This document shows, one piece after another, positions 1 through 64,000 of a stretch of 64,000 nucleotides of DNA. The translations under genes and the position numbers were made by a program. The notes under the pieces are model-generated. The model saw only the letters and a program-made list of their open reading frames with translations, had not been told where the DNA came from and ran no database searches. The DNA comes from Candidatus Bathyarchaeota archaeon (GTDB lineage: Archaea > Thermoproteota > Bathyarchaeia > Bathyarchaeales > Bathycorpusculaceae), in the NCBI GenBank assembly GCA_026014585.1, contig JAOZIA010000022.1, forward strand, positions 248,001 to 312,000, read 5' to 3'. How positions within the stretch are numbered: the stretch's first letter is position 1; the number at the start of each line of letters is the position of its first letter.

Positions 1-752
1 TCGTCGAGTTAGGCTTTAAAGAAATGACGGGCACCGTTGTAGAAACCAGCTTCTTCAATTTTGACGCACTAAACGTGCCACAAGACCATCCCGCACGAGA
101 AGCAAGCGACATCTACTATATCAAAAACCCCCAATATGGCGACGTGAGCGGGTATGAGCAAGCACTGCAAAATGTGAAAGAAACTCATGAGAACGGTTGG
201 AAGACGGGTTCAACAGGTTGGGGCTACCAATACACCATGGATGCAGCGCGTCGTTTGATTTTGCGTGGTCACGGGACCTGTTTGAGTGCAAGAACTCTGG
301 CAGAAGGCCGCTTTGAGGTTCCAAGTAAACACTTCTCAATTGCACGGGTTTATCGCCCCGAAGTCGTGGATAAAACTCATCTCTCCGAGTTTAACCAAGT
401 TGAAGGCATCATCGTAGACGAAAACCTTACCCTGCGGGATTTGTTGGGAGTTTTGGGCAAGTTTGCTATGGAAATCGCGGGTGCTGACAAAGTCCGATTC
501 AAACCTGACTATTTCCCCTTCACCGAGCCCAGTGTGGAACTCAGCGCGTATAAGGAAGGGTATGGCTGGGTTGAGTTTGGGGGTTCGGGGATTTTCCGTC
601 CTGAAGTCACGCAGCCTTTAGGTGTTAAGGTGCCCGTTATTGCGTGGGGGTTAGGTGTTGACCGATTATTTATGATGAAGGCGGGAATTTCTGATATACG
701 GCAGATTTTCTGCCAAGACCTTGATTGGCTAAGAAGGAAACAGGTGACATAA
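1..752 (+). CDS. pheS: Phenylalanine--tRNA ligase alpha subunit (PheS), 3' part
   Basis: The reading frame is already open at base 3, so the N-terminal part lies outside the window. PheS charges tRNA-Phe with phenylalanine as part of a cytoplasmic alpha2-beta2 class II synthetase. The visible part holds the class II core: a motif 2 segment HFSIARVYRPE with its arginine, and a motif 3 segment GLGVDRLFM near the C terminus. The TAA stop directly abuts the ATG of pheT with no gap, so the two subunits are co-translated from one operon, as is usual. Very sure of the family. Confidence 0.97.
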   Translation, partial: VELGFKEMTGTVVETSFFNFDALNVPQDHPAREASDIYYIKNPQYGDVSGYEQALQNVKETHENGWKTGSTGWGYQYTMDAARRLILRGHGTCLSARTLAEGRFEVPSKHFSIARVYRPEVVDKTHLSEFNQVEGIIVDENLTLRDLLGVLGKFAMEIAGADKVRFKPDYFPFTEPSVELSAYKEGYGWVEFGGSGIFRPEVTQPLGVKVPVIAWGLGVDRLFMMKAGISDIRQIFCQDLDWLRRKQVT

Positions 753-2435
753 ATGCCCACAATAGACATGGACTGTAATGAGCTTCAACGCTTGCTCAAA
801 CTAAACCTAAACGGTGACATGGAAAAGCTCGACGATATTTTGGCTTATGTGAAAGCTGAAGTTAAAGGCGTAAACGAAAAAGAAGGCACGGTTAACATTG
901 AAATGAAAGACACAAACCGCCCTGACCTTTGGAGTGTAGACGGTTTAGCCCGCGGTTTGCAATGCTACTTGGGCATTCAAAAGGGCATTAAAACCTACCA
1001 GTTGGGTGATTCAGCAGTCGAAGTCACTGTTGACGATAATCTTGAGGGCATCAGACCCTTCATCGCCTGCGCCGTAATCAAAGACATCAACCTGTCCGAT
1101 TCCATGATAAAAGGCATAATGCATCTACAGGACAAGCTGGATGGCACCTTTGGACGCAACCGCCAAAAAACCAGCATCGGCATCTACAACCTCGACTTAA
1201 TCAAGCCTCCAATTCGTTACTGCGCCGTAAAACCCTCGGATGTATCTTTTGTGCCCTTAGGGTTCGAGGAAAAAATGGGGCTGGACCAGATTCTTGAATT
1301 CCACCCCAAGGGCAATGAGTATGGTCACATTGTCAAGAAAAACCAGCTTTACCCCATGCTCTATGACAGCGAAGGCAAAGTGCTCTCTTTCCCACCCATC
1401 ATAAACAGCAATGATTTGGGCAAAATCACTGAGGACTCACGCAACCTACTCGTTGAAGTAACGGGTACACTGCACAAAACGGTTCTAAACACGCTTAACC
1501 TTGTCACGTCGGCGTTGATTGACAGAGGCGGCAAAGCCTACAAAGCCACAATCCACTACACCCAAACCAATCAGACCGTGGTAACTCCAGATTTTAGCAA
1601 CCGAACCATGAACTTAAGCGTGAATGAAACCTGCAAACTGTTAGGCTTAGAGCTTTCTGCGGAGAAGATTGCAGAGCTTTTGCAAACAGCAGGGTTGGGC
1701 GTAGCAAAAGTCAGCGCGGACGTGGTGGATGTGTTGGTGCCGTTTTATCGTGTGGACGTGATGCATCCTGTGGATTTGATGGAGGATGTTGCGGTTGCGT
1801 ATGGTTACAATAATATTGAACCGTTATGGCGGGAATTGCCAACGACTGGACGCGCCAAACCCGAGCAGCACATCATTAACCTTGCACGTGACCTCATGGT
1901 GGGACTGGGTTATCAAGAAACACTCAACAACACACTAACAAACCCGCAGAACCTGTTTGAAAAAATGAACACACAACCCACACCAATTGTTGAAGTTACT
2001 AACCCGCAGGTAGTAACCATGACCTGCCTACGCAACCAGCTTCTACCCAGCCTAATGGAGTTTCTCAGCGTTAATCCATCTGTGGAGTTCCCCCAAAAAA
2101 TCTTTGAACCCGGCAAAGTCACACTAATCGATAACTCAAAAGAAACTAAAACCGACGACCAAAACTGGCTAGCCGCCGCAACCACACACGCAACCGCAGG
2201 ATTCAGCGAAGCAAAATCCGCTTTGGACTCGTTCTTGAGTAATCTAGGTGTGCAATGGCAGATTAGAGAGACTGCGCATCCGAGTTTTGTTGAGGGCAGA
2301 GTCGGCATGGTCATCGTTGATGGAGCTGAGGTGGGTGTTGTCGGTGAAGTTAGCCCCGCGGTGCTGGAAGCGTGGAAACTGGAAAATCCCGTGGCGGCTT
2401 TCGAAATTAATTTCCAAAAAATAGCCCCACCCTAA
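753..2435 (+). CDS. pheT: Phenylalanine--tRNA ligase beta subunit (PheT), archaeal type
   Basis: This is the 560-residue beta subunit of phenylalanyl-tRNA synthetase. The length matches the short archaeal/eukaryotic form, which lacks the long bacterial tRNA-binding extensions. The N terminus (PTIDMDCNELQRLL) and the KDTNRPDLWSVDGLARGL segment are typical. A B3/B4 editing-type region follows (about residues 90-260), then a B5 domain (about 285-360) and a degenerate class II catalytic-like fold (about 365-560). The ATG immediately follows the pheS stop, so translational coupling is likely. Confidence 0.97.
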   Translation: MPTIDMDCNELQRLLKLNLNGDMEKLDDILAYVKAEVKGVNEKEGTVNIEMKDTNRPDLWSVDGLARGLQCYLGIQKGIKTYQLGDSAVEVTVDDNLEGIRPFIACAVIKDINLSDSMIKGIMHLQDKLDGTFGRNRQKTSIGIYNLDLIKPPIRYCAVKPSDVSFVPLGFEEKMGLDQILEFHPKGNEYGHIVKKNQLYPMLYDSEGKVLSFPPIINSNDLGKITEDSRNLLVEVTGTLHKTVLNTLNLVTSALIDRGGKAYKATIHYTQTNQTVVTPDFSNRTMNLSVNETCKLLGLELSAEKIAELLQTAGLGVAKVSADVVDVLVPFYRVDVMHPVDLMEDVAVAYGYNNIEPLWRELPTTGRAKPEQHIINLARDLMVGLGYQETLNNTLTNPQNLFEKMNTQPTPIVEVTNPQVVTMTCLRNQLLPSLMEFLSVNPSVEFPQKIFEPGKVTLIDNSKETKTDDQNWLAAATTHATAGFSEAKSALDSFLSNLGVQWQIRETAHPSFVEGRVGMVIVDGAEVGVVGEVSPAVLEAWKLENPVAAFEINFQKIAPP

Positions 2436-2485
2436 AACGACCAACTACCCAAGTTTTTGGTTTGAGGTGCCGCCGTTAGCTCTCT

Positions 2486-2530
2486 CCCCTCTATCGTTTC
2501 TGCATAGATCAACTATTTGGAGCCTAATAG
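2486..2530 (-). repeat. Interspersed intergenic repeat, copy C (inverted)
   Basis: A stretch of about 45 bases downstream of pheT matches, as its reverse complement, two units at 55389-55433 and 55450-55495. The most conserved part is an 18-base near-palindrome at 2513-2530, CTATTTGG-AG-CCTAATAG. The flank CCTCTATC..TTT.TGCATAG is also shared. The rest of the 2436-2744 gap shows no gene. Confidence 0.55.
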
Positions 2531-2714
2531 GCGGCAAATATGAATGTTGAAGCTTTTTATGGTTTTTCTGTTTAAGACTTAAGGCGCTCGTGGTTTGGTT
2601 GTATTGTAGATATAAAATTGGGTATTTTGGAAGAATTTAGTCTATTGCTTGTTGGTTTTGTTTGGTGTTTTTAGTTGCTACGGTTAGGTTATGGGAAAGA
2701 TTTTAATGCAAACT

Positions 2715-2735
2715 CCTCTAAGTAATTGTTAGAGG
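2715..2735 (+). promoter_or_regulatory. Hairpin covering the ribosome binding site of the Lrp-like gene
   Basis: A perfect 7-bp inverted repeat (CCTCTAA / TTAGAGG, 7-base loop) ends 9 bases before the ATG at 2745. The right arm contains the GAGG Shine-Dalgarno sequence, so folding of the mRNA would hide it. It could equally be a DNA operator; the sequence alone does not decide. Confidence 0.35.
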
Positions 2736-2744
2736 GACTTAATC

Positions 2745-2981
2745 ATGCCAACAGCGTTTGTATTAATAAACACGGAAATTGGTTCTGAATCGGATGTTCT
2801 TAAGGACATGAAAAAAGTTGAAGGCGTCGAAGAAGCATCAGCGGTTTATGGAGTTTATGACATTGTTGCGCGGGTCAAAGCCGATGCAATGGATAGACTC
2901 AAAGAAATAGTCACTTGGCGAATACGCCGCCTTGACAAAGTACGATCAACACTGACCATGATAGTTGTTGAAGACCATTAA
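2745..2981 (+). CDS. Stand-alone Lrp/AsnC ligand-binding domain protein
   Basis: This 78-residue protein consists only of the alpha/beta sandwich ligand-binding (RAM) domain of the Lrp/AsnC family. It runs from strand AFVLINTEIG through VEGVEEASAVYGVYDIVARVKA to the final strand STLTMIVVED. No helix-turn-helix precedes it, so it cannot bind DNA by itself. Such proteins are common in archaea and may bind amino acids or form mixed oligomers with full-length Lrp proteins. The ATG has a GAGG ribosome binding site 9 bases upstream inside a hairpin. The partner and ligand are unknown. Confidence 0.9.
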   Translation: MPTAFVLINTEIGSESDVLKDMKKVEGVEEASAVYGVYDIVARVKADAMDRLKEIVTWRIRRLDKVRSTLTMIVVEDH

Positions 2982-3582
2982 ACATCTTCAACCGCCTTAT
3001 TTTTTCCTTAATAGACAATCTCAAGCTATACTTTTTGATTTTTTCTGAATGCTTTTATTATCGACAGAGCTTATTGTTTTTTGCCGGATGAAGAGAAGGC
3101 ATTAGCTTGACTTAATTGGATGACGGATCAGAGTTACTCGGACGGCACACAAAACAAAAACTAAAACAGAAAAAGACAATTGTGTGAAAAAAATTACAGG
3201 TGCTTTTTAACTGGCACGGTTTCTTCTTTTTGTGCACTACGAGAAAGCGCGCAGGTCTTGTAGGCGATGCACCCATCGCAGGAAATTACAGCTATAGCTG
3301 AGTCTTGGCAGTCTAAAACTATTGTTTTGTACATGGGCAAACCTCAGAATTTTGTTAGCAGTGACAGTGGAAAGGCACCTGTTTTTTATGGGATATTTGG
3401 GGTTCGAAGCTTTTTCTTTTATTTACCTCATCAGGTATTTGGATTGTTAGTTTACACATTTTTGTTGCCTCCACATTCTTGATGAAGGCAGGGTCGTTTT
3501 TAGAGTTGTCCTGTATATTTTCTATAGCTTTTCATACCCTAAGTATATAGTTTAGGGATTGGCAAACATGTACCAAAAAAAG
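2982..3582. other. Gene-poor intergenic region
   Basis: About 600 bases of AT-rich sequence between the Lrp-like gene and a small membrane-protein ORF. A 71-codon plus-strand ORF at 3267-3482 has no ribosome binding site and an unremarkable composition, so I do not call it. A short hairpin GCGATG-cacc-CATCGC lies at about 3264-3279. No tRNA or repeat was recognised. Confidence 0.4.
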
Positions 3583-3831
3583 TTAAGAGCTTTTGATGGA
3601 TTTAAAAATTTTATGGTAGACGTAGAGAAAATAAAACGCTGTGAAGCCTGTGAGTATAACTTCAAATGATAGGATGTAGGGGTTTGTTTCAATTGCCCTA
3701 AAATACCCTTGCCCAAGGATGCTGGAAAACACAAGAATTTGCAGAAATATTGCTCCTCCAAGACAACTTAAGCCTACGCTATGAACAAGTTGGGTTATTC
3801 TGTAATTTATTTGAGGGGTATGTTGAGTCAT
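3583..3831 (-). CDS. Small two-helix membrane protein (hypothetical)
   Basis: An 82-residue ORF with two hydrophobic stretches, about residues 18-40 (LSCLGGAIFLQILVFSSILG) and about 50-72 (LSFEVILTGFTAFYFLYVY). It ends in a positively charged tail. That layout suits a real hairpin membrane protein rather than a random ORF. No clear Shine-Dalgarno precedes the ATG. A 69-codon ORF overlapping in another frame is the less convincing alternative. I do not recognise the family. Confidence 0.45.
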   Translation of the reverse strand: MTQHTPQINYRITQLVHSVGLSCLGGAIFLQILVFSSILGQGYFRAIETNPYILSFEVILTGFTAFYFLYVYHKIFKSIKSS

Positions 3832-3874
3832 TTTAACGCCGAAATCATATATGTTGTATTAATACATAATACTT

Positions 3875-4021
3875 ATGAAAACAGAAACAGAATCAAAAAT
3901 CAACAACCCCAAACCAAAACCAAACCTGTTTTTCACAAAAACGAATTCTTGGCAAACCAACGTTCAACAAATACGGAAACCTTGGGGACGGGGTGGCTAT
4001 GTGTGGCTTGTTAAACGTTGA
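3875..4021 (+). CDS. Small ORF, possibly first half of a broken gene
   Basis: A 48-codon ORF beginning MKTETESKIN and ending in GRGGYVWLVKR. Its stop codon overlaps a TTG that opens a second, protein-like 30-codon frame ending at 4110. The two could be one small gene split by a frameshift or two overlapping microproteins. No known family was recognised and no strong ribosome binding site is seen. Confidence 0.25.
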   Translation: MKTETESKINNPKPKPNLFFTKTNSWQTNVQQIRKPWGRGGYVWLVKR

Positions 4022-4110
4022 TTCGCCAAGACTACTACGGTTTGCCTGCGGGTCTCGCAATTAACTACAAGCCAAATTCTGCTCTTAAGAGTTACACAAA
4101 TAAAATATAG
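4018..4110 (+). CDS. Small overlapping ORF, possibly second half of a broken gene
   Basis: A 30-codon frame beginning at a TTG that overlaps the stop of the preceding small ORF (TTGA overlap). The predicted peptide begins LIRQDYYGLPAGLAINY, which has a protein-like composition, and ends at a TAG. It would read on from the upstream ORF if one frameshift is allowed at about 4018. It may be only a relic. Confidence 0.2.
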   Translation: MIRQDYYGLPAGLAINYKPNSALKSYTNKI

Positions 4111-4188
4111 ACCAAAAAATAAACTAACAAAACTACGCCGTTTACACTAATCAGACAGTTTTTCCTATATCAAGGGTTATAGTGTAAC

Positions 4189-6312
4189 CTAAAATATGGT
4201 AGCAACTACGCTTTTAAGAACACCAAAAAAGCCTGCTTGTTTTGGCACCAGATTTTTCCATAACAATACAGGATTATCACGCTTGTTCACTAAAGCTTTT
4301 TTAATTAAGCCTGATTTTTCCATGTCCTCCAGCTTTGAAGCAATCAACCCTTCAGATGCATCAGCCTGGGAAACTTTTTGAAACTCTGCAATTATCTCCT
4401 GAGTAGAAAACATCTTTGAACTACTAATTGCCTTTATCAGCAGCTGGCTTTGCTCAGGAAGTTTCCGGTAAAGAGTCAGCAACTCAACTTTCTCTTTTCT
4501 ACTCAAGTACAACTGATAAATTAGCAAAGACACAAAAACTACAGCAGCACCCACTGATAACTCAAACCCATTTTGGCTGATAACCAAAGAAACAGAAGAC
4601 CACGTTTTCAAGGGTTGCCAATAAAGATTAATTGCTTGGGCTATAGGCAACAGTTGGTTTTCAGCATCTTGAAGATCATGTACTGATTTTGGATAAATAA
4701 TTAGACTCATCATGACACTTTTTGTTTGAGCAGTACCATTCACGTTAAAATTCGCTGTTTGATACCAGTACAAAACCACTTCAGTTCGATTATTGCTTGT
4801 ATACTGGAAAGAAAAGTATCGCGCGGTTATGGGAGGATTATCTTGAATCTGAATATCATGCAGGTCTAATTGCTCCACCTTTGCTTGCTGACCCTGACTA
4901 AGTGGATAATTAATAAGGCAGGTTTCCCAGCGGTGTTGAGAAGTTGAACTGACACCTATCTGTATAGTCGCTGTAACAACTGACTTATTTTCGCCTTGGG
5001 GACGATAAATATAAACAATTGCTGCATCATTTCCAGAGGTTTGCTCATACGCCTTATCTCGGTAAGAGTAAGTCAAATTATAACCAGAAATTTCAGGCAA
5101 AGCAGAAGCTGAAGAATCCACCTGTATACCTGAAGGGCTCTGAGAGATAACTTCAGGTGGACCTTGAGTTAACGCAAACACAGGCGCCTGAATTGACAAC
5201 AATAAAGCCGCGGCGATAACGATTCCTAGAACCTTTACTAAATCGGTTTTATTTAGCCTCAACATTTTTGGGTATTTGAAAAATTTACCACAGTTCAAAC
5301 AGAAGGGCAAGTTTGGGTTTTTAGGTGTTGGAGTACATATTGGACAAGGTTGCGCTGGCTTGGGTTTTTTGAAAGCCTTTTCTGTGAATACAAGCAATAT
5401 GAGAGTTCCAATGAACATCAGCGCTGTTGCACCAAAATTATGGAAAACTTGCAAGGCTAAGTCCTCGCCCCAATGATAGCCTATACCAAGAATAGTGGTA
5501 ATGCGAATTATGTTTAAGGCTATGATTAGAGGAAGACCCAAAAGGAGAATAATTAACTTATTGAGCAGTTTACCATGCGTTATATAAGCAATAAAGATTA
5601 CAAAAATCATAAACCCAATTATACTATAGATCCCCGAGCAAGCAACACTGACATTAAAATGCAGAACAGAAGCATCAGGTCGAGCTATAGTAATAACAGG
5701 TCCCGTATTATCAAAAAGAAGGGTAGCATTAAACCCGAAAAGATTCGCTAAACTGTTTGATGCGATTGCACTCAAACTAGCAAGCGCTGAACCTACAGTG
5801 TAGAGAATTTCTGATGGCGGAGGGGTTAGGAGAATTAAAAAGGATATGGGAAAAATCAACTGTTTTAGAATCTGTGCATTAAACAAAATAAGAACCAAAC
5901 TCGCGGTTAATAACGGCAGAGTAAGGACATGAAATTCTAGAGGTGTAAACGAGTAGCTACCATACCAATACAAGAGTATTGCAACGGCAAAAAGTGCGAT
6001 TCCCGCCAGCGTACTAAAATATTTTTGGAACCCGCGTTTATTTTCTTCAGTTAGCTGAAGTGACGCATTTATCATTTTTCGTTTTCGAAATAGAAGATAC
6101 GTAAAAAGGAAAGGGATCGCAAGTATATGAAAAGTTGATTCATTAGTCAGAGCGCCTTGAAAAACCATGTTTAAATCCTGAAAATAAAGTGCACCGACCA
6201 CGACAGTAATAACTGAAAATTTTAAGGCTATAGCTAATCTGTGCTGGTTTAGTGTTGATGCAACCTTGAGGGTATTGCTATGGGGATTATTTACATTTTG
6301 CATATAGTGCAC
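4189..6312 (-). CDS. Archaeosortase/exosortase with EpsI-like domain, zinc ribbon and winged helix
   Basis: A membrane cysteine protease-like transpeptidase of the exosortase/archaeosortase family, expected to cut C-terminal tripartite signals of surface proteins and transfer them to lipid. About eight helices span residues 30-310. The expected triad is visible: Cys225 in ACSG, Arg270 in LNIIR and His291 in VFHN. A Cys4 zinc ribbon follows (C323, C326, C338, C341), then another helix (about 355-375). Next come an exosortase-associated EpsI-like outer domain (about 385-570, with VVLYWYQ), a helix (about 585-605) and a cytoplasmic winged-helix-like tail (about 620-690). The longest frame starts at GTG 6312; the ATG at 6303 is equally good. 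Neighbours are membrane proteins and a polysaccharide operon. Family very likely; substrates inferred. Confidence 0.88.
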   Translation of the reverse strand: MHYMQNVNNPHSNTLKVASTLNQHRLAIALKFSVITVVVGALYFQDLNMVFQGALTNESTFHILAIPFLFTYLLFRKRKMINASLQLTEENKRGFQKYFSTLAGIALFAVAILLYWYGSYSFTPLEFHVLTLPLLTASLVLILFNAQILKQLIFPISFLILLTPPPSEILYTVGSALASLSAIASNSLANLFGFNATLLFDNTGPVITIARPDASVLHFNVSVACSGIYSIIGFMIFVIFIAYITHGKLLNKLIILLLGLPLIIALNIIRITTILGIGYHWGEDLALQVFHNFGATALMFIGTLILLVFTEKAFKKPKPAQPCPICTPTPKNPNLPFCLNCGKFFKYPKMLRLNKTDLVKVLGIVIAAALLLSIQAPVFALTQGPPEVISQSPSGIQVDSSASALPEISGYNLTYSYRDKAYEQTSGNDAAIVYIYRPQGENKSVVTATIQIGVSSTSQHRWETCLINYPLSQGQQAKVEQLDLHDIQIQDNPPITARYFSFQYTSNNRTEVVLYWYQTANFNVNGTAQTKSVMMSLIIYPKSVHDLQDAENQLLPIAQAINLYWQPLKTWSSVSLVISQNGFELSVGAAVVFVSLLIYQLYLSRKEKVELLTLYRKLPEQSQLLIKAISSSKMFSTQEIIAEFQKVSQADASEGLIASKLEDMEKSGLIKKALVNKRDNPVLLWKNLVPKQAGFFGVLKSVVATIF

Positions 6313-6345
6313 TTAGAAGGAAGTGGCTTTAGCGCTAAAATTAGG

Positions 6346-6372
6346 TTTAGTCTATTGAATATATAGACTAAA
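6346..6372. promoter_or_regulatory. Perfect 10-bp inverted repeat upstream of the archaeosortase gene
   Basis: TTTAGTCTAT and ATAGACTAAA are perfect reverse complements separated by 7 bases, about 34-60 bases upstream of the archaeosortase start. Position and symmetry suit an operator for a dimeric regulator. The half-site AGTCTAT recurs near the winged-helix gene at 19607-20017 and ahead of pstC and ppk. Confidence 0.45.
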
Positions 6373-6480
6373 TACCAAAATAAATGCTAAAAAAAGAATT
6401 CATCACTCACCACACCATCATGACACCTCAAAAGAGAATATGATGATACAATTAAAAACAGTCAAGTTTAAAACAATAGC

Positions 6481-7488
6481 TTACGTTTTTTTCTCATCCA
6501 GCTTTTTCACTATTTTCTGAATTTCCCTCCTTAACGAATCAAAATAATTCTCCGCTTCAGCTTCTTCATCACTCAACAACTTCTTAAGCTCAGCAAGCTC
6601 ATCTTTTGTAAACACAGCCTTCTCTGTCTGAAGACCCAACGCCAACGCGTCTGAGTTCTTTAAGACATCTAAATCACCACTTTTCTGTGGTTCCTCAACG
6701 GTGAGGATCTTAGAAGAAACCGGCTCTGTTGTTTGAGCAGGTACGGCTTCAGAAGAAATATCAGGTTTAACAGCACTTGCCATAGGGGGTTGTAAGTTAT
6801 CTTTAGGATGTTTTTCAACTTTTATCTCATTTGAAATACTATTAGACATTGGCATGTTAAGTACAATAGAGAACTCCCTCAGTAACCCAATTGTTGCAAA
6901 CACCACTATCAAAGCCGATAAGCTCAGAGTAACAGGGGTTAAACGTATTCCCCAAGGTGTATAATTGAGCACTAAACCAGAAATAGCAATCAAAGAGATA
7001 CTTAGCCCAATACTTAACGCAGTCCGCTCCAGCTTATCTAAAGTCTCTGAAGAAGTAGGAATAGGAACAGTTGATGGGTAAAGAGCCTTAAGCAAAACAA
7101 AACCAGGCAAAAACAATACAAAAACTAAACCCGTAATTTGACGAACATAAACTAAAGGATAAACATCATCGCCAATAGTAAAAACAGCAACAGCTGTTAC
7201 AATAGTCAAAACTAGTGAAAACCAGAACCAAAAAGACTTAAACGAAAACAGGTATGCTCCAAAGGTTGCTGGCTGCTGCGGCAAACTTCTTTTTTTGAAC
7301 AAAATCTGGTTTTCATCTTTAAATTGAATCAGCAAACGGATTACTTCTTTTTCAGGCAAAGAAGATTTTTGCTGTAAAAGTTTCACTAATTCAGCAGTAG
7401 TTTTAGGCTCACTACTCTTAAGAACCTCAACTATTAATTCGCGCATCTGGCCGACTGCGACCTCTTGACTAACCATCAAATAAACCAC
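6481..7488 (-). CDS. DUF1616-family membrane protein
   Basis: A 335-residue protein. Residues 1-65 resemble a winged helix (TTAELVKLLQQ, EKEVIRLLIQFKDENQILFKK). The central region has four hydrophobic segments (about 82-225). It includes RQITGLVFVLFLPGFVLLKALYP and a loop LDKLERTALSIGLSISL, both characteristic of DUF1616. The C-terminal third is polar, acidic and likely coiled coil (about 280-335). DUF1616 proteins occur in archaeal cell-surface and glycosylation loci, but their activity is unknown. Another DUF1616 fragment lies at 17306-17881. It is in line with the archaeosortase gene and the two small membrane genes upstream, probably one transcription unit. Confidence 0.75.
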   Translation of the reverse strand: MVYLMVSQEVAVGQMRELIVEVLKSSEPKTTAELVKLLQQKSSLPEKEVIRLLIQFKDENQILFKKRSLPQQPATFGAYLFSFKSFWFWFSLVLTIVTAVAVFTIGDDVYPLVYVRQITGLVFVLFLPGFVLLKALYPSTVPIPTSSETLDKLERTALSIGLSISLIAISGLVLNYTPWGIRLTPVTLSLSALIVVFATIGLLREFSIVLNMPMSNSISNEIKVEKHPKDNLQPPMASAVKPDISSEAVPAQTTEPVSSKILTVEEPQKSGDLDVLKNSDALALGLQTEKAVFTKDELAELKKLLSDEEAEAENYFDSLRREIQKIVKKLDEKKT

Positions 7489-7491
7489 CGA

Positions 7492-7701
7492 TTAATAGAG
7501 CACACCCACCATTCTCATAACAGCAGTTATCAGAAAGATTACACCCGCAGCATAAGCAGAATTTTTCAGTTTTTCCCTATTACAATCAAGCTTGGTTTGT
7601 CCATAATAAGAAGACGACAACTCAGCAGTAATCAAAAGGATGATAGAACACACCGCAAACAGCAAACTCACATCAGTAAAAACTAAAGGGGGTAACTGCA
7701 C
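7492..7701 (-). CDS. Small two-helix membrane protein (hypothetical)
   Basis: A 69-residue protein with two hydrophobic segments (about 9-30 and 47-66) separated by a short charged loop. It sits 3 bases upstream of the DUF1616 gene and 1 base after the preceding 261-residue gene, so it belongs to this operon. An antisense ORF at 7465-7686 covers the same bases but has no membrane pattern and is rejected. Family not recognised. Confidence 0.6.
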   Translation of the reverse strand: MQLPPLVFTDVSLLFAVCSIILLITAELSSSYYGQTKLDCNREKLKNSAYAAGVIFLITAVMRMVGVLY

Positions 7702-7702
7702 A

Positions 7703-8488
7703 TTATTCCTCCAACATTAAAAACTGAATTTTTGCTGTCTTTACGTCCTTATGTTCTTCACCATCAATGATTATGGGCTTTCCAGTAGTCTTAGCCAACA
7801 CACACGCAAGAAAACTGCTAAACAAACAACCAATAATTTTGTGTGTCAAAGGATACATTTGGGTTTCTTGACAATCCTCTGTAAAAATGCTACCGTACAC
7901 CTCAACTATTATCGCATTGCCTTGTGTTTGAATCTCTACGTTTTCTGCTATGGACAAATCCTCAACCAACAATTTAGAAAAGGTATTTTGCAAATTTCTT
8001 ATTTCAACTTTTGTAAAAGACCCACCTAGTTTTTCCTCAAAAAGCTTTACTAAACCCGAGCCCGGCGGCGTTAAAAATAAACTGTCTTGACTGAGGCTTA
8101 TTTCACCTACTTTTGTGTCCTGAGGTTGAGGGAACGGCTGGTTTTGCATTTTTGAAATAAACATTAGAGATGATTCAGGGTCTTGGAGGTTTTTTGGGGG
8201 GAGATAAATGGCTTTTTGGCTGATTTTATGCTGTGTTAGCAAGCGTTCAGTGTTGCATGCATTTGATGTTGCCACAGCAGTCAAAAAGCGCAAGGGTACA
8301 TTTCGGGTGGGTTTAATATATAGCAGGATGCCACCCCAGAAAACAAAGCTTACACCCAAGATTGCCAAATATGAAGAATCATAGAAAGAAGAAGCAACTA
8401 TACAAGTAATTCCCAATACAACAAGGCAGATAATTAGTATTTGAATAATGTTTTTATGGTTCTTCTGCATTTTTATCTTCACGTTCAT
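7703..8488 (-). CDS. Two-helix membrane-anchored protein (hypothetical)
   Basis: A 261-residue protein with two N-terminal membrane helices (about 13-33 and 38-58) followed by a soluble, probably cytoplasmic domain. The soluble part contains KAIYLPPK and a late hydrophobic helix with FSSFLACVLAKTTGKPIII. It is the first gene of the four-gene set ending in the archaeosortase. The intergenic 8489-8620 separates it from a divergent glycosidase gene. The family is not recognised, and a role in surface-protein processing is only inferred from context. Confidence 0.65.
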   Translation of the reverse strand: MNVKIKMQKNHKNIIQILIICLVVLGITCIVASSFYDSSYLAILGVSFVFWGGILLYIKPTRNVPLRFLTAVATSNACNTERLLTQHKISQKAIYLPPKNLQDPESSLMFISKMQNQPFPQPQDTKVGEISLSQDSLFLTPPGSGLVKLFEEKLGGSFTKVEIRNLQNTFSKLLVEDLSIAENVEIQTQGNAIIVEVYGSIFTEDCQETQMYPLTHKIIGCLFSSFLACVLAKTTGKPIIIDGEEHKDVKTAKIQFLMLEE

Positions 8489-8589
8489 TTGTTTTTTTTA
8501 TTTGACTAAAATTTGAAGTAAATATGAAGCATTTCGGCAGGGATTGTTTATTGTAAATCCTTACCAAGAAACCATCGCATATATTAACT

Positions 8590-8604
8590 CTTAATATATA
8601 AGAG
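8590..8604 (+). promoter_or_regulatory. TATA-like promoter of the GH5-like gene
   Basis: The sequence CTTAATATATAAGAG lies about 20-30 bases upstream of the ATG at 8621, where an archaeal TATA box would sit for a leaderless transcript. No Shine-Dalgarno sequence is seen between it and the ATG, which agrees with leaderless translation. Confidence 0.4.
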
Positions 8605-8620
8605 ATTTGTAGATAACAAA

Positions 8621-9805
8621 ATGAAAAAACAATACATTCTAATTACAACCCTAATACTTCTGCTAATAGCCACACAAGCCCAAGGACTAGCCAGCACCAC
8701 ACAAACCATAACCAACGCAGGCACAATCAACAACAGCCAACCAACAACCACACAAATAGGGCTAAACTACCTCTCAACATACCACCTTTATTCTCCAAAA
8801 TACACCACTGACGCAATTCTTAACAGGGACTTCTCAAAATTTCAACAAGATAACATAAGCATAATCAGCTTAAGCCTCTACTGGTACCGTTTAGAAGGGA
8901 ACACCCAAGGAAGCTACAACGGCACGTTACCCGACGGATCAATTTATGGTGACATATTTTTAGATAATGTTAAACATGTCATTTCAACAGCCAATCAATA
9001 TGGAATCAAAGTTATAGCTACAGTCCAAACGCTTTGGGATGATGATAGCACATGGTGCACACCCGACTATGTTATTGACCCTGCTAGTGGAAAAAACATT
9101 GGCTTGGCAATAGTTAGAAGCCCGGAGATGAAACAGGCATTTATAGACATGATAAATCACACCGTTACCTATCTTTCAGATGCTCAAGGCATTTGGGCAT
9201 GGGGAATCCTTAACGAACCATGGTATTGGGGCAGAACACCAACGGAACATGACTTTGTAACAAGCAACGGACAAACACAAAAGGAAAACTTCCTAACACT
9301 GTTTAAAGACCTATCAAATACCGTCAAAATGGTTGATGAAAGACCAGTAACCATAAAATTCTGTAACACCAAGACGTACATAGGGTCAGACGGCGCTCCA
9401 AAGATAAAAAATATTTTTACAGACGATTGGGGAATGGATAATAGACTTTTTAATGCCGTTGATTTTGTCAGCTTCAATGTGTATATGCCAGATTACCCGC
9501 AACTTGAAGAAACATGGCAAAACATGACTATAACCAACATCAACGAAAGCAATTATCATGGCAAAACGGTTAGTATAAGCGAATTTGGATACAACACTAA
9601 TGATTCCAACATACAAGCAGCCCACATGGAAAAGAGCATACAATTCTACAAAACGCTACAAGTTACATCCTATTCGGCATGGTTCTGGGAGGGCGATAAC
9701 AATGTTCCAAACACTTTTGGATACGGAAGAACAGGCTATAACTTATGTGAGGATGCTCAAACCGGTGACACAAGAAGCGCATATGAAATACTGATAAACA
9801 AATAA
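8621..9805 (+). CDS. Secreted glycoside hydrolase, GH5-like
   Basis: A 394-residue protein with a Sec signal peptide (residues 1-about 23, MKKQYILITTLILLLIATQA) and a TIM-barrel glycosidase fold. The clan GH-A signature is visible: acid/base Glu199 in ILNEPWYWG and nucleophile Glu321 in SISEFGYN, with WFWEGDN near the end of the barrel. It should act outside the cell on a beta-glycan, perhaps a mannan or glucan, or trim surface polysaccharide. It has no membrane anchor, sorting tail or dockerin, so it does not belong to the cohesin system at 22-28 kb. It is divergent from the archaeosortase operon. Exact GH family and substrate cannot be told. Confidence 0.75.
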   Translation: MKKQYILITTLILLLIATQAQGLASTTQTITNAGTINNSQPTTTQIGLNYLSTYHLYSPKYTTDAILNRDFSKFQQDNISIISLSLYWYRLEGNTQGSYNGTLPDGSIYGDIFLDNVKHVISTANQYGIKVIATVQTLWDDDSTWCTPDYVIDPASGKNIGLAIVRSPEMKQAFIDMINHTVTYLSDAQGIWAWGILNEPWYWGRTPTEHDFVTSNGQTQKENFLTLFKDLSNTVKMVDERPVTIKFCNTKTYIGSDGAPKIKNIFTDDWGMDNRLFNAVDFVSFNVYMPDYPQLEETWQNMTITNINESNYHGKTVSISEFGYNTNDSNIQAAHMEKSIQFYKTLQVTSYSAWFWEGDNNVPNTFGYGRTGYNLCEDAQTGDTRSAYEILINK

Positions 9806-9814
9806 ATACGACAA

Positions 9815-10450
9815 TTAACGAATCTTTGTAAAAATAATAACCTGGTTTAATCCAAATTCAAATTTATGTTGTTTTGATAGTTCGAAGCCAAAAGGTGCGA
9901 CCAATTCAAGCAATTGTTGTGTAGAGTATGAAGCGTGAGCGGCAGTTTTGTGCTCCTGTATTGCCTCGAAACTGGTGAGACCAAAAATTGCCAACATATT
10001 ATGAACATGTTCACCCATAGGAGTGGCCGTAGTCATTATTAATTTACCGTTATGTTTTATCAATTTTGAAAGCTGACCCAAAAGCACCTCAGGACACTTT
10101 AAATGTTCTATAACAGCAATCAGCAACACAGTGTCAAAACGTAAAGCAGACACCTGTGGGGGCAAGTCTTGTTTATCAACATCCACCCAATAGAATTCCA
10201 AAGAAGGATATTTTTTGCCCAAACCTTCTATTTCAGGTTTGTTTGTATCAACCCCAACATACCTGACATGATTTTCTTTTGGAAAATAATGCAATATCTC
10301 AGCAGGTCCACATCCTACATCTAAGACGACTCCTGAAGAGTATCTACTAACAACTAATGACCGGTTTTTTCTGAGATAAGAGGTGAAGGGAATTAGCTTT
10401 CTAATTATCGAAGTTTGTTTTATTATTTTGTTTGAAGACAATTTATACAT
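9815..10450 (-). CDS. Class I SAM-dependent methyltransferase
   Basis: A 211-residue methyltransferase with motif I VLDVGCGPAEIL (about residues 41-52), an acidic residue after strand 2 (VGVDTNKPE) and a motif IV-like RFDTVLLIAVIEHL. It resembles small methyltransferases of polysaccharide clusters that modify sugars or lipid carriers. It is the last gene of the minus-strand polysaccharide operon, 17 bases after the multi-pass membrane gene. Substrate unknown. Confidence 0.85.
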   Translation of the reverse strand: MYKLSSNKIIKQTSIIRKLIPFTSYLRKNRSLVVSRYSSGVVLDVGCGPAEILHYFPKENHVRYVGVDTNKPEIEGLGKKYPSLEFYWVDVDKQDLPPQVSALRFDTVLLIAVIEHLKCPEVLLGQLSKLIKHNGKLIMTTATPMGEHVHNMLAIFGLTSFEAIQEHKTAAHASYSTQQLLELVAPFGFELSKQHKFEFGLNQVIIFTKIR

Positions 10451-10467
10451 AAAAACACCTTATAACA

Positions 10468-12102
10468 TTAATTTCCAGGAGGTAATGGGATCTCAACGAA
10501 TGTACTATTTTCGTATAATTTAATAAAGGGATTATCATAGATCTTATTAAAAAATGCAAAGTTTGATTCATTTAACGGCACATTGTTGTGATAATACAAA
10601 AATTGATTAACATCTGCCTGAGAATAAACAATAAATTGATAATACCTCAGAGGTTGCGGCAAAACTGATTCATCGGATATAGGAGATAACACATTCAAAT
10701 GCACAGGGAACTGAACAGAATATGGGGAAATAAACCACATTAAATAGGTTGTTTTTGCAGTTAGGGAAAAATACGGTGCCCCTGCTGGGACATGATTGAT
10801 ATAAAAGGAAGCTCCCGCGATTTCAGATGATGATACACCTTCCACAGTAGAGCCGCCGTAATGAGCAGGAACATTAGCCACAATCAGCAGGCATACCAAA
10901 AACACCAACACCGCAGGTTTTTTAGAGATAAATTTAACGCAAATATAAGATAAGGGAATTAAAGCAAACATAAAAAACCGGATAATTGTCTCCGACATTC
11001 CATAAGCAGTTGCCGCGATAGGCAAAGCCATTCCAACAACACATAACAGCCAATATTTTTCTGTGTTCTTTTCTCGTTTTAATATGACCGAAAAAACAAA
11101 AATAGCTAAAATCGAGAGCGTTATAAGCATAGTAAAATATCTAAAATCATTTGTAAAAATCTGCGATGATGATCCCGGCAGCACAGCTCTACCAAATTGA
11201 GAGCTCAATAAAGTAGGTAACTCCTCTAAAGTTCTTGATGCAGCCCAAGTTGTAAAAGGAGTTGCCCATAGAACGAGATAAGCTACTTCTGAAACAAGAA
11301 GCAAGAAGGCCATCACCCGCCCAGTTTTTATTTTATTAAAAAGTAACAAAGGTACAAAACAAGACAACAACATAATTGATGTAAAAGCGTGGGTGAAAAT
11401 TGTTGCACCTAAAAGAACAAAAACAATCACTACCAATGACCGATCATGACTCTTATAACCAAAAGCAAATCTGCTAAAAATCAGAAATACTAGACCAAAA
11501 AACACAAAAGCGACTTCTTGTGGGCTGAAATAGTTACCAGCTACCCACCACCAACTTGCAAGGAACCAAATTGCACCCATAATGGAATTGGATGAATTTA
11601 ATTTGAGTCTGAATATAAGATAAACTATAACACCAATGAGTAAAGCAAAAAGAGGCGGGGCATATTTGCAGATAAGTACAAGAGGGATACCGGTTATTGA
11701 AGTCAAAATTCCGGTAAAATACAAAAATCCTGGAAAATTATGATATTTATAAATACTGTAGAGGTCCTCTGGGAGGTTACCAGTGGTAGCGAGTTGTTGA
11801 CCTTCTGATGCAGGATAGCTTGTTCCCAACAACGTTGCATTTTCTTGAACAACTGTTGGTACCACGAACAAGTATACCACTACTAAGGCAAAAACAATTG
11901 CTAACTGTTTTTTTGATGACCTACCAAGAAATGAAAGAATAAGAACAGCTAACAGGCCCACCCAATAAAATAAAGGAAGTTGGGAAGCAATACCATAATC
12001 AGAAACCATAGTGTATGGTATAGAAGTGGTCGCCATTGTGCCTATGGCTCTTGCAATTGATAAAATGAGAAGAGACCCAAATATAAAGAAACGTGTGTTC
12101 AT
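10468..12102 (-). CDS. Multi-pass membrane protein, probable glycosyltransferase or polysaccharide polymerase
   Basis: A 544-residue protein with about twelve hydrophobic segments between residues 5 and 415 and a C-terminal soluble part of about 130 residues. The layout resembles GT-C glycosyltransferases and O-antigen/EPS polymerase-type proteins. A large loop (about 80-125) precedes helix 4. No signature is clear enough to name the enzyme. Its place between the pyruvyl-transferase-like gene and the methyltransferase supports a role in surface glycan assembly. Confidence 0.6.
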   Translation of the reverse strand: MNTRFFIFGSLLILSIARAIGTMATTSIPYTMVSDYGIASQLPLFYWVGLLAVLILSFLGRSSKKQLAIVFALVVVYLFVVPTVVQENATLLGTSYPASEGQQLATTGNLPEDLYSIYKYHNFPGFLYFTGILTSITGIPLVLICKYAPPLFALLIGVIVYLIFRLKLNSSNSIMGAIWFLASWWWVAGNYFSPQEVAFVFFGLVFLIFSRFAFGYKSHDRSLVVIVFVLLGATIFTHAFTSIMLLSCFVPLLLFNKIKTGRVMAFLLLVSEVAYLVLWATPFTTWAASRTLEELPTLLSSQFGRAVLPGSSSQIFTNDFRYFTMLITLSILAIFVFSVILKREKNTEKYWLLCVVGMALPIAATAYGMSETIIRFFMFALIPLSYICVKFISKKPAVLVFLVCLLIVANVPAHYGGSTVEGVSSSEIAGASFYINHVPAGAPYFSLTAKTTYLMWFISPYSVQFPVHLNVLSPISDESVLPQPLRYYQFIVYSQADVNQFLYYHNNVPLNESNFAFFNKIYDNPFIKLYENSTFVEIPLPPGN

Positions 12103-12128
12103 GCATACACCAGCTGGCTAATGACTGA

Positions 12129-13427
12129 TTATTTGCTGACCAAACATACAATCAATTTTTCGATCTTCCGTTCATCGGTTAGACAAAGGAAATCAACTTT
12201 CTGTGTTAATTTATGGCTAATCTCACTTCGTTGCGACCACACAAAATCTATTTTAAGCAACAACTTTTCCATTGTAAGATTATTAATATTAATTCCAACC
12301 TGGGAAAGATCTAATTTCTCAAGTAGACCTGCTTGTTTATGTTCATAAATAATCTCAACAAATGGCACACCTAACGCAGCAGCAAAAATACTAGGATGCA
12401 TCCTATTTGCAATCAACAGATCCAACTGTTTAATTAAATAAACAAATTCGTCAACAGACTCAGTAATTACAGTTTCAACGTTTTTTTCTTTTCCCTGTTC
12501 CATTTCAGTTTGAATCAGCTGACTTAAAAAAGCATCATCTTCTCGCCCAGATATGCTCATTGCTTTTCCTTTTGTAGTTTGACTGGGCAACAGAAGTATT
12601 TTTAAATCATCCCTTCTTAGAAGCTCCCGTAAAGTTCCACACAAAACATGCACGTAACGTTTTTTTTCATTTTCAGACATGCCAGCAACAAAACAAGGGG
12701 ATACTCCTACGACTGTTTGAATTGAAGGATTTTGTTTGAGATTAGGCCTAAAAAAGAAAGCCATATCAATAGACTGAATTATGCAGGAGGTGACACCCAG
12801 TTTATTGAGAGTCTGTTTAGAGATTTGTTCTCTAACGCAAATAACATCCATATTGCCAAAAATAAATTTAGCAAACATTTTACCAACAAAAGTATCAAAT
12901 GGCCCCACGGACTGAGGAAATGTTGTAAAGCGTTTTCTAAAAATTTTTTTGGCTATTAAAACATCCATTGAACCCCAAAGCAACATAAGAAAATTTGCAA
13001 GAGTATCCCATAGAGTCCTTTGCCGATAACGTGAACCTTCTACAAATGGCTGATGACCAGACGACAACACAAGATTCGCTTCTTTAAGACCAACCAAATA
13101 ATTTTTTCGATAAATAGGCGCTAAATTATGTTTTATACAAAGTGCAGATAAAACAGAAAGATATGAAGTTAAAACAAAAAGAAATGGATAAAAAATTAGC
13201 GGAGCATCATGACCTCTTATTTTAAAATCAACTAAGGGAGAATGAACTTTGATATTACTATCCATTCGCTGAAGCAAGTCATTAGACCACCAAGTGGCAA
13301 CAGATATGGCACAGTCAGGAAAAAGACGTCTGAGCATGGCTATTTCGCTCTTAATAATAGCTTGATCGCCTTTATTCCCTACATCACATGCTTGTGTTAT
13401 AAAGAAATTTAGCAACTTAGTCATCAT
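12129..13427 (-). CDS. Polysaccharide pyruvyl transferase family protein
   Basis: A 432-residue member of the WcaK/AmsJ family (PF04230). The start is ITQACDVGNKGDQAIIKSEIAMLRR, the usual N-terminal motif with N-x-GD-x-A. The C-terminal half has the expected D-LLIANRMHPSIFAAALGVPFVEI segment. The family includes enzymes that add ketal pyruvate to exopolysaccharides. It lies in a polysaccharide operon next to a ferredoxin/F420-beta-like protein, a pairing also known in bacterial EPS loci. Acceptor sugar unknown. Confidence 0.85.
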   Translation of the reverse strand: MMTKLLNFFITQACDVGNKGDQAIIKSEIAMLRRLFPDCAISVATWWSNDLLQRMDSNIKVHSPLVDFKIRGHDAPLIFYPFLFVLTSYLSVLSALCIKHNLAPIYRKNYLVGLKEANLVLSSGHQPFVEGSRYRQRTLWDTLANFLMLLWGSMDVLIAKKIFRKRFTTFPQSVGPFDTFVGKMFAKFIFGNMDVICVREQISKQTLNKLGVTSCIIQSIDMAFFFRPNLKQNPSIQTVVGVSPCFVAGMSENEKKRYVHVLCGTLRELLRRDDLKILLLPSQTTKGKAMSISGREDDAFLSQLIQTEMEQGKEKNVETVITESVDEFVYLIKQLDLLIANRMHPSIFAAALGVPFVEIIYEHKQAGLLEKLDLSQVGININNLTMEKLLLKIDFVWSQRSEISHKLTQKVDFLCLTDERKIEKLIVCLVSK

Positions 13428-13452
13428 TTTTCACTTTTCAATCATCAATAAT

Positions 13453-14772
13453 TCAAGATAATTTTAAAAGAATGGAAAACGCAATGTTATAAAGCCTAAA
13501 TAACGGCAAGGGAACATATTTTGGAAGATTCTTAAAGAACCTATTTTTTTGTGTTCGTATAGAGTAAATACGAATGACATTTACTGCATATGAACTGACG
13601 CTGGGCTGCCTCTTCGAAAGTAAACTACAAGCAGGTGATAGTTTATTCATTTTTTGCGCTAAAGATAATCTAAAATCTTGATTTGCAGATTTGAATTTTA
13701 AAACATCACATTGGGATTTCATAACCCTTTCAGCAGAAATAGGGTGGATATTAATCATTTTTTTTATGTTCGCATCTTGAATAAATTGTTGACCGATTGG
13801 GGTTCTTGATATTATCAATGAATGACCAAGTGTACAACTTTTAAATTCAGGAAGCCATGCATCACCCATACTAACATCAGCAAGTTGATTAAAATGGTCC
13901 TGACAAAAAATGCAACGCCAAGGTACAAAAAAGTAAGAATCGAAAAGAGGATAATACGATTTAAATGATCCGGAATAAGGCAAGTTATAAACTAAACCAG
14001 TGGTTGTTTCCACATACATTGACCCCGGTCGCCCATGACTTCTGTAACGCAATCGTTGAACTTGACTGCAGTTAATCTTTAATTTTGACAACACAACTTC
14101 TGTAGCTTTGGAATTATTTGAATGCGCACAGAAAAGACCAATTGTGAGAGCAATTCTTTTTTCAAATTCGGGGTGAATCTTCAAAAACTTTCTTAAAGCC
14201 TGAATATGACAAGGTAACCCTACAATCGCAAATCGGCCAGTCTTATTACTAAACAGATTTCTTAACTCTAAATTAGTTGGGCAAGGACAGTATTTTGAAC
14301 CTGAAGCAGAAAGAATTTCATCCACCGTCCTTGCAATGAATGGTTCAGCCAACAAGGGATTATCTGTACTCATTCGAGATACTAAGGCACCATCAATCAT
14401 TTTGTTCTGTAACGCATAAATCAATAGCTGAGTTACAATTCCACCAGAAGACACATGGATAGGTTTGTTAAAATTATTTGCATTTCCACTGTAGCACTTG
14501 ATATAATTACCGAAAATAGAATCTTTTGAGAGTTGATGAAATTTGGATTCATTTAAACTATGAAAATTAACTTCTATCCCAGGACAGATCTGTATGCAAA
14601 GACCACAACTTATACATAGAGCAGAGTTAATTTTTGGAATAAACACATCATATGCGTCTTTTTTAAGAGTAATGGCTTTTTTAGGGCAGATACTTATACA
14701 GGTGCCACAGCTAATACAAAGATCCGATTCAACAACTCTATTGATATTGAGTCTTCGTTGATTCATGAACAC
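13453..14772 (-). CDS. Ferredoxin / coenzyme F420 hydrogenase-dehydrogenase beta-subunit-like protein
   Basis: A 439-residue iron-sulfur protein. The N terminus holds two 4Fe-4S motifs (CISCGTCISICPK, then CISCGLCIQICPG, about residues 18-65). The FrhB-like N- and C-terminal domains follow, with further cysteines (KYCPCPTN, WRCIFCQDHFNQLADVSMGDAW). Such proteins transfer electrons with flavin or F420. In polysaccharide operons they are often beside PF04230 pyruvyl transferases and may drive a reductive sugar modification. The longest frame starts at GTG 14772; ATG at 14766 is the alternative. Substrate unknown. Confidence 0.85.
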   Translation of the reverse strand: MFMNQRRLNINRVVESDLCISCGTCISICPKKAITLKKDAYDVFIPKINSALCISCGLCIQICPGIEVNFHSLNESKFHQLSKDSIFGNYIKCYSGNANNFNKPIHVSSGGIVTQLLIYALQNKMIDGALVSRMSTDNPLLAEPFIARTVDEILSASGSKYCPCPTNLELRNLFSNKTGRFAIVGLPCHIQALRKFLKIHPEFEKRIALTIGLFCAHSNNSKATEVVLSKLKINCSQVQRLRYRSHGRPGSMYVETTTGLVYNLPYSGSFKSYYPLFDSYFFVPWRCIFCQDHFNQLADVSMGDAWLPEFKSCTLGHSLIISRTPIGQQFIQDANIKKMINIHPISAERVMKSQCDVLKFKSANQDFRLSLAQKMNKLSPACSLLSKRQPSVSSYAVNVIRIYSIRTQKNRFFKNLPKYVPLPLFRLYNIAFSILLKLS

Positions 14773-14782
14773 TCACTAGAAG

Positions 14783-15685
14783 TCAATAAGTTTTACCAAC
14801 AATATAGCCCAAAAAAACCATAACCGTTGCAACCCAAAGTGTCCAACAACGAGAAGGACCTGTTCGTATATTACCCTGTAGCAACATTTTTGAGGAACCC
14901 AAAAAAAGGTTGTGCAAATAGGTTTTTTCAGCTCCAAGTGCAATCTTTGTTTGGCTGCTACTTGAGATAAACGCTTTTGAGAAACCTTCAGAATATGAAC
15001 GTTTCAGCACATAATTGACACTGACTCTATTGGCTGAAACTCTATGATAGACAACTGCAGTGGGGTCATAGAGGATTGATGTTCCATGCAACTTATTTGT
15101 TGCACGTATGCCGATTTCGGTATCATCGTGACCCATCAGTTTATTCCCGACTCGACCGGTTTCTGTGCTGAAGTAGCCTACTTTTTCAAACATACTTCGC
15201 CTAAAAGCCATGTTGCAACCAATGGGGTTTCGGATAGGTGCTTTCTGGGTTGGAAGACCTTTATAGGAACACCCGACTACCCAGTATAATTCTTCAGGAA
15301 ACCATACAGGATTTTTAGATGGCCAAACAGGAAGTATTTTGCCGCCTACACCAATAACGGAAGGGTATTCGAAGTTGTTTATGAGGTTTTGGAGCCAGCT
15401 CTTATCAGCTGTGGCGTCATCGTCTATGAATGCGACAAATTCAGAATCAGTGTTTTTTATGCCAGCATTTCTAGCTGCTGATAAACCAAAAGCATCACTC
15501 ACAACAAGTTTGACAGATGAATCTAACCGTTTTTTGTAATAGGAAACTAAGGACGCTTGGGGGTCTAAAACCAGAATTATCTCTTTGGGAGGAAGAGTTT
15601 GTTGCTTAAGAGAAGCAATGCAATCCATTACATCGTTTGCTCTCTCAATTGAGTAAACAGAGATTATTACGGAAACACTTCTCAA
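14783..15685 (-). CDS. Family 2 glycosyltransferase with C-terminal helix
   Basis: A 300-residue GT-A fold enzyme. SVIISVYSIERANDV at the N terminus binds the nucleotide sugar, and the metal-binding motif is FIDDDATAD (about residues 90-98). A later GHDDTEIG provides the acidic catalytic region. The last 25 residues form a likely membrane-associated helix. It starts at TTG 15685 with GGGGTG upstream on the minus strand. It would transfer a sugar to a lipid-linked glycan in the cytoplasm before flipping. Confidence 0.88.
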   Translation of the reverse strand: MRSVSVIISVYSIERANDVMDCIASLKQQTLPPKEIILVLDPQASLVSYYKKRLDSSVKLVVSDAFGLSAARNAGIKNTDSEFVAFIDDDATADKSWLQNLINNFEYPSVIGVGGKILPVWPSKNPVWFPEELYWVVGCSYKGLPTQKAPIRNPIGCNMAFRRSMFEKVGYFSTETGRVGNKLMGHDDTEIGIRATNKLHGTSILYDPTAVVYHRVSANRVSVNYVLKRSYSEGFSKAFISSSSQTKIALGAEKTYLHNLFLGSSKMLLQGNIRTGPSRCWTLWVATVMVFLGYIVGKTY

Positions 15686-15710
15686 AAACGCTACACCCCA
15701 ATGGAATTAG

Positions 15711-17309
15711 TTATGGATTATTAGACCCATATAGAGTATTGAAAATTTTATGTTGATAACCAAACAATGGTCTAGCGATAAATCTCACCAAGGGCAACTT
15801 GCCAGTCACTTTTTCTAATGATTCAATTTCAGCTTCATTAACTATCCCCATTATTGGCATCAAAGTTATGAATATTATCAGATACATTAATCCACCAATT
15901 AGCAAGACGGCGATGAAGTTTAGGGATAAAAAGACTAATAAAACCAATGGTGGAACAGCGGAAAGGAGGGAAATTAAGTATATTCGAAGGTCAGGTCCGA
16001 AACTGAATTTTATCTTAAGTTGCCGTATTGCAACAATGGCAGCGTAGACTGACGCAACTATGGTCGATACTAAGAAAGCAACTATGACACCGACAACATC
16101 GTAGAGAGCAGCAAGTGGTGGTGAGAGGACAAGCAAGAGTACAAAATTAATCAGTGTCATGTTCATGGTTAAACGGGTTTTGCCTATACCATTAAACACA
16201 CTCATTAATGTAAGAGAGCCAATTATTGCAAGTAAAAAGACGGAACAGTTCAGGGACAAATACAAAGCTGCTGAAGTGTAAGTTGCTCCATAAATCAAAT
16301 TAACAATTGGACCTGAAAAAATAATCACTGAAATGGTTATAGGTATGACTATTAGGCAGGTGTATTTGTTTGCTTTATTAAAAAATGTGCTGATAACTTC
16401 AGGTCTAGCAGATTCAAGTTTTGAAAATGCAGGTAGAAAAGCTGTTGTTAAGGACGCGGAAAGAATAGTTAATAAGGCTACAAAATTGTATGCTGCTCTA
16501 AAATTTCCTATAGCCACATCAGAAGTGAAAAAGGCAAGAATAACTTGCTGATAAAGAGGAAAGAAACCGACTAAGACAACAGAAACATATACAGGCATGC
16601 CATACTTTGCGAGAAGTAAAAGAATCTGGCGTCCATTTTCATTGGCAATTCCCCGCTTAATGCTTCTTTTATTGGGCTTGAGAAATTTGATGAACAGTAT
16701 AGCGCTTCCAACAATTGAAGCTATAAGAAAGCCTCCAACAAAACCAATCAGTGCGCCAGTTACACTAAAACTGAACAATACAAGGGCAACTTGTAATATT
16801 GTAGTGAGAACTGCTCGGATAGTTGTGTTTAAAGCACTATATTCAGACTGGTCTAGTCCTACGAATGCGGAATTGGCTGTTGTAAAGAATACTTGAAAGA
16901 CCACTGAAAGGGACGCTATCTGTATGAAGAAAACAAAATCAGGCCTATTTATGAGAAGAGCGAAATAGTTAGCAAAAACTATGCTAAAAATGGAAACTGT
17001 AATTCCGATAGCTAACCTAAAAATTAGGCTGTACTTGATGATTGCAGGAATACGTTCGCTTTTTCCTTCTGTACGAAGACTGGCGGCAAATTTGGTAACA
17101 CCTGCATTCATGCCTAAATCTGTAAGCAACGCAAGAAGCATAGGAACTACAAGAACCAGATTGTACTGACCATATAATTCAGGTCCCAGAAATCTCCCCA
17201 TAAGTATGGCAGAGACCGCCAAAATTATGCTAGCTAAAGTTGCGCCTGAAAACAGAAAAAAGCTGCCGCGTGCAGAGTCTTCTGTTACTTGTGAGATGTC
17301 AGTAGTCAT
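15711..17309 (-). CDS. Polysaccharide flippase (Wzx/MATE-like, oligosaccharide flippase family)
   Basis: A 532-residue membrane protein with about fourteen hydrophobic helices and the N-terminal family pattern GSFFLFSGATLASIILAVSAI followed by MGRFLGPELYGQYNLV. It should flip lipid-linked oligosaccharide across the cytoplasmic membrane. The start codon overlaps the stop of the upstream DUF1616 gene by four bases, so translation is coupled. A 40-residue soluble tail ends the protein. Confidence 0.9.
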   Translation of the reverse strand: MTTDISQVTEDSARGSFFLFSGATLASIILAVSAILMGRFLGPELYGQYNLVLVVPMLLALLTDLGMNAGVTKFAASLRTEGKSERIPAIIKYSLIFRLAIGITVSIFSIVFANYFALLINRPDFVFFIQIASLSVVFQVFFTTANSAFVGLDQSEYSALNTTIRAVLTTILQVALVLFSFSVTGALIGFVGGFLIASIVGSAILFIKFLKPNKRSIKRGIANENGRQILLLLAKYGMPVYVSVVLVGFFPLYQQVILAFFTSDVAIGNFRAAYNFVALLTILSASLTTAFLPAFSKLESARPEVISTFFNKANKYTCLIVIPITISVIIFSGPIVNLIYGATYTSAALYLSLNCSVFLLAIIGSLTLMSVFNGIGKTRLTMNMTLINFVLLLVLSPPLAALYDVVGVIVAFLVSTIVASVYAAIVAIRQLKIKFSFGPDLRIYLISLLSAVPPLVLLVFLSLNFIAVLLIGGLMYLIIFITLMPIMGIVNEAEIESLEKVTGKLPLVRFIARPLFGYQHKIFNTLYGSNNP

Positions 17310-17881
17310 AGAGCATCAACGGTAGATGTCAGTTTAAGCCAGAAGTAAACATATCTGTTTTGGTATTGCAATGTGTCTAAGTCAGGATTGAAAGCCCAAA
17401 GCTCGATGAGAATTTGATAATAGTACCCGCTGTTATCCTGGTCGAACTGGGCGATTTTGTTTACAGTAAACACTTCACCATTAATGTTTATGTTTTGAAT
17501 TAATAATTGATGATTTGCGGCAGACACATCAGTTATGCTAAAGTTTAAGGGAACCATCCAGTTTGTATTGTCTTTGATGAGTGCGCGGTACTCATATATG
17601 GATGGTAAGGATGACGGCGTCTGGGTTTCCTCATTGGGGAGCGCGTCCGTTTGATTTTGCAGTTTTAGATAACAGACATAGTAAGTAGATGCACCTAAGT
17701 GATTGCCTACACCCAAATAGACAGTATAATCCTGATTAACCACTATGTTAAAAGGCATACCCTGCGCCATCTCGTCTGGTCCCAACACGTAAAGTTCAGA
17801 AAACGCTTCACCAGCAGGGAGGTCTTCTAAGATGTACCCCAAAACCGGTGAAGCAATAAGTAAAACGCCGATTAAGCCCAC
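17306..17881 (-). CDS. DUF1616-type domain protein with N-terminal anchor
   Basis: The outer domain of DUF1616 is recognisable by AFSELYVLGPDEMAQGMPFNIVV and VYLGVGNHLGASTYYVCYLKLQ. A shortened hydrophobic N terminus is present when translation starts at GTG 17881. In-frame sequence upstream extends that helix (FSDYQIIFVAVGL) back to a CTG at 17923 with no ATG, GTG or TTG available, so a CTG start is possible. It overlaps the flippase by four bases. The 191-residue protein lacks the multi-helix part seen in the DUF1616 protein at 6481-7488; the two may be functional partners. Activity unknown. Confidence 0.7.
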   Translation of the reverse strand: MGLIGVLLIASPVLGYILEDLPAGEAFSELYVLGPDEMAQGMPFNIVVNQDYTVYLGVGNHLGASTYYVCYLKLQNQTDALPNEETQTPSSLPSIYEYRALIKDNTNWMVPLNFSITDVSAANHQLLIQNININGEVFTVNKIAQFDQDNSGYYYQILIELWAFNPDLDTLQYQNRYVYFWLKLTSTVDAL

Positions 17882-17912
17882 AGCAACAAAAATAATCTGA
17901 TAATCGGAGAAC

Positions 17913-18428
17913 TTAATTGCCAGTCACCTCAGGTTGTGTATCCAATAGGCTACGCAGATAACGCCGCTCAAACAAGCGCCAAACCAAAAATAACCCTAAA
18001 ATAAACAAAACTGACCCGCCCATTACAGAACCAACACTTAACCAAAAAGCATTCATGCTTTGTGATGTAACTGATTCTTCAGCAGTTTTAGCTTGAGCGG
18101 TAACCTGTTGAGAGATAGAGATTGCAGAATCCGCATTACTTATTACGGAGTTGACGTCGCCAAATCTATTTGCGTTTTCTGCGTGTGCTAAGAAAGTTAT
18201 AGCATTGTTTAATTTAGCTATTAACTCAGTAACGTTTGCACCAGCTTTCTCAGCACTTAAAACAGCGGTAAAAGCCTGTTCAGTTGCATCATTGGCAGCT
18301 TGTAATTTTGCGGCACTATCATTTTGAGCTGAGACCACAGGTACTCCAAAAAAGTAGGAAATTGACAGCAAAAGGATAAGCAGGCTCGTAGTCATCAATT
18401 TACAGTTAGACACCATACGAACCGCCAA
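17913..18428 (-). CDS. Surface-exposed membrane-anchored helical protein
   Basis: A 171-residue protein with a signal peptide (about 1-34), an alanine-rich, likely coiled-coil outer part (about 38-120) and a C-terminal membrane helix (about 127-150, SVGSVMGGSVLFILGLFLVWRLF) followed by a basic tail. It sits between a GT2 gene and the DUF1616/flippase pair in the same operon. It could be a scaffold for the glycan machinery. Family not recognised. Confidence 0.7.
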   Translation of the reverse strand: MAVRMVSNCKLMTTSLLILLLSISYFFGVPVVSAQNDSAAKLQAANDATEQAFTAVLSAEKAGANVTELIAKLNNAITFLAHAENANRFGDVNSVISNADSAISISQQVTAQAKTAEESVTSQSMNAFWLSVGSVMGGSVLFILGLFLVWRLFERRYLRSLLDTQPEVTGN

Positions 18429-18509
18429 AGATTATTCTAATTCTAAAAATTTGGAAAGCAAATAGTGGAATCTTGTAAATATTTTTAAAGAACTTCAGAA
18501 AAAACTAAG

Positions 18510-19325
18510 TCAGGTGAGGGAGGCTATAGCGATTGTCTTCAAGATTTTATAGCCATCCCTAAATGTTTTAAGGTTGGATTTCCCACTTTTGCGTTCATAT
18601 TCAATGCTAGGTACTTCAACAACTTTAAGTCCGAGCTTTTTGGCTTTTATAAAAACTTCAGTTTCTATTTCAAAACCGTTAGTCTCCAGAACTGGCGCCA
18701 AAGCTCTAACCGCTTTCTTGTTTAAAGCCACAAAACCATAGCATAAATCGGTATAATTTGAAGAACACACAAAATTAACAAACGATGTCATTATAGTGTT
18801 GCCAAATCTTCTCAGAAAAGTCATATCGTAAGTTTTGCCGCCAGATATAAAACGTGAACCTTTAACGACATCGGCGCCATCCTTGATTGCTGCAACAAAT
18901 CGGGGAACTTCTTCTGGAGACATAGAGCCATCCGCATCCATCAACACCAATACGTCAGAATCCAAATATTCATTCTTTAGAACTTGTCGGATAGCTTGAC
19001 CTTTACCGCGTCCATCCTGCAAAACGATTTTGGCACCATTTTTTTCAGCAACCTTTAAAGTTCCATCAGCTGATAAGCCATCAATGACCAAAATATTGTC
19101 AAGACCCAATCCAGTCAGTTGTGTGAGTACATCGCCAATGTTTTTTTCTTCATTAAAAGCGGGAATCGCAACGCCTATACTTAGGTCCAAACAATCAATC
19201 TTGAAACCAGAAAATTCAAGGTTACTTGGCTGCAACAAATCAGCGTCATGCAGCATACCGATTTGGGTCTCATTGAACAACTCTTCCGAATTTGAAAGAT
19301 CACCCGCCATACCTGTCAACCCCAA
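18510..19325 (-). CDS. Family 2 glycosyltransferase, dolichol-phosphate sugar synthase-like
   Basis: A 271-residue GT2 enzyme with VAIPAFNEEKNIGDVL, LVIDGLSADGT and the DxD-type motif LVMDADGSMSPEEV. It ends with the FRDGYKILKTIA helix typical of polyprenyl/dolichol-phosphate hexose synthases. It would load a sugar onto the lipid carrier. It is the first gene of the polysaccharide operon. The ATG at 19310 (MAGDLSN) is a likelier start than TTG 19325. Confidence 0.88.
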   Translation of the reverse strand: MGLTGMAGDLSNSEELFNETQIGMLHDADLLQPSNLEFSGFKIDCLDLSIGVAIPAFNEEKNIGDVLTQLTGLGLDNILVIDGLSADGTLKVAEKNGAKIVLQDGRGKGQAIRQVLKNEYLDSDVLVLMDADGSMSPEEVPRFVAAIKDGADVVKGSRFISGGKTYDMTFLRRFGNTIMTSFVNFVCSSNYTDLCYGFVALNKKAVRALAPVLETNGFEIETEVFIKAKKLGLKVVEVPSIEYERKSGKSNLKTFRDGYKILKTIAIASLT

Positions 19326-19587
19326 AAAGGCGCTTTAGGCTCAAAAAAGCCGTGGCTTGATTGGACAACTGGTTGACTGGCTCTGGCGAGGAATCCTAAT
19401 TTGTCCTTGTCACCCAAAAGGGCAGTAGCCAAGATTATAATGTTACTGTGTCTTTCTCCTTTCTCCATTGCAATAAGTCTCCTCTCTTATGGATAACTTG
19501 CCTTCCTGAAAGGAGAAAAGGGGAAAACCGTTATATCAAAACTCTCGACGTTAATTCTATATCACTATATTGCCTAATCTTTAGGTA

Positions 19588-19605
19588 TAGTCTATAATGA
19601 GACTA
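19588..19605. promoter_or_regulatory. Inverted repeat TAGTCT-ataatg-AGACTA
   Basis: A 6-bp perfect inverted repeat with a 6-base spacer, immediately beyond the stop codon of the winged-helix gene and upstream of the polysaccharide operon. It shares the TAGTCTAT half-site with the longer palindrome at 6346-6372. The rest of 19326-19606 shows no gene. Confidence 0.3.
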
Positions 19606-19606
19606 A

Positions 19607-20017
19607 CTATGGCGTTGGAGAGTCACCATATAAACTTGATAACTTTTGGTATTCAAAATTTAAAGTTTCAAGCAACGCCTGGGTATTAACATAGCGCTCA
19701 TGTATGTACCAGTATTGCTTAAGAAATGCACTGCCTTTAGAAGTCAGTGAGTAGTTTGATCCCTCAACCTTAATCAAATCAAACTCCATAACGATAGACA
19801 GGTACTTATTAACTAAAGTATAGTTCAAATTTGCTTTGAGCATAATTCTGGTTTTGCAGGCACCAGATCCTGCAGCATCCAAAACTGAAATTATTATACT
19901 TAAACGATCACGTTTTTTACGAACCAAAGCAATACCCCAAAAGATGTTTTTAAAAAATAAATCAAACTTGGAATCAAACCTATCCAATCCCTTCCTGACA
20001 GAAGAGGACATGAACAA
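19607..20017 (-). CDS. Archaeal winged-helix transcriptional regulator
   Basis: A 136-residue protein of the archaeal winged-helix type: RLSIIISVLDAAGSGACKTRIMLKANLNYTLVNKYLSIVMEFDLIKV, then a wing SNYSLTSKGSAFLKQY and a C-terminal dimerisation helix. Such proteins usually have no ligand domain and control nearby genes. The longest frame starts at TTG 20017; ATG at 20011 is more likely. An ATAGACTAT palindrome lies about 100 bases upstream (20116-20124) and a related repeat downstream. It could regulate the polysaccharide or phosphate genes on either side. Confidence 0.8.
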   Translation of the reverse strand: MFMSSSVRKGLDRFDSKFDLFFKNIFWGIALVRKKRDRLSIIISVLDAAGSGACKTRIMLKANLNYTLVNKYLSIVMEFDLIKVEGSNYSLTSKGSAFLKQYWYIHERYVNTQALLETLNFEYQKLSSLYGDSPTP

Positions 20018-20239
20018 GGTGTCTATTTATGGTTTAATCGACTACTCTCCTTCCTCCAAGTAACTGAAATCGAAAATGCCATGGAAAACCTTTAACCATT
20101 TTCCATAAACTTTCCATAGACTATATACTGTCAAAAAATGAAAACTGCGATGCTTCAAGAAAACTTCGTCTAAACAGAAGCGAAACCCTCAGCCACATCA
20201 GTATAAGATAAAAAAAAATATTCCGTATAGGAAACACTG

Positions 20240-20749
20240 TTAATTTATGTGAACAGTCGCTGTATGTGTGTCAAATTTTGAAAATAAAAAGAACACAAAC
20301 ACAGCATTAACGATAAACATTATAAAAGAAAAGGGCGCATTTAAAAAGCCAAGAAATAAAAACTCTGAAAACTGGAAAAAAGCAGCCAGCGTAAATATCA
20401 ACATAGCAGCTAAACGAGCAACTTTATGTCTCACCCAAAGCCCTAAACCAACAAGCAGTAAATCAACACCAATTATCCAAGAAACGGATCCAAACGTTAT
20501 GGCATCCAAACCAGCAAGTTCAGCCATGGAAAGTGGAACACCCGGCACTAAATCAATAGAAAAAGCAGGTTGCAAATCTTGAGTTGTTTGAGCGAGTTGA
20601 GATGAAGAACTGGGACATTCAATCATCAAATATATCCCACCAATAATCAAGATAATGCCAAAAGTTATAGTGAGTTTAGATACAAAATCGGTTACAGTTT
20701 TATTTGTTAAATATTTGTTTATGTTTAAATTGTTAACTGTTTCTGCCAT
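20240..20749 (-). CDS. Four-helix membrane protein downstream of phoU
   Basis: A 169-residue protein with four hydrophobic segments (about 25-45, 85-107, 112-132, 137-160). The first loop is polar (SSSQLAQTTQDLQPAFSI) and likely outside. Its ATG lies two bases after the phoU stop on the same strand, so it is co-translated with PhoU. It may belong to the phosphate-response system. Family not recognised. Confidence 0.65.
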   Translation of the reverse strand: MAETVNNLNINKYLTNKTVTDFVSKLTITFGIILIIGGIYLMIECPSSSSQLAQTTQDLQPAFSIDLVPGVPLSMAELAGLDAITFGSVSWIIGVDLLLVGLGLWVRHKVARLAAMLIFTLAAFFQFSEFLFLGFLNAPFSFIMFIVNAVFVFFLFSKFDTHTATVHIN

Positions 20750-20751
20750 GA

Positions 20752-21810
20752 TTATCCCAGTATTGAGTCCACTGTTAGATTGAGAACAATCTCGGCTATG
20801 TCACAGGAGTATTCAGCTGTTCTCCGAATACTTTCAATAATTAAACGCAATGTTGCTACATCCTCAATATCTACCTGAGCAGAGATAGCATCATGCTCTA
20901 AAGAAACAACCTCATTGATGTTTTCCATTATTTTTTCAGCCATGTTATAGTCTTGTCTGAAAAGGGCTTCCATGGCGATAGTGAACATTGTGATTGCTAT
21001 ATTACCCATTTTGTCAATTTTCTCTAAAACATCGGGATTTAACCCCTTTTTGAGGACTAAAATGTTTTCTGCAATCTTAACAGCATGATCTGCTGTTCGT
21101 TCCACTGACGTTGTAACAAGACGATAGCTTAAACAATCTCTATCGTTTTCAAGACCGATTTCTTTGGATACCCGAGGATTTTGTATGGCCAATTTTAACA
21201 ATCTATTAACATAAAGATTAAACCGATCCACTTCGTTATCTGTGGATATTATTTCCTTTGCCAGTTGGTAATCATTTGTTTTTAGGCCTGATAGTGCTTC
21301 TTTATGCATCGAGGTAGCTATTATGCTCATTCTTCTCAGAGCGCTTTGCACTGTAAGTTCAGGATAGCTTAGAAGAACTTGTAAGCTCAATTGATGTGAT
21401 GTATCGGTTACTATTTCTGTTCCAACCAGCATGCGACGAACAAAATTTTTGATTTCATACCTTTGTTTTGTAGACAACGCTTGTTTATCGGGTTTAACTG
21501 GTCTAATTTGAAGGGTATTATGTCCCGCTAAATAGACTGCAATAATTTTTCTTGTTATCATTTCTGTAGAGTCCGAAGCAGAAACCTTGATTACAACTTC
21601 GCCAGTCTTTTTTTGCACAGCAGCAGCTGGAGGACCTATAGTCAATAAGCCACCTTGTTCCTCGCGTAATTTAATGAAACTTCCTTTCTTTAATTGATTA
21701 GAGGCAATCCATTTTTTAGGTAATGAAATAATGTAAGTAGAGCCACCAGTGAACTGAATTTTTCTTGTTTCCTCATCCTGTTTTGCCTGCACTAAGCCTT
21801 CCCTTTCCAT
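20752..21810 (-). CDS. phoU: PhoU-domain regulator with N-terminal AbrB/SpoVT-like domain
   Basis: An N-terminal swapped-hairpin AbrB/SpoVT-like DNA-binding domain (RKIQFTGGSTYIISLPKKWI) precedes two three-helix PhoU repeats (about residues 115-350). PhoU proteins restrain Pst transport when phosphate is plentiful; archaeal members with an AbrB-like head are presumed to act on transcription too. ATG 21810 is preferred; GTG 21828 is possible. It is divergent from pstB. Two tandem TATCTA-type motifs lie upstream at 21831-21879. No PhoR/PhoB pair is seen in the window, so this protein is a candidate phosphate regulator. Confidence 0.88.
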   Translation of the reverse strand: MEREGLVQAKQDEETRKIQFTGGSTYIISLPKKWIASNQLKKGSFIKLREEQGGLLTIGPPAAAVQKKTGEVVIKVSASDSTEMITRKIIAVYLAGHNTLQIRPVKPDKQALSTKQRYEIKNFVRRMLVGTEIVTDTSHQLSLQVLLSYPELTVQSALRRMSIIATSMHKEALSGLKTNDYQLAKEIISTDNEVDRFNLYVNRLLKLAIQNPRVSKEIGLENDRDCLSYRLVTTSVERTADHAVKIAENILVLKKGLNPDVLEKIDKMGNIAITMFTIAMEALFRQDYNMAEKIMENINEVVSLEHDAISAQVDIEDVATLRLIIESIRRTAEYSCDIAEIVLNLTVDSILG

Positions 21811-21830
21811 GCCTTCGGCTAATAACACGG

Positions 21831-21879
21831 CTATCTACAGAGAATTACATAATAAATGCCTTATCTATAGAAAGTACAT
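21831..21879. promoter_or_regulatory. Tandem TATCTA-type motifs between phoU and pstB
   Basis: CTATCTACAGAGAATTACAT (21831) and TTATCTATAGAAAGTACAT (21861) are similar units 30 bases apart in the phoU-pstB divergent region. Closely related sequences occur ahead of two cohesin-type genes (24352-24371, 25640-25659) and a weaker one ahead of pstS (27882-27897). They may be sites for a phosphate regulator or variants of a core promoter. Confidence 0.4.
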
Positions 21880-22027
21880 ACAAAATCATAGTTTATTGCT
21901 GCTATTGCGAAAACCAATATAATACATTTTACCCAAACGATTCACTGAAAGAAGATAAGGTGCCATAATCAAGTTAACCTTAAACAAAATCAAATCAAAA
22001 AAATGTTCGCTTTAGGAGGAGAAAGGA

Positions 22028-22780
22028 TTGGGTAAAGTTCAAACTAAAAAATTCAATTTATGGTTCAAAAATAATCACATTTTGAAAAATGTTGATTTTG
22101 AAATCAGAGAGAAAACAGTAACTGCCATAATGGGCCCGTCTGGATGTGGCAAATCAACTCTTTTACGCTCAATTAACCGAATGAATGACTTAATCAACGG
22201 TTGCAAAACTGCTGGCGAAATATTTTTCGATGGAATGAACATTTATAGTGATGACAGCAATGTTTACGATTTAAGACGCAGGATAGGCATGGTATTCCAA
22301 AAGCCCAACCCATTTCCTAAATCCATTTTTGAAAACGTAGCTTTTGGTCCACGCATCCACAACACAGCAAAAGGCGAAAAACTAAAAGAAGTTGTCGAGA
22401 ACAGTCTCAGAGGCGCAGCATTGTGGGATGAAGTCAAAGATCGCCTAAACGAGCACGCTTTTAGCTTATCAGGAGGCCAGCAACAAAGGCTTTGCATAGC
22501 ACGTGCATTAGCTGCCGAACCTGAACTGATACTTATGGATGAACCATGTAGTGCTTTGGACCCCGCTGCGACAGCACGTATAGAAACGCTTGTTGGAAAA
22601 CTTAAGGAAAAATACACTGTCATCATTGTTACTCACAATTTGCAGCAAGCATTACGAGTCTCAGATTTCACAGCTTTCATGTATGTAGGTCAACTTGTCG
22701 AATATAATAATACAAGAACCCTTTTTGAAAGACCAGCAAACGAGTTAACTCGAAACTACATTAATGGCAAATTCGGCTGA
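22028..22780 (+). CDS. pstB: Phosphate ABC transporter ATP-binding protein PstB
   Basis: A 250-residue ABC ATPase that powers phosphate import through PstC/PstA at the inner face of the membrane. Walker A is GPSGCGKST (about residues 36-44), the signature is LSGGQQQR, and Walker B is [13 protein letters not shown] with the switch His in THN. The start is TTG 22028, supported by a strong AGGAGGA ribosome binding site 8 bases upstream. It is separated from pstC/pstA by 5.3 kb of surface-protein genes on the other strand, which is unusual for a pst operon. Confidence 0.95.
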
Positions 22781-22831
22781 TAACGGAATGTCCAGAATAA
22801 ACACTCATTTATTTCTTTTTTATAAAAGATT

Positions 22832-24313
22832 TTAGATGGAAAATTTATTAAAAAAAGCACTTTTTCTTTTATGAGAAACTATGTAAAAGGATAAAAAGGC
22901 GGCAAAACAGACAAAAAGTGCAGCAATACCAGCCCAAGCATACTCCGGCACAGGAAATGGACCAGCAGTAGGAGATGATGTGGGGGGTTGAGTGGAAGTA
23001 GGATTCGTAGTAGATGTTGGCTCTTGTGTAGAAATACTATCTAAAATTGTAAAGTTAACATCCACTTCCGCCGCTAAGGCAGTACTATTTTCAGATAATA
23101 AGCAAATATAAGCTATTGCTTCGCCATTGAAAGCCCATTGAGGAATAAAGATTGATGCAGTATATGTGTCATTTACCGGTGTTTCACTGTTTTTTATTGT
23201 GTATGAGTTTATGGGGATTTGTGCATGGTCAAATAAGGTTATATCTATTTGATGCCACGAAGAGAAGTTACTCAGGCTGCGTGTAGGTATCGTTATTGAA
23301 ATGTTTTCTAGCTTGTGGACACTTGAGGGAACTTGAACGCTGCTGATTATATCGTTTGAACGAGTAAACGTAAATCCAACAGTATCATTTAAAAACACGC
23401 CAGAAACAGTTGCTGACGCATTAATAATCCAGATTCCAACCATCTCAGCCTCGATTTCACTCGGTGGAGGCAACCTAAATTCGAAGGAAGCATAACCAGA
23501 CGAATTTGTCTGCACTATTTCAGATTTAAATTGAGTCCCATTATAAGTAACTACAAAGGACACATCTACACCCTCAACAGATTCAGTAGAATGAAGAAGC
23601 CTAGTATATGCCTTAACAAGTTCCAGCGAACGATAAACCCCACCGCTTGCACCTATTCCGCCTTTATCAGTAAAAGCGTCGATTTTGCCAGTATCAGGCA
23701 CAACAGGGGCAATTACAGTCACTGTTGGAGAAGTTATGGGTAGAGAAATTTTTGGGTATACACCATCGCTTAATGCTGGACCGGTTAATGTTGCACCAGT
23801 AAATTGAATATTTGCATCACCAGTACCAACAATAAGGAAAGTAAAATAACACAACTCACCCGCAGTAAGGCTTGAAGCGCCATCATCATCACCAAGAATA
23901 CCATCACCAACCCCACCCTGAAGAGCCCCCACGGTATTGTTAATGACGCCTGGAGCGAAGAGCGTGGTATAGTCTCCATTGTCTCTGTCTCTAAGATATG
24001 TACCTTCTTTGATTTTGGTTAAGTTAACGACATCTGGATTCCACGTTACAAGGTCTATTCCCCAACCCCAGATGTCAGCAGCGTCACTGATAGTGAGACT
24101 GACCTGAAAGGTGGTTGAACCAATTGTGTATGTCCCGTCCGGGTATGACCATGATGATTCCGTTGTATCTCTTTGATAAACATTAAATGTTCCTGACGTG
24201 GTTGCGGAAACAAAGCTGTTGACTGATAGTAAAACCATTGATGCCACAAGGAGTGTTAGGCAAAATAATCCAATTATCTTTTTATGGCTGATTTTATTGG
24301 TAAACATAATCAA
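22832..24313 (-). CDS. Cohesin-domain surface protein with VPEY C-terminal sorting tail
   Basis: A 493-residue exported protein: signal peptide (about 1-37), a cohesin-type beta-sandwich (about 40-205, with DIWGWGIDLVTWNPDVV and ELCYFTFLIVGTGDANIQF), and Ig-like regions (about 210-430). A Ser/Thr/Pro linker follows (about 430-452), then a tripartite tail VPEY (455-458), hydrophobic helix and basic end SHKRKS. The tail has the layout of PEP-CTERM-type signals cut by exosortases or archaeosortases. Cohesin modules bind dockerins; a dockerin-like module is on PstS at 26557-27744. It is about half identical to the cohesin part of the 25769-26446 protein. TTG 24313 opens the frame; ATG at 24307 is an alternative. 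Function inferred. Confidence 0.75.
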   Translation of the reverse strand: MIMFTNKISHKKIIGLFCLTLLVASMVLLSVNSFVSATTSGTFNVYQRDTTESSWSYPDGTYTIGSTTFQVSLTISDAADIWGWGIDLVTWNPDVVNLTKIKEGTYLRDRDNGDYTTLFAPGVINNTVGALQGGVGDGILGDDDGASSLTAGELCYFTFLIVGTGDANIQFTGATLTGPALSDGVYPKISLPITSPTVTVIAPVVPDTGKIDAFTDKGGIGASGGVYRSLELVKAYTRLLHSTESVEGVDVSFVVTYNGTQFKSEIVQTNSSGYASFEFRLPPPSEIEAEMVGIWIINASATVSGVFLNDTVGFTFTRSNDIISSVQVPSSVHKLENISITIPTRSLSNFSSWHQIDITLFDHAQIPINSYTIKNSETPVNDTYTASIFIPQWAFNGEAIAYICLLSENSTALAAEVDVNFTILDSISTQEPTSTTNPTSTQPPTSSPTAGPFPVPEYAWAGIAALFVCFAAFLSFYIVSHKRKSAFFNKFSI

Positions 24314-24342
24314 CTACAACGAGAGTTCCTTTGTTTACTTAC

Positions 24343-24371
24343 TAAATTAGCATTATCTACATAGAATATGG
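24343..24371. promoter_or_regulatory. Conserved upstream element of the first cohesin-type gene
   Basis: AAATTAGCATTATCTACATA followed by GAATATGG is nearly identical to 25632-25659 upstream of the second cohesin-type gene. It lies about 30-60 bases ahead of the start codon. It may be a shared operator or core promoter. Confidence 0.45.
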
Positions 24372-24426
24372 TCTGTTATAGGAACCAATTAGATATAAAT
24401 AAATAGAAGAAAATAAGAAAATTAGT

Positions 24427-25401
24427 TTATCTTGCTTTTCTGAGCCAGAAAACTGAACCAGCCACGACAATAATTGTAACTGCAACAATAATACCTAAGA
24501 TGGTAACGGGCAAGTTTTTGGTAATGTCAATAACAACGGGAGTAGAAGATGGTGAAGAGTCAGACGGTGTAGGAGATGCAGTGGTGTCCTTTTTGACTTT
24601 TATTGTAACTGAGGCATCATCAGTGCCATATGAATCTTGAACTGTTAACAAGATATCATATGTTCCAGTGTTATTGAAAGTGTAGGTAGCAATCATGCCT
24701 GTTAGAGTTTGGGCTGTGCCATCAGTAAATGTCCATGTATAAGTGGTATCATTTCCCACAGACACTGTTCGTGACGCATTAAGAATAACGGGGGTTCCCT
24801 GTACGACTGTTTTGTTGTCTCCTGCGCTAGCGATTGGTGGACCAGCAGTTGCTTCAAGAGAAATTTTGGCAGTAAAAGAAGTTGATGAAGGAGTTATATA
24901 CTCCATTTCATTATTAGCCGTTCTTTCATAAATTAAACGTATACCCTCTAGTTTTAGTGGAGAGTCTGAACATGGTTTTATCACTTTAAATGTTAAAGTT
25001 GCTAGCGTTCCACTTCCACTTGCAAAGGTAGTAAGACTACCCAACACAGCATCAGCTATGGTGCATTTTCCTGGAGGATATCCTACTGAGTCCTCCGCAG
25101 GTAAAACTCCATAGATAGTGGTAATATCTTGGTCTGAAAAGAAAGAGCCTTCTTGAGGAATCCCAACTAAAGACAGACACTCTGGATCCCATGTTACGTT
25201 GGCATCCCAGCCCCAAAGATGTTCAACTGATGAAATCTCGATTGCAACTGTGAACTCTTCATTGAGTTGTTCAGCAGTATACTCAGCTGGGTCAAACGTT
25301 AGAGTAGGAGCATTTTGAGCGTTAACTGGTTCTATGTTCACAGCAAGAAATATTGATAACGCAGACAGGATTAAAAGGCAAGCGATAAATTTTCTGTTCA
25401 T
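24427..25401 (-). CDS. Cohesin-domain and PKD-domain surface protein
   Basis: An exported membrane-anchored protein. I place the start at ATG 25401 (MNRKFIACLL), which gives a proper signal peptide and has an AGAGG ribosome binding site; the frame is open upstream to 25536. After the signal comes a cohesin-type domain (about residues 30-185 of the shorter form, HLWGWDANVTWDPECLSLVG, TLATLTFKVI). A PKD/Ig-like domain follows (about 190-280, TYTWTFTDGTAQ, GTYDILLTVQDSYG), then a Ser/Thr/Pro linker and a C-terminal helix ending LRKAR. It lacks the VPEY motif of its two neighbours, so it is probably held as a plain transmembrane protein. Likely a dockerin receptor on the cell surface. Confidence 0.75.
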   Translation of the reverse strand: MNRKFIACLLILSALSIFLAVNIEPVNAQNAPTLTFDPAEYTAEQLNEEFTVAIEISSVEHLWGWDANVTWDPECLSLVGIPQEGSFFSDQDITTIYGVLPAEDSVGYPPGKCTIADAVLGSLTTFASGSGTLATLTFKVIKPCSDSPLKLEGIRLIYERTANNEMEYITPSSTSFTAKISLEATAGPPIASAGDNKTVVQGTPVILNASRTVSVGNDTTYTWTFTDGTAQTLTGMIATYTFNNTGTYDILLTVQDSYGTDDASVTIKVKKDTTASPTPSDSSPSSTPVVIDITKNLPVTILGIIVAVTIIVVAGSVFWLRKAR

Positions 25402-25631
25402 TTTTTGAATCCTCTCGGAAAAGTTATTTTCTGCCGATTTAGTGATACTTCTTGATTCGGAATCAACTGAGAATTTATGCGTGAAATAAACCATAGGTCT
25501 GAGAAAACTTGCATCAATTGACGCCTCCACTTGCACGCTGGATTATTCCTATTGCTAATAACTTGATGCGATAACATATTTTTTATCCCTTCTCCAATCT
25601 GAGTTTGGCAATTTTTCTGTTGCCTATTTCT

Positions 25632-25659
25632 AATTAGCGTTATCTACATAAAATATAGG
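25632..25659. promoter_or_regulatory. Conserved upstream element of the second cohesin-type gene
   Basis: AATTAGCGTTATCTACATAA followed by AATATAGG matches the element at 24343-24371 at most positions. It lies about 230 bases before the preferred ATG, implying a long 5' leader or an upstream start at 25536. Confidence 0.45.
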
Positions 25660-25768
25660 ACTTATAGTGAGAGTGAGAAGGGTTACAGCAATTAAACCTC
25701 TTAAAGTATTAAAAAATAAAAAAAGTTGGTTGCTGGATCACAATTAGTGATCAGCACTTTTCCATAGC

Positions 25769-26446
25769 TTAGATGTGTTTGCTGAATGATGGGAATTTGA
25801 AGCTTTTCTTGAAGGCTGCGAATGCAAAGAATGCTGCGAATGCTGCGCCTAAAGCTGCAAGAGCACCAACGAGGTATTCAGGAACCACGAATGGTCCTGT
25901 AACGTTAACGAGTGGTGCGTTCACTGTAACATCGCCATCATTTAAGGTTGCACCGCTAAACTGAATGTTTGCATCGCCAAAACCGACAATCTCGAACTTG
26001 AGATAGCATAATTCGCCAGTCTCAAGAGTTGAAGCGCCATCTTCGTCACCTAGAATAGCATCGCCAATTCCTGCAGAAATAATGCCAACGTCATTATCAA
26101 TTGTGCCTACAGCGAAGAGTGTGTTATAGTCGCCATTTTCTTCATCTATTAGGAAATCGCCTTCTTTCACCTGAGTGCAGTGGACAACGTCAGGGTTCCA
26201 AGTAACAGTGTCAAAGCCCCAACCCCAAACCTCAGAAGCGCCACTAATGTAGACGCCGACTTGGAAGATTGTGCCCATATCACTTGGCATGTATGTCCAT
26301 GTTGATTCAGTAGTTCCTCTCTTGTAGACATCGATTGAACCGGTTGCAGAAGCAGAAGCAACGCTAGCAAGGACTAGTGGGACGATTATGAGCAAAGCTA
26401 ACGACAGTGTAGCTATGGTTTTTCTTTTATAGATTTTAAAGTTCAT
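25769..26446 (-). CDS. Small cohesin-domain surface protein with VPEY C-terminal sorting tail
   Basis: A 225-residue exported protein that is little more than a signal peptide (about 1-34), one cohesin-type domain (about 36-180) and a tripartite tail. The tail is VPEY (188-191), a 23-residue Ala/Phe/Gly-rich helix, then lysine-rich. The cohesin domain is clearly paralogous to that of 22832-24313 (EVWGWGFDTVTWNPDVV, ELCYLKFEIVGFGDANIQF). The start has a good AAAGGAG site. It is immediately downstream of pstS on the same strand, so it is probably co-expressed with PstS. Best candidate for the partner of the PstS dockerin-like module. Confidence 0.78.
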   Translation of the reverse strand: MNFKIYKRKTIATLSLALLIIVPLVLASVASASATGSIDVYKRGTTESTWTYMPSDMGTIFQVGVYISGASEVWGWGFDTVTWNPDVVHCTQVKEGDFLIDEENGDYNTLFAVGTIDNDVGIISAGIGDAILGDEDGASTLETGELCYLKFEIVGFGDANIQFSGATLNDGDVTVNAPLVNVTGPFVVPEYLVGALAALGAAFAAFFAFAAFKKSFKFPSFSKHI

Positions 26447-26556
26447 TTATTTTTATCTCCTTTCAATTTTTTACTATTTTTATCTTATTTTTTTATTATT
26501 TCCCTAAATAAAAGGGGGAACGTGATTCAGTTTTTGCTTATACACTTTGATTGTGT

Positions 26557-27744
26557 TTACTTGTAGTTGCGTGCAAAGATGTATGTGTCTGTAGGACTGT
26601 ACTGACCGTCAGCGTTCATGTCGACATAGGGGTTAAGTAAGCTTGAACCATAATTGCCTGCAAAGTAGTATAGATCTAATGGTGAAATCGCGTTGTCAGG
26701 GATGTACTGAGTCTGACCTGGGCGTGCTCCGTTACCTGTACTGATGTCGCTTGTGAAGTCGTCGCGTAGCATGTTCATGTAGCCTTCACCTGAAACGAAG
26801 TTCTCTTCACATAGATCTTCGACGTATGCGTAGTCACCTTGGTAGTCAGGGTTGGTTGCGTTTGGCAGTTTCATGAAGCTGATCCAAACTGATTGAGCTG
26901 CATCTTCTGAGCCAACTGCTGGAATGCCGTCAGTGAGGTGCCAGAGGTTGCGGATTGGTGTGTATAGACCTGCAAGAACGTTTGCTTCTGTTGGTTCGTA
27001 GTATTCGCCTTCGGCTGCGTTGTAGATGTTAATTGGGTAGAGTCCACCGAGGTGGAGGAAGCCCATGCCGATGAAAGCAATTGAATAGTCTTTAGTAGCA
27101 CCTGTTGTCATGTGGTTGTAAACGTCAATGTTGTTTGGCAGTTCTGTGAATGGAGTAGTTATGTCTGTAAGTTCTAGATCTTCTGGGTCAAGGAAGAAGT
27201 TATAGAAGCAGTCAGTAGTTCCGGATTCAAGGTCGCGTACGACTCTGTCGATTGGAGTTGCTGGTGCAGTGCCGACAAGGTAGCCTGCTGGAAGATCATC
27301 CCAGTTGGTGTAACCGCCGCAGTAAATGTCTGCAACTTCTTGCGTTGTTAGGTCTGTTTTCAGCCAGTTGTTGCCAGGACCGATAAGAATTGCAATGCTG
27401 TCAATACCTATAGACCAGATTTGAGCGTTATCAGCACCAGATAGGGCCCATTCAGTTGATTTGGGAAGCCTTGACATTGAACCGACGTCAGAGTAAGGCG
27501 TATCTACCTGATAAACACCTGGAAAAGCACCGCCGCTTCCGCCTGAATTGACCTCAACAGAAGTAATTGCAGGATAATGGTTCATAAAAGCAGTTTTTGC
27601 AGCCATAGAGACTGGATAAACTGTTGAAGAACCTCTCGTTACTAATTCGTGTGATGTTAGCAAAGCCTGTACTGGACCGACCATTGCAAAAGCCATTAAT
27701 GCAATCAAAGCTATAGCAACAATAGATTTTTTAATAGGTGTCAA
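26557..27744 (-). CDS. pstS: Phosphate-binding protein PstS with C-terminal dockerin-like module
   Basis: An exported PstS-type solute-binding protein of 395 residues that captures phosphate for PstCAB. Phosphate-site motifs are visible: RGSSTVYPVS, NSGGSGGAFPGV and RDLESGTTDCF. The last 50 residues are not part of the PstS fold. They hold a canonical dockerin calcium loop D375-x-N377-x-D379-G...D386 followed by TYIFARNY. A degenerate first repeat (D350...D357, LYYFAGNY) precedes it. No lipobox or C-terminal membrane helix is seen, so the protein needs another anchor; three cohesin-type surface proteins are next door. The start is TTG 27744 with an AGGAGAAAGG site. PstS identity is sure; the dockerin call is strong from the motif. 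Confidence 0.88.
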   Translation of the reverse strand: MTPIKKSIVAIALIALMAFAMVGPVQALLTSHELVTRGSSTVYPVSMAAKTAFMNHYPAITSVEVNSGGSGGAFPGVYQVDTPYSDVGSMSRLPKSTEWALSGADNAQIWSIGIDSIAILIGPGNNWLKTDLTTQEVADIYCGGYTNWDDLPAGYLVGTAPATPIDRVVRDLESGTTDCFYNFFLDPEDLELTDITTPFTELPNNIDVYNHMTTGATKDYSIAFIGMGFLHLGGLYPINIYNAAEGEYYEPTEANVLAGLYTPIRNLWHLTDGIPAVGSEDAAQSVWISFMKLPNATNPDYQGDYAYVEDLCEENFVSGEGYMNMLRDDFTSDISTGNGARPGQTQYIPDNAISPLDLYYFAGNYGSSLLNPYVDMNADGQYSPTDTYIFARNYK

Positions 27745-28063
27745 TTTGTTTCCTTTCTCCTTTTGTTTTTGAACGATTTCCGTTCGAGCTAACGACCGGT
27801 GTTTCGTTCGAGGAGTCTTATCGGGTAGCGAGAATATTTTGGTTGTCGATTTAAATTACGTATAACTATTTAGGCTAAGTTTTATCGATAGAAAACGATT
27901 TTAAAAATGAAAAAAGCAACTTTTGCTATAGCCACTTTAGATGGAATAGAGTCTATTGTAAATAAATAGGATACCAATATTTTGTTGCAAGGATATTTTG
28001 AGCCTGTATTTATAAGGGAGAGAGCAAGGAGAGAGGAAAACGACAACAGGAAACAATAAGGCA
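27745..28063. promoter_or_regulatory. Divergent pstS-pstC control region
   Basis: About 320 bases between the divergent pstS and pstC genes. Near pstS it contains an inverted repeat GAACG-atttc-CGTTC (27771-27785) and two direct copies of CGTTCGAG (27781-27788 and 27805-27812). TTATCGATAGAAAACG at 27882-27897 resembles the motif upstream of phoU. Near pstC is the palindrome AATAGAGTCTATT (27945-27957). No credible gene lies here. Confidence 0.5.
27945..27957. promoter_or_regulatory. Candidate phosphate-regulon palindrome upstream of pstC
   Basis: AATAGA-G-TCTATT is a 6-bp inverted repeat around one base. Twelve consecutive bases (ATAGAGTCTATT) are identical to 33401-33412 upstream of the polyphosphate kinase gene. 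It lies about 110-135 bases ahead of pstC. Confidence 0.45.
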
Positions 28064-28090
28064 CTGAAAGAAAAGTTAATCAAATACATT

Positions 28091-28936
28091 TTGTTTGCTT
28101 GTGCGGCTTCCTCAATACTAATAGTTTTCTCCATACTTGGCATAATTTTATCCATCGGATATTCTCAACTGATTGATTGGTTTGCTAACGGTTTTGGAAT
28201 GGTCTGGTTTCCTGATTATGGAAACGCTGGAGAGTATGGCATAATTCCATATATTTTTAGTACCGTTTATGTCGGTGTCGGGGCAATAGCATTTGCAGCT
28301 ATCATAGGCATCCCCTGTGCAATATATTTATCCGAGTTTGCTGGATCAAAATTTAGAAATTTAGTTAAACCAAGTTTAGAAATGCTCACAGGTTTTCCAT
28401 CTATAATTATTGGTTACATAGGTTTCGCTTTACTGGTACCACTTTTAACTAGATATTCTGGCCAACCTTTTGTAAGCACATTAGCAGGCTGGATCCTCCT
28501 TGGCATAATGGCGCTTCCAATTATAACAACAGTTTCAGAAGATGCAATAAGAAGAGTACCCAATGACCTTAGAGAAGCATCACTGGGGGTAGGAGCAACC
28601 AAATGGCAAACCACCATCAAAGTTTTACTGCCTTCCGCAAAACCCGGAATCTTAGCTTCGGTTCTACTTGGTTTAGGAGAAGCAATCGGTGAAGTAATGG
28701 CAATAAGTATGATAATGCCAGTGGTATATGGACCAACCATTACCTTAAACCCATTTACCAAAACATGCGTTTTGACACCGTTAATACTTCAAATCACGGA
28801 CAATGAAATAGGAACCACCGGAAACAACTTTTGGTATGCAATCGGTGGTGTAGCATTTATTCTCTTTGTAATGTGCGCTTTACTAAACATAGCTATACGA
28901 TTCTTAACCAAAAAAGGAACCGCGAGGGAACAGTGA
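28091..28936 (+). CDS. pstC: Phosphate ABC transporter permease PstC
   Basis: A 281-residue permease with six membrane helices forming half of the phosphate channel. The cytoplasmic coupling loop EDAIRRVPNDLREASLGVGATKWQT contacts PstB. TTG 28091 is the first ordinary start but has no ribosome binding site and falls inside the first helix. The frame continues upstream as LKEKLIKYI from a CTG at 28064, which would restore the usual basic N terminus. Only one base separates it from pstA. Confidence 0.93.
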   Translation: MFACAASSILIVFSILGIILSIGYSQLIDWFANGFGMVWFPDYGNAGEYGIIPYIFSTVYVGVGAIAFAAIIGIPCAIYLSEFAGSKFRNLVKPSLEMLTGFPSIIIGYIGFALLVPLLTRYSGQPFVSTLAGWILLGIMALPIITTVSEDAIRRVPNDLREASLGVGATKWQTTIKVLLPSAKPGILASVLLGLGEAIGEVMAISMIMPVVYGPTITLNPFTKTCVLTPLILQITDNEIGTTGNNFWYAIGGVAFILFVMCALLNIAIRFLTKKGTAREQ

Positions 28937-28937
28937 A

Positions 28938-30284
28938 ATGACTCAATTAATTAGCCCAAAACGAATCAGCCACTATTTCAGGAATAAAAAAATAGACAAT
29001 ATTGTGGCAGGACTGCTCATATTTATTGTCGCAGGCATTTTTGCATATTTTGCCTTTTCTAAAATCCTATATATGTCATCTCAAGCGGATTACGTGGATC
29101 TCTTCGGATGGGTTTCATACTTTAATTTCTATATGCAAGACACCATAGTGGGAGCATTAATGATAGTACCCATTATTGGCTTTTTTGCATTAGGATACTT
29201 ACTAATTGAAGCGCATCCGATGGCATGGAAAATAACATATGGAGTAGCCATAATCGCAGCTGTTTTAACTGCCACAGGATTAATAGATCAAATGTTTACA
29301 ATACCTGTTGCTTTACTAAGCACAGTCGCAGCATCCATTAATCTTTATAATAAAAGAAAGTCACAGCAAACGGCAAAAATCAGTTCATCAATAATTACAG
29401 AAAATATTGCTAAATTAGGCTTACAAGTCTCAGGAGTTTTATGCATCTTTATTCTTTTTGGATTTATACTTTATGTGTTTGTTAGAGGCTCCATATACAT
29501 AAGTTTTGATTTCATTACTGGACCATGGAGCTATGACCTTCTTAGAACTTCTATGTTAGCAGGTGACCCGAACTTAGGAGGCATATTCATATTCATTTTA
29601 GGTTCACTATTACTGGTTGCACTTTGTGAAGCAGTATCCATCCCGCTGGGACTTTGCTCAGCAATTTATCTATCGGAATATGCCCCACAGAACAAAATTA
29701 CAGGAACCATCCGTTTTTTCATAGAAACTTTAGCTGGCATCCCATCAGTTGTTATAGGATTAGTGGGATACGCGATATTTTGTAATTTTTTTGGATGGAA
29801 GGAGTGCCTCTTGGCAGGTAGCCTATCATTAATGATGATGACTATACCGTGGAACATAAGAGTGAGCGAAGAGGCAATAAAATCTGTTCCACAAAGTTAT
29901 CGTGAAGGCGCATACGCCCTTGGCGCAACTAAATCTCAAACTATTGGAAAAATAATTTTGTATGCTTCGAGCCCAGGAGTAATCACAGGAATCATCCTAG
30001 GCATAGGGGGAGCCATTGGAGAAACCGCGGTTCTTCTTCTCACTTCAGGCCATGTAATACCAGACGCGTTTCCAACTAATATTATCGGCGACAAGGTTCC
30101 AGCGCTGACTGTTTGGATAGAGAAGATAAGGTCTCTTATGGCTTCAGGTGGCGTTAACGTGGCTAATGCAGAGAATCTGGCTTTCTCCGCCGCATCTGTG
30201 CTAATAGGAATTTTCATGATTATTTGCATTACTGGGTTGTGGCTTAGAAATCGTTTAAATAAAAAAATAACTGGGCAAACATGA
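28938..30284 (+). CDS. pstA: Phosphate ABC transporter permease PstA with extended N terminus
   Basis: The C-terminal 290 residues are a standard PstA permease, with the coupling loop SEEAIKSVPQSYREGAYALGATKSQT and the final IGETAVLLLTSG segment. The total length is 448, far longer than the usual 280-300. About 150 extra N-terminal residues hold four more membrane helices (about 23-45, 68-88, 98-115, 118-137) ending in a basic loop. The start ATG has a GAGGGAA site and follows pstC by one base. The extension may be a regulatory or partner-binding part; its function is unknown. Confidence 0.93.
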   Translation: MTQLISPKRISHYFRNKKIDNIVAGLLIFIVAGIFAYFAFSKILYMSSQADYVDLFGWVSYFNFYMQDTIVGALMIVPIIGFFALGYLLIEAHPMAWKITYGVAIIAAVLTATGLIDQMFTIPVALLSTVAASINLYNKRKSQQTAKISSSIITENIAKLGLQVSGVLCIFILFGFILYVFVRGSIYISFDFITGPWSYDLLRTSMLAGDPNLGGIFIFILGSLLLVALCEAVSIPLGLCSAIYLSEYAPQNKITGTIRFFIETLAGIPSVVIGLVGYAIFCNFFGWKECLLAGSLSLMMMTIPWNIRVSEEAIKSVPQSYREGAYALGATKSQTIGKIILYASSPGVITGIILGIGGAIGETAVLLLTSGHVIPDAFPTNIIGDKVPALTVWIEKIRSLMASGGVNVANAENLAFSAASVLIGIFMIICITGLWLRNRLNKKITGQT

Positions 30285-30293
30285 GGAAAAAAC

Positions 30294-31676
30294 ATGAAAA
30301 AAATGAAAAAACAATGCATAACAAGCCTTTTGCTAGTGCTGTCTTTAGCACTATGCATTATTCAAACCGTAAATCCCGTTAACTGTGACACTACACCACA
30401 AGAGTGGGGACTAAACCTCCAGATTCAAAACGGAACAGCAACAACTCACCCCTTTGACGAGGTACAATTAACAGCAAATGTAACCTACGGGGGCGTAAAC
30501 CAACCTGATGTGCTTGTCACATTTAAGCTTCAAGGACCAGATGCCACCGGCAAAGCAGTCAACATCACAAGAATCATAAGCACGGATGCCAACGGTGTGG
30601 CTTCATGGTCATTCCGCGTTCCGATTGAAGGTCAAGACCCATTCACAGGCAACTGGACAGGCATTGCTGTGATACAGACTGAAAATGGGACGTTGGAGGA
30701 GGATGTTAGTTTTAATGCAGATTGGAGTATGGAAATCACTTCTATTCGCCTTATAGATATAGAGGGAGAAAGTCAAACAAGCTTTTACACAGGCGAAATA
30801 ATTGAAACGCAAATTACAATCGAAAACAAGGAAGCTCAAGCAAAAACTGTAAACATAAATGTTGATATGGAGGATTCCACAGGCAAAATAGTAAACCAAA
30901 CAAGCCTTCAAAATGTCCAAATACAGCAAAACACCACCATAGTCCCAGCAACCATTCAACTCCCCAATAACACCCCAGAAGGATTAACCAAAATTAACGT
31001 GGGAATATGTTCAGGAACTTTTGAAAACATAAGCATCCCAGTGGCTGAAAATAAAACGAAAACATTCTCAACATTAAGCATGCATAATGAACCCACCTCA
31101 TCTCCAAGCAGTAGCTCTTCACCAACGCCAACAGCAACACCTCCAGAAGAAAATGCGATTAGCCTATTTTCGTGGCTTTTAGTGGCAACGGGAATATTCA
31201 CGTTTACGGCACTGTTCTTTTTCCTTAGAAGAAAACCCACAGGAAAACTGGACATTGCTATGCCAAGCTTACCAGTTTCAAGCACAACATTAACTTCTTC
31301 TCCGCCACCAGACAACCCCTTCACGCCAACTCTGCAACCAGAGATTGCCTCAGCCCCCGTAATGGAAGCTAAACTACCTGAAGAACCAAAAATTGACGTT
31401 ACACTGTTTCAGGAACAAGGGTCCCAAACAGTACTGGCTCAGTTGTCTAAAATTTCAAGCAGTGTCGAAAAAATCCAAGCCATGAGAATTGCGCTTAATT
31501 TAGAAAAGCAACAGCTTGTCAAAGATTTGGGGATTCTTAACTTGTCAATTGAGGAGCAAGAGAAAGTGGTTAAAAAATACTTTGAAACGATAAGAGAAAA
31601 AATAGTAAACATAGAAGGGCAACTAACCAGCGAGGACACGCAGACAGAACCTAAAGAAGAACAAGACAACAACTGA
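30294..31676 (+). CDS. Membrane-spanning surface protein with cytoplasmic coiled coil, end of pst operon
   Basis: A 460-residue protein: signal peptide (about 1-31), two Ig-like outer domains (about 35-145, invasin/Big_1-like, and 150-250), a Ser/Thr/Pro linker (about 262-285) and a membrane helix (about 288-308). A cytoplasmic part of about 150 residues ends in a strongly predicted coiled coil (about 365-445, e.g. LNLEKQQLVKDLGILNL). It starts 9 bases after pstA, so it is co-transcribed with the transporter. An outer sensing or docking part linked to a cytoplasmic helix could connect the surface with Pst, PhoU or polyphosphate. Family not recognised. Confidence 0.7.
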   Translation: MKKMKKQCITSLLLVLSLALCIIQTVNPVNCDTTPQEWGLNLQIQNGTATTHPFDEVQLTANVTYGGVNQPDVLVTFKLQGPDATGKAVNITRIISTDANGVASWSFRVPIEGQDPFTGNWTGIAVIQTENGTLEEDVSFNADWSMEITSIRLIDIEGESQTSFYTGEIIETQITIENKEAQAKTVNINVDMEDSTGKIVNQTSLQNVQIQQNTTIVPATIQLPNNTPEGLTKINVGICSGTFENISIPVAENKTKTFSTLSMHNEPTSSPSSSSSPTPTATPPEENAISLFSWLLVATGIFTFTALFFFLRRKPTGKLDIAMPSLPVSSTTLTSSPPPDNPFTPTLQPEIASAPVMEAKLPEEPKIDVTLFQEQGSQTVLAQLSKISSSVEKIQAMRIALNLEKQQLVKDLGILNLSIEEQEKVVKKYFETIREKIVNIEGQLTSEDTQTEPKEEQDNN

Positions 31677-31888
31677 CCAACTAACCCTCTTTGCTATCGA
31701 CAGCTCCTTCCCCTTTTATATTGGCAGACCCAAAGAGGCTTTGAATACGTAAAAACTGTCAATTGCATCGATTCTTTTTCATAGTTTGCAGCACTTATCA
31801 CTTATTCAGGCATCTATATAGTTACTTAATTTTATGTCAGCACTTCTTATTTTGATGCCAGCCTTATTTTTTATGGTGAGAAATAACA

Positions 31889-32083
31889 ATGATAAAAGCG
31901 TTAGAAACAGTAACGTTTACCTGTCCAGAATGTTTGGAAGAATTTGAGTTCGACGCGGTTCAAGAACACCAATTTGTACCCTGCCCACTTTGCGGAATTG
32001 ACTGCATCACTGTCCGAGAAGGGCAAAATATTCAACTTCAATGTTTTGAAGCCTGCATCCAAGAAGCCAAACCAAGAAAATAA
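31889..32083 (+). CDS. Small zinc-ribbon protein
   Basis: A 64-residue protein with one Cys4 zinc ribbon: CPEC near residue 11 and CPLC near residue 34, plus two later cysteines in the tail. Such small ribbons bind nucleic acid or act as adaptors. It is followed by a second small zinc-ribbon gene on the same strand. Confidence 0.7.
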   Translation: MIKALETVTFTCPECLEEFEFDAVQEHQFVPCPLCGIDCITVREGQNIQLQCFEACIQEAKPRK

Positions 32084-32104
32084 TACACGCGGTAGGTGAA
32101 AAAG

Positions 32105-32281
32105 ATGAAGGTTAAATGTGCAGGCTGTCAGAAGAATTTTGAGGTACACACTGAAATCTTTTCCGACTACGACATAATTATGTGCCCTGTATGTGAGCTT
32201 GAACATCAAATAATTAAAAAAGGAAACAATACAAGAGTTGAAGTTCTCCAACACGTAGTACCGGTTTCCCGTCTTTACTAA
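32105..32281 (+). CDS. Small zinc-ribbon protein
   Basis: A 58-residue protein beginning MKVKCAGCQKNFEVHTEI, with CxxC at the N terminus and CPVC 25 residues later: a minimal zinc ribbon. The start at ATG 32105 has GGTAGGTG just upstream; the frame also opens at GTG 32096. It lies 22 bases after a similar gene, to which it may be related by duplication. Role unknown. Confidence 0.7.
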   Translation: MKVKCAGCQKNFEVHTEIFSDYDIIMCPVCELEHQIIKKGNNTRVEVLQHVVPVSRLY

Positions 32282-32340
32282 ACTGGCAGAGTTTTTGGGT
32301 TCCGCGAAGTTTTTAACTTAAAAAGGCTCTTCGGGTATGT

Positions 32341-32871
32341 ATGAAAGAAACTGAAGTGAAAATTTTAGAAGTTAACAGAGAAAAAATCGAAAAAACTCTG
32401 GCAGCTTTGGGTGCCATTAAAGTGTTTGATGGAGAATTGTTAACGTTGTTTTTTGATTTTCAAGATGGCAGAATCCGAAAAAAAAGAAATGTGTTGCGTT
32501 TGAGGAAAGAGCCTGAAAAGGTTGAGTTAACTTTTAAGAAGGCGCGGTTTGAGGAAAAAGCTAAGGTCGCTCAAGAGGTTTCAGTTAATGTTTCAGATGC
32601 GGATGCAATAACCGAAATTTTGCAGGAAATTGGTTTAGAAGTTACTGGAGAAATGCAAAAACACCGAACCAGCTACAAGTTTGAGGGTGCTCGTTTTGAT
32701 ATTGATAAGTATGGAGGAGTCTACGGGTTTATTCCAGAGTTTATGGAAATAGAAGGTAGCCTCAAAGAAATAAGAAAATATGCAGAAATGTTGGGTTTCC
32801 AAGAAAAAGATTGCTTTACCTGGTCAACTGACGAGTTAATACGGCATTATTATGAAAAACAAAATAGATAG
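32341..32871 (+). CDS. CYTH-domain protein (CyaB/thiamine-triphosphatase-like)
   Basis: A 176-residue single-domain CYTH protein. The hallmark ExExK motif is ETEVKI at the N terminus, followed by alternating basic and acidic residues of the triphosphate tunnel (IRKKRNVLRLRKEPEKVELTFKKA) and DIDKYGG. CYTH enzymes hydrolyse inorganic triphosphate, thiamine triphosphate or polyphosphate, or cyclise ATP with metal. Its place just before the PPK/CHAD/Ppx genes favours tri- or polyphosphate as substrate. A TATA-like TTTTTAACTTAAAAAG lies about 30 bases upstream. Confidence 0.9.
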   Translation: MKETEVKILEVNREKIEKTLAALGAIKVFDGELLTLFFDFQDGRIRKKRNVLRLRKEPEKVELTFKKARFEEKAKVAQEVSVNVSDADAITEILQEIGLEVTGEMQKHRTSYKFEGARFDIDKYGGVYGFIPEFMEIEGSLKEIRKYAEMLGFQEKDCFTWSTDELIRHYYEKQNR

Positions 32872-32879
32872 AAGGAAGT

Positions 32880-33344
32880 TTAGGGAACGGTTTTGGGTTT
32901 TGGTTTTTGGGCAGGTTTCTTCTTAACAGGTTTGGCTGCAGCAACGGGCTTGGGTTTTTGAACTGGCTTTTTTGGAGTGTTCCAAGCGGGGTATTTACCG
33001 TGTTCTTTCTTAAAGTTCTCAAGTAGCGCTTGTTGGGCTACTTTTGGCTTGTCGCTTTCCATCCAGCTTACTGAAACTTTTTCCATGCAGCCATCTTTTG
33101 TTAGCATTGAATGTATTTTTCTGGATGATTTGCTGCCGTATCCTGCAAGGTAGCCGCCGAAGATTCTTTTGGCGGGTTTTTTGGATTTGCCTATGTAGAG
33201 GATATCAGAGGGGTTTTTTCCTGTAATTGTTGAATCAATTAGAATGATGACGCCGCTTTTGTCGGCGGGTATAGATGAGAAGGTTAATGACTTGATGGAT
33301 GTAAATTCCTTGAAGCCTTTTTCCTTTAAAGTTGATGAGTTCAT
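32880..33344 (-). CDS. GIY-YIG-like nuclease domain protein with Lys/Pro tail
   Basis: A 154-residue protein. Residues about 25-115 fit a divergent GIY-YIG fold: GVIILIDST as the first strand, ILYIGKSKKPAKRI as the YIG motif with the downstream Arg, and ALLENFKKEHG with the catalytic-type Glu. The last 35 residues are a low-complexity KPxPK repeat that could bind nucleic acid. It is convergent with the CYTH gene. Substrate unknown; the domain call is fairly good but the sequence is diverged. Confidence 0.6.
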   Translation of the reverse strand: MNSSTLKEKGFKEFTSIKSLTFSSIPADKSGVIILIDSTITGKNPSDILYIGKSKKPAKRIFGGYLAGYGSKSSRKIHSMLTKDGCMEKVSVSWMESDKPKVAQQALLENFKKEHGKYPAWNTPKKPVQKPKPVAAAKPVKKKPAQKPKPKTVP

Positions 33345-33656
33345 ATATTTTTAGTTACAGTTAGAAGATTTAACCATTGCTATATAGCATATATACAACT
33401 ATAGAGTCTATTTTCGAAGCATTAATGACAAATAACACAAAAAATCAATGCAGAGTGAAAATAATAAATGGATAAAAAAATGCCACTCTTCATGTACGAA
33501 ACTTTTGCAGTTCAAAAACCAAGAGTCAGGGATGCCTACGAATTACCTAAACACAAACGTTGCTAAACCAGTAAATTTGATAAACAATAAAAACGCGTTT
33601 GCCCTAATGATATGCACAGAATATAGCAACACAGGTTTCTGGTAGGGTCACAGCAC
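33345..33656. other. Upstream region of the polyphosphate operon
   Basis: About 310 AT-rich bases between the divergent GIY-YIG-like gene and ppk. It contains the palindrome ATAGAGTCTAT at 33401-33411 and a CTATATAGCATATATA stretch that could be a TATA element. A 65-codon ORF at 33448-33645 has no supporting features and is not called. Confidence 0.4.
33401..33412. promoter_or_regulatory. Candidate phosphate-regulon palindrome upstream of ppk
   Basis: ATAGAGTCTATT is identical over 12 bases to 27946-27957 upstream of pstC. It is a 5-bp inverted repeat around one base, about 245 bases ahead of the ppk start. Shared placement near two phosphate operons suggests a common regulator. Confidence 0.45.
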
Positions 33657-35810
33657 GTGCTAATTGACGATGATTTAAACTCACAAGATAAAGACCTGTT
33701 ATCACAGGAAACCATGCTTGACAACCCTGACTTCTACATTAACAGGGAACTTAGCTGGGTAAGGTTTAACGCCCGCATACTTGAAGAAGCACGTGACATG
33801 TGGCAACCACTGCTGGAAAGGGTAAAGTTCATCGCAATCTGCGGAAGCAACCTTGACGAGTTCTTCATGACACGCGTTGCCAGAATGATTAAAAAAATAA
33901 ACAAAAACTCCCAAGAACGATCCATGGACGGGATGACCTTTTTTGAGCAAATCAAAGCCACACGAAAAGAGATTCTGCCACTGATACAAAGCCACGCGGA
34001 CTGCTGGAACAACGAACTCATCCCTGCCTTGGCCACAGAAGATATCCATATCCGAAAATTTGTGGAGTTACCAGAAAAATGGAGAGAAAACCTTCGTGAG
34101 TTCCTTAAAACAGAGGTTATCCCAAACTTTCCAATCCCCGCACAGGGTTTTGACAGCGAAAACATTGAGAACTTGTGTGTTACGCTTTACGTGTCAGGGT
34201 TTGTAAACAAGGACTCTTTTTGTATACTTCCGATGCCTATTGAAAAATTTGGTCGGTTAATTCTGATTCCCCGAAAAACGTACCTGCCAAAACCTGAACC
34301 TCAAAACCTAATGGAATATGATTATGTTTTCTTGGAGGATTTAATAGCAAACAACTTGGACATGTTCTTTCCCAACGAGAAAAGTCTGGTTGCTTATCCG
34401 TTTAGGGTGACGCGAAACGGGGAAATTGATATCATAATGGATGAATCTTCAGATTTTCTTGATTCAGTTCAGAAGGGGCTTTCGGATAGAAAAACAGGTT
34501 TTCCGACAAGGATAGAGTTTGACAAACGCACACCACAACCAATCAGAGAAATGTTGTCAAATTATTTGGAATTGCCTGATTACGTGCAGTACGAGTTTGA
34601 CGGTCCTTTGGGTTTGGTTGACCTTTGGCAGTTAATGAAAATAAATCGTCCTGACCTTAAAGATAAAACGTTTTTACCCTCGATTCTGCCCTTGCTTACG
34701 CCTGAGAAAAATATTTTCAAAACAATCGCCAAAAGAGACATTGTACTTTATCATCCCTACGACAGTTTTGAGGTGATTGTTGATTTTCTCAAAGAAGCAG
34801 CCAATGACAGCGACGTTGTTGAAATCTGCATCACCATGTACCGCATGGACGCGAAATCACCCGTTGTCAGCGCGCTTATGGATGCAGCCCAAAAAGGCAT
34901 AAAAGTAACTGCTATAATCGAGTTAAAAGCAAAATTTGATGAAGAAAATAACATCCAGCTGGTTTCAAAGCTTCGGGCAGCAGGTGTTAACACGGTGTAT
35001 AATTTTCCAAATTTTAAGGTGCACGCAAAACTGTGCCTTGTAGTGCGCAATGAGAAAATGGGGCTGGTGCGGTACTCGCATATCGGCTCAGGAAACTATA
35101 ACTCTGTGACAGCCAAAATCTATGGCGATATTGGTTACTTAACGGCTAACCAAGAGGTGGGCAGAGAACTAGAAGACCTCTTCAACATCCTGATTAACGG
35201 GTTGCAAGAAAAAGAGTTCAAACATTTGCTTGTTGCACCTAAATCGCTTAAAAACGAAATTCTTAAACGAATTGACCAAGAAATTGCCTTCCACCGCAAA
35301 ACAGGCAAAGGCTATTTAGCCTTTAAATTAAACAATCTGGAAGAAAAAGACATCATTAAAGCGCTTTTTCGGGCATCAATGGCAGGCATAAAAATCGAAT
35401 TAAACGTGAGGGCACTGTGCTGTTTAAGACCAGACATACAGGGTGTAAGCGACAATATTTCAGTTATTTCTATTGTTGGCCGGTTTCTTGAGCATGCCCG
35501 AATCTACTATTTCCAAAATGGTGAAAACAGTGAGGTCCTAATCGGCAGCTCAGATATGATGTTCAGAAACCTCAATGAGCGTGTTGAAGTCCTCTTCAGC
35601 GTACCTGACCCGCAGATTCGAAAAGCAATCCTTGATAATATGCTAAAAATCCACTTAAAAGACAACATTAAAGCCCGCAGACTTCTCTCTAACGGCACAT
35701 ACGAGAGGATTACACCTAAAGAGGGCGAACGAAGCGTGAACTCGCAGTTTTGGCTAATTCAAAACAGGGGAGTATGGCACCAGTATGCCGACTACATCCA
35801 AGACCTGTGA
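33657..35810 (+). CDS. ppk1: Polyphosphate kinase 1 (PPK1)
   Basis: A 717-residue PPK1 that reversibly makes long-chain polyphosphate from ATP. Landmarks are INRELSWVRFNARILEEA at the N terminus and HPYDSF. The autophosphorylated-type histidine is His456 in KVHAKL, followed by SHIGSGNYNS. A second histidine-bearing phospholipase-D-like half holds GSSDMMFRNLNERVEVLFSV. Length and domains are normal for the family. The start is GTG 33657. It overlaps the following CHAD gene by 26 bases, so the polyphosphate genes form one operon. Confidence 0.96.
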   Translation: MLIDDDLNSQDKDLLSQETMLDNPDFYINRELSWVRFNARILEEARDMWQPLLERVKFIAICGSNLDEFFMTRVARMIKKINKNSQERSMDGMTFFEQIKATRKEILPLIQSHADCWNNELIPALATEDIHIRKFVELPEKWRENLREFLKTEVIPNFPIPAQGFDSENIENLCVTLYVSGFVNKDSFCILPMPIEKFGRLILIPRKTYLPKPEPQNLMEYDYVFLEDLIANNLDMFFPNEKSLVAYPFRVTRNGEIDIIMDESSDFLDSVQKGLSDRKTGFPTRIEFDKRTPQPIREMLSNYLELPDYVQYEFDGPLGLVDLWQLMKINRPDLKDKTFLPSILPLLTPEKNIFKTIAKRDIVLYHPYDSFEVIVDFLKEAANDSDVVEICITMYRMDAKSPVVSALMDAAQKGIKVTAIIELKAKFDEENNIQLVSKLRAAGVNTVYNFPNFKVHAKLCLVVRNEKMGLVRYSHIGSGNYNSVTAKIYGDIGYLTANQEVGRELEDLFNILINGLQEKEFKHLLVAPKSLKNEILKRIDQEIAFHRKTGKGYLAFKLNNLEEKDIIKALFRASMAGIKIELNVRALCCLRPDIQGVSDNISVISIVGRFLEHARIYYFQNGENSEVLIGSSDMMFRNLNERVEVLFSVPDPQIRKAILDNMLKIHLKDNIKARRLLSNGTYERITPKEGERSVNSQFWLIQNRGVWHQYADYIQDL

Positions 35811-36126
35811 TTTAGACACCAGCTACTGCAAATTCGGCTCAAAAACAATTCTCAAATTACTAGAAAGTTTTGGCAGCAACATTGACGGCGTCATCGAAAA
35901 CAAGGATGTAGAGTGCGTGCATAAAACGCGAGTTGCCTCCCGAAAACTAAGAGCCGCCCTGCCCCTGTTCAAAATCTGCTTTCCCGAAGATAAATACAAG
36001 AAATGGTTTAAAGAAATAAAAAAGGTAACGCGTCTGCTGGGGGAAGCCAGAGACCTTGATGTCCAAATAATTTTCATAGAAGAATACATAAAAAAATTTA
36101 ATCCCCGAGAAAAAAAAAGCCCTTGA
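35785..36126 (+). CDS. CHAD domain, N-terminal half (frame interrupted)
   Basis: The first 113 residues of a CHAD domain, a helical polyphosphate-binding domain. It has the characteristic VHKTRVASRKLRAALPLF and LLGEARDLDV. The frame runs into TGA just after a run of nine A at 36110-36118. Skipping one base there continues with KKALEIMLSDHK into the next ORF at 36131, which carries the second CHAD half. So this is most likely the front of one gene of about 770 codons, split by a frameshift or a sequence error. It overlaps the ppk end by 26 bases. Confidence 0.8.
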   Translation: MPTTSKTCDLDTSYCKFGSKTILKLLESFGSNIDGVIENKDVECVHKTRVASRKLRAALPLFKICFPEDKYKKWFKEIKKVTRLLGEARDLDVQIIFIEEYIKKFNPREKKSP

Positions 36127-36130
36127 AATC

Positions 36131-38095
36131 ATGCTTTCAGACCATAAAAACCGCCGTAGCAGCATTCAACCCAAAATTGAGCACGAACTCAACATACTTA
36201 AAGCAGTAGACATGCTATGGGAAATATCGCTTTTTTGCAGGCAAACCCTAACTGAAAAAGCTAACCAACCATTTGACCCTTCTCAAGTTCTCACAAGAAG
36301 CCGCTGGTACATCTCCTTTAGGCTGGACGAGTTTTTAGCCAATCAGAGGTTTGTTCATTTTTCAAACAAGAACAAAAAGCATCATCAAATGCGAATTGCC
36401 GCCAAAAAGCTACGGTACACCATGGAGTTTTTTGCGCCCCTCTACCAGAATCAACTGAAAGAACAGATTGAAACAATCAAAAAATATCAAGACCTTCTCG
36501 GCGAAAAACATGACAATGAAGTCTGGATTGAGTACATCCCACAATTCATAGAAAAACTTGCGGCAAAAAGAAAAAAACCAGACAGCGCCAAGCTTGAAGG
36601 CTCACTGCGAAAGTTCCTGCTCTACCTTAAAAGACAAAGGCTGCAAAATTACCGCGCGTTTGTCAAATTGTGGGAGGAAAACAAGAAAAACGATTTCTTT
36701 AATAATTTAAGAAGTGAAAGCGCGGCGGAATCAACATTGACTGAAACACAAATCCAGCAAACCCTGTCAACGCATAAAGGTCCAATCGGGGTTATATCAG
36801 ATATTCACGGTAATTTTCACGCGTTGGAATGCGTTTTTGAGGATGCCAAAAAGCGGGGAGTTAATGTTTTTGTTAATGCAGGCGACACCGTGGGTTATGG
36901 CGCTTTCCCAAACGAGGTTGTTGAGTTGCTTTGTGATAAAGGCGTGTTTGGGGTCTTGGGAAATTATGACCTTGAAGTTTTAGAGGGAAAAGTCAACGTT
37001 AAAGGACCAAAAAGAGTCGCCTACAAATTTGCCAAAAAAGAACTCTCTAAATCAAGCCAGTGCTACCTTGAATCGTTGCCTCGTGAATTACGTTTTGAAG
37101 TTGCAGGTAAAAAACTGCTCATCACTCATGGAAGCCCCAAATCAATCAACGAACACCTAACCCAAAAAACGCCAACTGAAAAACTAAAAAGTTTAGCTGA
37201 AAACGCAAAAGCGGACGTGATAATTGTTGGGCATTCACATGAGCAGTTCCAAAAACAGGTAAAAGATGTGTGTTTTGTTAATCCAGGAAGTGTGGGACGC
37301 CCAGGCGATGGTAATCCGCAGACGGCGTATGCGATTTTGTGGTTTAACCCCTTCAAAGTGGAACTTATCCGCCTAAACTATGATGTGACGGTTGCGGCAA
37401 AAGCATTGCGAAAGAAGGGCTTGCCTGAGAGTTTTGCACAGATGCTTCTTAGGGGTATTTCCTTAGATGAAGTACTGGAAGATGACAGAAAACGGCACGA
37501 AATGATGACCATAAACCCCAAGGAAACCGCGAATTCCTGCAGGTATTTTGCGGCTAAATACTGGCCCGACACCGAGCATTACACTCAAGTTTCCAAGCTT
37601 GCACTACAGTTTTTTGATGGCTTAACTGACCTGCATATGTTCGGCTATAGGGAACGGTGTTGGCTTGAATGTGCTTCAATTCTGCATGACATCGGCTTAT
37701 CAAAGCCGGGTGGGGGGCACCATAAAAAGTCAATGGAGCTTATCTTAGATGAAACGCGGTTGCCGTTGGCTTCACAGGACAGACAGGTAATCGCGTGTAT
37801 AGCGCGGTATCACCGTAAGGGTTTGCCTAAAGCTAAACATTACAATCTTGCATCATTAGACAGCGACTTAGTAGTAAAGGTAACGACACTGGCTAGTTTT
37901 CTGCGGGTTGCTGACGGCTTGGATTACACTCATGAAGCATCTGTGGAAAGCATAAGTTTTAACGTTAGCACAAAAAAAGTCATTGTTGAATGCAAATCAG
38001 GTACAAAATCTCTTCTGGAAGAAGAGGCTTTTAATAAGAAGAAGGATTTGTTTGAAAAAGTCTTTGACAAAAAATTGGTGCTCGCATGGAAGTAA
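36131..38095 (+). CDS. CHAD (C-terminal half) - metallophosphoesterase - HD domain protein
   Basis: A 654-residue multidomain protein. Residues 1-195 are the second CHAD half (HHQMRIAAKKLRYTMEFF, QDLLGEKHDNEVW). Residues about 217-415 are a calcineurin-like phosphoesterase of the YfcE/MJ0936 type: SDIHGN (D224, H226), NAGDTVGYG, GNYD and GHSH supply the two-metal site. Residues about 470-654 are an HD-type domain (LHDIG near 518, ARYHRKGLP) resembling the C-terminal HD domain of the neighbouring Ppx. A polyphosphate-binding head with a phosphatase suggests polyphosphate or nucleotide phosphate hydrolysis. Its stop lies 10 bases inside the ppx gene. The real start is probably 35785 (see CHAD N-half). 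Confidence 0.85.
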   Translation: MLSDHKNRRSSIQPKIEHELNILKAVDMLWEISLFCRQTLTEKANQPFDPSQVLTRSRWYISFRLDEFLANQRFVHFSNKNKKHHQMRIAAKKLRYTMEFFAPLYQNQLKEQIETIKKYQDLLGEKHDNEVWIEYIPQFIEKLAAKRKKPDSAKLEGSLRKFLLYLKRQRLQNYRAFVKLWEENKKNDFFNNLRSESAAESTLTETQIQQTLSTHKGPIGVISDIHGNFHALECVFEDAKKRGVNVFVNAGDTVGYGAFPNEVVELLCDKGVFGVLGNYDLEVLEGKVNVKGPKRVAYKFAKKELSKSSQCYLESLPRELRFEVAGKKLLITHGSPKSINEHLTQKTPTEKLKSLAENAKADVIIVGHSHEQFQKQVKDVCFVNPGSVGRPGDGNPQTAYAILWFNPFKVELIRLNYDVTVAAKALRKKGLPESFAQMLLRGISLDEVLEDDRKRHEMMTINPKETANSCRYFAAKYWPDTEHYTQVSKLALQFFDGLTDLHMFGYRERCWLECASILHDIGLSKPGGGHHKKSMELILDETRLPLASQDRQVIACIARYHRKGLPKAKHYNLASLDSDLVVKVTTLASFLRVADGLDYTHEASVESISFNVSTKKVIVECKSGTKSLLEEEAFNKKKDLFEKVFDKKLVLAWK

Positions 38096-39678
38096 CCTCA
38101 AAAACTGATAAAGTGGTCGCATTCGTGGACATAGGCACCAACGCCGTACGCCTTTTAGTGGTGAGAATAAACCCAAACCTATCCTACACCATAATCAGCC
38201 AAGAAAAAGAAGTCATCAGACTCGGCGAGCAAGAATTCAAAGACAACCAGCTAAAACCTGAAGCGATTGAACGGGCTGTTTTTGTCTGTGGAAAATTTGT
38301 CAGTTTAGCCAAAACGTACGGTGCAAGCGATATAATTGCTGTTGGAACCTCCGCGATTAGGGAAGCAAAAAACCAAGCCGAGTTCCTTCAAAAGCTAAAG
38401 GATGAAACTGGACTTTCTGTTAGGGTTATTTCTGGGCAGGAAGAAGCACACCTGATTTATTTGGGCGTTTCAAGTGGGGTAGATATTGGCGATGAAAAAG
38501 CGATTTTTGTTGATTTAGGCGGCGGAAGCACTGAAATCGCTATTGGAAATCAGTATGAAAGCTTTTACGCCAACAGTCTACGGTTGGGCGCTATTCGGTT
38601 GACGTCGGATTTTATTGGGGAAGGCTGGACTGGACATGTTTCATTAAACATTTACAAACAGATTAAACAGTATGCATCTAAAAAGATGCAGGTTGTAAAA
38701 AGCCGCGTTCTCGAGTACGGTGTTAGAAGAGCATGGGGCTCCTCGGGAACAATCATAAACTTAGCTGAAGTCTCAAACAAACTCTTTAAGAAAAACGGTA
38801 ACGGAAACTGCGGCAACGCATCACTTTCACGCAAAAACCTCAAAAAATTAGTGCCCATCTTGTGCTCGCTGTCTCTTGAGAAAAGAAAACAGTTACCCGC
38901 AATCAACCCTGACAGGGCAGACATCATAATCGCAGGGGCAGCAATAATTGAAGCTGTTATGGAAGATTTTGGGCTTGAAGAAATATGCATTAGTCACCGA
39001 GAACTTCGGGATGGAATGCTGATTGATTACCTTTCTAATTTTGAGAGTTTCCGTGAACTGCAGAAAACCCCCGCCAGAAACCGCAGTGTGCTACATTTGG
39101 GGCGCTCATGCAATTTTGATGAGAAACACGCAGAAACCGTGACGGCTCTGGCACTGCAGCTTTTTGACAGCGCTAAACAAATCGGGTTACACGATTTTGG
39201 CGATAGCCAAAGAGAACTGCTACAGCACGCCTCTATGCTACATGATGTAGGCGATTTTCTTTCCTTTAGCAGTCATCACCTCCACTCCCACTACATTATC
39301 TGCAACGCGGGATTGCCAGGTTTTGACAAAAAAGAAATCATGGAAATGGCTAACATTGCGCTTTTTCACCGCAAAAAGTTGCCCACCAAAAAAGCCCTTA
39401 AAACAAAGGACATGGATGAGAAGACGAAGGAGGCAGTTGCGGTTCTTTCTACTTTTTTGAGGTTTGCTGAGAAGCTTGACCGAAGCCATAGTGGTCTTGT
39501 GAAGAAAGCGGAGTTTATTGAAGAAGATAATGGCAAAATTTTGCTTTCATTTTACTCGGATACTGACTGCAGCTTTGAAGAATGGAGCATAATCCAAAAC
39601 AAACAGGCATTCTACGAAACATTCAACCGAGAAATAGAAGTCAGCTGCACCGTAACGTCCAGCGCAAAAAACGATTAA
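38086..39678 (+). CDS. ppx: Exopolyphosphatase / guanosine pentaphosphatase family (Ppx/GppA)
   Basis: A 530-residue Ppx/GppA enzyme that removes terminal phosphate from polyphosphate. The ASKHA ATPase-like core has phosphate-1 loop VDIGTNAVRLLV (about residues 16-27), the middle glutamate in ISGQEEAHLIY and phosphate-2 loop VDLGGGSTEIAIG. The C-terminal part (about 335-520) is the HD-like domain with MLHDVGDF and ALFHRKKLP. It overlaps the upstream CHAD protein by 10 bases and is the last member of the polyphosphate operon. Confidence 0.95.
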   Translation: MEVTSKTDKVVAFVDIGTNAVRLLVVRINPNLSYTIISQEKEVIRLGEQEFKDNQLKPEAIERAVFVCGKFVSLAKTYGASDIIAVGTSAIREAKNQAEFLQKLKDETGLSVRVISGQEEAHLIYLGVSSGVDIGDEKAIFVDLGGGSTEIAIGNQYESFYANSLRLGAIRLTSDFIGEGWTGHVSLNIYKQIKQYASKKMQVVKSRVLEYGVRRAWGSSGTIINLAEVSNKLFKKNGNGNCGNASLSRKNLKKLVPILCSLSLEKRKQLPAINPDRADIIIAGAAIIEAVMEDFGLEEICISHRELRDGMLIDYLSNFESFRELQKTPARNRSVLHLGRSCNFDEKHAETVTALALQLFDSAKQIGLHDFGDSQRELLQHASMLHDVGDFLSFSSHHLHSHYIICNAGLPGFDKKEIMEMANIALFHRKKLPTKKALKTKDMDEKTKEAVAVLSTFLRFAEKLDRSHSGLVKKAEFIEEDNGKILLSFYSDTDCSFEEWSIIQNKQAFYETFNREIEVSCTVTSSAKND

Positions 39679-39714
39679 AACAATGGCAACACATAGTTAG
39701 CTTGGTGTATTGTC

Positions 39715-40551
39715 TTGACCGTTTTGGTTACTAAAGCAAACGGCGCCAAACAGCCCTTCAGCAAACTCAAAATTATTGATACCTGTCTACGAATGGGTGC
39801 AACACCAGAAAATGCTCGCCAAATCGCAGAGCGGATTGAAAAAAACATCTATGAAGGCATATCCACACAGCAGATTCTGAGAATGATTTTCCGCTATATG
39901 CGCAAACACAAACCAGCCATCAAGAACATTTATGACCTTAAAAAAGGCTTAAGCCTGATGAACCCAAAACCCGAATTTGAAATTTTTGTGCAGTTACTTC
40001 TGGCAAACAATGGTTACCAAGTTGAACCCAGCCAGATTCTAAGAGGCAAATGTGTTGAGCACGAAGTTGACGGGATAGCAAGGAAAGATGGCGTGACATT
40101 TTTTGTTGAGGCAAAACATCACTTCAGCTACCATACATTAACGGGGCTGGATGAGAGCAGAATCGCCCAAGCTGTGCTTGAAGACGTAAACGATGCCTTC
40201 AGCCTTGATTTATCAAGGCTTAGAATTGACCACGCCATGATAGTAACCAACACAAGGTACTCCACACACGCAACACAGTACGGCACCTGCAAAAATATTC
40301 TTCAAATCGGCTGGACATCACCCGTGCACAAGGGATTAAAAGACATGATTTTAGAGGCAAAACTTTACCCTGCAAGCTGCCTCAAAAGTTTACCTGAAAC
40401 TGCAAGGCTAAAATTGGTTGACAGCGGCATCGTCCTCATTAAACAGTTAGCAAGGCTGGGCGGGGATGAAATGGCAGACAAAACAGGTTTGCACAAAGAT
40501 GCCGCGTGGAAAATTGTGGAAAAAGCAAGAGAAACAGTAAACGTTCTATAA
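39715..40551 (+). CDS. ATP-cone and restriction-endonuclease-like protein
   Basis: A 278-residue protein. Residues 1-88 are an ATP-cone (KANGAKQPFSKLKIIDTCLRMG, AERIEKNIYEGISTQQI), a nucleotide-sensing domain otherwise found in ribonucleotide reductases and NrdR. Residues about 95-210 are a PD-(D/E)XK Mrr-like nuclease domain with EVDGIARKDGVTFFVEAKHH supplying D...ExK. The C terminus has a helix-hairpin-helix-like region (LARLGGDEMADKTGLHKDAAWKIVEKA). It probably cuts or processes DNA under dATP/ATP control. It starts at TTG 39715, 36 bases after ppx, on the same strand. Biological role unknown. Confidence 0.8.
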   Translation: MTVLVTKANGAKQPFSKLKIIDTCLRMGATPENARQIAERIEKNIYEGISTQQILRMIFRYMRKHKPAIKNIYDLKKGLSLMNPKPEFEIFVQLLLANNGYQVEPSQILRGKCVEHEVDGIARKDGVTFFVEAKHHFSYHTLTGLDESRIAQAVLEDVNDAFSLDLSRLRIDHAMIVTNTRYSTHATQYGTCKNILQIGWTSPVHKGLKDMILEAKLYPASCLKSLPETARLKLVDSGIVLIKQLARLGGDEMADKTGLHKDAAWKIVEKARETVNVL

Positions 40552-40574
40552 CAAGCCAGAAAAGGAAAAAAAGG

Positions 40575-41210
40575 TTAGTCTATAAGCAGCAACGCGTAGG
40601 ATTCAGCGTTTTTGCCGAAGGGAAAACTAACTTCTATACCAGCGTTCGCAGCAGTTTTTTTCACGTTAACTCCAACTGCATCCTCAGACCAACGCGCAAG
40701 TTCAGGGTGCCTGCAGATTCCCGTGTCCGTATTACATTTATCGCATAGTTGGCATGACCCCGAAACAAACGAGACGGCCAACGAGTAACCTTGATTGATT
40801 GCAGCCTTTTCCACATCAACCACCGTTTTTAGCATACTGAGTTTGTCATCTTTCCAGTCCTGCCAGAATTTGGCGGCTTTCTCCTTGATTTCTTTGGGCA
40901 CTGTTGGGTCAGATTCAGCAGTCATCAGTTTTGCCTTGACCTCAGGTGTTGCAGTGGCTTTTGAAACAAATTTTATGAACATTGCAGTTTTGTATTCGGC
41001 AACGATTTTGCGAAATTCATCAGCGGATGGCGTGTAGGGTGGACAAGCAAGAGTTTTTCCATAGTTGTTGCATCCGACCTTGCATTTGAGTACTACACGA
41101 TTTTCTACGACGACTTTTTTTGCTGGAAGAATTTTTGCGTCTACCGCGCCTTTTTCAAGTGCCAATTTTATTAGGAAATCATAGTTTTCTGTGACTTGTT
41201 TTTTGGGCAT
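40575..41210 (-). CDS. DUF2284 metal-binding protein
   Basis: A 211-residue cysteine-rich protein of the DUF2284 family. Cysteine clusters include CKVGCNNYGKTLACPP (about residues 38-53) and GSCQLCDKCNTDTGICRHPE (about 151-170), probably holding iron-sulfur or another metal. Members are common in anaerobic archaea and bacteria; their reaction is not known. It is convergent with the preceding gene and alone in its unit. Confidence 0.85.
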   Translation of the reverse strand: MPKKQVTENYDFLIKLALEKGAVDAKILPAKKVVVENRVVLKCKVGCNNYGKTLACPPYTPSADEFRKIVAEYKTAMFIKFVSKATATPEVKAKLMTAESDPTVPKEIKEKAAKFWQDWKDDKLSMLKTVVDVEKAAINQGYSLAVSFVSGSCQLCDKCNTDTGICRHPELARWSEDAVGVNVKKTAANAGIEVSFPFGKNAESYALLLID

Positions 41211-41363
41211 ATCTTTCTGACCGTTTCTGCCTAAATGCTTCTCTTGATTTAAAGTTATCCAAGAAAAAATTGAATTTATGCATTTAGTGCGTCTTAACTT
41301 TTGGATTAACCCAAATTTTTATTTCCCAGTTACTTATTCCATGATAGTAGGACGGACGCTTTC

Positions 41364-43262
41364 TTGCTAGAAAACCATAAACCCAGCGCTGAGCAGAAAA
41401 CGGCGTTGGAACTCGGAGTATTTTTCCAGCATTCTTCAGATTTACTGGTAGTTGTGGGGTTTAATGGCATCTTTAAGAGTGTTAACCCATATTTTGAAAA
41501 ATCTCTGGGTTGGAAAGCCCAAGAAGTGAAAGGAAAATATTGGTCTGCATTTGTTCACCCTGAGGATATTCAAAGAGTAAACAAGGAAGGCTGGTCATTT
41601 ATTAAAGGAAAAAGTCTGGACCATTATAAAAGCCGCTTCCAATGCAAAGATGGTTCATATAAGGTTATTTCGTGGAAACAAACTGGACTTGTCAAAGAAA
41701 ATAGTATTCTTTGCATAGGTCGAGACATCACCGATGTCATAAAGATTGAAGAAGAACTCAAAGAAAAAGAAGAAAAACTACTACAAGTTCAAGAGCAAAT
41801 GACTGCAATTTTAGAAAACATCGACAATGGTTTTATATCACTTGACAAGGAATGGAAATTTAACTATCTTAACAGTCGCGCAGCACACAATGGCGGTTTT
41901 GAACCATATCAGTTAATCGGCAAAAACATTTGGGAGACATTTCCAAAATTTGTTGGAACTAAGGTGGAGCAGAATTATCGAAAAGTTATGGATTGGAATG
42001 TAAGCATCACCTTTGAAGTTAAAGATGCACTAACAAACAGACGATATGAGGAAAAAGTGTATCCTACAACATCAGGCATTGCCATTTTCTGGACTGACAT
42101 CACCCAACGCAAAAGCGCTGAGGATGAGCTAAGAAAAACCCGAAATTACTTAGAAAACCTTCTAAACTGTGCTAATGCCCCAATAATTGTATGGAATTCT
42201 AACCTGAAAATCACGCTTTTCAATCGTGCCTTCGAGTTTATGACGGGGTTTAAGGCAAGCGAAGTGTTAGGGAAACCTTTAGACAGTCTGTTTCCTGTAG
42301 ATGAAAAAGAGAAAGCCAGAAACCAAATTGAACGTGCCATCAAAGGGGAATCTTTGGAATCCGTGGAAATCCCAATTTTGAGAAGGGATGGCACTAAAAG
42401 ACTTGCCCTTTGGAACTCAGCGAACATTTATGACCAAAAAAAGAAAATAGTTGCAACAATTGCTCAAGGGCAGGATATAACTCAACGCAAAAAAGCTGAG
42501 GATGAACTTAGAAAGAAAACGGGGGAAGTAGAAAAGTATGCAACTCACATGGAAGCCCTTGCTGCTGAGCGGTTAAAGCAGCTTAAAGATGCTGAGCGTT
42601 TGGCGGCGATTGGACAAACCGCAGGTATGGTTGGGCATGATTTGCGTAATCCTTTGCAGTCAATTGTGGGGGAGGTTTATTTAGCAAAAACTGAAATTGA
42701 AACTTTGCCTGAATGCCAGCAAAAACTTTGTCTTAAAGAAAACTTGGATGCTATAGCTGACCAAATTGATTATATGGATAAAATCGTCAGTGACCTACAG
42801 ACCTTTGTGAAGCCTGTAGAGCTTCATAAAAAGCTCATTAATTTAAACCAGTTCGTTGAAGCTGTATTTGCTCAAGTTAGCATTCCCAGAAATGTTAATG
42901 TAAACATTGATTTAGGCAGTGAAACCTTAACTTTAGAAACAGACCCTCAACTGCTAAAACGTGTACTGATAAATCTTGTTACAAACGCCTTTCAAGCAAT
43001 GCCCGAAGGCGGCGAATTAACCCTAAAAGCACACAAAACAAACGAGAAACAAATAAAAATTATTGTTCAGGATTCAGGCATAGGTGTACCTGACGATATA
43101 AAACCTAAACTTTTCACGCCACTTTTCACAACAAAATCCAAAGGGCAGGGATTTGGTTTGGCAGTTTGTAAACGCGTAATCGAAGCTCAGGGTGGCGCCA
43201 TAACTTTTGAAAGCCAATTTGGAAAAGGAACAAAATTCACGATTAACTATCCAATAACTTAG
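41364..43262 (+). CDS. Soluble multi-PAS sensor histidine kinase
   Basis: A 632-residue kinase with three PAS domains (about 15-130, 140-250, 262-380). A short coiled coil and a HisKA domain follow, with phosphoacceptor His425 in GMVGHDLRNPLQ. The C-terminal HATPase domain has the N box (LINLVTNAFQAMPEGG), G1 (DSGIGVPDD) and G2 (GQGFGLAVCKRV). There are no membrane helices, so it senses a cytoplasmic signal such as redox or a small ligand. It starts at TTG 41364. No response regulator gene is in the window, so it is an orphan here. Confidence 0.93.
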   Translation: MLENHKPSAEQKTALELGVFFQHSSDLLVVVGFNGIFKSVNPYFEKSLGWKAQEVKGKYWSAFVHPEDIQRVNKEGWSFIKGKSLDHYKSRFQCKDGSYKVISWKQTGLVKENSILCIGRDITDVIKIEEELKEKEEKLLQVQEQMTAILENIDNGFISLDKEWKFNYLNSRAAHNGGFEPYQLIGKNIWETFPKFVGTKVEQNYRKVMDWNVSITFEVKDALTNRRYEEKVYPTTSGIAIFWTDITQRKSAEDELRKTRNYLENLLNCANAPIIVWNSNLKITLFNRAFEFMTGFKASEVLGKPLDSLFPVDEKEKARNQIERAIKGESLESVEIPILRRDGTKRLALWNSANIYDQKKKIVATIAQGQDITQRKKAEDELRKKTGEVEKYATHMEALAAERLKQLKDAERLAAIGQTAGMVGHDLRNPLQSIVGEVYLAKTEIETLPECQQKLCLKENLDAIADQIDYMDKIVSDLQTFVKPVELHKKLINLNQFVEAVFAQVSIPRNVNVNIDLGSETLTLETDPQLLKRVLINLVTNAFQAMPEGGELTLKAHKTNEKQIKIIVQDSGIGVPDDIKPKLFTPLFTTKSKGQGFGLAVCKRVIEAQGGAITFESQFGKGTKFTINYPIT

Positions 43263-43295
43263 TGCAATTAAAAGAGAGGGGAGGTCGTGTGGACC

Positions 43296-46200
43296 TTAAT
43301 GTTTGCGCTGTCTTTTTAAGACAACAAACGCTCCTGCAATTATCAAAACAGCAACAACTACCAAGATGATCCACATGGTAAAGTCGGCTGCTGGCTGGAC
43401 CGTGAAGGTTATATCTAGCTGGTGCGTGCTAAAGCTGACTGTAAAGTAGACGTAGTAGTTTTGGCTGTCCTCTGTGAAGCTTTGGTTTGGTGCTGCTACA
43501 CCATCAATATTGACAACTGGGTTAACGCCGTTTGGAATTTGGCTTTTAGATATGGTTATGTTGGTGTAGCCTGAGGTTCCAGTTTCACCCTGCAATGTAA
43601 AGGAGAGGGTTATTTGAGAGTTGGATTGGTTTGTGGTTAAGGTTATTCCTGAGAACTGCGCCGCTGTTATGTTACCATTTATTGTCAAGGTTACTGTTTC
43701 TTCATTGTCGTTTGTGCCGTGTATTGTTTGAATTGAGCTTGGTGCTATGTTCAGGGTGCTTGTTCCAGTGTGACCGTTTCCATCATCAACAGTTATAGTT
43801 GTTGAACCGTTTCCTCTAAGAGTAACTTGAAGCGTCAAAACACCGTTTGAGAATGTGCCATTTGCAGGGCTGATTGTGCCTTGGCTTGTGCTTAACGTTA
43901 CGGTGCCGTTGAAGTTGGTTGCAGTGTTTCCTGCAACGTCCTTGGCAGTTAAGGTTATTTCAAAAGGTATACCTGAGACACAACTGCTTGGAGCATCCAC
44001 GTTGAAATTATAGACATCACCCGCGGTTACGGTGAGCATTGTAGACACTGTTTTTTCTGCGTATGTTGTTGAAACGTTATAGTTTCCTATTAAACCTGCA
44101 ACCACAGTGTTTCCGTTAATTAATTCACCATCCACCGCGTACTCTGAACCACTGGAAACGTCCCAGCTGTTGCCAAATACATCAAAGGCAAGCGTGACAT
44201 AATTTACTGAGTTACCCGATTGGACACTGGTTTCTTGTGGGCTAAGGGTTATGTGGTCTACAGCTTCTGCGTGAGCATTGATTGTAAAGGTTGTTGATGC
44301 TGGGAGCACGTCTGTGCTTGTAGCGGTGAGTTCGGGTGTTCCAGCAGCAGTGTCTCTATAGTACAAGTTTACGGTGCTTTCGCCTTCAGGAATTGTTAAG
44401 AAAGTTACCTGGTTTGTGCCTGCTGCGTCACTGTAAAATGCGCCTGTTGTCGAGCTTGATGCCAAGTCCACGGTTACACCTGAAGTTACAGCACCATAAG
44501 CATCCTGCAACTCCAAAGTAATCACTGAGGACATTTGATTAACAGCCAATGGCTGTTCGCCTCCAACAGCGAAAACCAAATATGTACTGTAACTTTCGCT
44601 ATATGGCAAATAATCATAAAGTGTCCCAAGGGTGGCATTGTTGAAGCTGCCCAACAAGTCAAAAGTGGAATCGATGAAACCGTCATAGTTTGCGTCGGTT
44701 CCTGTTTGGCTTGGACCTGTTCCGTTGGGGTAAGCCCAAAAGTTGCCTCCGATCCTGCTTGGGTTACCGAAGATGCGGTTGCCGTTCTGCAGGGTTGTGT
44801 TTAGGTTAAGGATTACATTGTTGAAAGGCAGGTTTAAGCCTGAGTAGGTGTTGTTGAAGCAGATGGGGTCAACGTATGCTGTGTCGTTTATCATGTTGTT
44901 GTAGAAGTAGAGTTTTTGACCTGTAAAATCGTCGGGAACTTGATTGACGATGAAAAAGAACGTGTAAATGTTGTCACGGAATATGTTGTCGTGCACAAGA
45001 GTTGTTGCTGTGTCATTGTTTGTTATATCCCACATTAATGCATCATAGTTGTTTTCAAATAGGTTGTTGGCTATTGTGCAGTTTGAATTTTGGGCTTCTA
45101 CACCACCGCAGTAAGCTGCTTGAACTAATCCGTTATTTCTGAAGATATTGTCTGTGATGTTTACGTTATTTAATAGTTCACTGTAGATTGCTTGACTATT
45201 GTCAGTCATTATGCAGTTGTGAATTGTACCGTTTGCTGCTGTGAAAATTTCTGTGCCCCAACCATCACCACTCATGTTAAGGTTTGAAAGCTCAAAGTTG
45301 AAGCATTCAGCTATTGTTACTCCATCTATGCTGTTGTTGTTTAGTATGCAGTCTTGAATTGTTGAGTTTAGGCATTCTATGAGCTGTATTCCTGATCTTT
45401 CTTGATTGTTATTTGCTGTGCAGTTTTGAATTTGGGTATTGAGTACTTCTGCACCGTAAAATCCGATCAGCCCATTGTTGTTAAATGTGCAGTTTCTCGC
45501 GCTTACTCCATCAGCAGCTTCAATAAAAGCACCTAAATATGAGTTATTATTCAAAAACACGTTGCTGAAAGTAACGTTGCCACCCCCGAAAGTGTACACA
45601 CCTGAAAAACTATTATTGCTCAAATTTGAATCGGTCAAAGTAAAGTTATTAGCAATTCCAAATATGCCCACCATACTGTTTTCAACATGCAGATTTCGTA
45701 TAGTAATGTTAGAAACTATATCAAGCAAAACCGCCCTAGATGAACCACTTGCATATGTTTCTATCAGGTAGTTTTGACCGTCAATGTTAACGTTATCTGA
45801 AGCAACAACTATGGCGGTCTCTTCGCCGCTATATGGAGCAGCCACTTTGTAGTTGCCTGGTTGCGTAATTATGGCGGGCAGAGTTATGGGTACCCAACTG
45901 TTCACATCAAAATCTAAGCTGTAGGGGTGATAGTCATAAGCCACTCCGATAACTGCATTACCAAATAGTTCGAAGGGGGCATCAATAAAGCCGTCTTGGT
46001 CGGCATCGGTACCTGTTTGGCTAAATCCTGTACCGTCAGGGTGTGCCCAGAAGTTTCCGCTTACCAAGGGTCCGTTGCTGTATGGTCTTATTCCAAGTGC
46101 AATAGTTCCGTTTAGACTTAGGAAGGACTCATTGAAAGGTATGTAGGTGCCTGAAAAGTTGCCGTGGAAGCTCAGTGGGTCAACGTATTGGGTATCGTTA

Positions 46201-47486
46201 ACGAGGTTGTTGGTGAAAATTACTGTTACGTTGCTGTCGCCTGTCGGGACTTCTTGGTCAAAAAAGAACGTGTAAGCGTTATTTTGGAATACGTTATTTC
46301 TAAATATTTGTGTACTTGCCGAAACGGTGTCATTATCCGATTCTATCATGATTGCGTCATAGTTGTTTTTGAAGAGGCTGTTGTCTATGGTGGCGTTAAT
46401 GTTGTATCCTTGAAAACCGCCATAATAATCGTCTTCCACAGCCATTCCATTATTGGTTATGTTGTTATGTGTGAATCGGGCATTGTTGAGTTCACCAACA
46501 AATAGTCCTTGCAGGTTGTTGCTAAAATCGCAGTTTTCAACCAGTATGTTGCTTCCGACGCCGCCCCACATGCCTAATTGGTCGTTATCGTTGCTTTGGA
46601 TGTTTTGTAGGGCGAAATTGTTGCAGAGGTACTCGCTAAAACCGTTCCAAGAGTTGCCGTTGAAGGCAGAGTTAGTTACGGTAAAGTTTTCGCATTGAAC
46701 AACAAAGATTCCGTTATTATATTCAGTGAGGCACACGTTACAGGATGAAATATCAAAATTACTTGACCCCCAAATTTCAAAGTTGCAGTCATAGTTTGAT
46801 ATTGCATCACAGTTGACTATGTGGAAATTTGTCGAGTTTGTTAGGCGGAGTCCTTCATAATTATCGTTTAGGGTGCAGTTTTCAATGTTGAAATTGTTGC
46901 AAAAATGCGGGAATAAACCGTACTCTTCACAGTTGTCCACATATAAGTCCTTCAAATCAAACTCATCACAATAAACCGCGACCACACCCGAACCAGCACC
47001 ATCAACCATGTTGCAGTCCAAAATGTTAAAGTCACTGCAATTTTCAAGTACTAATCCCACATACGCTGGTTTAGATACATTACAGTTTTGAACAGTGAAA
47101 TCTGTGCAAGCCAAAAAACCAAAACCAGCCCAACTGTAACCATTAGCTGAAGAGGTAACATTGATGTTTTGCAACAAAATGTTGGTTTGACCTTCGGATA
47201 TAACCATGGTTTGGTTTGCTTCAAACGATAGCGCAAAGTCTTGGCCGTCAACCACGACGTTACTGGCGTTAATCATTAATCCATATTCAGTGGTTCCACT
47301 GTAGGGCGCAATTATTCGGTAGTTGCCAGCCTGCGTGATAGTGTATGGCAAGGTAATGTCAGTCCATGCGTCAATTGCTTGGGCTGGACTAACCACTTCA
47401 GCCACGGTTATGAATGAGAGCAGAAAGATTAGGGAGAAAACACATAATTTTTTCATTTTTGAAGTATAAATGTTATTTTTATGCAT
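43296..47486 (-). CDS. Giant surface protein with duplicated parallel beta-helix (NosD-like) and Ig-like domains
   Basis: A 1,396-residue exported protein: signal peptide (about 1-38), then two copies of a module. Each copy opens with W-x-x-ITLP-x-x-ITQ-x-GNY-x-x-x-APYSG (about residues 41 and 531) and runs through many Asn-rich right-handed beta-helix turns (NNxF, NCxxxNN). Three Ig-like/invasin-like domains follow (about 990-1250). Further sandwich repeats lead to a C-terminal membrane helix (about 1365-1388) and basic end KRQRKH. Beta-helix proteins bind or cleave polysaccharides; here the many turns may serve adhesion. No sorting motif or dockerin. Antisense ORFs inside it are shadows. 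Confidence 0.85.
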   Translation of the reverse strand: MHKNNIYTSKMKKLCVFSLIFLLSFITVAEVVSPAQAIDAWTDITLPYTITQAGNYRIIAPYSGTTEYGLMINASNVVVDGQDFALSFEANQTMVISEGQTNILLQNINVTSSANGYSWAGFGFLACTDFTVQNCNVSKPAYVGLVLENCSDFNILDCNMVDGAGSGVVAVYCDEFDLKDLYVDNCEEYGLFPHFCNNFNIENCTLNDNYEGLRLTNSTNFHIVNCDAISNYDCNFEIWGSSNFDISSCNVCLTEYNNGIFVVQCENFTVTNSAFNGNSWNGFSEYLCNNFALQNIQSNDNDQLGMWGGVGSNILVENCDFSNNLQGLFVGELNNARFTHNNITNNGMAVEDDYYGGFQGYNINATIDNSLFKNNYDAIMIESDNDTVSASTQIFRNNVFQNNAYTFFFDQEVPTGDSNVTVIFTNNLVNDTQYVDPLSFHGNFSGTYIPFNESFLSLNGTIALGIRPYSNGPLVSGNFWAHPDGTGFSQTGTDADQDGFIDAPFELFGNAVIGVAYDYHPYSLDFDVNSWVPITLPAIITQPGNYKVAAPYSGEETAIVVASDNVNIDGQNYLIETYASGSSRAVLLDIVSNITIRNLHVENSMVGIFGIANNFTLTDSNLSNNSFSGVYTFGGGNVTFSNVFLNNNSYLGAFIEAADGVSARNCTFNNNGLIGFYGAEVLNTQIQNCTANNNQERSGIQLIECLNSTIQDCILNNNSIDGVTIAECFNFELSNLNMSGDGWGTEIFTAANGTIHNCIMTDNSQAIYSELLNNVNITDNIFRNNGLVQAAYCGGVEAQNSNCTIANNLFENNYDALMWDITNNDTATTLVHDNIFRDNIYTFFFIVNQVPDDFTGQKLYFYNNMINDTAYVDPICFNNTYSGLNLPFNNVILNLNTTLQNGNRIFGNPSRIGGNFWAYPNGTGPSQTGTDANYDGFIDSTFDLLGSFNNATLGTLYDYLPYSESYSTYLVFAVGGEQPLAVNQMSSVITLELQDAYGAVTSGVTVDLASSSTTGAFYSDAAGTNQVTFLTIPEGESTVNLYYRDTAAGTPELTATSTDVLPASTTFTINAHAEAVDHITLSPQETSVQSGNSVNYVTLAFDVFGNSWDVSSGSEYAVDGELINGNTVVAGLIGNYNVSTTYAEKTVSTMLTVTAGDVYNFNVDAPSSCVSGIPFEITLTAKDVAGNTATNFNGTVTLSTSQGTISPANGTFSNGVLTLQVTLRGNGSTTITVDDGNGHTGTSTLNIAPSSIQTIHGTNDNEETVTLTINGNITAAQFSGITLTTNQSNSQITLSFTLQGETGTSGYTNITISKSQIPNGVNPVVNIDGVAAPNQSFTEDSQNYYVYFTVSFSTHQLDITFTVQPAADFTMWIILVVVAVLIIAGAFVVLKRQRKH

Positions 47487-47645
47487 GTGGATTGTACCTC
47501 AATTAAAGCGGCAGGTATATCCTGTAAGATATAGCAGTCGCTCTGTTGCTAATTTCGCAATATACAATATATAAGAGTTACTTTGCACCAATACGTAGTC
47601 CCCTAAAAATCAAGCAAAAATTGACCAAAAGCTCATAAAAACGGG

Positions 47646-48308
47646 TTAATTGAGGGTTTTTTGCACTGTCCCCTTCTCGCTAAGAACCCGCTTTGCAGGT
47701 TTCCAAGACTTACGCACACAAGCAGGATAATCATCATTATCTGCAACCCAGCTTTTCAGAAAAGCCAATGTCTTCTTATCATGCATGTACCCTGAACCAA
47801 AATCCCCAAATTCAACCCGCAACGCCTCGATTTCGCGATCACGCTCAACCTTAGCAATAATGGATGCGGCGGAAACTACTGGGAAGAGCATGTCGGCTTT
47901 GTGTTTGGAGATTATTTGGGGACTGCATTTTAGGCATTCTTTGATGTATAACCCAAATTTTTCTTCCACAATGTCGGCTGCGTCCACGTATGCTTGGTCA
48001 GGTTTTAGGTGTTCGATGATTTTTGCCATGGTTTGGGCTTCGAGGCGGTTGAGTTTTTGGTTTTTAATGGTGCATTCTACGGCGAGGTCAATTATGCAGG
48101 GTGCAACCTTTTCAACATGGTGAACGTGAATTATTTGCAGGATTTGATCGTAGAGGGTTTCACGTTTTTTAGGCGTCAACAACTTAGAATCCTTAACACC
48201 CATCCCTTCCAGCGCCGCCATGTTTTCGGCTTGAACTGCTATGCCTGCGACAACTAAGGGTCCAATAACGCATCCGCGCCCAGCCTCATCAACACCCGCA
48301 ACCAACAT
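47646..48308 (-). CDS. rnhB: Ribonuclease HII
   Basis: A 220-residue RNase HII that removes ribonucleotides from DNA and RNA primers. The first motif is GVDEAGRGCVIGPLVVAGI with the catalytic Asp-Glu pair. The third acidic residue is in AYVDAAD and the fourth is in VERDREIEALR. Length and motifs are normal for the archaeal enzyme. It is followed, in the gene direction, by the beta-helix protein after a 159-base gap. Confidence 0.96.
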   Translation of the reverse strand: MLVAGVDEAGRGCVIGPLVVAGIAVQAENMAALEGMGVKDSKLLTPKKRETLYDQILQIIHVHHVEKVAPCIIDLAVECTIKNQKLNRLEAQTMAKIIEHLKPDQAYVDAADIVEEKFGLYIKECLKCSPQIISKHKADMLFPVVSAASIIAKVERDREIEALRVEFGDFGSGYMHDKKTLAFLKSWVADNDDYPACVRKSWKPAKRVLSEKGTVQKTLN

Positions 48309-48394
48309 GATTATACCTCAAACTTGAAAGTACACTTTACTTAGAACTTATAACGATTCCCATAAAACACAAAACAAGAAAATAATGGGGCAGC

Positions 48395-49126
48395 TTACTT
48401 TGTTTTTTGGGCAACAATCATTGCGTGTGCCTTGTCGTAGGGTTCTAAATCCACAATTTCCGTCACGTTGTAGCCGCGTTTGCGTAGGACTTCTGCTTCC
48501 ATACGGTAAACCACTTCAGGCGCAAGTGTAACGTCGATGCTTTGGGATTTGCATGCCAACATCACCCAGCCACCCGTCTTAAGCAGCGCGTCCGCGTTGT
48601 CTGCGAGAAGTTTTGCTTGCTCGGGCTGAGCCACATCACAATAAACCACATCAACTTTTCCCGAAATAAACATGGCATAATGCTCAGGGAACCGTGCATC
48701 GTCTAGGAAGGGTGAGATGTTACCTCGAAAAGACGCAACGTTGTTAACTAAGTCACGCATTGAACGGGACGCAAACTCAATACAGTAAACGTGTCCACAG
48801 TCGCCCACGATGTCGGAGACGTGGCTGGGTGTGGTTCCTGATGCTGCGCCTAAGTAGAGGACTTTGCTGCAGGGTTCAATGGGCACATTTTTTAAGCCTT
48901 TAATGATTGCGCCTGCGAGTTTGCTGCGAAAAGCGTCCCATACACGGTATTCTTCGCCTTTGAAATGGAGTAGGCGTTCGCCGTAAACGGTGCGTTTTGG
49001 GGCGAGGTTTTTGGTTGCTAAGCGTTGGGAGCCGTCGTCAAGGGTGGCTTGGTAGATTTCTTTGAATTGAGGGTGAGGTCGGACTTTAACGTGCACGCTT
49101 GTCTCTTCCTCGGTTCTTTCCACCAT
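48395..49126 (-). CDS. flpA: Fibrillarin-like rRNA/tRNA 2'-O-methyltransferase
   Basis: A protein of about 243 residues that methylates ribose 2'-OH groups as the catalytic part of C/D box RNPs with Nop5 and L7Ae. SAM-binding motifs are VLYLGAASGTTPSHVSDIVG and IEFASRSMRDL; KVDVVYCDVAQPEQ and GWVMLACKSQSIDV follow. The frame is open far upstream inside nop5, but family length places the start at ATG 49126 (MVERTEE) or ATG 49138 (MAEGMVE), inside the 3' end of nop5. It therefore overlaps nop5 by about 41-53 bases. Confidence 0.94.
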   Translation of the reverse strand: MVERTEEETSVHVKVRPHPQFKEIYQATLDDGSQRLATKNLAPKRTVYGERLLHFKGEEYRVWDAFRSKLAGAIIKGLKNVPIEPCSKVLYLGAASGTTPSHVSDIVGDCGHVYCIEFASRSMRDLVNNVASFRGNISPFLDDARFPEHYAMFISGKVDVVYCDVAQPEQAKLLADNADALLKTGGWVMLACKSQSIDVTLAPEVVYRMEAEVLRKRGYNVTEIVDLEPYDKAHAMIVAQKTK

Positions 49127-50435
49127 GCCCTCCGCCATATTTGCCGCCGCCGAAACGTCTGGGGCCACGGTTATCACGGTTAAAGTCTCGTCTGGGTCGG
49201 AAATCACGGTCGCCTCTGTCTCTGCGGTCACCGCCTCTGTCGCGGTCTCTGCGTTCTGTCTCGGGCTTCTTTTCTTTTGGTGGTGGAGCTTCCTTGTATT
49301 TCTCCATGATTTCTGCGATGCGTTGGTCGATTTCTGCGCGTAGTTTATCGGCGATGTAGTTTCCGCCAAACGCGTCTGCGCGGGCTGCAATGCTTAGTTT
49401 ACCTGCGATGACACGGGCGATTTTTCCACGTTGCCACCGTTTAGCGTCATGTAAAAGATTATGCTGGAAAATTAAGCCGTGCTTTGGAGGTCGCGCGCCT
49501 GTTTTTAGGCTGCGGAACAATGCTTTTTCTGCACCCAAAACTTGGATGGTGCTGGCGGGGCGCATTGCAAGGTTTTGTAAACTACCTGCAAGAGCAATTA
49601 GTCGTGCGCCAAGGAGAGCGCCTGCGACGGTGCGCACGTTAGGTGCGAGTTCCTCCATGGTTTTGTCCACGTAAGCTTCCATGCTTTTGCGCAACTCATA
49701 CATTGCCAGTACGTCTTTGGCTAAGGCTTGAATCTGAGTCAGGTCTGATTCGGAAACGTCGGCACCCATGGATGCTTGAGCAGCTTGCATAAGGATTTGG
49801 GCGCGTTCTTTGGGAATGTTTTCTGCTTCCAAAACCTCGGGAACATAGTTTTCTTTGTCGCCTACGTTTTGGGCTAAACGCGCGTAGGTTTCGTGTTTTT
49901 CGATTAAGCGGTCAAGTTCGGGGAAGTAAACGCCGTACCATTCACGCAGCCTGCCCATGAACAGGTTCACGGTGCGGTCAAGGTCATCAAGAGTCTGGAT
50001 TGCTTGCGCGATTATGAGGTCACGTTTTTCTGATGCGCCTTTGATACGGAGCTTGGCTAGGTCCATGCTGACGTTGCGGTTCCAGATGCTAAGTTCCTGC
50101 TCATCAGAGACAAAACCAGATTCAATTGCGACTTGGTTCATGCGTCCCCGAAGAACCTCAGCTTGTGCGGGAGTTGTTACTTCTATGGTTAGGTCCATTT
50201 TGCGGCGGGCTTCTTCTGCGATGTTGCCGTTTTCAAAAACAAATATGTCATATCCTGCGGTTTTTAGCAGGCTGATTAGTGAGAACATTTCGTCTGAGAG
50301 TTTGCCGGCTTCCACTTTTAGCAGGCTTTTTGCTGCTGCCTGTGGCTTCTTTTTAAACAGTGCTTTTTCGATTAGACTGTTTTTGTCGTCGAAACCTGCA
50401 ACTCCGAACGGATACTGAACGATGAACGCTTTCAT
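49086..50435 (-). CDS. nop5: C/D box RNP core protein Nop5 (Nop56/58 homologue) with RGG-like tail
   Basis: A 449-residue Nop domain protein that bridges L7Ae-bound guide RNA and fibrillarin. It has an N-terminal fibrillarin-binding domain (about 1-120), a coiled coil (about 120-240) and a Nop domain with the signature GARLIALAGSLQNLAMRPASTIQVLGAEKALFR (about 280-320). Residues about 385-449 form an Arg/Asp/Gly-rich tail with RGG, GGGKYGGGHGG and RRDF repeats, in place of the Lys/Glu-rich tail usual in archaea. The upstream start is ATG 50435. It is co-transcribed with the overlapping fibrillarin gene. Confidence 0.95.
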   Translation of the reverse strand: MKAFIVQYPFGVAGFDDKNSLIEKALFKKKPQAAAKSLLKVEAGKLSDEMFSLISLLKTAGYDIFVFENGNIAEEARRKMDLTIEVTTPAQAEVLRGRMNQVAIESGFVSDEQELSIWNRNVSMDLAKLRIKGASEKRDLIIAQAIQTLDDLDRTVNLFMGRLREWYGVYFPELDRLIEKHETYARLAQNVGDKENYVPEVLEAENIPKERAQILMQAAQASMGADVSESDLTQIQALAKDVLAMYELRKSMEAYVDKTMEELAPNVRTVAGALLGARLIALAGSLQNLAMRPASTIQVLGAEKALFRSLKTGARPPKHGLIFQHNLLHDAKRWQRGKIARVIAGKLSIAARADAFGGNYIADKLRAEIDQRIAEIMEKYKEAPPPKEKKPETERRDRDRGGDRRDRGDRDFRPRRDFNRDNRGPRRFGGGKYGGGHGGKNRGRDKRAR

Positions 50436-50672
50436 GCCAATTGCCTTCTATTCAAGCAGATATGTCAAGCCATAACCTAATAAAGAGTATTGTTATCACA
50501 CCCCCAAAAAGCCACTTTCAACACATAAAAAACCAAAAAATCGGTCATACCCAAAAATAGCCACTCATATAGGTATCCAAACTTCGGATTGTAAAAGATA
50601 GGAAAATTTCTTTTTAAGAGGTTTTATGTCGTCTTGCCTTTACAAAAGGTTATTAGGTCTATTCGCGGTTAA

Positions 50673-52247
50673 TTGTCACTTCATCCGAGGAACAGCCTGT
50701 TGGACAAACCTAAGCAAGGTACTGGTGGCGTACGACCGCTTGTGCTGATAATTTTAGATGGTTGGGGAATACAACCCAAAGAGTTAGGGAACGCCATAGC
50801 GCAGGCGCACCCCAAAGAAATGGCGCGATTATGGAAGGAATGCCCGCACACCACTCTTGATGCCTCATCAGAAGCAGTAGGTCTCCCCAACGGTATTATG
50901 GGTAACTCGGAAGTTGGACACTTAAACATTGGCGCCGGAAGAGTAGTTCTTCAGGACTTAGTCAGAATAAACAAGTCAATCCAAACCGGCGAGTTCTTCC
51001 AAAACCAGACCCTAAACAAGTACCTGCAAGAAGCAAAAAACAATAACAAAAACGTCCATTTAATGGGGCTGCTCTCAGATGGCGGCGTTCACAGCGACAT
51101 AACCCACCTCTACGCCCTGCTGGAACTTGCCAAAAAGTTGGGTTGCAAAAAAGTTTGGGTTCACCCGTTTCTTGACGGACGAGACACACCACCCAAAAGC
51201 GCCCAAAAATACATCCAAGCCCTAGAAGAAAAAATCCGTGATTTAGCGGTGGGTAAAATTGCGACTCTTATGGGTCGCTACTACTCGATGGATAGAGACC
51301 ACCGCTGGGACCGAACCGCAAAGGCATACTACGCAATCGCTTTAGGTCAAGGATTAGAAGACACATCTGCCGAGCACGTCCTCCAAGAAGCTTATCTGCG
51401 CAATGAAACTGACGAGTTTGTTCAGCCCACAGTAATTAAAAATGCGGATTATCAGGGTTTTGAAGATGGCGACGTAATTGTCTTTTTCAATTTCCGCTCC
51501 GATAGACCACGGCAGCTTGTTGAAAGCCTTTATGACAAAAACTTTAGCGCCTTTAACCGAAAAGGCTTCCACAAAACCCAAGTTATCTGCATGACAGAAT
51601 ATGACAAAGACTACAAGTTACCAACAGTTTTCCCGCCCGTTTGCCTAAAAAACAATCTGGGCCAAGTAATCAGCAGTCTGGGTTTGCGGCAGCTTCGTAT
51701 TGCTGAAACTGAAAAGTATGCGCATGTGACCTTCTTTTTTAATGGAGGCGAAGAAACCCCCAACAAGGGCGAAGATAGGATTCTTATAAATTCGCCCAAA
51801 GTTGCCACGTACGATTTAAAGCCTGAAATGAGTGCACAAGAAGTCACGGACATGTTAGTTGAGAAAATTCGGGCGCAGATTTACGATTTTATCCTTGTCA
51901 ACTATGCCAATCCAGACATGGTTGCGCACACTGCAGTTTTGCCCGCAACGATTAAGGCGATAAGTTTTGTTGATGAGTGTTTGGCAAGGGTGCTTTTAGC
52001 CATCAAAGAAGCCAACGGCTTAGGCATTGTAACCTCTGATCATGGGCATGCTGAACAGTTAATTGATTATGAAACGGGTGGTCCATGGACAGCACACACG
52101 CTCAATCCCGTGCCTTTCATAGTTGTAACGGACAAAAAAATTAAGTTGCATCATGGCAGATTAGGCGACATTGCACCTACTGTCCTGCAGTTGATGAATA
52201 TTAAGCAGCCAAAAGAAATGACGGGCTGCTCACTAATCGGCCCCTAA
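50673..52247 (+). CDS. gpmI: 2,3-bisphosphoglycerate-independent phosphoglycerate mutase (GpmI type)
   Basis: A glycolysis and gluconeogenesis enzyme that interconverts 3- and 2-phosphoglycerate in the cytoplasm. Hallmarks are LIILDGWG, GNSEVGHLNIGAGRVV with the catalytic Ser, LMGLLSDGGVHSDITHL, FLDGRDTPP, and VTSDHGHAEQL for the metal site. At 524 residues it is the full-length bacterial-type GpmI rather than the short archaeal ApgM. TTG 50673 gives the longest frame, but TTG 50700 has a GAGGAA site 8 bases upstream and may be the true start. It overlaps the convergent downstream gene by four bases. Confidence 0.95.
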   Translation: MSLHPRNSLLDKPKQGTGGVRPLVLIILDGWGIQPKELGNAIAQAHPKEMARLWKECPHTTLDASSEAVGLPNGIMGNSEVGHLNIGAGRVVLQDLVRINKSIQTGEFFQNQTLNKYLQEAKNNNKNVHLMGLLSDGGVHSDITHLYALLELAKKLGCKKVWVHPFLDGRDTPPKSAQKYIQALEEKIRDLAVGKIATLMGRYYSMDRDHRWDRTAKAYYAIALGQGLEDTSAEHVLQEAYLRNETDEFVQPTVIKNADYQGFEDGDVIVFFNFRSDRPRQLVESLYDKNFSAFNRKGFHKTQVICMTEYDKDYKLPTVFPPVCLKNNLGQVISSLGLRQLRIAETEKYAHVTFFFNGGEETPNKGEDRILINSPKVATYDLKPEMSAQEVTDMLVEKIRAQIYDFILVNYANPDMVAHTAVLPATIKAISFVDECLARVLLAIKEANGLGIVTSDHGHAEQLIDYETGGPWTAHTLNPVPFIVVTDKKIKLHHGRLGDIAPTVLQLMNIKQPKEMTGCSLIGP

Positions 52248-53218
52248 GATGGCAAGGTGGCATCTGCCTTTTTTAGTATTTCTCGTATCTGGTTTTGGGT
52301 TTCCTGAGGCGTGCCCGTAGTGTTTACAAGATAACAATCAGTCTGCCGCAGAAACCGCTTAAAGAAGTTGGTGCGCAACTCAAGTTTACGTTGGTCACGG
52401 ACAAGCTGGTGAGGATTACAAAAGTTATGCTCCAACAAATACGCTAATGCCTCATCAACGGTTAACGGCGTAACAACACGTTTGTCGGCGGAGTCACGTT
52501 TGAGCAAAATAACCTTTTTTATTGTACCCATGGGAATCACGCCACCTGCCCCCACAATCCAACGCACATTCACCACCGCACGTCCCCGCGAGTCAAGCTT
52601 AGCCTTATCCACGAGGCGCTCGTACTCGTTCCAGATTTTGCCAATATCCGCTTGGATATACGTGTTTTTTTCGCTACCAAACGCCAAGGGTTCGCGGGTG
52701 CTGAGGCGCACAAAGTACCAGTCGTCGCTGATTAGGCGAGCTGTGGGAATCCGCAGTAGCCCCCAAGAATGTGTGGTTTTGCCCGTTCCTGAAGGCGCAA
52801 TAATTGATACGCCCATGCAGTCTATGTCGATTGCTGCTCCATGCACACTGTAGATGTGGTGCTCATCCTCCAAGACGTCGCCTGCAACTGCGAGTGCGAT
52901 GCTTTTTATCCAGCCGTAATAGTCCACGTTGATTAGAAATGCGGTTTTGGTGTAGGGCTCATATTTAACGGTGAGGGGTAAGCCTTCCTCGTTGACTACG
53001 ATTAGGCGTCCGTGTGAGCGGGTGTTTTCGCTCATGGTGTAAAAATTGTCTTCCCAGTTGTCTTTGGTTCTCTGGCTTTCGGTTAAAAGTTTGATGCAGC
53101 AACCATAAATTTCAGCTTTTGAAGTGTAAAGTAGTTGAGGGGTGTATTTTTCGAAGAGTGCGTTTTTTTCTTCTTGGTCTATTAGCTGAATTTGGTAACT
53201 CAAAGACTTGTTCTCCAA
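52244..53218 (-). CDS. HPr kinase-like P-loop protein
   Basis: A 324-residue protein. The middle (about residues 125-260) is an HPr-kinase/PEPCK-type P-loop domain: a strand HGAAIDI, Walker A APSGTGKTTHSWG, then LISDDWYFV with the acidic pair. The N-terminal 120 residues are a mixed alpha/beta region. No HPr or PTS gene is visible, so the target is probably not HPr; archaeal members are uncharacterised. It is convergent with gpmI and overlaps its end by four bases. Confidence 0.75.
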   Translation of the reverse strand: MENKSLSYQIQLIDQEEKNALFEKYTPQLLYTSKAEIYGCCIKLLTESQRTKDNWEDNFYTMSENTRSHGRLIVVNEEGLPLTVKYEPYTKTAFLINVDYYGWIKSIALAVAGDVLEDEHHIYSVHGAAIDIDCMGVSIIAPSGTGKTTHSWGLLRIPTARLISDDWYFVRLSTREPLAFGSEKNTYIQADIGKIWNEYERLVDKAKLDSRGRAVVNVRWIVGAGGVIPMGTIKKVILLKRDSADKRVVTPLTVDEALAYLLEHNFCNPHQLVRDQRKLELRTNFFKRFLRQTDCYLVNTTGTPQETQNQIREILKKADATLPS

Positions 53219-53341
53219 AAGTGTTTAAGGTAAAATGGGGTTAAGTAAGGAATAAGGCTTTCTAGACCTGAAAATTAAAGAATTTGATTTTAAATATTAA
53301 AAGCTCCCTCATCATTCTATAGGGAAAGGGAAAAAGACACA

Positions 53342-55033
53342 ATGCAGAGCACGGTTGAATCAAGTTTAAACAGTCAAATTTTGGATTTCAGCAGTCGTGT
53401 CTCTGGCTCAGGCAAAATATTAGCAGTCAGTTTAGTTGATAATTATTCCTCAGAATCGATAGGTGGAAACCCTCTGCGTGAAGCCTTAGTGGTCGTTAAA
53501 GGTTTTCAGCCAAAAATTATGAGTTACTTCAAAAACATTAACGACAATATCGTGTTATTTTTGGTTGTAGACCAGCGGGTTTTTGAAAGCGACGTACGTA
53601 GAGGCTTTGTAGGTGAGGTATTTGCAGGTAAACTGGTTTTTCCCTACTTGGCACTCTATGGTAAAGACTACTTAGATGATAAAGAGTTCAATCTGAAACG
53701 GCGGCTGGTTCTTGAGGAACTTGAAAACATCACACTAACATATCCTGAACTGGTTTATCGCATGAAAATCAAGCCCCAATATTTCCTCTACGAAACAATA
53801 CTTAACCGCCTACGAGTTTTTCCCCTGTTATCCTATGAGTTTTCAGGTTTCCTTAAAGGTGTGCGGTTACGCAATGAGTCGGAAAGCTTGAAAATTTACC
53901 AGACGATTTTGCAGCGGCTATCAAGTGAAGGAGTAATCAGCATCACTGATGGTTACGTGACAATCTCCAAAGAGTTCATACACCAAAAACAAAAAGCCAC
54001 CGGAAGCCTTCGCAACATAACCCGAAACGTCCAGCGAACCCTATTCTCCTCATTTTTTGGATCCTTCCCACAAATCCTAAACCAAGTAAGCCAAAACGCC
54101 AACATGCTTTTCAGAACCCAACAAGTCAACTGGCGCAACCTACTACAAGAACCACTCTTTATTGATTCACACGCATTCCTGTTTGTCCCAACCTCAGGCG
54201 GGCTGGTTTCTTTGGCTGAACGCGTCAACATCAGGCAGTACGTGGAAAAACTGTTCTATTCCGAAGGGGCAGTTGACTGTGAAATTAAATCGTTGGGTGG
54301 AGTTTTAAATGACGTTTATCTGATTAGCGCAGTGGTTAAGGGGGTAGAACGACGGGTTCTGGTTAAGCGTTTCAAGGAATGGTCAGGGTTTAAATGGTTC
54401 CCTCTTACTGTGTGGTCACGAGGTGCCCGCTCGTTTGCTGTTCCTGCGCAAGCACGCTTAGCCAAGGAATGCGCAACTAGCGAGTACCTGTTGGAACACG
54501 GTTTTAAAGTGCCCAAGATTTACCAGATTAACAATGCGGAACGCTTAGTTTTCATGGAGTTCGTGGAAGGCGAAGATTTAAGCGAGTCAATCAAGCGGTT
54601 AGCATTAGCCAAAAGAATAAGTGACGCAAAACCTGAGTTGTCAATTATGTGTTCGGCTGGGGAACTTATGGCTAAAGTGCACGCTACCAACATGACGCTG
54701 GGCGATAGCAAACCTGAAAACATGATTTCGGTTGCTGACGGCAGCATTTACATGCTGGATTTTGAGCAGGCAACGCTTGGCGGGGACAAAACCTGGGACA
54801 TCGCCGAGTTCCTCTATTACGCAGGACATTTTCTTTCACCCCTAAATAATAATGGTAAACCAGAGGCTTTAGCACAAGCCTTCATCGATGGATACGTGAG
54901 GGGAGGGGGAAACGTGGAGGATGTTAAAAAAGTGGCTGACCCCAAATACAAAAGAGTCTTTAGCATTTTTACCATGCCATCAATTATCACGGCAATAGCG
55001 CTTACTTGCGAAAAAACCACCCAGAAAACATAG
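53342..55033 (+). CDS. Nucleotidyltransferase-like / winged-helix / aminoglycoside-kinase-like fusion
   Basis: A 563-residue protein. Residues about 15-120 resemble a nucleotidyltransferase-type fold (ILAVSLVDNYSSESIGGNPLREALVVVKGF). Residues about 155-215 look like a winged helix. Residues about 315-560 are a protein-kinase-like (RIO/Bud32/APH) domain: ion-pair Lys in RVLVKRFKE, LVFMEFVEGEDL hinge, catalytic GDSKPENM and metal-binding LDFEQAT. Such proteins occur in archaea without assigned targets. A TTTTAAATATTAAA element and an AAAGGG site precede the ATG. Confidence 0.75.
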   Translation: MQSTVESSLNSQILDFSSRVSGSGKILAVSLVDNYSSESIGGNPLREALVVVKGFQPKIMSYFKNINDNIVLFLVVDQRVFESDVRRGFVGEVFAGKLVFPYLALYGKDYLDDKEFNLKRRLVLEELENITLTYPELVYRMKIKPQYFLYETILNRLRVFPLLSYEFSGFLKGVRLRNESESLKIYQTILQRLSSEGVISITDGYVTISKEFIHQKQKATGSLRNITRNVQRTLFSSFFGSFPQILNQVSQNANMLFRTQQVNWRNLLQEPLFIDSHAFLFVPTSGGLVSLAERVNIRQYVEKLFYSEGAVDCEIKSLGGVLNDVYLISAVVKGVERRVLVKRFKEWSGFKWFPLTVWSRGARSFAVPAQARLAKECATSEYLLEHGFKVPKIYQINNAERLVFMEFVEGEDLSESIKRLALAKRISDAKPELSIMCSAGELMAKVHATNMTLGDSKPENMISVADGSIYMLDFEQATLGGDKTWDIAEFLYYAGHFLSPLNNNGKPEALAQAFIDGYVRGGGNVEDVKKVADPKYKRVFSIFTMPSIITAIALTCEKTTQKT

Positions 55034-55083
55034 TTACCCAGTGTTTATTTACTCTTAAAACAATAATTTATTTGTGGTTTTTT

Positions 55084-55356
55084 ATGAGTCAAAACTTCTA
55101 CTATTACAAGGGATTATACAAGGTTAAAGTTGTAACCCAAAGTCAAGGCTACTGGGTGGTAGAAGCACAAGAAGACTTTCAAGATACCGTGAACTGCAAA
55201 AAAGTAGCAGTGAAAACAGGCGAAATACGCATCGTAAAACCAACAGACCTACACAAACGCAAAACACTACCGCCACCAATTCCTGAACATACCTACGAGC
55301 TTAAACTCGAAAAAAAGGTTAAAAAAATGGTTGAGGAATACGAAAAAACAAAGTAG
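55084..55356 (+). CDS. Small conserved-looking protein (hypothetical)
   Basis: A 90-residue protein starting MSQNFYYYKGLYKVKV. It is a short beta-rich domain (about 1-55) followed by a Lys/Glu-rich C-terminal helix. ATG 55084 is preferred over the open frame from 55006 because the upstream stretch overlaps the kinase-like gene and codes for an unlikely hydrophobic leader. A translation or RNA-binding role would fit the charge but is not shown. Family not recognised. Confidence 0.6.
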   Translation: MSQNFYYYKGLYKVKVVTQSQGYWVVEAQEDFQDTVNCKKVAVKTGEIRIVKPTDLHKRKTLPPPIPEHTYELKLEKKVKKMVEEYEKTK

Positions 55357-55388
55357 CATGAGTCATCTACAACAGTCCTATTTGCTGT

Positions 55389-55433
55389 CTATTTGGTGCC
55401 TATTAGAAATACAATGCAGTTTCTATAGAGGGG
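55389..55433 (+). repeat. Interspersed intergenic repeat, copy A
   Basis: First of two tandem units of about 45 bases between the small 90-residue gene and the CitG/MdcB-like gene. It starts with CTATTTGG-TG-CCTATTAG, a variant of the 18-base palindrome in copies B and C, and ends with CTATAGAGGGG. Confidence 0.45.
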
Positions 55434-55449
55434 TAGGGTGACTGCGTTT

Positions 55450-55495
55450 CTATTAGGAGCCTAATAGCCAAACTATGCACAAAAGATAGAGAGGG
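55450..55495 (+). repeat. Interspersed intergenic repeat, copy B
   Basis: It starts with the perfect palindrome CTATTAGG-AG-CCTAATAG (55450-55467) and continues with CCAAACTATGCACAAAAGAT to GAGAGGG. Its reverse complement matches 2486-2530 along its whole length with scattered mismatches. No coding potential. Confidence 0.55.
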
Positions 55496-55553
55496 TCTAA
55501 AAAATCCCTAAGATAAGCGGACCTAACGGCTGAATTTTAGGTCAAAAACAGGG

Positions 55554-56501
55554 TTAAGGTCGGTAACCAGCCAGAGTTGCCAGTGCCAATGTTGCAGCTG
55601 TCATGTCTGCGGTGGTTCCGGGAGTGTAGTTGTTTCCGCCTTCCCGCAGTTGGCAGTCAAATTCAGCGAGGGCTTTTCTGCCGTCATCAGTATCTACACC
55701 ACCTGCATCCAAAACTGCTTTGGCGCCCAGAGAGAAAATTTTGGTTTTTTCTTTGCCAACTTTTCTTGCGATGAATGTATCGGGTTTTTCAGATAGGATT
55801 TTGAGGAATGTGTGTACGATGGCTGTTTTGAGTGGTTTGGTTTTAAGTTGCTCCATCAAGTAGGGGTATGCCAAGTCGAAGGTGATTGGGAAATTGTTTA
55901 CCCATTCGCTACAGATGTCGTCGTAGCTTTTGGCGATGTCAAAAACTTTGAATAAGGACACGTTTTCTTTGATTAAACGCTGTTTACTGTCTTCATCTTT
56001 CACGCTCAAATCTGGTGCGCCGTTAAGCCCACTGGGGTTCGCAATATCAATGGCTTCGTAAAGATACACCGAATCCTCCGCAGTTGTTGCTCTAACAGCT
56101 ATATCCAAATTTTTGCGGAGCACCGTTAAATCAAACGTTCCATCTACCTTCATTGGGGTCATACCCGCAGCCACAGCCAACGGCTCAAACAACATAATCG
56201 TACCCAAAAGCGTGTTGCCACCATGCTGCCAAACATCAATATCTGCAACGCCCCAGCGGATAAGCTCGCCTAAACCTGCCCTGCTTGGTTCAAGGGTTTT
56301 TTGGGAAATGGCGATTCCACGGTTGGCTGCTTCTTGGAAGGAGGGTCCCGCCGCGATGCTGGAGGCAAAGAAGTGTTCAACTCTTGTGCCTTCAAAGCCT
56401 GAGACCAAGTTGACATTACCCGGTTTTTCGGCGCTGACTTCAAGCAGTATTGCCAATTGTAGACATTGGCTGATGTGTTTGGCTTTGTCGAGCTTGGTCA
56501 C
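55554..56501 (-). CDS. CitG/MdcB-like triphosphoribosyl-dephospho-CoA synthase family protein
   Basis: A 315-residue protein of the CitG/MdcB family. Motifs are SAEKPGNVN near the N terminus, FQEAANRGIAISQKT, and DVWQHGGNTLLGTIMLF. The bacterial enzymes make the prosthetic group of citrate lyase or malonate decarboxylase from dephospho-CoA and ATP. No such lyase genes are seen here, and archaeal homologues are thought to do a related ATP-dependent phosphoribosyl transfer. GTG 56501 (VTKLDKAKHI) is the likely start; the frame is open to 56612 through an unlikely leader. Confidence 0.8.
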   Translation of the reverse strand: MTKLDKAKHISQCLQLAILLEVSAEKPGNVNLVSGFEGTRVEHFFASSIAAGPSFQEAANRGIAISQKTLEPSRAGLGELIRWGVADIDVWQHGGNTLLGTIMLFEPLAVAAGMTPMKVDGTFDLTVLRKNLDIAVRATTAEDSVYLYEAIDIANPSGLNGAPDLSVKDEDSKQRLIKENVSLFKVFDIAKSYDDICSEWVNNFPITFDLAYPYLMEQLKTKPLKTAIVHTFLKILSEKPDTFIARKVGKEKTKIFSLGAKAVLDAGGVDTDDGRKALAEFDCQLREGGNNYTPGTTADMTAATLALATLAGYRP

Positions 56502-56602
56502 GTTTATGTTACCTTCGTGTACTGCTTGACAAAAAAACTTTATTAATATTCTGTAAAAAACTACAAGCAATTGAAGTAAAATACAACAAGAAGGCAAAGA
56601 GC

Positions 56603-57610
56603 ATGAGGGCAAGAGAAGGCGACCTAATAAAAACCGTCAGCAACGTGGTTTTCGACGTTAAAGGCTTAGTGCACCCAGCAGACAAAGTCATTGCGTTCCC
56701 ACGTTTCATCCCCAGCAGTACAGGAACCCGACAAGGCAAAAACAACCTATACGGCAAAATCTACAGCCTTGATGAGCGCTTCGCGTACCTGCAACAAAAC
56801 CTGCCCCACCTAATAGTTTTTGATGACGTTTTCGGAGCAACCCTTTGCGAAGTTCCCGTCACAGAAATAGTTGAACATTACAAACCAGCAGAGAAACTTA
56901 CCCAACTCAAAACCACACAAACCCGCAGTGAACTCGAAGAAAAAGCATTCAGGTTTGCAGAAACCTTGCAGGCAGAAGCAGATATTCCATGGAGCAGCCT
57001 TGGCATCTCGGGTAGTATCTTAACAGAATTAACCACATCCACTTCCGACTTAGACCCCATCGTGTACGGCGAAGAAAACTGCCGCAAAGCCTACGCCGCC
57101 ATGCAACGGCTACTTGAGCGTGGCACCACAGGGTTTAAGCGGTACACGGAGGCGGAATTGGCGGATTTATACGCTTTCAGATTCAAAGACACCCGCATGA
57201 GCTTTGAGGACTTCTACAAAGTTGAGGTGCGTAAGGCATTTCAGGGCAAGTTTATGGGCACAGACTATTTTGTTCGTTTCCTCAAAGAATGGGATGAAAT
57301 CGGCGAATCCTACGGCGACGTGACCTTCAAAAATGCAGGGTACATAAAAATCCAAGCCGAAATCGCCGACGACAAAGAAGCACTGTTTACACCTTGCAGT
57401 TATACGCTCAAAAACGTCAAAGTTCTAGACGGACCCGAACTTGAGAGCATATCAGAAATTGCTTCGTTCCGCGGAAGATTCTGTATGCAAACCCAAGTCG
57501 GCGAGCAAATCATTGCACAAGGTAAAGCTGAAACCGTCACAGGCAAACAGGGTAGTCATGTGCGTTTGATTTTGGGTAATAAACCTGAAGATTATATGGT
57601 TCTGTCTTAG
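56603..57610 (+). CDS. Nucleotidyltransferase (DNA polymerase beta-like fold), paralogue 1
   Basis: A 335-residue protein. An N-terminal domain (about 1-100, with VVFDVKGLVHPADKVIAFPRF) precedes a nucleotidyltransferase domain with GISGSILTELTTSTSDLDPIVYG (GS followed by DxD, about residues 131-153). A C-terminal beta-rich domain carries GRFCMQTQVGEQIIAQGKAE. Two paralogues follow on the other strand with the same layout, so this is a local gene family. It could add nucleotides to RNA or a small molecule. It is divergent from the CitG/MdcB-like gene and overlaps paralogue 2 by four bases at its end. Confidence 0.78.
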   Translation: MRAREGDLIKTVSNVVFDVKGLVHPADKVIAFPRFIPSSTGTRQGKNNLYGKIYSLDERFAYLQQNLPHLIVFDDVFGATLCEVPVTEIVEHYKPAEKLTQLKTTQTRSELEEKAFRFAETLQAEADIPWSSLGISGSILTELTTSTSDLDPIVYGEENCRKAYAAMQRLLERGTTGFKRYTEAELADLYAFRFKDTRMSFEDFYKVEVRKAFQGKFMGTDYFVRFLKEWDEIGESYGDVTFKNAGYIKIQAEIADDKEALFTPCSYTLKNVKVLDGPELESISEIASFRGRFCMQTQVGEQIIAQGKAETVTGKQGSHVRLILGNKPEDYMVLS

Positions 57611-58683
57611 TGAATTACTTTTAGGACTTGTTCCCAATACAGAGGACAATACGTCAAAGTAATTTGGTACATGGTTTCGCCGTGGGGTTTGAGAACCTGC
57701 TCCAGCGTGCCCTCCACAATTACTTCTTCGCCTGTGCGGGCTTGTGAACGGAACTCTTCCATGTAACTGAACACCCGTGTTGCTTTCATGGCTTCAGGCA
57801 AACCTGACAGAACCTCCAAGGGTTCTATGCCGTAAATTGAGGGAATAAACGGGGCATCCGCATCACTGGTAACTTTTGCTCGTATCCTTGTCCATCCTAA
57901 CTGGATAATGCGGGAGTTAGGGTCATACTCATTCACGATTTCACCAATCGCCTTGACAGGTTCAAACTCTGCTTTGATTACGCGTCCACTGTGGGCAGTG
58001 TCATCGTATAAGCCATAAATCATTTTACGCCGCTGATGCCAAACAAAATCCTCAACAGTGAAGTTTTTGAAAAGCCACCGCTTCCCCGCCATACACGCTT
58101 CGGATTCAAACTCGTTGCGGAAGCCTGAGTTTTTATCTTCATAGAGCGCCTGTAGGGTTTTGTACATTTGCTGATTTTGTTCTATGCCATAAATTGTGAA
58201 GTCAATATCCGAATACTTGGGATGGTGGAACTTGTGAAGCATGGAGCCGAAAACGCCAAAATCAGACGTTTTTAACCCTGACTTATTTGTGACAACATCC
58301 AGCACACGCAAAGATGCAGCAATCAACAGGTCGGTTGGTCCTGCCTTGAGGATTTCCTGCAGTCGAGGCTGCGGCTTTCGCACCTCCAAAATGTCGCGTT
58401 GGTTTACGCCTACAATTCGGTGCGCGAGCATTTGATGGAAAAACAGGTACTGCGGATAGTTTTTAGCGATAAGTTTCATGCCCTCGTCATTGTAGAATTT
58501 GTAGAATAGCCCGTCTTTGCCTTCTCTTGGCGCACGTGGGTCTTTGGATTGGAAAATCTTGCTTGAAGCGTATTCGGCGTCGCAGATGTAGATGTCTTGG
58601 GGGTGGCTGGAGCCGAAAACTCGAAAAACTAGACCTTCCTTGGTTAGGATACCGTCGCGGTCTTGCAGTTTTATACTGGCCAA
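57607..58683 (-). CDS. Nucleotidyltransferase (DNA polymerase beta-like fold), paralogue 2
   Basis: A 358-residue paralogue of 56603-57610 with the same order of domains: [21 protein letters not shown] at the N terminus, [24 protein letters not shown] as the GS..DxD site, and a C-terminal barrel-like part with [14 protein letters not shown]. It overlaps paralogue 3 by 13 bases at its start and paralogue 1 by four bases at its end. Substrate unknown. Confidence 0.78.
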
Positions 58684-59708
58684 ATATATTCCTCTTCAGA
58701 TGTTGCAGTTCCTACAACTACTTGATAAAACACTTCATTGCCCGTAGTAGATTCTACACGTTCCAGTTTGCCTACAACCTTGATTTGCTGCCCAACCTTG
58801 GCAACATTGCGGTAGCAACCAATGTTTGAAACTACTTGCATTGGGATTTTGTCAATTGACAACTCGGATTGTGCGTCTGTGGGTTTGAAGCTTGAGATTT
58901 TGTAGGTTGCGGGTCGATACATGGTTTCTTTGTCACTGCTTACTGTGCAGGTGAAGCGTACAGGGTCAAGTGGAATAAAGCGGTACTGCCCATACTTCAC
59001 GGTTATTTCTTCAGGTTGACGTGTAGCATTGTACATCCAAATTTTACCTTGATATCTGCCAACGAATCTTCTTGCAGCTTCTATACGGTTGCCCGCGATG
59101 TAAGTGAGCACTCCAGTGTTTACAAGACGTTCAATAGCGGATTCTACCCGGCGGAAGTTTTCGGAACCGTAAACAACAAAATCCATGTCAGATTCAGGTG
59201 AGTGCATGTTAAGCGCTATTGAACCGTGAACGCCCATATCTTTCATTGGAACATTTGCTTCTTTAGCAACTAACTGGATTACGTCTAATGCTTTTTCCTG
59301 CAGCATGTCTCTTTTTGGAAGATTTTGTAACCAAACCAAGCATTCCCGCGGCACATACGCCCGCTCGATACGGTTCAGGGGTGCGGTTATTAGTTCTTTG
59401 TCTCTGCTTGGGTCATAATAGATGTAATCGGGAAAGTTTTTGCGGAAAGCTTCAATAAATGTTTTATAATTTTTGGCGGTGTAGAGTTTTTCTGCTCGGA
59501 AAAGCTGCAAATCGCCATATTGCCATGTGCGTTCAAGCATTTCTACGTTAAATAATTCCTTGAACTGTGCGGGTATGTATTTTAGGAATGCAAAAACTCT
59601 GTCTTCTGGATGCTCGTAGCCGAAAGTGTTCATTATGAACCCGTCTTTGGTTACGAACGTGTCTCCATCCATGGGCTTCCAATTTTGAATTGCCGTTTCT
59701 AACGCCAC
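58671..59708 (-). CDS. Nucleotidyltransferase (DNA polymerase beta-like fold), paralogue 3
   Basis: A 345-residue third paralogue: [23 protein letters not shown] at the N terminus, [23 protein letters not shown] as the nucleotidyltransferase site, and a C-terminal domain with [18 protein letters not shown]. It is the first gene of the minus-strand pair and overlaps paralogue 2 by 13 bases. Identity between paralogues looks low outside motifs, so the duplication is old. Confidence 0.78.
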
Positions 59709-59843
59709 CGAGCACTACAAAAATAAGCCCATCTGTTAAAAAAGTTATTGCATAAACACCCAAAAGATTCTACACTGAAATTCAATAGCAAATGCCTTAT
59801 ACACAAAAAAGGGGAGAGGTTAGCAGAGCAGCAATGTGAACAG

Positions 59844-60209
59844 CTAAATAGTAAAGGTAGTTATAACCACGCCAAATATTAGAGCCAAAATAAATGCTAC
59901 GACTATCTGAATTATTACTGCAACAATATCAATAAGCAGTGCCTTTATCCAGCCGCAATCAAAGAAATGTTTGATCAATAGCAAATATAATATGAAGGTT
60001 ATTATTGCACCTATTAGTCCAGATATAAAAATGCCAACAACGTAGATGACAACAGCGTTTAGAAGTACTATCCATAGTGCGTCGGTGAATTTTGCTTTTT
60101 CTTTTCCGACGAGAAGTCTTCCAGCAATCCAAACAATCAAGCTATTGATTACAACGGTTATTACGATGCTAATTAAAACTGTAGTTATGTAAGCAATATC
60201 ATATGCCAT
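59844..60209 (-). CDS. Small four-helix membrane protein (hypothetical)
   Basis: A 121-residue, very hydrophobic protein with four membrane helices and few charged residues apart from a cytoplasmic loop (LLVGKEKAKFTDA). It is followed by an AT-rich gap (60210-60464) with no gene. Family not recognised. Confidence 0.6.
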   Translation of the reverse strand: MAYDIAYITTVLISIVITVVINSLIVWIAGRLLVGKEKAKFTDALWIVLLNAVVIYVVGIFISGLIGAIITFILYLLLIKHFFDCGWIKALLIDIVAVIIQIVVAFILALIFGVVITTFTI

Positions 60210-60464
60210 AAAAATCTCTTCATTATAATTTTTGAAATAAGATATTTAAAGTAATATGGATTAAAGATACACTGTTTGGGTATCAAAAAACTGATTTAAA
60301 ACACACCAAGAAACCTTCCGAGATAAGGGCAGCTACATATTACATAAAAATGAAAACAGGCTTCATGAACCTCCACACTTTAAGGGTTTTTCTTTTTTAA
60401 GGGTGAATTTAGGGAAATAATTTAAATTAGCTGTGCACGTCCATAGTGAAAGGAGCTTGCGGAA

Positions 60465-61427
60465 TTGGGGGATAAAACGGAAGAGAAACAAAACAGTGAA
60501 GACACATTCAACTACAAACAAACACTGTTCTTCTCCATTCTCTTTCCAGCAATATTTCTAATTGCAATTCTCATCTGCTGCGTAACATACCATATCATCC
60601 CAGGACCCGAATTCCTGATACTGGTTTTTCTCGTGTACGCTGCTGTCAACAAACGCACGGGACGATTCATCAGAGACTGGATGCCTTTTCTAACAATTTT
60701 CATTTCCTACGAGTTACTATATGGTTTTACTGGCGTGTATGCAGCTTCAAACCTTCACAGTGGACCCTACAATCTTGAAATGTGGCTTTTCAACACAGCC
60801 CCAAGCATCACAATCCAAACAATCAAATCACCCATCATAGACATCGCCACCGCCGCGTTCTACTCCACACACTTCTTTGCCCCAACAATATTCGCATTCA
60901 TGCTATGGAGAGAAAGCCCCAAAAACTACTGGAAATACACAATCGCCTTTGCACTTTGCACCTATGGCGCACTCATCACATTCTTATTCTATCCTGTCGC
61001 ACCACCATGGCTAGACTTCCACATAAAAGACCAAGTTGCACGTGCCCTAACAACACAAATTGACCCCAGTATAGGCTTCCCAGTATACCGAACACTTTTT
61101 GACTTTTTAGGCTCCAACGAATACGCAGCATTTCCAAGCCTACACTCTGCACTGCCCTTCCTGATTTCACTGTTTGCCATACGTGTCTGGGGCAAAAAGG
61201 GCATTCCAAGTTTGATTTTGCCCGTTGGCGTCTGGTTTAGCGTGGTTTACCTTGGAGAACATTTTATAGTAGATATTTTTGGTGGAATAATTTATGCGGC
61301 AACCGCGTTTTTGATGATTGAATATGGTTTGCCGTGTCTAGCAAGACATAGCAAATTCCTAAGAAAACATGTACCCCCAGCATTATTAACTAAAGCAGAC
61401 CATTTGGAGATTAAACGCCAAAAATAA
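60465..61427 (+). CDS. PAP2-family phosphatase / inositolphosphotransferase-like membrane protein
   Basis: A 320-residue integral membrane protein with about six helices and the PAP2 site split over three loops: LFYPVAPPW, PSLHSALPF with the catalytic His, and YLGEHFIVDIFGG with the second His and Asp. Members remove phosphate from lipid phosphates or transfer phospho-alcohol groups onto lipids. The arrangement with APPW and PSLHS resembles the Aur1/Ipt1-like branch. The start is TTG 60465 with a GGAG-type site nearby. Substrate is probably a polyprenyl or ether-lipid phosphate. Confidence 0.88.
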   Translation: MGDKTEEKQNSEDTFNYKQTLFFSILFPAIFLIAILICCVTYHIIPGPEFLILVFLVYAAVNKRTGRFIRDWMPFLTIFISYELLYGFTGVYAASNLHSGPYNLEMWLFNTAPSITIQTIKSPIIDIATAAFYSTHFFAPTIFAFMLWRESPKNYWKYTIAFALCTYGALITFLFYPVAPPWLDFHIKDQVARALTTQIDPSIGFPVYRTLFDFLGSNEYAAFPSLHSALPFLISLFAIRVWGKKGIPSLILPVGVWFSVVYLGEHFIVDIFGGIIYAATAFLMIEYGLPCLARHSKFLRKHVPPALLTKADHLEIKRQK

Positions 61428-61526
61428 GAGGTTACTTTAACTTACCTCTCCCCCGTCTGCAGTACTCCTTTGGTCACTTGGCTTAAAAGGAAAAAACGCA
61501 GAATGCATCTTCCAGAGGAATAACAA

Positions 61527-61667
61527 ATGGAACATTGTAAAAACCCCTGGGAAAGCCATTGTAACAGAGAAAACATAAAACTCTACATCCAAATAAATGG
61601 CGAAAAACTACCAATATGCGAAGAATGCTGGGGTCACATCGCAGACCAAGAAGTGGAGTGGTGCTAA
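61527..61667 (+). CDS. Cys/His-rich microprotein
   Basis: A 46-residue ORF starting MEHCKNPWESHCNR, with HC, HC and CEEC plus a final Cys, enough ligands for one zinc ion. It has an AGAGGAA ribosome binding site before ATG 61527. Its stop directly abuts the ATG of the next gene at 61668, which strongly suggests a coupled real gene. Family not recognised. Confidence 0.6.
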   Translation: MEHCKNPWESHCNRENIKLYIQINGEKLPICEECWGHIADQEVEWC

Positions 61668-61907
61668 ATGGAGAATTTCAGTCTAAACAGCGCCAAATCC
61701 TTCATTGGAAAAAACGTGAACCTGCACCTAAAAGATGGCTCGGTCATAATCAACGTTCATCTGGAATGCATCAAGAAAAGTGATTACGGAAAAAACAGTA
61801 TACTCGAATACACGCCATACGGAAACAACAAAACGGTGAGCATACCCGTCAGGAACGTTGCATGGGCAGAAATGCTTAACATAAACCTCATGCAAACTGC
61901 CGCATAA
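61668..61907 (+). CDS. Small beta-rich protein, possibly Sm-like fold
   Basis: A 79-residue protein whose sequence AKSFIGKNVNLHLKDGSVIINVHLECI resembles the first strands of an Sm/LSm fold, but the Sm1 and Sm2 motifs are not clear. It starts directly after the Cys-rich microprotein stop, so both are co-translated. Role unknown. Confidence 0.55.
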   Translation: MENFSLNSAKSFIGKNVNLHLKDGSVIINVHLECIKKSDYGKNSILEYTPYGNNKTVSIPVRNVAWAEMLNINLMQTAA

Positions 61908-62030
61908 GTGGAAACAGATACCTGAAGTAATCATCCACAACTCGCATCTGGTGGTTTTCAGCGTGGCTGAGCCCTGATTTTTTGTGGTATAGAGCAAAAC
62001 CTGAATATACCAGCATACTAGGATTATTGT

Positions 62031-62426
62031 ATGCATTGTTCTCATTGTGGAATCTGCTGCTCTGAAACTGAAATGCTTTTGTCAAAAAAAGATATTGCTC
62101 GCTTACGAAAAAAAGGTTTTACTCTGGACTTTTTTGTTCGATATGACAAGGAGGGTTATGCTTTGCTTAAAAATTCGGAAGAGGGCTACTGCGTTTTTTA
62201 TGATTTAGATAAGCGTAGATGCAGGATTTACTTTGATCGCCCTTCAGGTTGCAGGGTCTATCCTGTGATTTTGGATGAGGGAGAAGGCATAATTTTAGAT
62301 GAGATTTGCCATTGCACAGGTTCAATTGGCGCACGAGAGAAAGAATTGCAAGGGAAAAAAGTTGTAAAGCTCCTTCAAGTTATCGATTGTGAGGCAGAAG
62401 TTAGGCGGCTTTCCAATAGAAAATAA
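62031..62426 (+). CDS. YkgJ-family cysteine cluster protein
   Basis: A 131-residue protein of the zinc/iron-chelating YkgJ family (PF03692). Cysteines are in HCSHCGICCSETEM at the N terminus, YCVFYDLDKRRCRIYFDRPSGCRVYP in the middle, and EICHCTGSIG. The family binds a metal or iron-sulfur cluster and its function is unknown. It lies next to other small Cys-rich genes. Confidence 0.88.
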   Translation: MHCSHCGICCSETEMLLSKKDIARLRKKGFTLDFFVRYDKEGYALLKNSEEGYCVFYDLDKRRCRIYFDRPSGCRVYPVILDEGEGIILDEICHCTGSIGAREKELQGKKVVKLLQVIDCEAEVRRLSNRK

Positions 62427-62430
62427 TAAA

Positions 62431-62595
62431 TTAAACCTTCTTTTTGTGGCACTTATAACAAGTTAAGATTTTGTTCTTTTGCTCGTCAACTTCTTTTTTG
62501 GGCATTACACTAGTTTTTATCAATCTGCCGCAGCAGTCACAGATGAATTTTACTTCAGCGACTTTTTCATTTTGTTGAACTATCACAATCGGCAT
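62431..62595 (-). CDS. Small zinc-ribbon protein
   Basis: A 54-residue ORF beginning MPIVIVQQNEKVAEVKFICD, with CDCCG and CYKC forming a Cys4 ribbon, and a basic tail. It overlaps the end of the ribbon-helix-helix gene (62567-62743) by 29 bases on the same strand, so it is probably its operon partner. It is convergent with the YkgJ gene, five bases away. Confidence 0.6.
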   Translation of the reverse strand: MPIVIVQQNEKVAEVKFICDCCGRLIKTSVMPKKEVDEQKNKILTCYKCHKKKV

Positions 62596-62743
62596 AATCC
62601 GAGATTCCCTTTCTCTTTTTGTCAGCGTTCAGCAAATTTTCAATATACAGTCTAATTGTGCAGTTGTTTTCTTGCGCTCTTTTGCATATTTCTTGGTGAA
62701 TGCGTTCAGTAACTGTTATGCACTTATACCCTTTTCTTGGCAT
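62567..62743 (-). CDS. Ribbon-helix-helix type DNA-binding protein
   Basis: A 58-residue protein starting MPRKGYKCITVTERIHQEICKR, followed by a helix-turn-helix-like pair, as in small RHH repressors. I choose ATG 62743 because the family start MPxKGYK is shared with the divergent gene at 62863; ATG 62755 is also open. It faces a related gene across a palindrome-rich region, so autoregulation is likely. Confidence 0.65.
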   Translation of the reverse strand: MPRKGYKCITVTERIHQEICKRAQENNCTIRLYIENLLNADKKRKGISDYADCDSSTK

Positions 62744-62761
62744 AAACCAATCCATTCTCCC

Positions 62762-62848
62762 GTACAGTACGGTACTAAACTAAATATATAATTATCGGTA
62801 AGTTAGCAATGTTAAAACTTAAATAAACGTACGTTCGGTAATACGTTT
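62762..62848. promoter_or_regulatory. Divergent operator/promoter region between two RHH genes
   Basis: Three GTAC copies spaced by one base (GTACaGTACgGTAC, 62762-62775) lie close to the minus-strand gene. An inverted repeat AAACGTA...TACGTTT (62825-62848) lies close to the plus-strand gene. TAAATATATAATT between them is a TATA-like stretch. The layout fits operators bound by the RHH proteins. Confidence 0.45.
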
Positions 62849-62862
62849 AAGAGGGGAACTAC

Positions 62863-63063
62863 ACGCCAAAAAAAGGCTATAAAACCATTACTGTAAAAGC
62901 TGAAGTTTACGATTACTTTTTCAAAGAATGGCTAAATGTCAAGGAAGAATATACAATCAATAAAGGCATCCGAAGCTTCTCAGCCTACGTGACCTACAAA
63001 CTTGCCGAACTAATAGCTGAAGACAAGAAAAACAACCCAAAAAATAAGAAAACAACCAGCTAA
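62863..63063 (+). CDS. Ribbon-helix-helix type DNA-binding protein with apparent ACG start
   Basis: A 66-residue frame whose first codons read ACG-CCA-AAA-AAA-GGC, i.e. (M)PKKGYKTITVKAEVYD, matching the start of the divergent RHH gene. There is no ATG, GTG or TTG in frame before or near this point. A GAGGGG ribosome binding site sits 6 bases before the ACG, exactly where a start is expected. So it is either a true ACG start or a gene disabled by an ATG-to-ACG change. The rest of the frame is intact (FSAYVTYKLAELIAEDK helix). Confidence 0.55.
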   Translation, partial: TPKKGYKTITVKAEVYDYFFKEWLNVKEEYTINKGIRSFSAYVTYKLAELIAEDKKNNPKNKKTTS

Positions 63064-63069
63064 ATGCTA

Positions 63070-63081
63070 CAGCTTTAAATA
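63070..63081 (+). promoter_or_regulatory. TATA-like promoter of purA
   Basis: CAGCTTTAAATA lies about 35-45 bases upstream of the purA ATG at 63115, suitable for an archaeal BRE/TATA element. The short leader contains GGTG but no strong Shine-Dalgarno sequence. Confidence 0.35.
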
Positions 63082-63114
63082 ACCCTAACCTCTTTTCTTG
63101 AACGGTGAAAAATT

Positions 63115-64000
63115 ATGCCCTGCACAGTGATTGTTGGTGCTTTCTGGGGAGACGAAGGCAAAGGAAAAATCATATCATATCTTGCTTTGAAAGATAATTT
63201 AGATTTTTGTGTACGAACAGGCTCAGTTAACGCAGCCCACACCATCTGGTATGAAGGAAAAAAATATGCACTCCACATGGTTCCCGCGGCTTTCATTAAC
63301 CCAAAAACAAGGCTACTGATTGCTGCAGGAGCAAACGTGCACATTCCAACATTCTTCTCAGAAATGGAACAAACCCAAGTCCCCAAAAACCGAATCGGCA
63401 TCGATCAAAACGCCTCCATAATCGAACAAAAACACGCCGACATAGACAAGGCATCTGCTGTCAACAAGGGCATCGGAACCACTGGTCGCGGTGTTGGACC
63501 CGCAATCGAAGAACGCGTCAGGCGCACAGCACTGTTGGCAAAGGATGCACCTGAAATTAAAGAGTACATTGCAGACCAAATTCAAGAAGTTAACGACGGC
63601 TTAGATGCGGGCAAAAGTGTTGTTTTAGAAGGCACACAAGGGTTTATGCTGTCACTTTTCCTCAGCGGCGGCTACCCCTATGTAACAAGCAGAGATACAG
63701 GAGCGTCCGCAATTGCTTCTGAAGCAGGTGTTGGACCTACCCGTGTGGACGATGTCATGATAGTTTACAAATCTTTCATAACCCGCGTCGGAGCTGGACC
63801 CTTACCTGGAGAAATGACCAAAGAAGAAGCCCTATCAAGAGGATGGTTTGAAGTTGCCGCTGGAACAGGAAGAGAACGCAGAAGTGCACCCTTCAATTTT
63901 GAATTGGCAAAGAAAACTGCCAAAATCAACGGTGCAACACAAGCCGCACTCACAAAACTTGACTGCATTTATCCTAGCTGTAAGGGCGCACGCAAATTTG
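63115..64000 (+). CDS. purA: Adenylosuccinate synthetase (PurA), 5' part
   Basis: The first 295 codons of adenylosuccinate synthetase, which joins IMP and aspartate using GTP on the route to AMP. The gene runs off the window. The GTP-binding N terminus is VIVGAFWGDEGKGKIISYLA; GIGTTGRGVGPAIEERVRR contains the IMP-binding Arg region. VVLEGTQGFMLSLFLSGGYPYVTSRDTGASA and GRERRSAPFNFE follow. Spacing between motifs matches the short archaeal form of about 340 residues rather than the 430-residue bacterial one. Confidence 0.95.
   Translation, partial: MPCTVIVGAFWGDEGKGKIISYLALKDNLDFCVRTGSVNAAHTIWYEGKKYALHMVPAAFINPKTRLLIAAGANVHIPTFFSEMEQTQVPKNRIGIDQNASIIEQKHADIDKASAVNKGIGTTGRGVGPAIEERVRRTALLAKDAPEIKEYIADQIQEVNDGLDAGKSVVLEGTQGFMLSLFLSGGYPYVTSRDTGASAIASEAGVGPTRVDDVMIVYKSFITRVGAGPLPGEMTKEEALSRGWFEVAAGTGRERRSAPFNFELAKKTAKINGATQAALTKLDCIYPSCKGARKF

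Follow-up and report, generated by a model that had tools for sequence, protein, structure and literature searches.

A dockerin-like tail on the phosphate-binding protein PstS and three membrane-held cohesin proteins encoded beside it in a Bathyarchaeia genome

Cohesin-dockerin pairs found outside cellulosomes are, to our knowledge, mostly without an assigned purpose. In ANME archaea, dockerins were reported on substrate-binding proteins of the NikA/OppA and TroA types with their function left open, and genomes with such dockerin-bearing binding proteins also encode scaffoldin-like proteins that have as many as five cohesins, according to the main text of that study (Chadwick et al., 2022, PMC9012536). 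The locus described here resembles the ANME case in that an ABC substrate-binding protein bears a dockerin and cohesin proteins are encoded in the same genome, but it belongs to another phylum, and the main text on ANME describes neither PstS nor a conserved operon joining a binding protein with cohesins (PMC9012536). Archaeoglobus fulgidus likewise possesses archaeal cohesin-dockerin pairs outside cellulose degradation, for which binding has been reported (refs 166-168 in PMC9012536), whereas no transport role is assigned to them in the citing text (PMC9012536). Bacterial anchoring scaffoldins with type II cohesins (e.g., 3l8q and 1qzn) share the cohesin fold and the arrangement of surface-held cohesins presenting dockerin-tagged cargo; in the present locus, however, the putative cargo is a transporter binding protein instead of an enzyme, the anchors are C-terminal transmembrane (TM) segments, and each protein carries one cohesin. 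The ordinary PstSCAB-PhoU systems of other Bathyarchaeia contain the same pst genes and a PBP_like_2 binding protein, but their PstS is tailless and mostly has an N-terminal membrane helix, and neither cohesins nor the P0005 family described below are found nearby. In the literature searched, mostly open texts and, for PMC9012536, the main text, we found no description of a Pst system of such build. The novelty claimed in the initial annotation of this DNA therefore stands for the Pst system within that literature, but not for dockerins on ABC binding proteins in general, given the reports from ANME archaea in the main text of PMC9012536. As the partners are few, co-encoded, and tied to a known transporter, the role of this cohesin-dockerin set is directly testable.

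We analyzed a stretch of 64,000 nucleotides (the window) from an archaeal genome of 2.31 Mb (G000) that is 95.6% complete. Bathycorpusculum, the genus of the host, was formerly named PALSA-986, and its sources include termite guts, peat, sediments, and digesters (PMC10684969). The pst locus begins with a 169-residue membrane protein showing a weak DUF7144 match (20240-20749, minus strand) and the adjoining PhoU-family regulator (20752-21828, minus; PF01895, 86 bits), followed by the ABC ATPase PstB (22028-22780, plus; PF00005, 115.4 bits). Four genes on the minus strand come next, encoding P0004 (22832-24313), P0003 (24427-25401), P0002 (25769-26446), and PstS (P0001, 395 residues; 26557-27744). 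The permeases PstC (28091-28936, plus; PF00528, 59.4 bits) and PstA (28938-30284, plus; PF00528, 76.4 bits) and the membrane protein P0005 (30294-31676, plus) complete the locus. The span from 22832 to 27744, initially annotated as pstS with three cohesin-type neighbors, was correct on re-check.

PstS consists of a signal peptide, a PBP_like_2 domain (PF12849, 68.9 bits), and a dockerin-like C-terminal tail. The GSST and R-x3-SGT motifs are present in the alignment, and the protein scores 89.7 bits against TIGR02136, which is under the strict cut-off of that family. Its domain and motifs, together with pstC, pstA, pstB, and phoU as gene neighbors, identify it as a phosphate-binding protein. 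The hydrophobic core and the VQA motif at the N-terminus indicate a probable cleavable signal peptide (27664-27744, minus strand) ending in VGPVQA, without a lipobox. The protein has this signal segment and no TM segment, which agrees with the earlier view that PstS has no membrane anchor of its own. An AlphaFold model of full-length PstS using five sequences was poor (mean pLDDT of 36.6) and left unused.

Type I dockerins have two 12-residue calcium loops; in the tail of PstS (about residues 340-395; 26560-26727, minus strand), the second calcium loop is canonical with the pattern D375-x-N377-x-D379-G-x5-D386 (26587-26622, minus strand), and the first repeat lacks the D-x-N start. The tail alone scored 12.4 bits against Dockerin_1 (PF00404), under the cut-off of 22.9, and the PstS open reading frame (ORF) scored 8.3 bits with a model built from non-PstS dockerins. 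A model built from the PstS tails of the relatives, with the window excluded, matched the window tail with 28.0 bits and an E-value of 5.3e-8, the next ORF having an E-value of 0.07. With the PstS-tail model, the real tail scored 33.3 bits and about 5,000 shuffled sequences 15.6 bits at most; a chance EF-hand-like tail was ruled out since none of the shuffles reached the real score. The non-PstS dockerin model gave 40-53 bits for the five PstS tails from relatives in the genus, and one of them, from G003, exceeded the PF00404 cut-off with 23.8 bits (19.9 by hmmscan); none of the tails from the other relatives did so. Because the window tail is homologous to the relatives' PstS tails, which themselves match dockerin profiles, it is predicted to be a diverged dockerin. 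The dockerin originally proposed for PstS is thus borne out in its canonical loop, its degenerate first repeat, and its homology to dockerin-matching tails, but its own Pfam score remains under the cut-off. It is very improbable that the tail, unrelated to cohesins, stabilizes PstS or touches the permease as an EF-hand-like calcium element: EF-hand families weakly match similar tails, but the relatives' tails reach the high dockerin scores given above, and cohesin genes accompany the tail in every case.

The window tail is the most diverged among the PstS tails. It has lost the first calcium loop, is about four residues shorter past helix 1, and misses the residues at the end of helix 3, so that its function could be weakened or fading. 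If the dockerin were decaying and had stopped binding, with the cohesins persisting by inertia or for another ligand, this would account for the degenerate first loop, the shortened helices, the score under the Pfam threshold, and the 8.3 bits with the non-PstS model. We regard such decay as quite unlikely, as the PstS tails retain the DLxYF and NPxxD positions along with the second calcium loop across diverged sequences, and the relatives' tails likewise have a non-canonical first loop without D-x-N. Moreover, PstS has acquired no substitute anchor, and three intact cohesins remain next to it.

A signal segment and a C-terminal TM helix are present in all three cohesin proteins, in accordance with the initial annotation of three adjacent, exported, and membrane-held cohesin proteins. 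P0003 combines a signal peptide, a cohesin domain (24877-25275), a PKD domain (about 24595-24840; PKD_4, 59.1 bits), and the TM helix (about 24433-24525). Its start is probably the ATG at 25401 and not the GTG at 25536, where the mechanical ORF begins. The cohesin domain of P0003 matched Pfam Cohesin (PF00963) with 31.9 bits (cut-off 24.1) when searched alone, whereas hmmscan of the full-length protein missed it. P0002 comprises a signal peptide, a cohesin domain (25895-26341), a VPEY motif, and the TM helix (about 25808-25879); P0004 contains an additional Ig-like region besides its signal peptide, cohesin domain (23699-24202), VPEY motif, and TM helix (about 22868-22945). Neither P0002 nor P0004 matched PF00963. 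Since both lie under Pfam detection, we trained a genus cohesin HMM on 43 cohesins that Pfam detects in the genus, excluding the window. Across the 603 ORFs of the window, this HMM retrieved P0003 (58.2 bits), P0002 (46.6 bits), and P0004 (43.8 bits), the next ORF scoring 5.9 bits. P0004 and P0002 share 54% sequence identity over 174 residues.

A profile of 18 cohesins, including the three from the window, matched 25 sequences in the PDB, all of them cohesin-bearing, with a best E-value of 1.5e-19. This profile was needed for P0002, which gave no match to the PDB by phmmer on its own. The predicted structure of P0002, the one of the three that was modeled, has a pLDDT of 81 and a pTM of 0.78, and its top 37 fold matches in the PDB are all cohesins with TM-scores to the query of up to 0.62, so the fold check came out in favor of the all-beta fold of solved cohesin structures. 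Type II cohesins (e.g., 3l8q and 1qzn) are the best profile matches in the PDB and also several of the top fold matches. The present analysis demonstrates that the cohesin domains of P0002, P0003, and P0004 are real.

Searches of the window genome with Pfam Cohesin, Pfam Dockerin_1, P0002, and the dockerin alignment found no further cohesin or dockerin; the best other dockerin candidate reached 12.5 bits (E-value of 0.4), and Pfam Dockerin_1 gave no match in the genome, the PstS tail included. The set detected in the 2.3-Mb genome consists of one dockerin, on PstS, and three cohesins, all no more than 5 kb apart at the pst genes. A cellulosome was rejected, as PstS is the sole dockerin protein detected in the window genome and no polysaccharide-degrading enzymes with dockerins were found.

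Dockerin-tailed PstS occurs in seven genomes, namely that of the window, five others of the genus Bathycorpusculum, and G145 from a sister genus; 398 sampled genomes of the phylum contained no additional one. The gene arrangement is conserved: cohesin genes adjoin pstS in all seven tailed loci, whereas in the 7-19 kb inspected at each of 20 tailless pstS loci from the class, neither a cohesin nor a dockerin is present. This split would have a probability of about 1e-6 if the cases were independent, but the seven are not independent events. Because the tailed PstS form a single clade (support 100/99), the linkage in 7/7 represents one origin kept through deep divergence. The window PstS shares only 35-37% identity with its genus relatives, and yet the tail and the neighbors are kept; the clade is old and diverged. 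The relatives' loci encode from two cohesin domains (G004 and G027) up to nine (G003) as well as further dockerin proteins. A P0003-type protein, recognized by its size, cohesin, and C-terminal TM helix, is present at the pst locus in all seven, and its PKD domain was confirmed in four (the window, G003, G025, and G145). In four loci (the window, G003, G011, and G145), the cohesin cluster separates pstS from phoU-pstB; phoU-pstB is out of view in the other three loci. Elsewhere in the genus, a GH18 protein, a purple acid phosphatase, and a binding protein of the Peripla_BP_2 family each bear a dockerin.

The N-termini of PstS differ between the two groups. By motif inspection, not by a trained predictor, an A/V/T-x-A motif (AxA-type) follows the hydrophobic core in 7/7 dockerin-tailed PstS, as for a cleaved signal peptide, and is absent in 16 of the 20 tailless ones. 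These 16 resemble N-terminal membrane helices, many with a core ending in GYY or similar, and one of them bears a lipobox-like LLGSC. This difference fits with dockerin docking having taken the place of an N-terminal membrane helix.

The best explanation of these observations, and a probable one, is that docking between dockerin and cohesins keeps PstS at the membrane. The docking originally put forward gains support from the linkage (7/7 vs. 0/20), from the sole cohesin-dockerin pairing detected in the genome, and from the exchange between signal peptide and membrane helix. PstS would be secreted and freed of its signal peptide, with no means of anchoring itself, and its C-terminal dockerin would plug into the cohesins, probably with calcium. 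P0002, P0003, and P0004 would hold their cohesin domains just outside the membrane, and docking would keep PstS near the PstCA permease. With three anchors, one of them with a PKD spacer, several copies of PstS could be set at different heights. We infer PstS-cohesin binding, its calcium dependence, the surface location, co-regulation, and a benefit under phosphate limitation. With an anchorless, dockerin-bearing PstS and clustered membrane-held cohesins, phosphate uptake appears to be built like a small cellulosome. The cohesins of the relatives could hold other dockerin proteins of the cluster, too.

The clusters of the relatives additionally encode secreted Coh-Ig, Ig-dockerin, NosD-type beta-helix-dockerin, and Coh-dockerin proteins. 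These, together with the dockerins elsewhere in the genus on the phosphatase, the Peripla_BP_2 protein, and GH18, would be in line with a larger surface lattice, in which the cohesin/dockerin scaffold is primary, serving attachment to particles, partner cells, or the S-layer, and PstS is one of several cargoes. We consider such a lattice unlikely, given that no dockerin protein other than PstS was detected in the window genome and that the cluster always adjoins pstS in the pst locus, with pst genes flanking both sides in 4/7 genomes. The docking of PstS on the cohesins may also suggest a general archaeal way of holding binding proteins, in view of the Peripla_BP_2 protein with a dockerin in the genus and the other binding proteins in the main text on ANME archaea.

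P0005 is a novel membrane protein with a signal peptide, an Ig-like extracellular region, one TM helix, and a cytoplasmic coiled-coil-like tail. Homologues are encoded beside pstA in 6/6 other tailed loci, and hence in 7/7 with the window, vs. 0/20 tailless loci. Its Ig-like region is related to the Ig-like regions of the cohesin proteins. A tentative extension of PstS docking, for which the odds are somewhat against, is a dedicated phosphate-capture complex, in which a scaffold of cohesin proteins from the operon, with P0005 as its transmembrane component, would concentrate many PstS molecules around or above PstCA. If so, the assembly of the scaffold would set transport capacity, in place of a lipid or helix that anchors PstS. 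The 169-residue membrane protein at the other end of the locus has homologues beside phoU in 3/3 relatives' tailed loci with phoU in view, and in 0/20 tailless loci.

A whole-genome motif search located TATGTAGATAACGCTAATT upstream of P0003 (25632-25650, minus strand) and TATGTAGATAATGCTAATT upstream of P0004 (24345-24363, minus strand). The shared motif, TATGTAGATAAYGCTAATT, has these two sites in the 2.3-Mb genome and none elsewhere at up to three mismatches, which suggests either shared control of P0003 and P0004 or a duplicated upstream stretch.

The membrane protein P0005, encoded after pstA (window 30294-31676), belongs to an uncharacterised family with no Pfam match, whose members share a layout of Ig-like outside, one transmembrane segment and coiled-coil-like inside. 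Among the loci compared, the family is restricted to systems with dockerin-tailed PstS, with homologues at L024:8096-9538, L025:8001-9428, L026:3409-5280, L027:4955-6400 and L091:5970-7319.

Besides PstS, a second predicted uptake system bearing a dockerin is found in the genus Bathycorpusculum. N-terminally anchored dockerin proteins adjoin an ABC ATPase gene at L115, L116, L117, L119 and L122 (genomes G016, G011, G014, G027 and G009), and the L116 protein, the single one checked of the five, contains a Peripla_BP_2 binding domain. No cohesins are adjacent to these five genes. A purple acid phosphatase from genome G015 (L113:2157-4079) also carries a C-terminal dockerin; other genus members encode proteins resembling it in length and dockerin end (L114, L124, L125 and L126), the phosphatase family being established for L113 alone. 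Large surface proteins of about 900-1700 residues at L073 and L085-L089 bear a dockerin flanked by two cohesins and could apparently self-chain; within the stretches seen, they show no linkage to pst.

The cohesin proteins of the window might be sortase-processed, since P0002 and P0004 end in VPEY-transmembrane-basic tails resembling archaeosortase sorting signals. An exosortase/archaeosortase-family domain (PF09721, 112 bits) lies at about 5389-6204 (-) within the open reading frame (ORF) 4189-6312. Two copies of a 19-bp motif (24345-24363 and 25632-25650) each lie upstream of a cohesin gene, with no further copy in the whole genome at ≤3 mismatches. A small ORF of ~59 codons (about 25577-25399, -) has a good ribosome-binding site, and translation of the cohesin protein P0003 is possibly coupled to it; its stop codon overlaps the probable P0003 start codon as ATGA.

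Follow-up and report, generated by a model that had tools for sequence, protein, structure and literature searches.

Among the closest described systems is ArtA/PGF-CTERM of Haloferax volcanii, in which ArtA processes PGF-tailed proteins and joins the new C-terminus to lipid (PMC7157517). It has in common with the Candidatus Bathyarchaeota locus described below a Cys/Arg/His membrane sortase of the same superfamily, a tripartite C-terminal signal and archaeal surface proteins as its clients; however, the signal here is VPEY followed by an ACFAAF helix instead of PGF, the enzyme is about 700 residues long with added zinc ribbon, EpsI-like and winged-helix-like parts, and the ArtA model matches, weakly, only two of 18 members of this long sortase family and not the enzyme of our locus. 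ArtC/PEF-CTERM (cited in PMC5244752) shares a P-E-aromatic motif ahead of the helix, but our enzyme scores 22.4 bits with the ArtC model against a cut-off of 100, the conservation of the helix is different, and the PEF-CTERM model found no match among 22 aligned tails. With the ArtB model (VPXXXP-CTERM) the enzyme reaches 21 bits against a cut-off of 150. The EpsI-fused bacterial exosortases (XrtD/VPLPA and XrtW) share the layout of EpsH and EpsI-like domains and the nearby polysaccharide genes, and both are among the best NCBIfam scores of the long sortase, the XrtW alignment covering residues 30–533; yet these scores (72.5 bits against a cut-off of 425 for XrtW, 64.4 against 400 for XrtD) fall far short, and the long sortase is archaeal, adds a zinc ribbon and a winged-helix-like domain, and goes with a different tail. 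PEP-CTERM/EpsH (PMC1569441) was likewise discovered through matching phylogenetic profiles of tail and enzyme and has an exopolysaccharide context, but differs in tail motif, lineage and extra domains. A search of the open-access literature (subscription papers lay outside its scope) found no paper on a PEY sorting tail or on a sortase pairing in Bathyarchaeota.

The window, i.e., the whole stretch of 64,000 nucleotides that was analysed, encodes two secreted proteins that end, as the initial annotation had described, in PF[VP]VPEY with a hydrophobic stretch and then a basic tail behind it, each with a signal-like helix at its N-terminus. The features needed for the comparison are as follows.

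4189–6312, minus strand: long exosortase/archaeosortase of 707 residues, comprising an EpsH domain, a zinc ribbon, an EpsI-like domain, a membrane helix and a C-terminal winged-helix-like domain.
9815–17315, minus strand (same strand as the sortase): polysaccharide locus with methyltransferase, pyruvyl transferase, FrhB-like, GT2 and flippase genes.
22832–24313, minus strand: secreted cohesin-like protein of 493 residues with a C-terminal VPEY tail (VPEY at residues 455–458).
22835–22951, minus strand: predicted VPEY sorting tail of the 493-residue protein (residues 455–493), tail-model E=1.5e-15 in its own genome, leave-one-out E=5.4e-11.
24427–25536, minus strand: third cohesin-like protein, with a PKD domain and a plain C-terminal membrane helix, no VPEY.
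25769–26446, minus strand: secreted cohesin-like protein of 225 residues (sequence GPFVVPEYLVGALAALGAAFAAFFAFAAFKKSFKF...) with a C-terminal VPEY tail (VPEY at residues 188–191).
25772–25885, minus strand: predicted VPEY sorting tail of the 225-residue protein (residues 188–225), tail-model E=4.3e-12 in its own genome, leave-one-out E=3.5e-11.
26557–27744, minus strand: phosphate-binding-type protein (PBP_like_2, PstS-like) adjoining the cohesin-like proteins, within a pst-like cluster with pst-type transporter genes.

Judging from these sequences and their relatives, the VPEY tail very probably serves at the C-terminus as the sorting signal for a membrane sortase of its own. That sortase, a member of the EpsH superfamily about 700 residues long, would be the enzyme at 4189–6312 and/or its paralogue. 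Tail and sortase make a new enzyme–signal pair inside the known exosortase/archaeosortase superfamily, and we hold the chemistry with less confidence than the pairing. The tail is mostly found in genomes with the long sortase and its gene often adjoins that of the enzyme, and therefore tail and enzyme are probably parts of one undescribed system that anchors proteins at the archaeal surface.

The sortase at 4189–6312 belongs to the exosortase/archaeosortase superfamily by PF09721 (109.8 bits, cut-off 25.7; E=1.9e-31) and TIGR04178 (61.5, cut-off 23), and all 18 long-sortase members match the superfamily above curated cut-off. Its triad, Cys225/Arg270/His291 in CSGIYS...NIIRI...FHN, is invariant in the 18 aligned members, as is H-x-W-E-x-C of the EpsI-like domain (HRWETC at residues 460–465), and the zinc ribbon is formed by C323, C326, C338 and C341. 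Matches to other domains are scattered among the members: HTH_12 in one (4e-4), a double zinc ribbon in four and DUF3485/EpsI in two. In NCBIfam the enzyme fits only the general superfamily, all named exosortase and archaeosortase models remaining far below cut-off, and a PDB search with the sortase profile returned no relative. Its named relatives come from Candidatus Bathyarchaeota, including Bathycorpusculum, and the long sortase is apparently an undescribed subfamily, of about 700 residues, of a known superfamily. The initial annotation had called it an archaeosortase with an intact Cys/Arg/His triad; the triad is confirmed, whereas by score the enzyme lies closer to bacterial-type EpsI-domain exosortases than to ArtA, ArtB or ArtC. 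Polysaccharide genes are the usual company of exosortases. The genome carries a second long copy (C5:130327, 45% identical) and one short archaeosortase (C2:451212, CAGIES type).

The tails were discovered with a DNA pattern, [L/I/V/F/M]PEY followed by a hydrophobic helix, in 61 related genomes irrespective of their sortase content; a reversed-pattern control gave no match in the own genome, where the real pattern gave five. The C-terminal matches fell into two sorts, a coherent ACFAAF family and a small number of bare VPEY tails whose helices are unrelated. The consensus of 22 aligned tails of the former reads FVVPEYxLGxLxALxACFAAFxxFK, with PEY invariant, and each of the two window tails was still matched when it had been omitted from the model (leave-one-out values above). 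None of the sorting-signal models of Pfam and NCBIfam fits the tails (best NCBIfam E 0.011, single members only), in agreement with the original view that the motif is unlike the PGF, PEF and VPxxxP types. True tails score 53–70 bits with our tail model, bare ones 2.7–10.1, and the diagnostic unit is VPEY together with G-x-L-x-A-L-x-A-C-F-A-A-F, the VPEY letters alone not being diagnostic. A search for the four letters alone was discarded as a tail detector for being too loose, since three of its six matches in the own genome are not tails. Contig C21 of that genome was read in stretches and the remainder searched by models and patterns; nine tails were found at E<1e-4, with variants including LPEY, LPES and TPET, and the richest relatives have 18, 15 and 11. 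The further tails that the initial annotation had proposed to look for thus exist, although the set numbers about ten to twenty and not dozens. The carriers are unrelated secreted proteins (NosD beta-helix, CBM96, DUF1349, calcineurin-like metallophosphatase, molybdopterin-oxidoreductase-like and Ig-like), which fits the picture of a modular sorting signal. A NosD-type protein of a related genome (G007; L126 9940–13566) has the VPEY tail, unlike the 1400-residue beta-helix/NosD-like surface protein of the window (43296–47498, minus strand), which ends in a plain anchor.

A survey of 256 genomes of Bathyarchaeia identified 40 with the long sortase and 31 with tails: 22 have both, 18 the sortase only, nine the tail only and 207 neither (Fisher p=3.4e-14, a descriptive value that is inflated by relatedness). 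The 40 long-sortase genomes hold 96 of the 111 tails, the tail model having been seeded from genomes nearly all of which have the long sortase. The comparison inside the genus is more telling because presence is patchy there: tails occur in all nine sortase-positive genomes and in two of 23 others (p=2e-6, descriptive, relatedness being ignored). Both exceptions look like relics or decay, one genome (G005) having a single VPEY tail and, of the long sortase, only a broken N-terminal fragment (L249 1459–1752), the other (G018) carrying its tails on frames of 45 and 46 residues. Nine tail-positive genomes of the class have no full long sortase; among them, G146 (completeness 88%, contamination 8%) yielded six good tails but no long sortase, and G143, G160, G193, G195, G103 and G132 have one tail each. 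A sample of 398 genomes across the phylum gave tails beyond the class in one genus only (four genomes, weaker matches); a long sortase, whole or in part, is encoded by three of these four, one copy being cut by the contig end. In genus g179, which lies outside the class, Ser replaces the catalytic Cys in both long and short exosortase homologues (PSSGLFS, PSAGVHS; L286 1468–3645, L288 157–2424, L289 1423–2394, L291 255–1253), the EpsI-like HxWExC motif also has Ser, and the tails read VVPEF or VVPES.

The tails could alternatively be ordinary C-terminal membrane anchors that are never cut and are alike by chance. The own genome does encode many plain C-terminal anchors, including that of the third cohesin-like protein, which is not a predicted substrate, and cleavage is something that we infer; however, none of these plain anchors contains a VPEY-type motif, PEY is invariant and the helix is conserved across unrelated proteins, and the tail's occurrence follows that of a single sortase family and the surroundings of its gene, all of which makes uncut anchors an improbable explanation.

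Tail and long sortase also meet in the order of genes: in 11 of the 22 genomes that have both, a tail gene is found no more than 3 kb from the long sortase, where 0.35 genomes would be expected; the window sortase itself has no tail gene within 3 kb, the nearest being about 17 kb away. Many long-sortase genomes without matches to the VPEY model have another tail on the same strand beside the sortase (VPEV, VPEL, VPEI, VPDA, IPDY or IPEH), and such differently worded tails were found at 14 of 27 long-sortase loci, whereas control sequence totalling 397 kb yielded six tails; VPQY tails adjoin the long sortase in two more genomes. In a phylogeny of the sortases, those of the VPEY genomes fall into a single clade (SH-aLRT 100) that includes both copies of the own genome, and the VPEV and VPQY types form a separate clade of the same family. 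Nearly all VPEY tails go with a single sortase clade; the outlier is G238, whose VPEY-like tail is encoded away from a sortase that lies outside the clade. It is plausible that enzyme and substrate were at first paired one to one, and that in Bathycorpusculum and its close kin a single enzyme came to serve many substrates.

Could the VPEY tails instead be substrates of the short archaeosortase (C2:451212)? That enzyme is encoded in the own genome, and tails of the generic IPEF kind, as well as some of the bare VPEY ones, are found in genomes with the short type only, but many sister genomes of the genus have the short type and lack ACFAAF tails, and it is IPEF tails that lie beside two short types (L060, L064), whereas VPEx-G tails lie beside long types. 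The short sortase fails to explain the VPEY pattern because many genomes possess it without such tails, and we regard this alternative as very unlikely. IPEF-type tails are found beside short archaeosortases with CSGIDS or CSGVES and also in the own genome (L060 2361–3410, L064 355–1383, L012 1411–2589), which suggests that IPEF tails and the short archaeosortase are a second, separate enzyme–signal pair. That the tail was inherited within one paralogous protein family merely sharing genomes with the sortase, a thought prompted by the 51% identity of the N-terminal domains of the two tailed window proteins, is already contradicted by the variety of ectodomains, since the other tailed proteins have no detectable ectodomain in common and the third, homologous cohesin-like protein has no tail, and its probability is negligible.

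The pairing of VPEY tail and archaeosortase proposed in the initial annotation is therefore supported by the 256 genomes, by the comparison inside the genus and by the frequent adjacency of the genes, with the signal corrected to VPEY plus helix and the enzyme to the long subfamily. Its expectation that VPEY tails keep to genomes with the archaeosortase holds in the main for the true tails, but taken at its word it is refuted by its own standard, since some tails that read [VIM]PEY and continue in an unrelated helix come from genomes that lack the long sortase (L093, L101, L102).

By analogy with ArtA, cleavage by the long sortase probably takes place at VPEY, and the protein is then probably joined to a membrane lipid or glycan. 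The secreted proteins would cross the membrane by means of their N-terminal signal and be retained by the C-terminal helix, whereupon the long sortase may recognise VPEY and the adjoining G-x-L-x-A-L-x-A-C-F-A-A-F helix. The active Cys, together with Arg and His, would cleave alongside the motif and hand the freed C-terminus to an acceptor, for which a membrane lipid or a surface glycan is the likeliest choice. In this way cohesins, proteins that bind sugars and beta-helix proteins could remain exposed on the cell. A membrane protein with DUF1616 (2.2e-27) and an N-terminal stretch that looks winged-helix-like is encoded next to the sortase (6481–7488, minus strand) and is a possible partner of it. 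The zinc ribbon of the sortase, if cytoplasmic, and its winged-helix-like domain might bind DNA and signal to surface-protein or polysaccharide genes how many tailed proteins the membrane carries; we consider this rather unlikely, but if true, the long sortase would also regulate transcription.

The initial annotation had labelled the two tailed window proteins 'cohesin-type'. A Pfam search of the three homologous proteins (the one at 24427–25536, sited between the two tailed ones, is their more distant homologue) left their domain unnamed and gave no cohesin match, whereas a profile built from the three matched only structures of cellulosomal ScaB cohesins in the PDB (3l8q, E=1.1e-4), and the label is reasonable because nothing but cohesins was matched there. 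The C-terminus of the adjoining PstS-like protein (26557–27744, minus strand), DMNADGQYSPTDTYIFARNYK, looks like a calcium-binding dockerin repeat; a Pfam search of it returned no dockerin match, and by its sequence it is a possible candidate for a dockerin-like element.

Some of the presumably displayed proteins are cohesin-like and are encoded beside a phosphate-uptake cluster, which hints at a non-cellulosomal scaffold. The enzyme clades with their matching tails (VPEY, VPEV, VPEL and VPQY) offer a natural series from which the recognition rules of archaeosortases could be derived. For the Bathyarchaeia, which are abundant yet almost uncultured archaea, the pair would provide a defined surface-anchoring system, by which their surface proteins could be listed from sequence.

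Follow-up and report, generated by a model that had tools for sequence, protein, structure and literature searches.

A CHAD–metallophosphoesterase–HD module in polyphosphate operons of archaea and bacteria

Gene order and the interrupted reading frame

The window, the whole 64,000-nucleotide stretch of DNA analysed here, belongs to a 2.31-Mb genome in 25 contigs, the closest named relatives of which are Bathyarchaeota such as Candidatus Bathycorpusculum. Its polyphosphate (polyP) operon, with all genes of the series on the forward (+) strand, contains polyphosphate kinase 1 (PPK1; 33657-35810; TIGR03705, 701.7 bits against a cut-off of 465.85). The 3′ end of PPK1 overlaps by 26 nt with ORF 1 (35785-36126; 113 aa), which encodes the N-terminal half of a CHAD domain (PF05235, E 4.3e-20, profile positions 4-88 of 228). 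To ORF 2 (36131-38095; 654 aa) the ORF coordinates and Pfam matches assign the C-terminal half of CHAD, a metallophosphoesterase (MPE) and an HD-type domain. The C-terminal CHAD repeat (HHQMRIAAKKLRY) lies at 36371-36532 (PF05235, E 7.7e-17, profile positions 172-225), the MPE core at 36785-37339 (PF12850, Metallophos_2, E 1.5e-25) and the HD-type domain, of the Ppx/GppA domain III kind, at 37535-38029 (PF21447, E 4.8e-13; HD, E 6e-5). The HD end of ORF 2 overlaps by 10 nt with the start of Ppx, an exopolyphosphatase with a domain III of its own (38086-39678; PF02541, E 1.6e-62; PF21447, E 2.4e-29). The Pfam assignments across 35785-38095 agree with the original prediction that CHAD, MPE and HD are encoded between PPK1 and Ppx in a polyP operon.

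Upstream in the island lies a gene for a CYTH/triphosphate tunnel protein (32341-32871, + strand; PF01928, E 6.5e-15), and a CYTH gene also precedes PPK1 in several relatives. An antisense ORF between CYTH and PPK1 (32880-33344) weakly resembles GIY-YIG, with a score that does not reach the Pfam cut-off. Beside the polyP operon, a Pst/PhoU phosphate island (20752-30284) encodes a PhoU-domain protein, a PBP-like binding protein, two permease components and, as judged by eye, a PstB-like ATPase. The PBP-like protein ends in a DxNxDG-like stretch; the secreted proteins that neighbour it appear cohesin-like by eye and have no Pfam match.

The locus had been described as encoding one three-part protein, of which the architecture stands but the single ORF does not, the protein being divided in this genome between two ORFs in different frames. 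Alignment to fifteen copies from the same genus fixed the position of the frame change: the reading frame switches once, at an A9 run (36110-36118, + strand) inside CHAD rather than between domains. A TGA (36124-36126) closes the frame of ORF 1, and an ATG follows a few nucleotides further on. Each of the fifteen copies is an uninterrupted single ORF of 769-830 aa; two are second copies in their genomes. Because the longest A run around this position in these relatives is at most seven, the A9 is not a conserved slippage site, and conserved programmed slippage is not supported. Neither is a contig full of homopolymer errors, since the 382-kb contig has 13 A8 and 101 A7 runs within unbroken frames and no frame-breaking homopolymer was found in it other than the A9.

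It is possible, although we lean against it, that a true mutation shifted the frame in this genome and that the gene is dead or dying here, its fusion no longer working; such a loss would be compatible with any of the functional readings given below. The location of the change in an A9 that relatives lack, hence with no sign of programmed slippage, and the lack of any other such break in the contig are in keeping with gene death, but the 2.3-kb gene region is free of further stops and frameshifts, and both before and after the break it is the third position of the codon that differs most often from the G007 orthologue (0.24/0.16/0.51 and 0.31/0.20/0.54). In the MPE tree, moreover, the terminal branch of the window MPE is an ordinary one, and an assembly error or translation in two pieces from the ATG soon after the TGA fits equally well. 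The break may be recent, tolerated or an assembly error; unless it is the last, the full-length protein may be absent here, made as two pieces or made by slippage.

The CHAD and HD domains

CHAD, reportedly defined by Iyer and Aravind in 2002, is matched by PF05235 in the two ORFs of the window at 73.1 and 62.5 bits. The CHAD domain of locus L004 scores 157.9 bits against the Pfam gathering cut-off of 25.6, and 15 of 15 orthologues match. Operon CHADs keep the basic His/Arg/Lys set at or near 100%, and they resemble known CHAD proteins (PF05235; 6qva, ygiF TTM-CHAD) in fold, in this conserved basic set and in their polyP operon context. An AlphaFold model of the G007 orthologue (mean pLDDT 87.7, pTM 0.71) was compared domain by domain with solved structures, and its CHAD aligned with 6qva, a CHAD with bound polyP, at Z 25.2. 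CHAD domains bind polyP, as shown for CHADs other than those of the operon family, and a role proposed for CHAD is to confer processivity on the polyP enzymes fused to it (PMC6537752). In the commonest known CHAD fusion, TTM/CYTH is N-terminal to CHAD (PMC6537752); here, in contrast, MPE and HD are on its C-terminal side.

The predicted resemblance of the HD domain to domain III of the neighbouring Ppx is borne out by PF21447, which matches both proteins. The window HD keeps the motif H..HD..HH..H..D and matches the DrPPX domain with an E of 2e-15, and the HD of the G007 model aligns with domain III of DrPPX (8jgo) at Z 20.7. Where the residue is present, operon HDs have the first H in 52/52 and the last D in 54/54 cases, and the HD pair in at least 50/54; DrPPX reads HE at the position where they keep HD. 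Similar in sequence and fold to domain III of Ppx/GppA (8jgo, 6pc0, 1u6z), the operon HD differs in having no attached ASKHA catalytic domain (PF02541), such that the three-part protein contains domain III only and the neighbouring Ppx contains both. Operon HDs and Ppx domains III separate into two clean clades (SH-aLRT 99), by which a recent duplication from the neighbouring Ppx is rejected. From its sequences, we judge the operon HD to be a paralogue of Ppx domain III that separated from it long ago.

Distribution and architectures of the module

Scanning genome contigs with a single-sequence query found no relative. An alignment-based scan using CHAD patterns only, with PPK1 and Ppx outside the query, found 79 loci, and the domains were then marked on their ORFs. 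CHAD, MPE and HD share a single ORF at 24 of these loci, CHAD is separate from a fused MPE-HD at 14, HD is separate from a fused CHAD-MPE at 8, and three separate ORFs occur at 4; a further 8 have CHAD-MPE, 12 have CHAD and MPE as separate ORFs, 8 have CHAD alone within reach and one has CHAD-HD, counts that are not frequencies since the scan ranks by likeness to the whole protein, and some of the loci are cut by contig ends. PPK1 lies directly upstream at 43 of the 71 loci with room for it, and Ppx directly downstream of a module gene at 36 of 72. The order PPK1, CHAD, MPE, HD, Ppx recurs in unrelated phyla of both archaea and bacteria.

The same architecture was found in other genomes, and the domains are not separate genes in all relatives. 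Among the named loci the fusion occurs in Bathyarchaeia, Methanomassiliicoccales/Thermoplasmata, Methanolliviera and one Synergistales, and beyond these lineages the domains are encoded by separate but adjacent genes. The full-length fusion is a minority in the phylum samples, with about a dozen cases in 243 genomes around Methanomassiliicoccus, 3 in 294 around Methanospirillum and 2 in 185 around Synergistales; among genomes sampled from the phylum to which the window belongs, every full-length match falls within the genus or family of the window. Fusions of CHAD-MPE, MPE-HD, CHAD-HD and all three together exist. The same domains in the same order, fused or split and often beside PPK1 and Ppx, identify the three-domain fusion as one state of a conserved polyP-operon module.

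Variants of the operon were also observed. CHAD-HD fusions without MPE lie between PPK1 and Ppx at L104, L154, L155 and L156, three of these cases coming from beyond the 79-locus scan, from genomes of the Methanospirillum-phylum sample. Two tandem PPK1 genes precede CHAD-MPE at L074, L076 and L077 (Methanocalculus/Methanocorpusculaceae). In an Anaerolineaceae locus (L067:7967-9541) the ORF next to CHAD joins the MPE to a SAM hydroxide adenosyltransferase (PF01887/PF20257, Pfam matches for L067 only), and the MPE ORFs of L066, L069, L070 and L072 are similar in length to that of L067. The second copy in genome G023 (L021) is a fusion with a degenerate MPE site that reads DIN and GDYD and has neither HGSP nor GHSH.

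The metallophosphoesterase site and proposed function

The window MPE contains the motifs SDIHGN, AGDT, GNYD, THGSP and GHSH, and its YfcE/SapH-like domain extends to about 37470. The original prediction of intact metal ligands was correct for the ligands themselves, as all seven (D-x-H, D, N, H, H-x-H) are present, but not for the site as a whole, in which Tyr replaces the catalytic His of GNH(D/E) in departure from a canonical calcineurin-like phosphomonoesterase. The metal ligands are kept in at least 69 of 73 operon MPEs. At the GNHD His position, 72 operon MPEs have Tyr (52), Phe (8), Ile (6), Leu (3), Val (1), Ala (1) or His (1), and SapH itself aligns GNWE; in contrast, general MPEs of the surveyed phyla, some of which come from the same genomes, keep the His in 21 of 21 scorable cases.

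In the calcineurin superfamily the GNH His is credited with protonating the leaving group, and phosphate leaving groups need this protonation least; cutting of polyP therefore fits a site that has kept its ligands and lost the His. A polyP-targeted hydrolase or regulator, as first suggested for this locus, appears to be the most economical reading of the domains and the operon. We propose, with about equal belief and doubt, that the family is a polyP-anchored, two-metal phosphoanhydride hydrolase that tunes polyP chain length or turnover, for which we infer the catalysis, the substrate and the role of HD. CHAD would bind the polyP chain or granule. The MPE, with its metal ligands and without the GNHD His, would cut P-O-P bonds, whose phosphate leaving group should need little acid help, and would serve as a polyphosphatase of the chain-shortening or endo type. 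Holding or feeding the chain would fall to the HD domain, in which a second metal site may be present. Working beside PPK1 (synthesis) and Ppx (terminal hydrolysis), the module would set chain length or turnover.

The absence of the GNH His may just as well signify that catalysis has been lost, and the frameshift of the gene in this genome likewise counts against a hydrolase. The main rival to polyP cutting is a polyP-binding sensor or scaffold, in which CHAD and HD would bind polyP or metal, the MPE would have turned into a binding module, and PPK1/Ppx or granule placement would be regulated without hydrolysis of polyP. We consider this unlikely: nearly every operon MPE, whatever its phylum, retains the full set of seven metal ligands, as is hardly expected of a purely structural domain, even if the absence of the His from 71 of 72 operon MPEs, the persistence of paralogues with clearly degenerate MPE sites (L021) and the CHAD-HD versions between PPK1 and Ppx would all suit a sensor or scaffold. 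Neither hydrolase domain is required in every version of the module, since some have no MPE (CHAD-HD) and in others no HD was found (CHAD-MPE).

The substrate may also be other than polyP. SapH, the nearest solved and named MPE relative, is deposited as an asymmetric Ap4A hydrolase and phosphodiesterase, which by analogy speaks against a polyP hydrolase; the MPE of the G007 model aligns with it (3qfn) at Z 24.7 and also matches 2gju, 1nnw and 3rqz. SapH/YfcE-type MPEs (3qfm, 3rqz, TIGR00040) share fold, metal ligands and length with the operon MPE, which unlike them is fused to or beside CHAD and HD in a polyP operon. A hydrolase of nucleotide or diadenosine polyphosphates (Ap4A, ATP, ppGpp), or of cyclic or linear phosphodiesters, would link polyP to nucleotide signalling, with CHAD only localising the protein. 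This likeness to SapH, a TIGR00040 (yfcE) score of 68.3 bits over the curated cut-off of 56.25, the resemblance of HD to PPX/GppA and the nearby CYTH gene point in that direction. We nonetheless regard it as improbable, because operon MPEs travel with PPK1/Ppx and form a clade apart from the sampled general MPEs. A first MPE tree places the general MPEs outside the operon clade (SH-aLRT 99); a second, in which two general rows are gappy or very long-branched, does so for all but one, an unsure row of that kind.

An extension of the polyP-hydrolase proposal, to which we attach rather more doubt than belief, is that the operon MPEs constitute a distinct polyphosphatase class in anaerobic archaea and bacteria. 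They would have dropped the acid-base His since polyP needs none, and CHAD together with a Ppx-III-like channel would feed the MPE for internal or processive cutting, beyond what PPK1 and Ppx provide. The yeast endopolyphosphatases Ppn1 and Ppn2, which are eukaryotic and vacuolar, resemble the operon MPE in belonging to the calcineurin-type metallophosphoesterase superfamily, and they act on polyP. Neither is known to carry a CHAD or Ppx-III domain.

In the papers searched on CHAD with metallophosphoesterases no description of this architecture was found, and an earlier mention is possible. New here are operon MPEs that keep the metal ligands yet replace the GNHD His, and the division of HD and Ppx domain III into two clades. 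A survey of archaeal polyP genes covers PPK1, PPK2 and PPX and names neither CHAD nor phosphoesterases in its main text (PMC6864096). Archaeal polyP turnover is poorly understood. Many methanogens, other anaerobic archaea, Synergistota and Chloroflexota, cultured ones among them, carry the module in their polyP operons, and it predicts a missing step, in which polyP is cut or regulated, that lends itself to direct testing.
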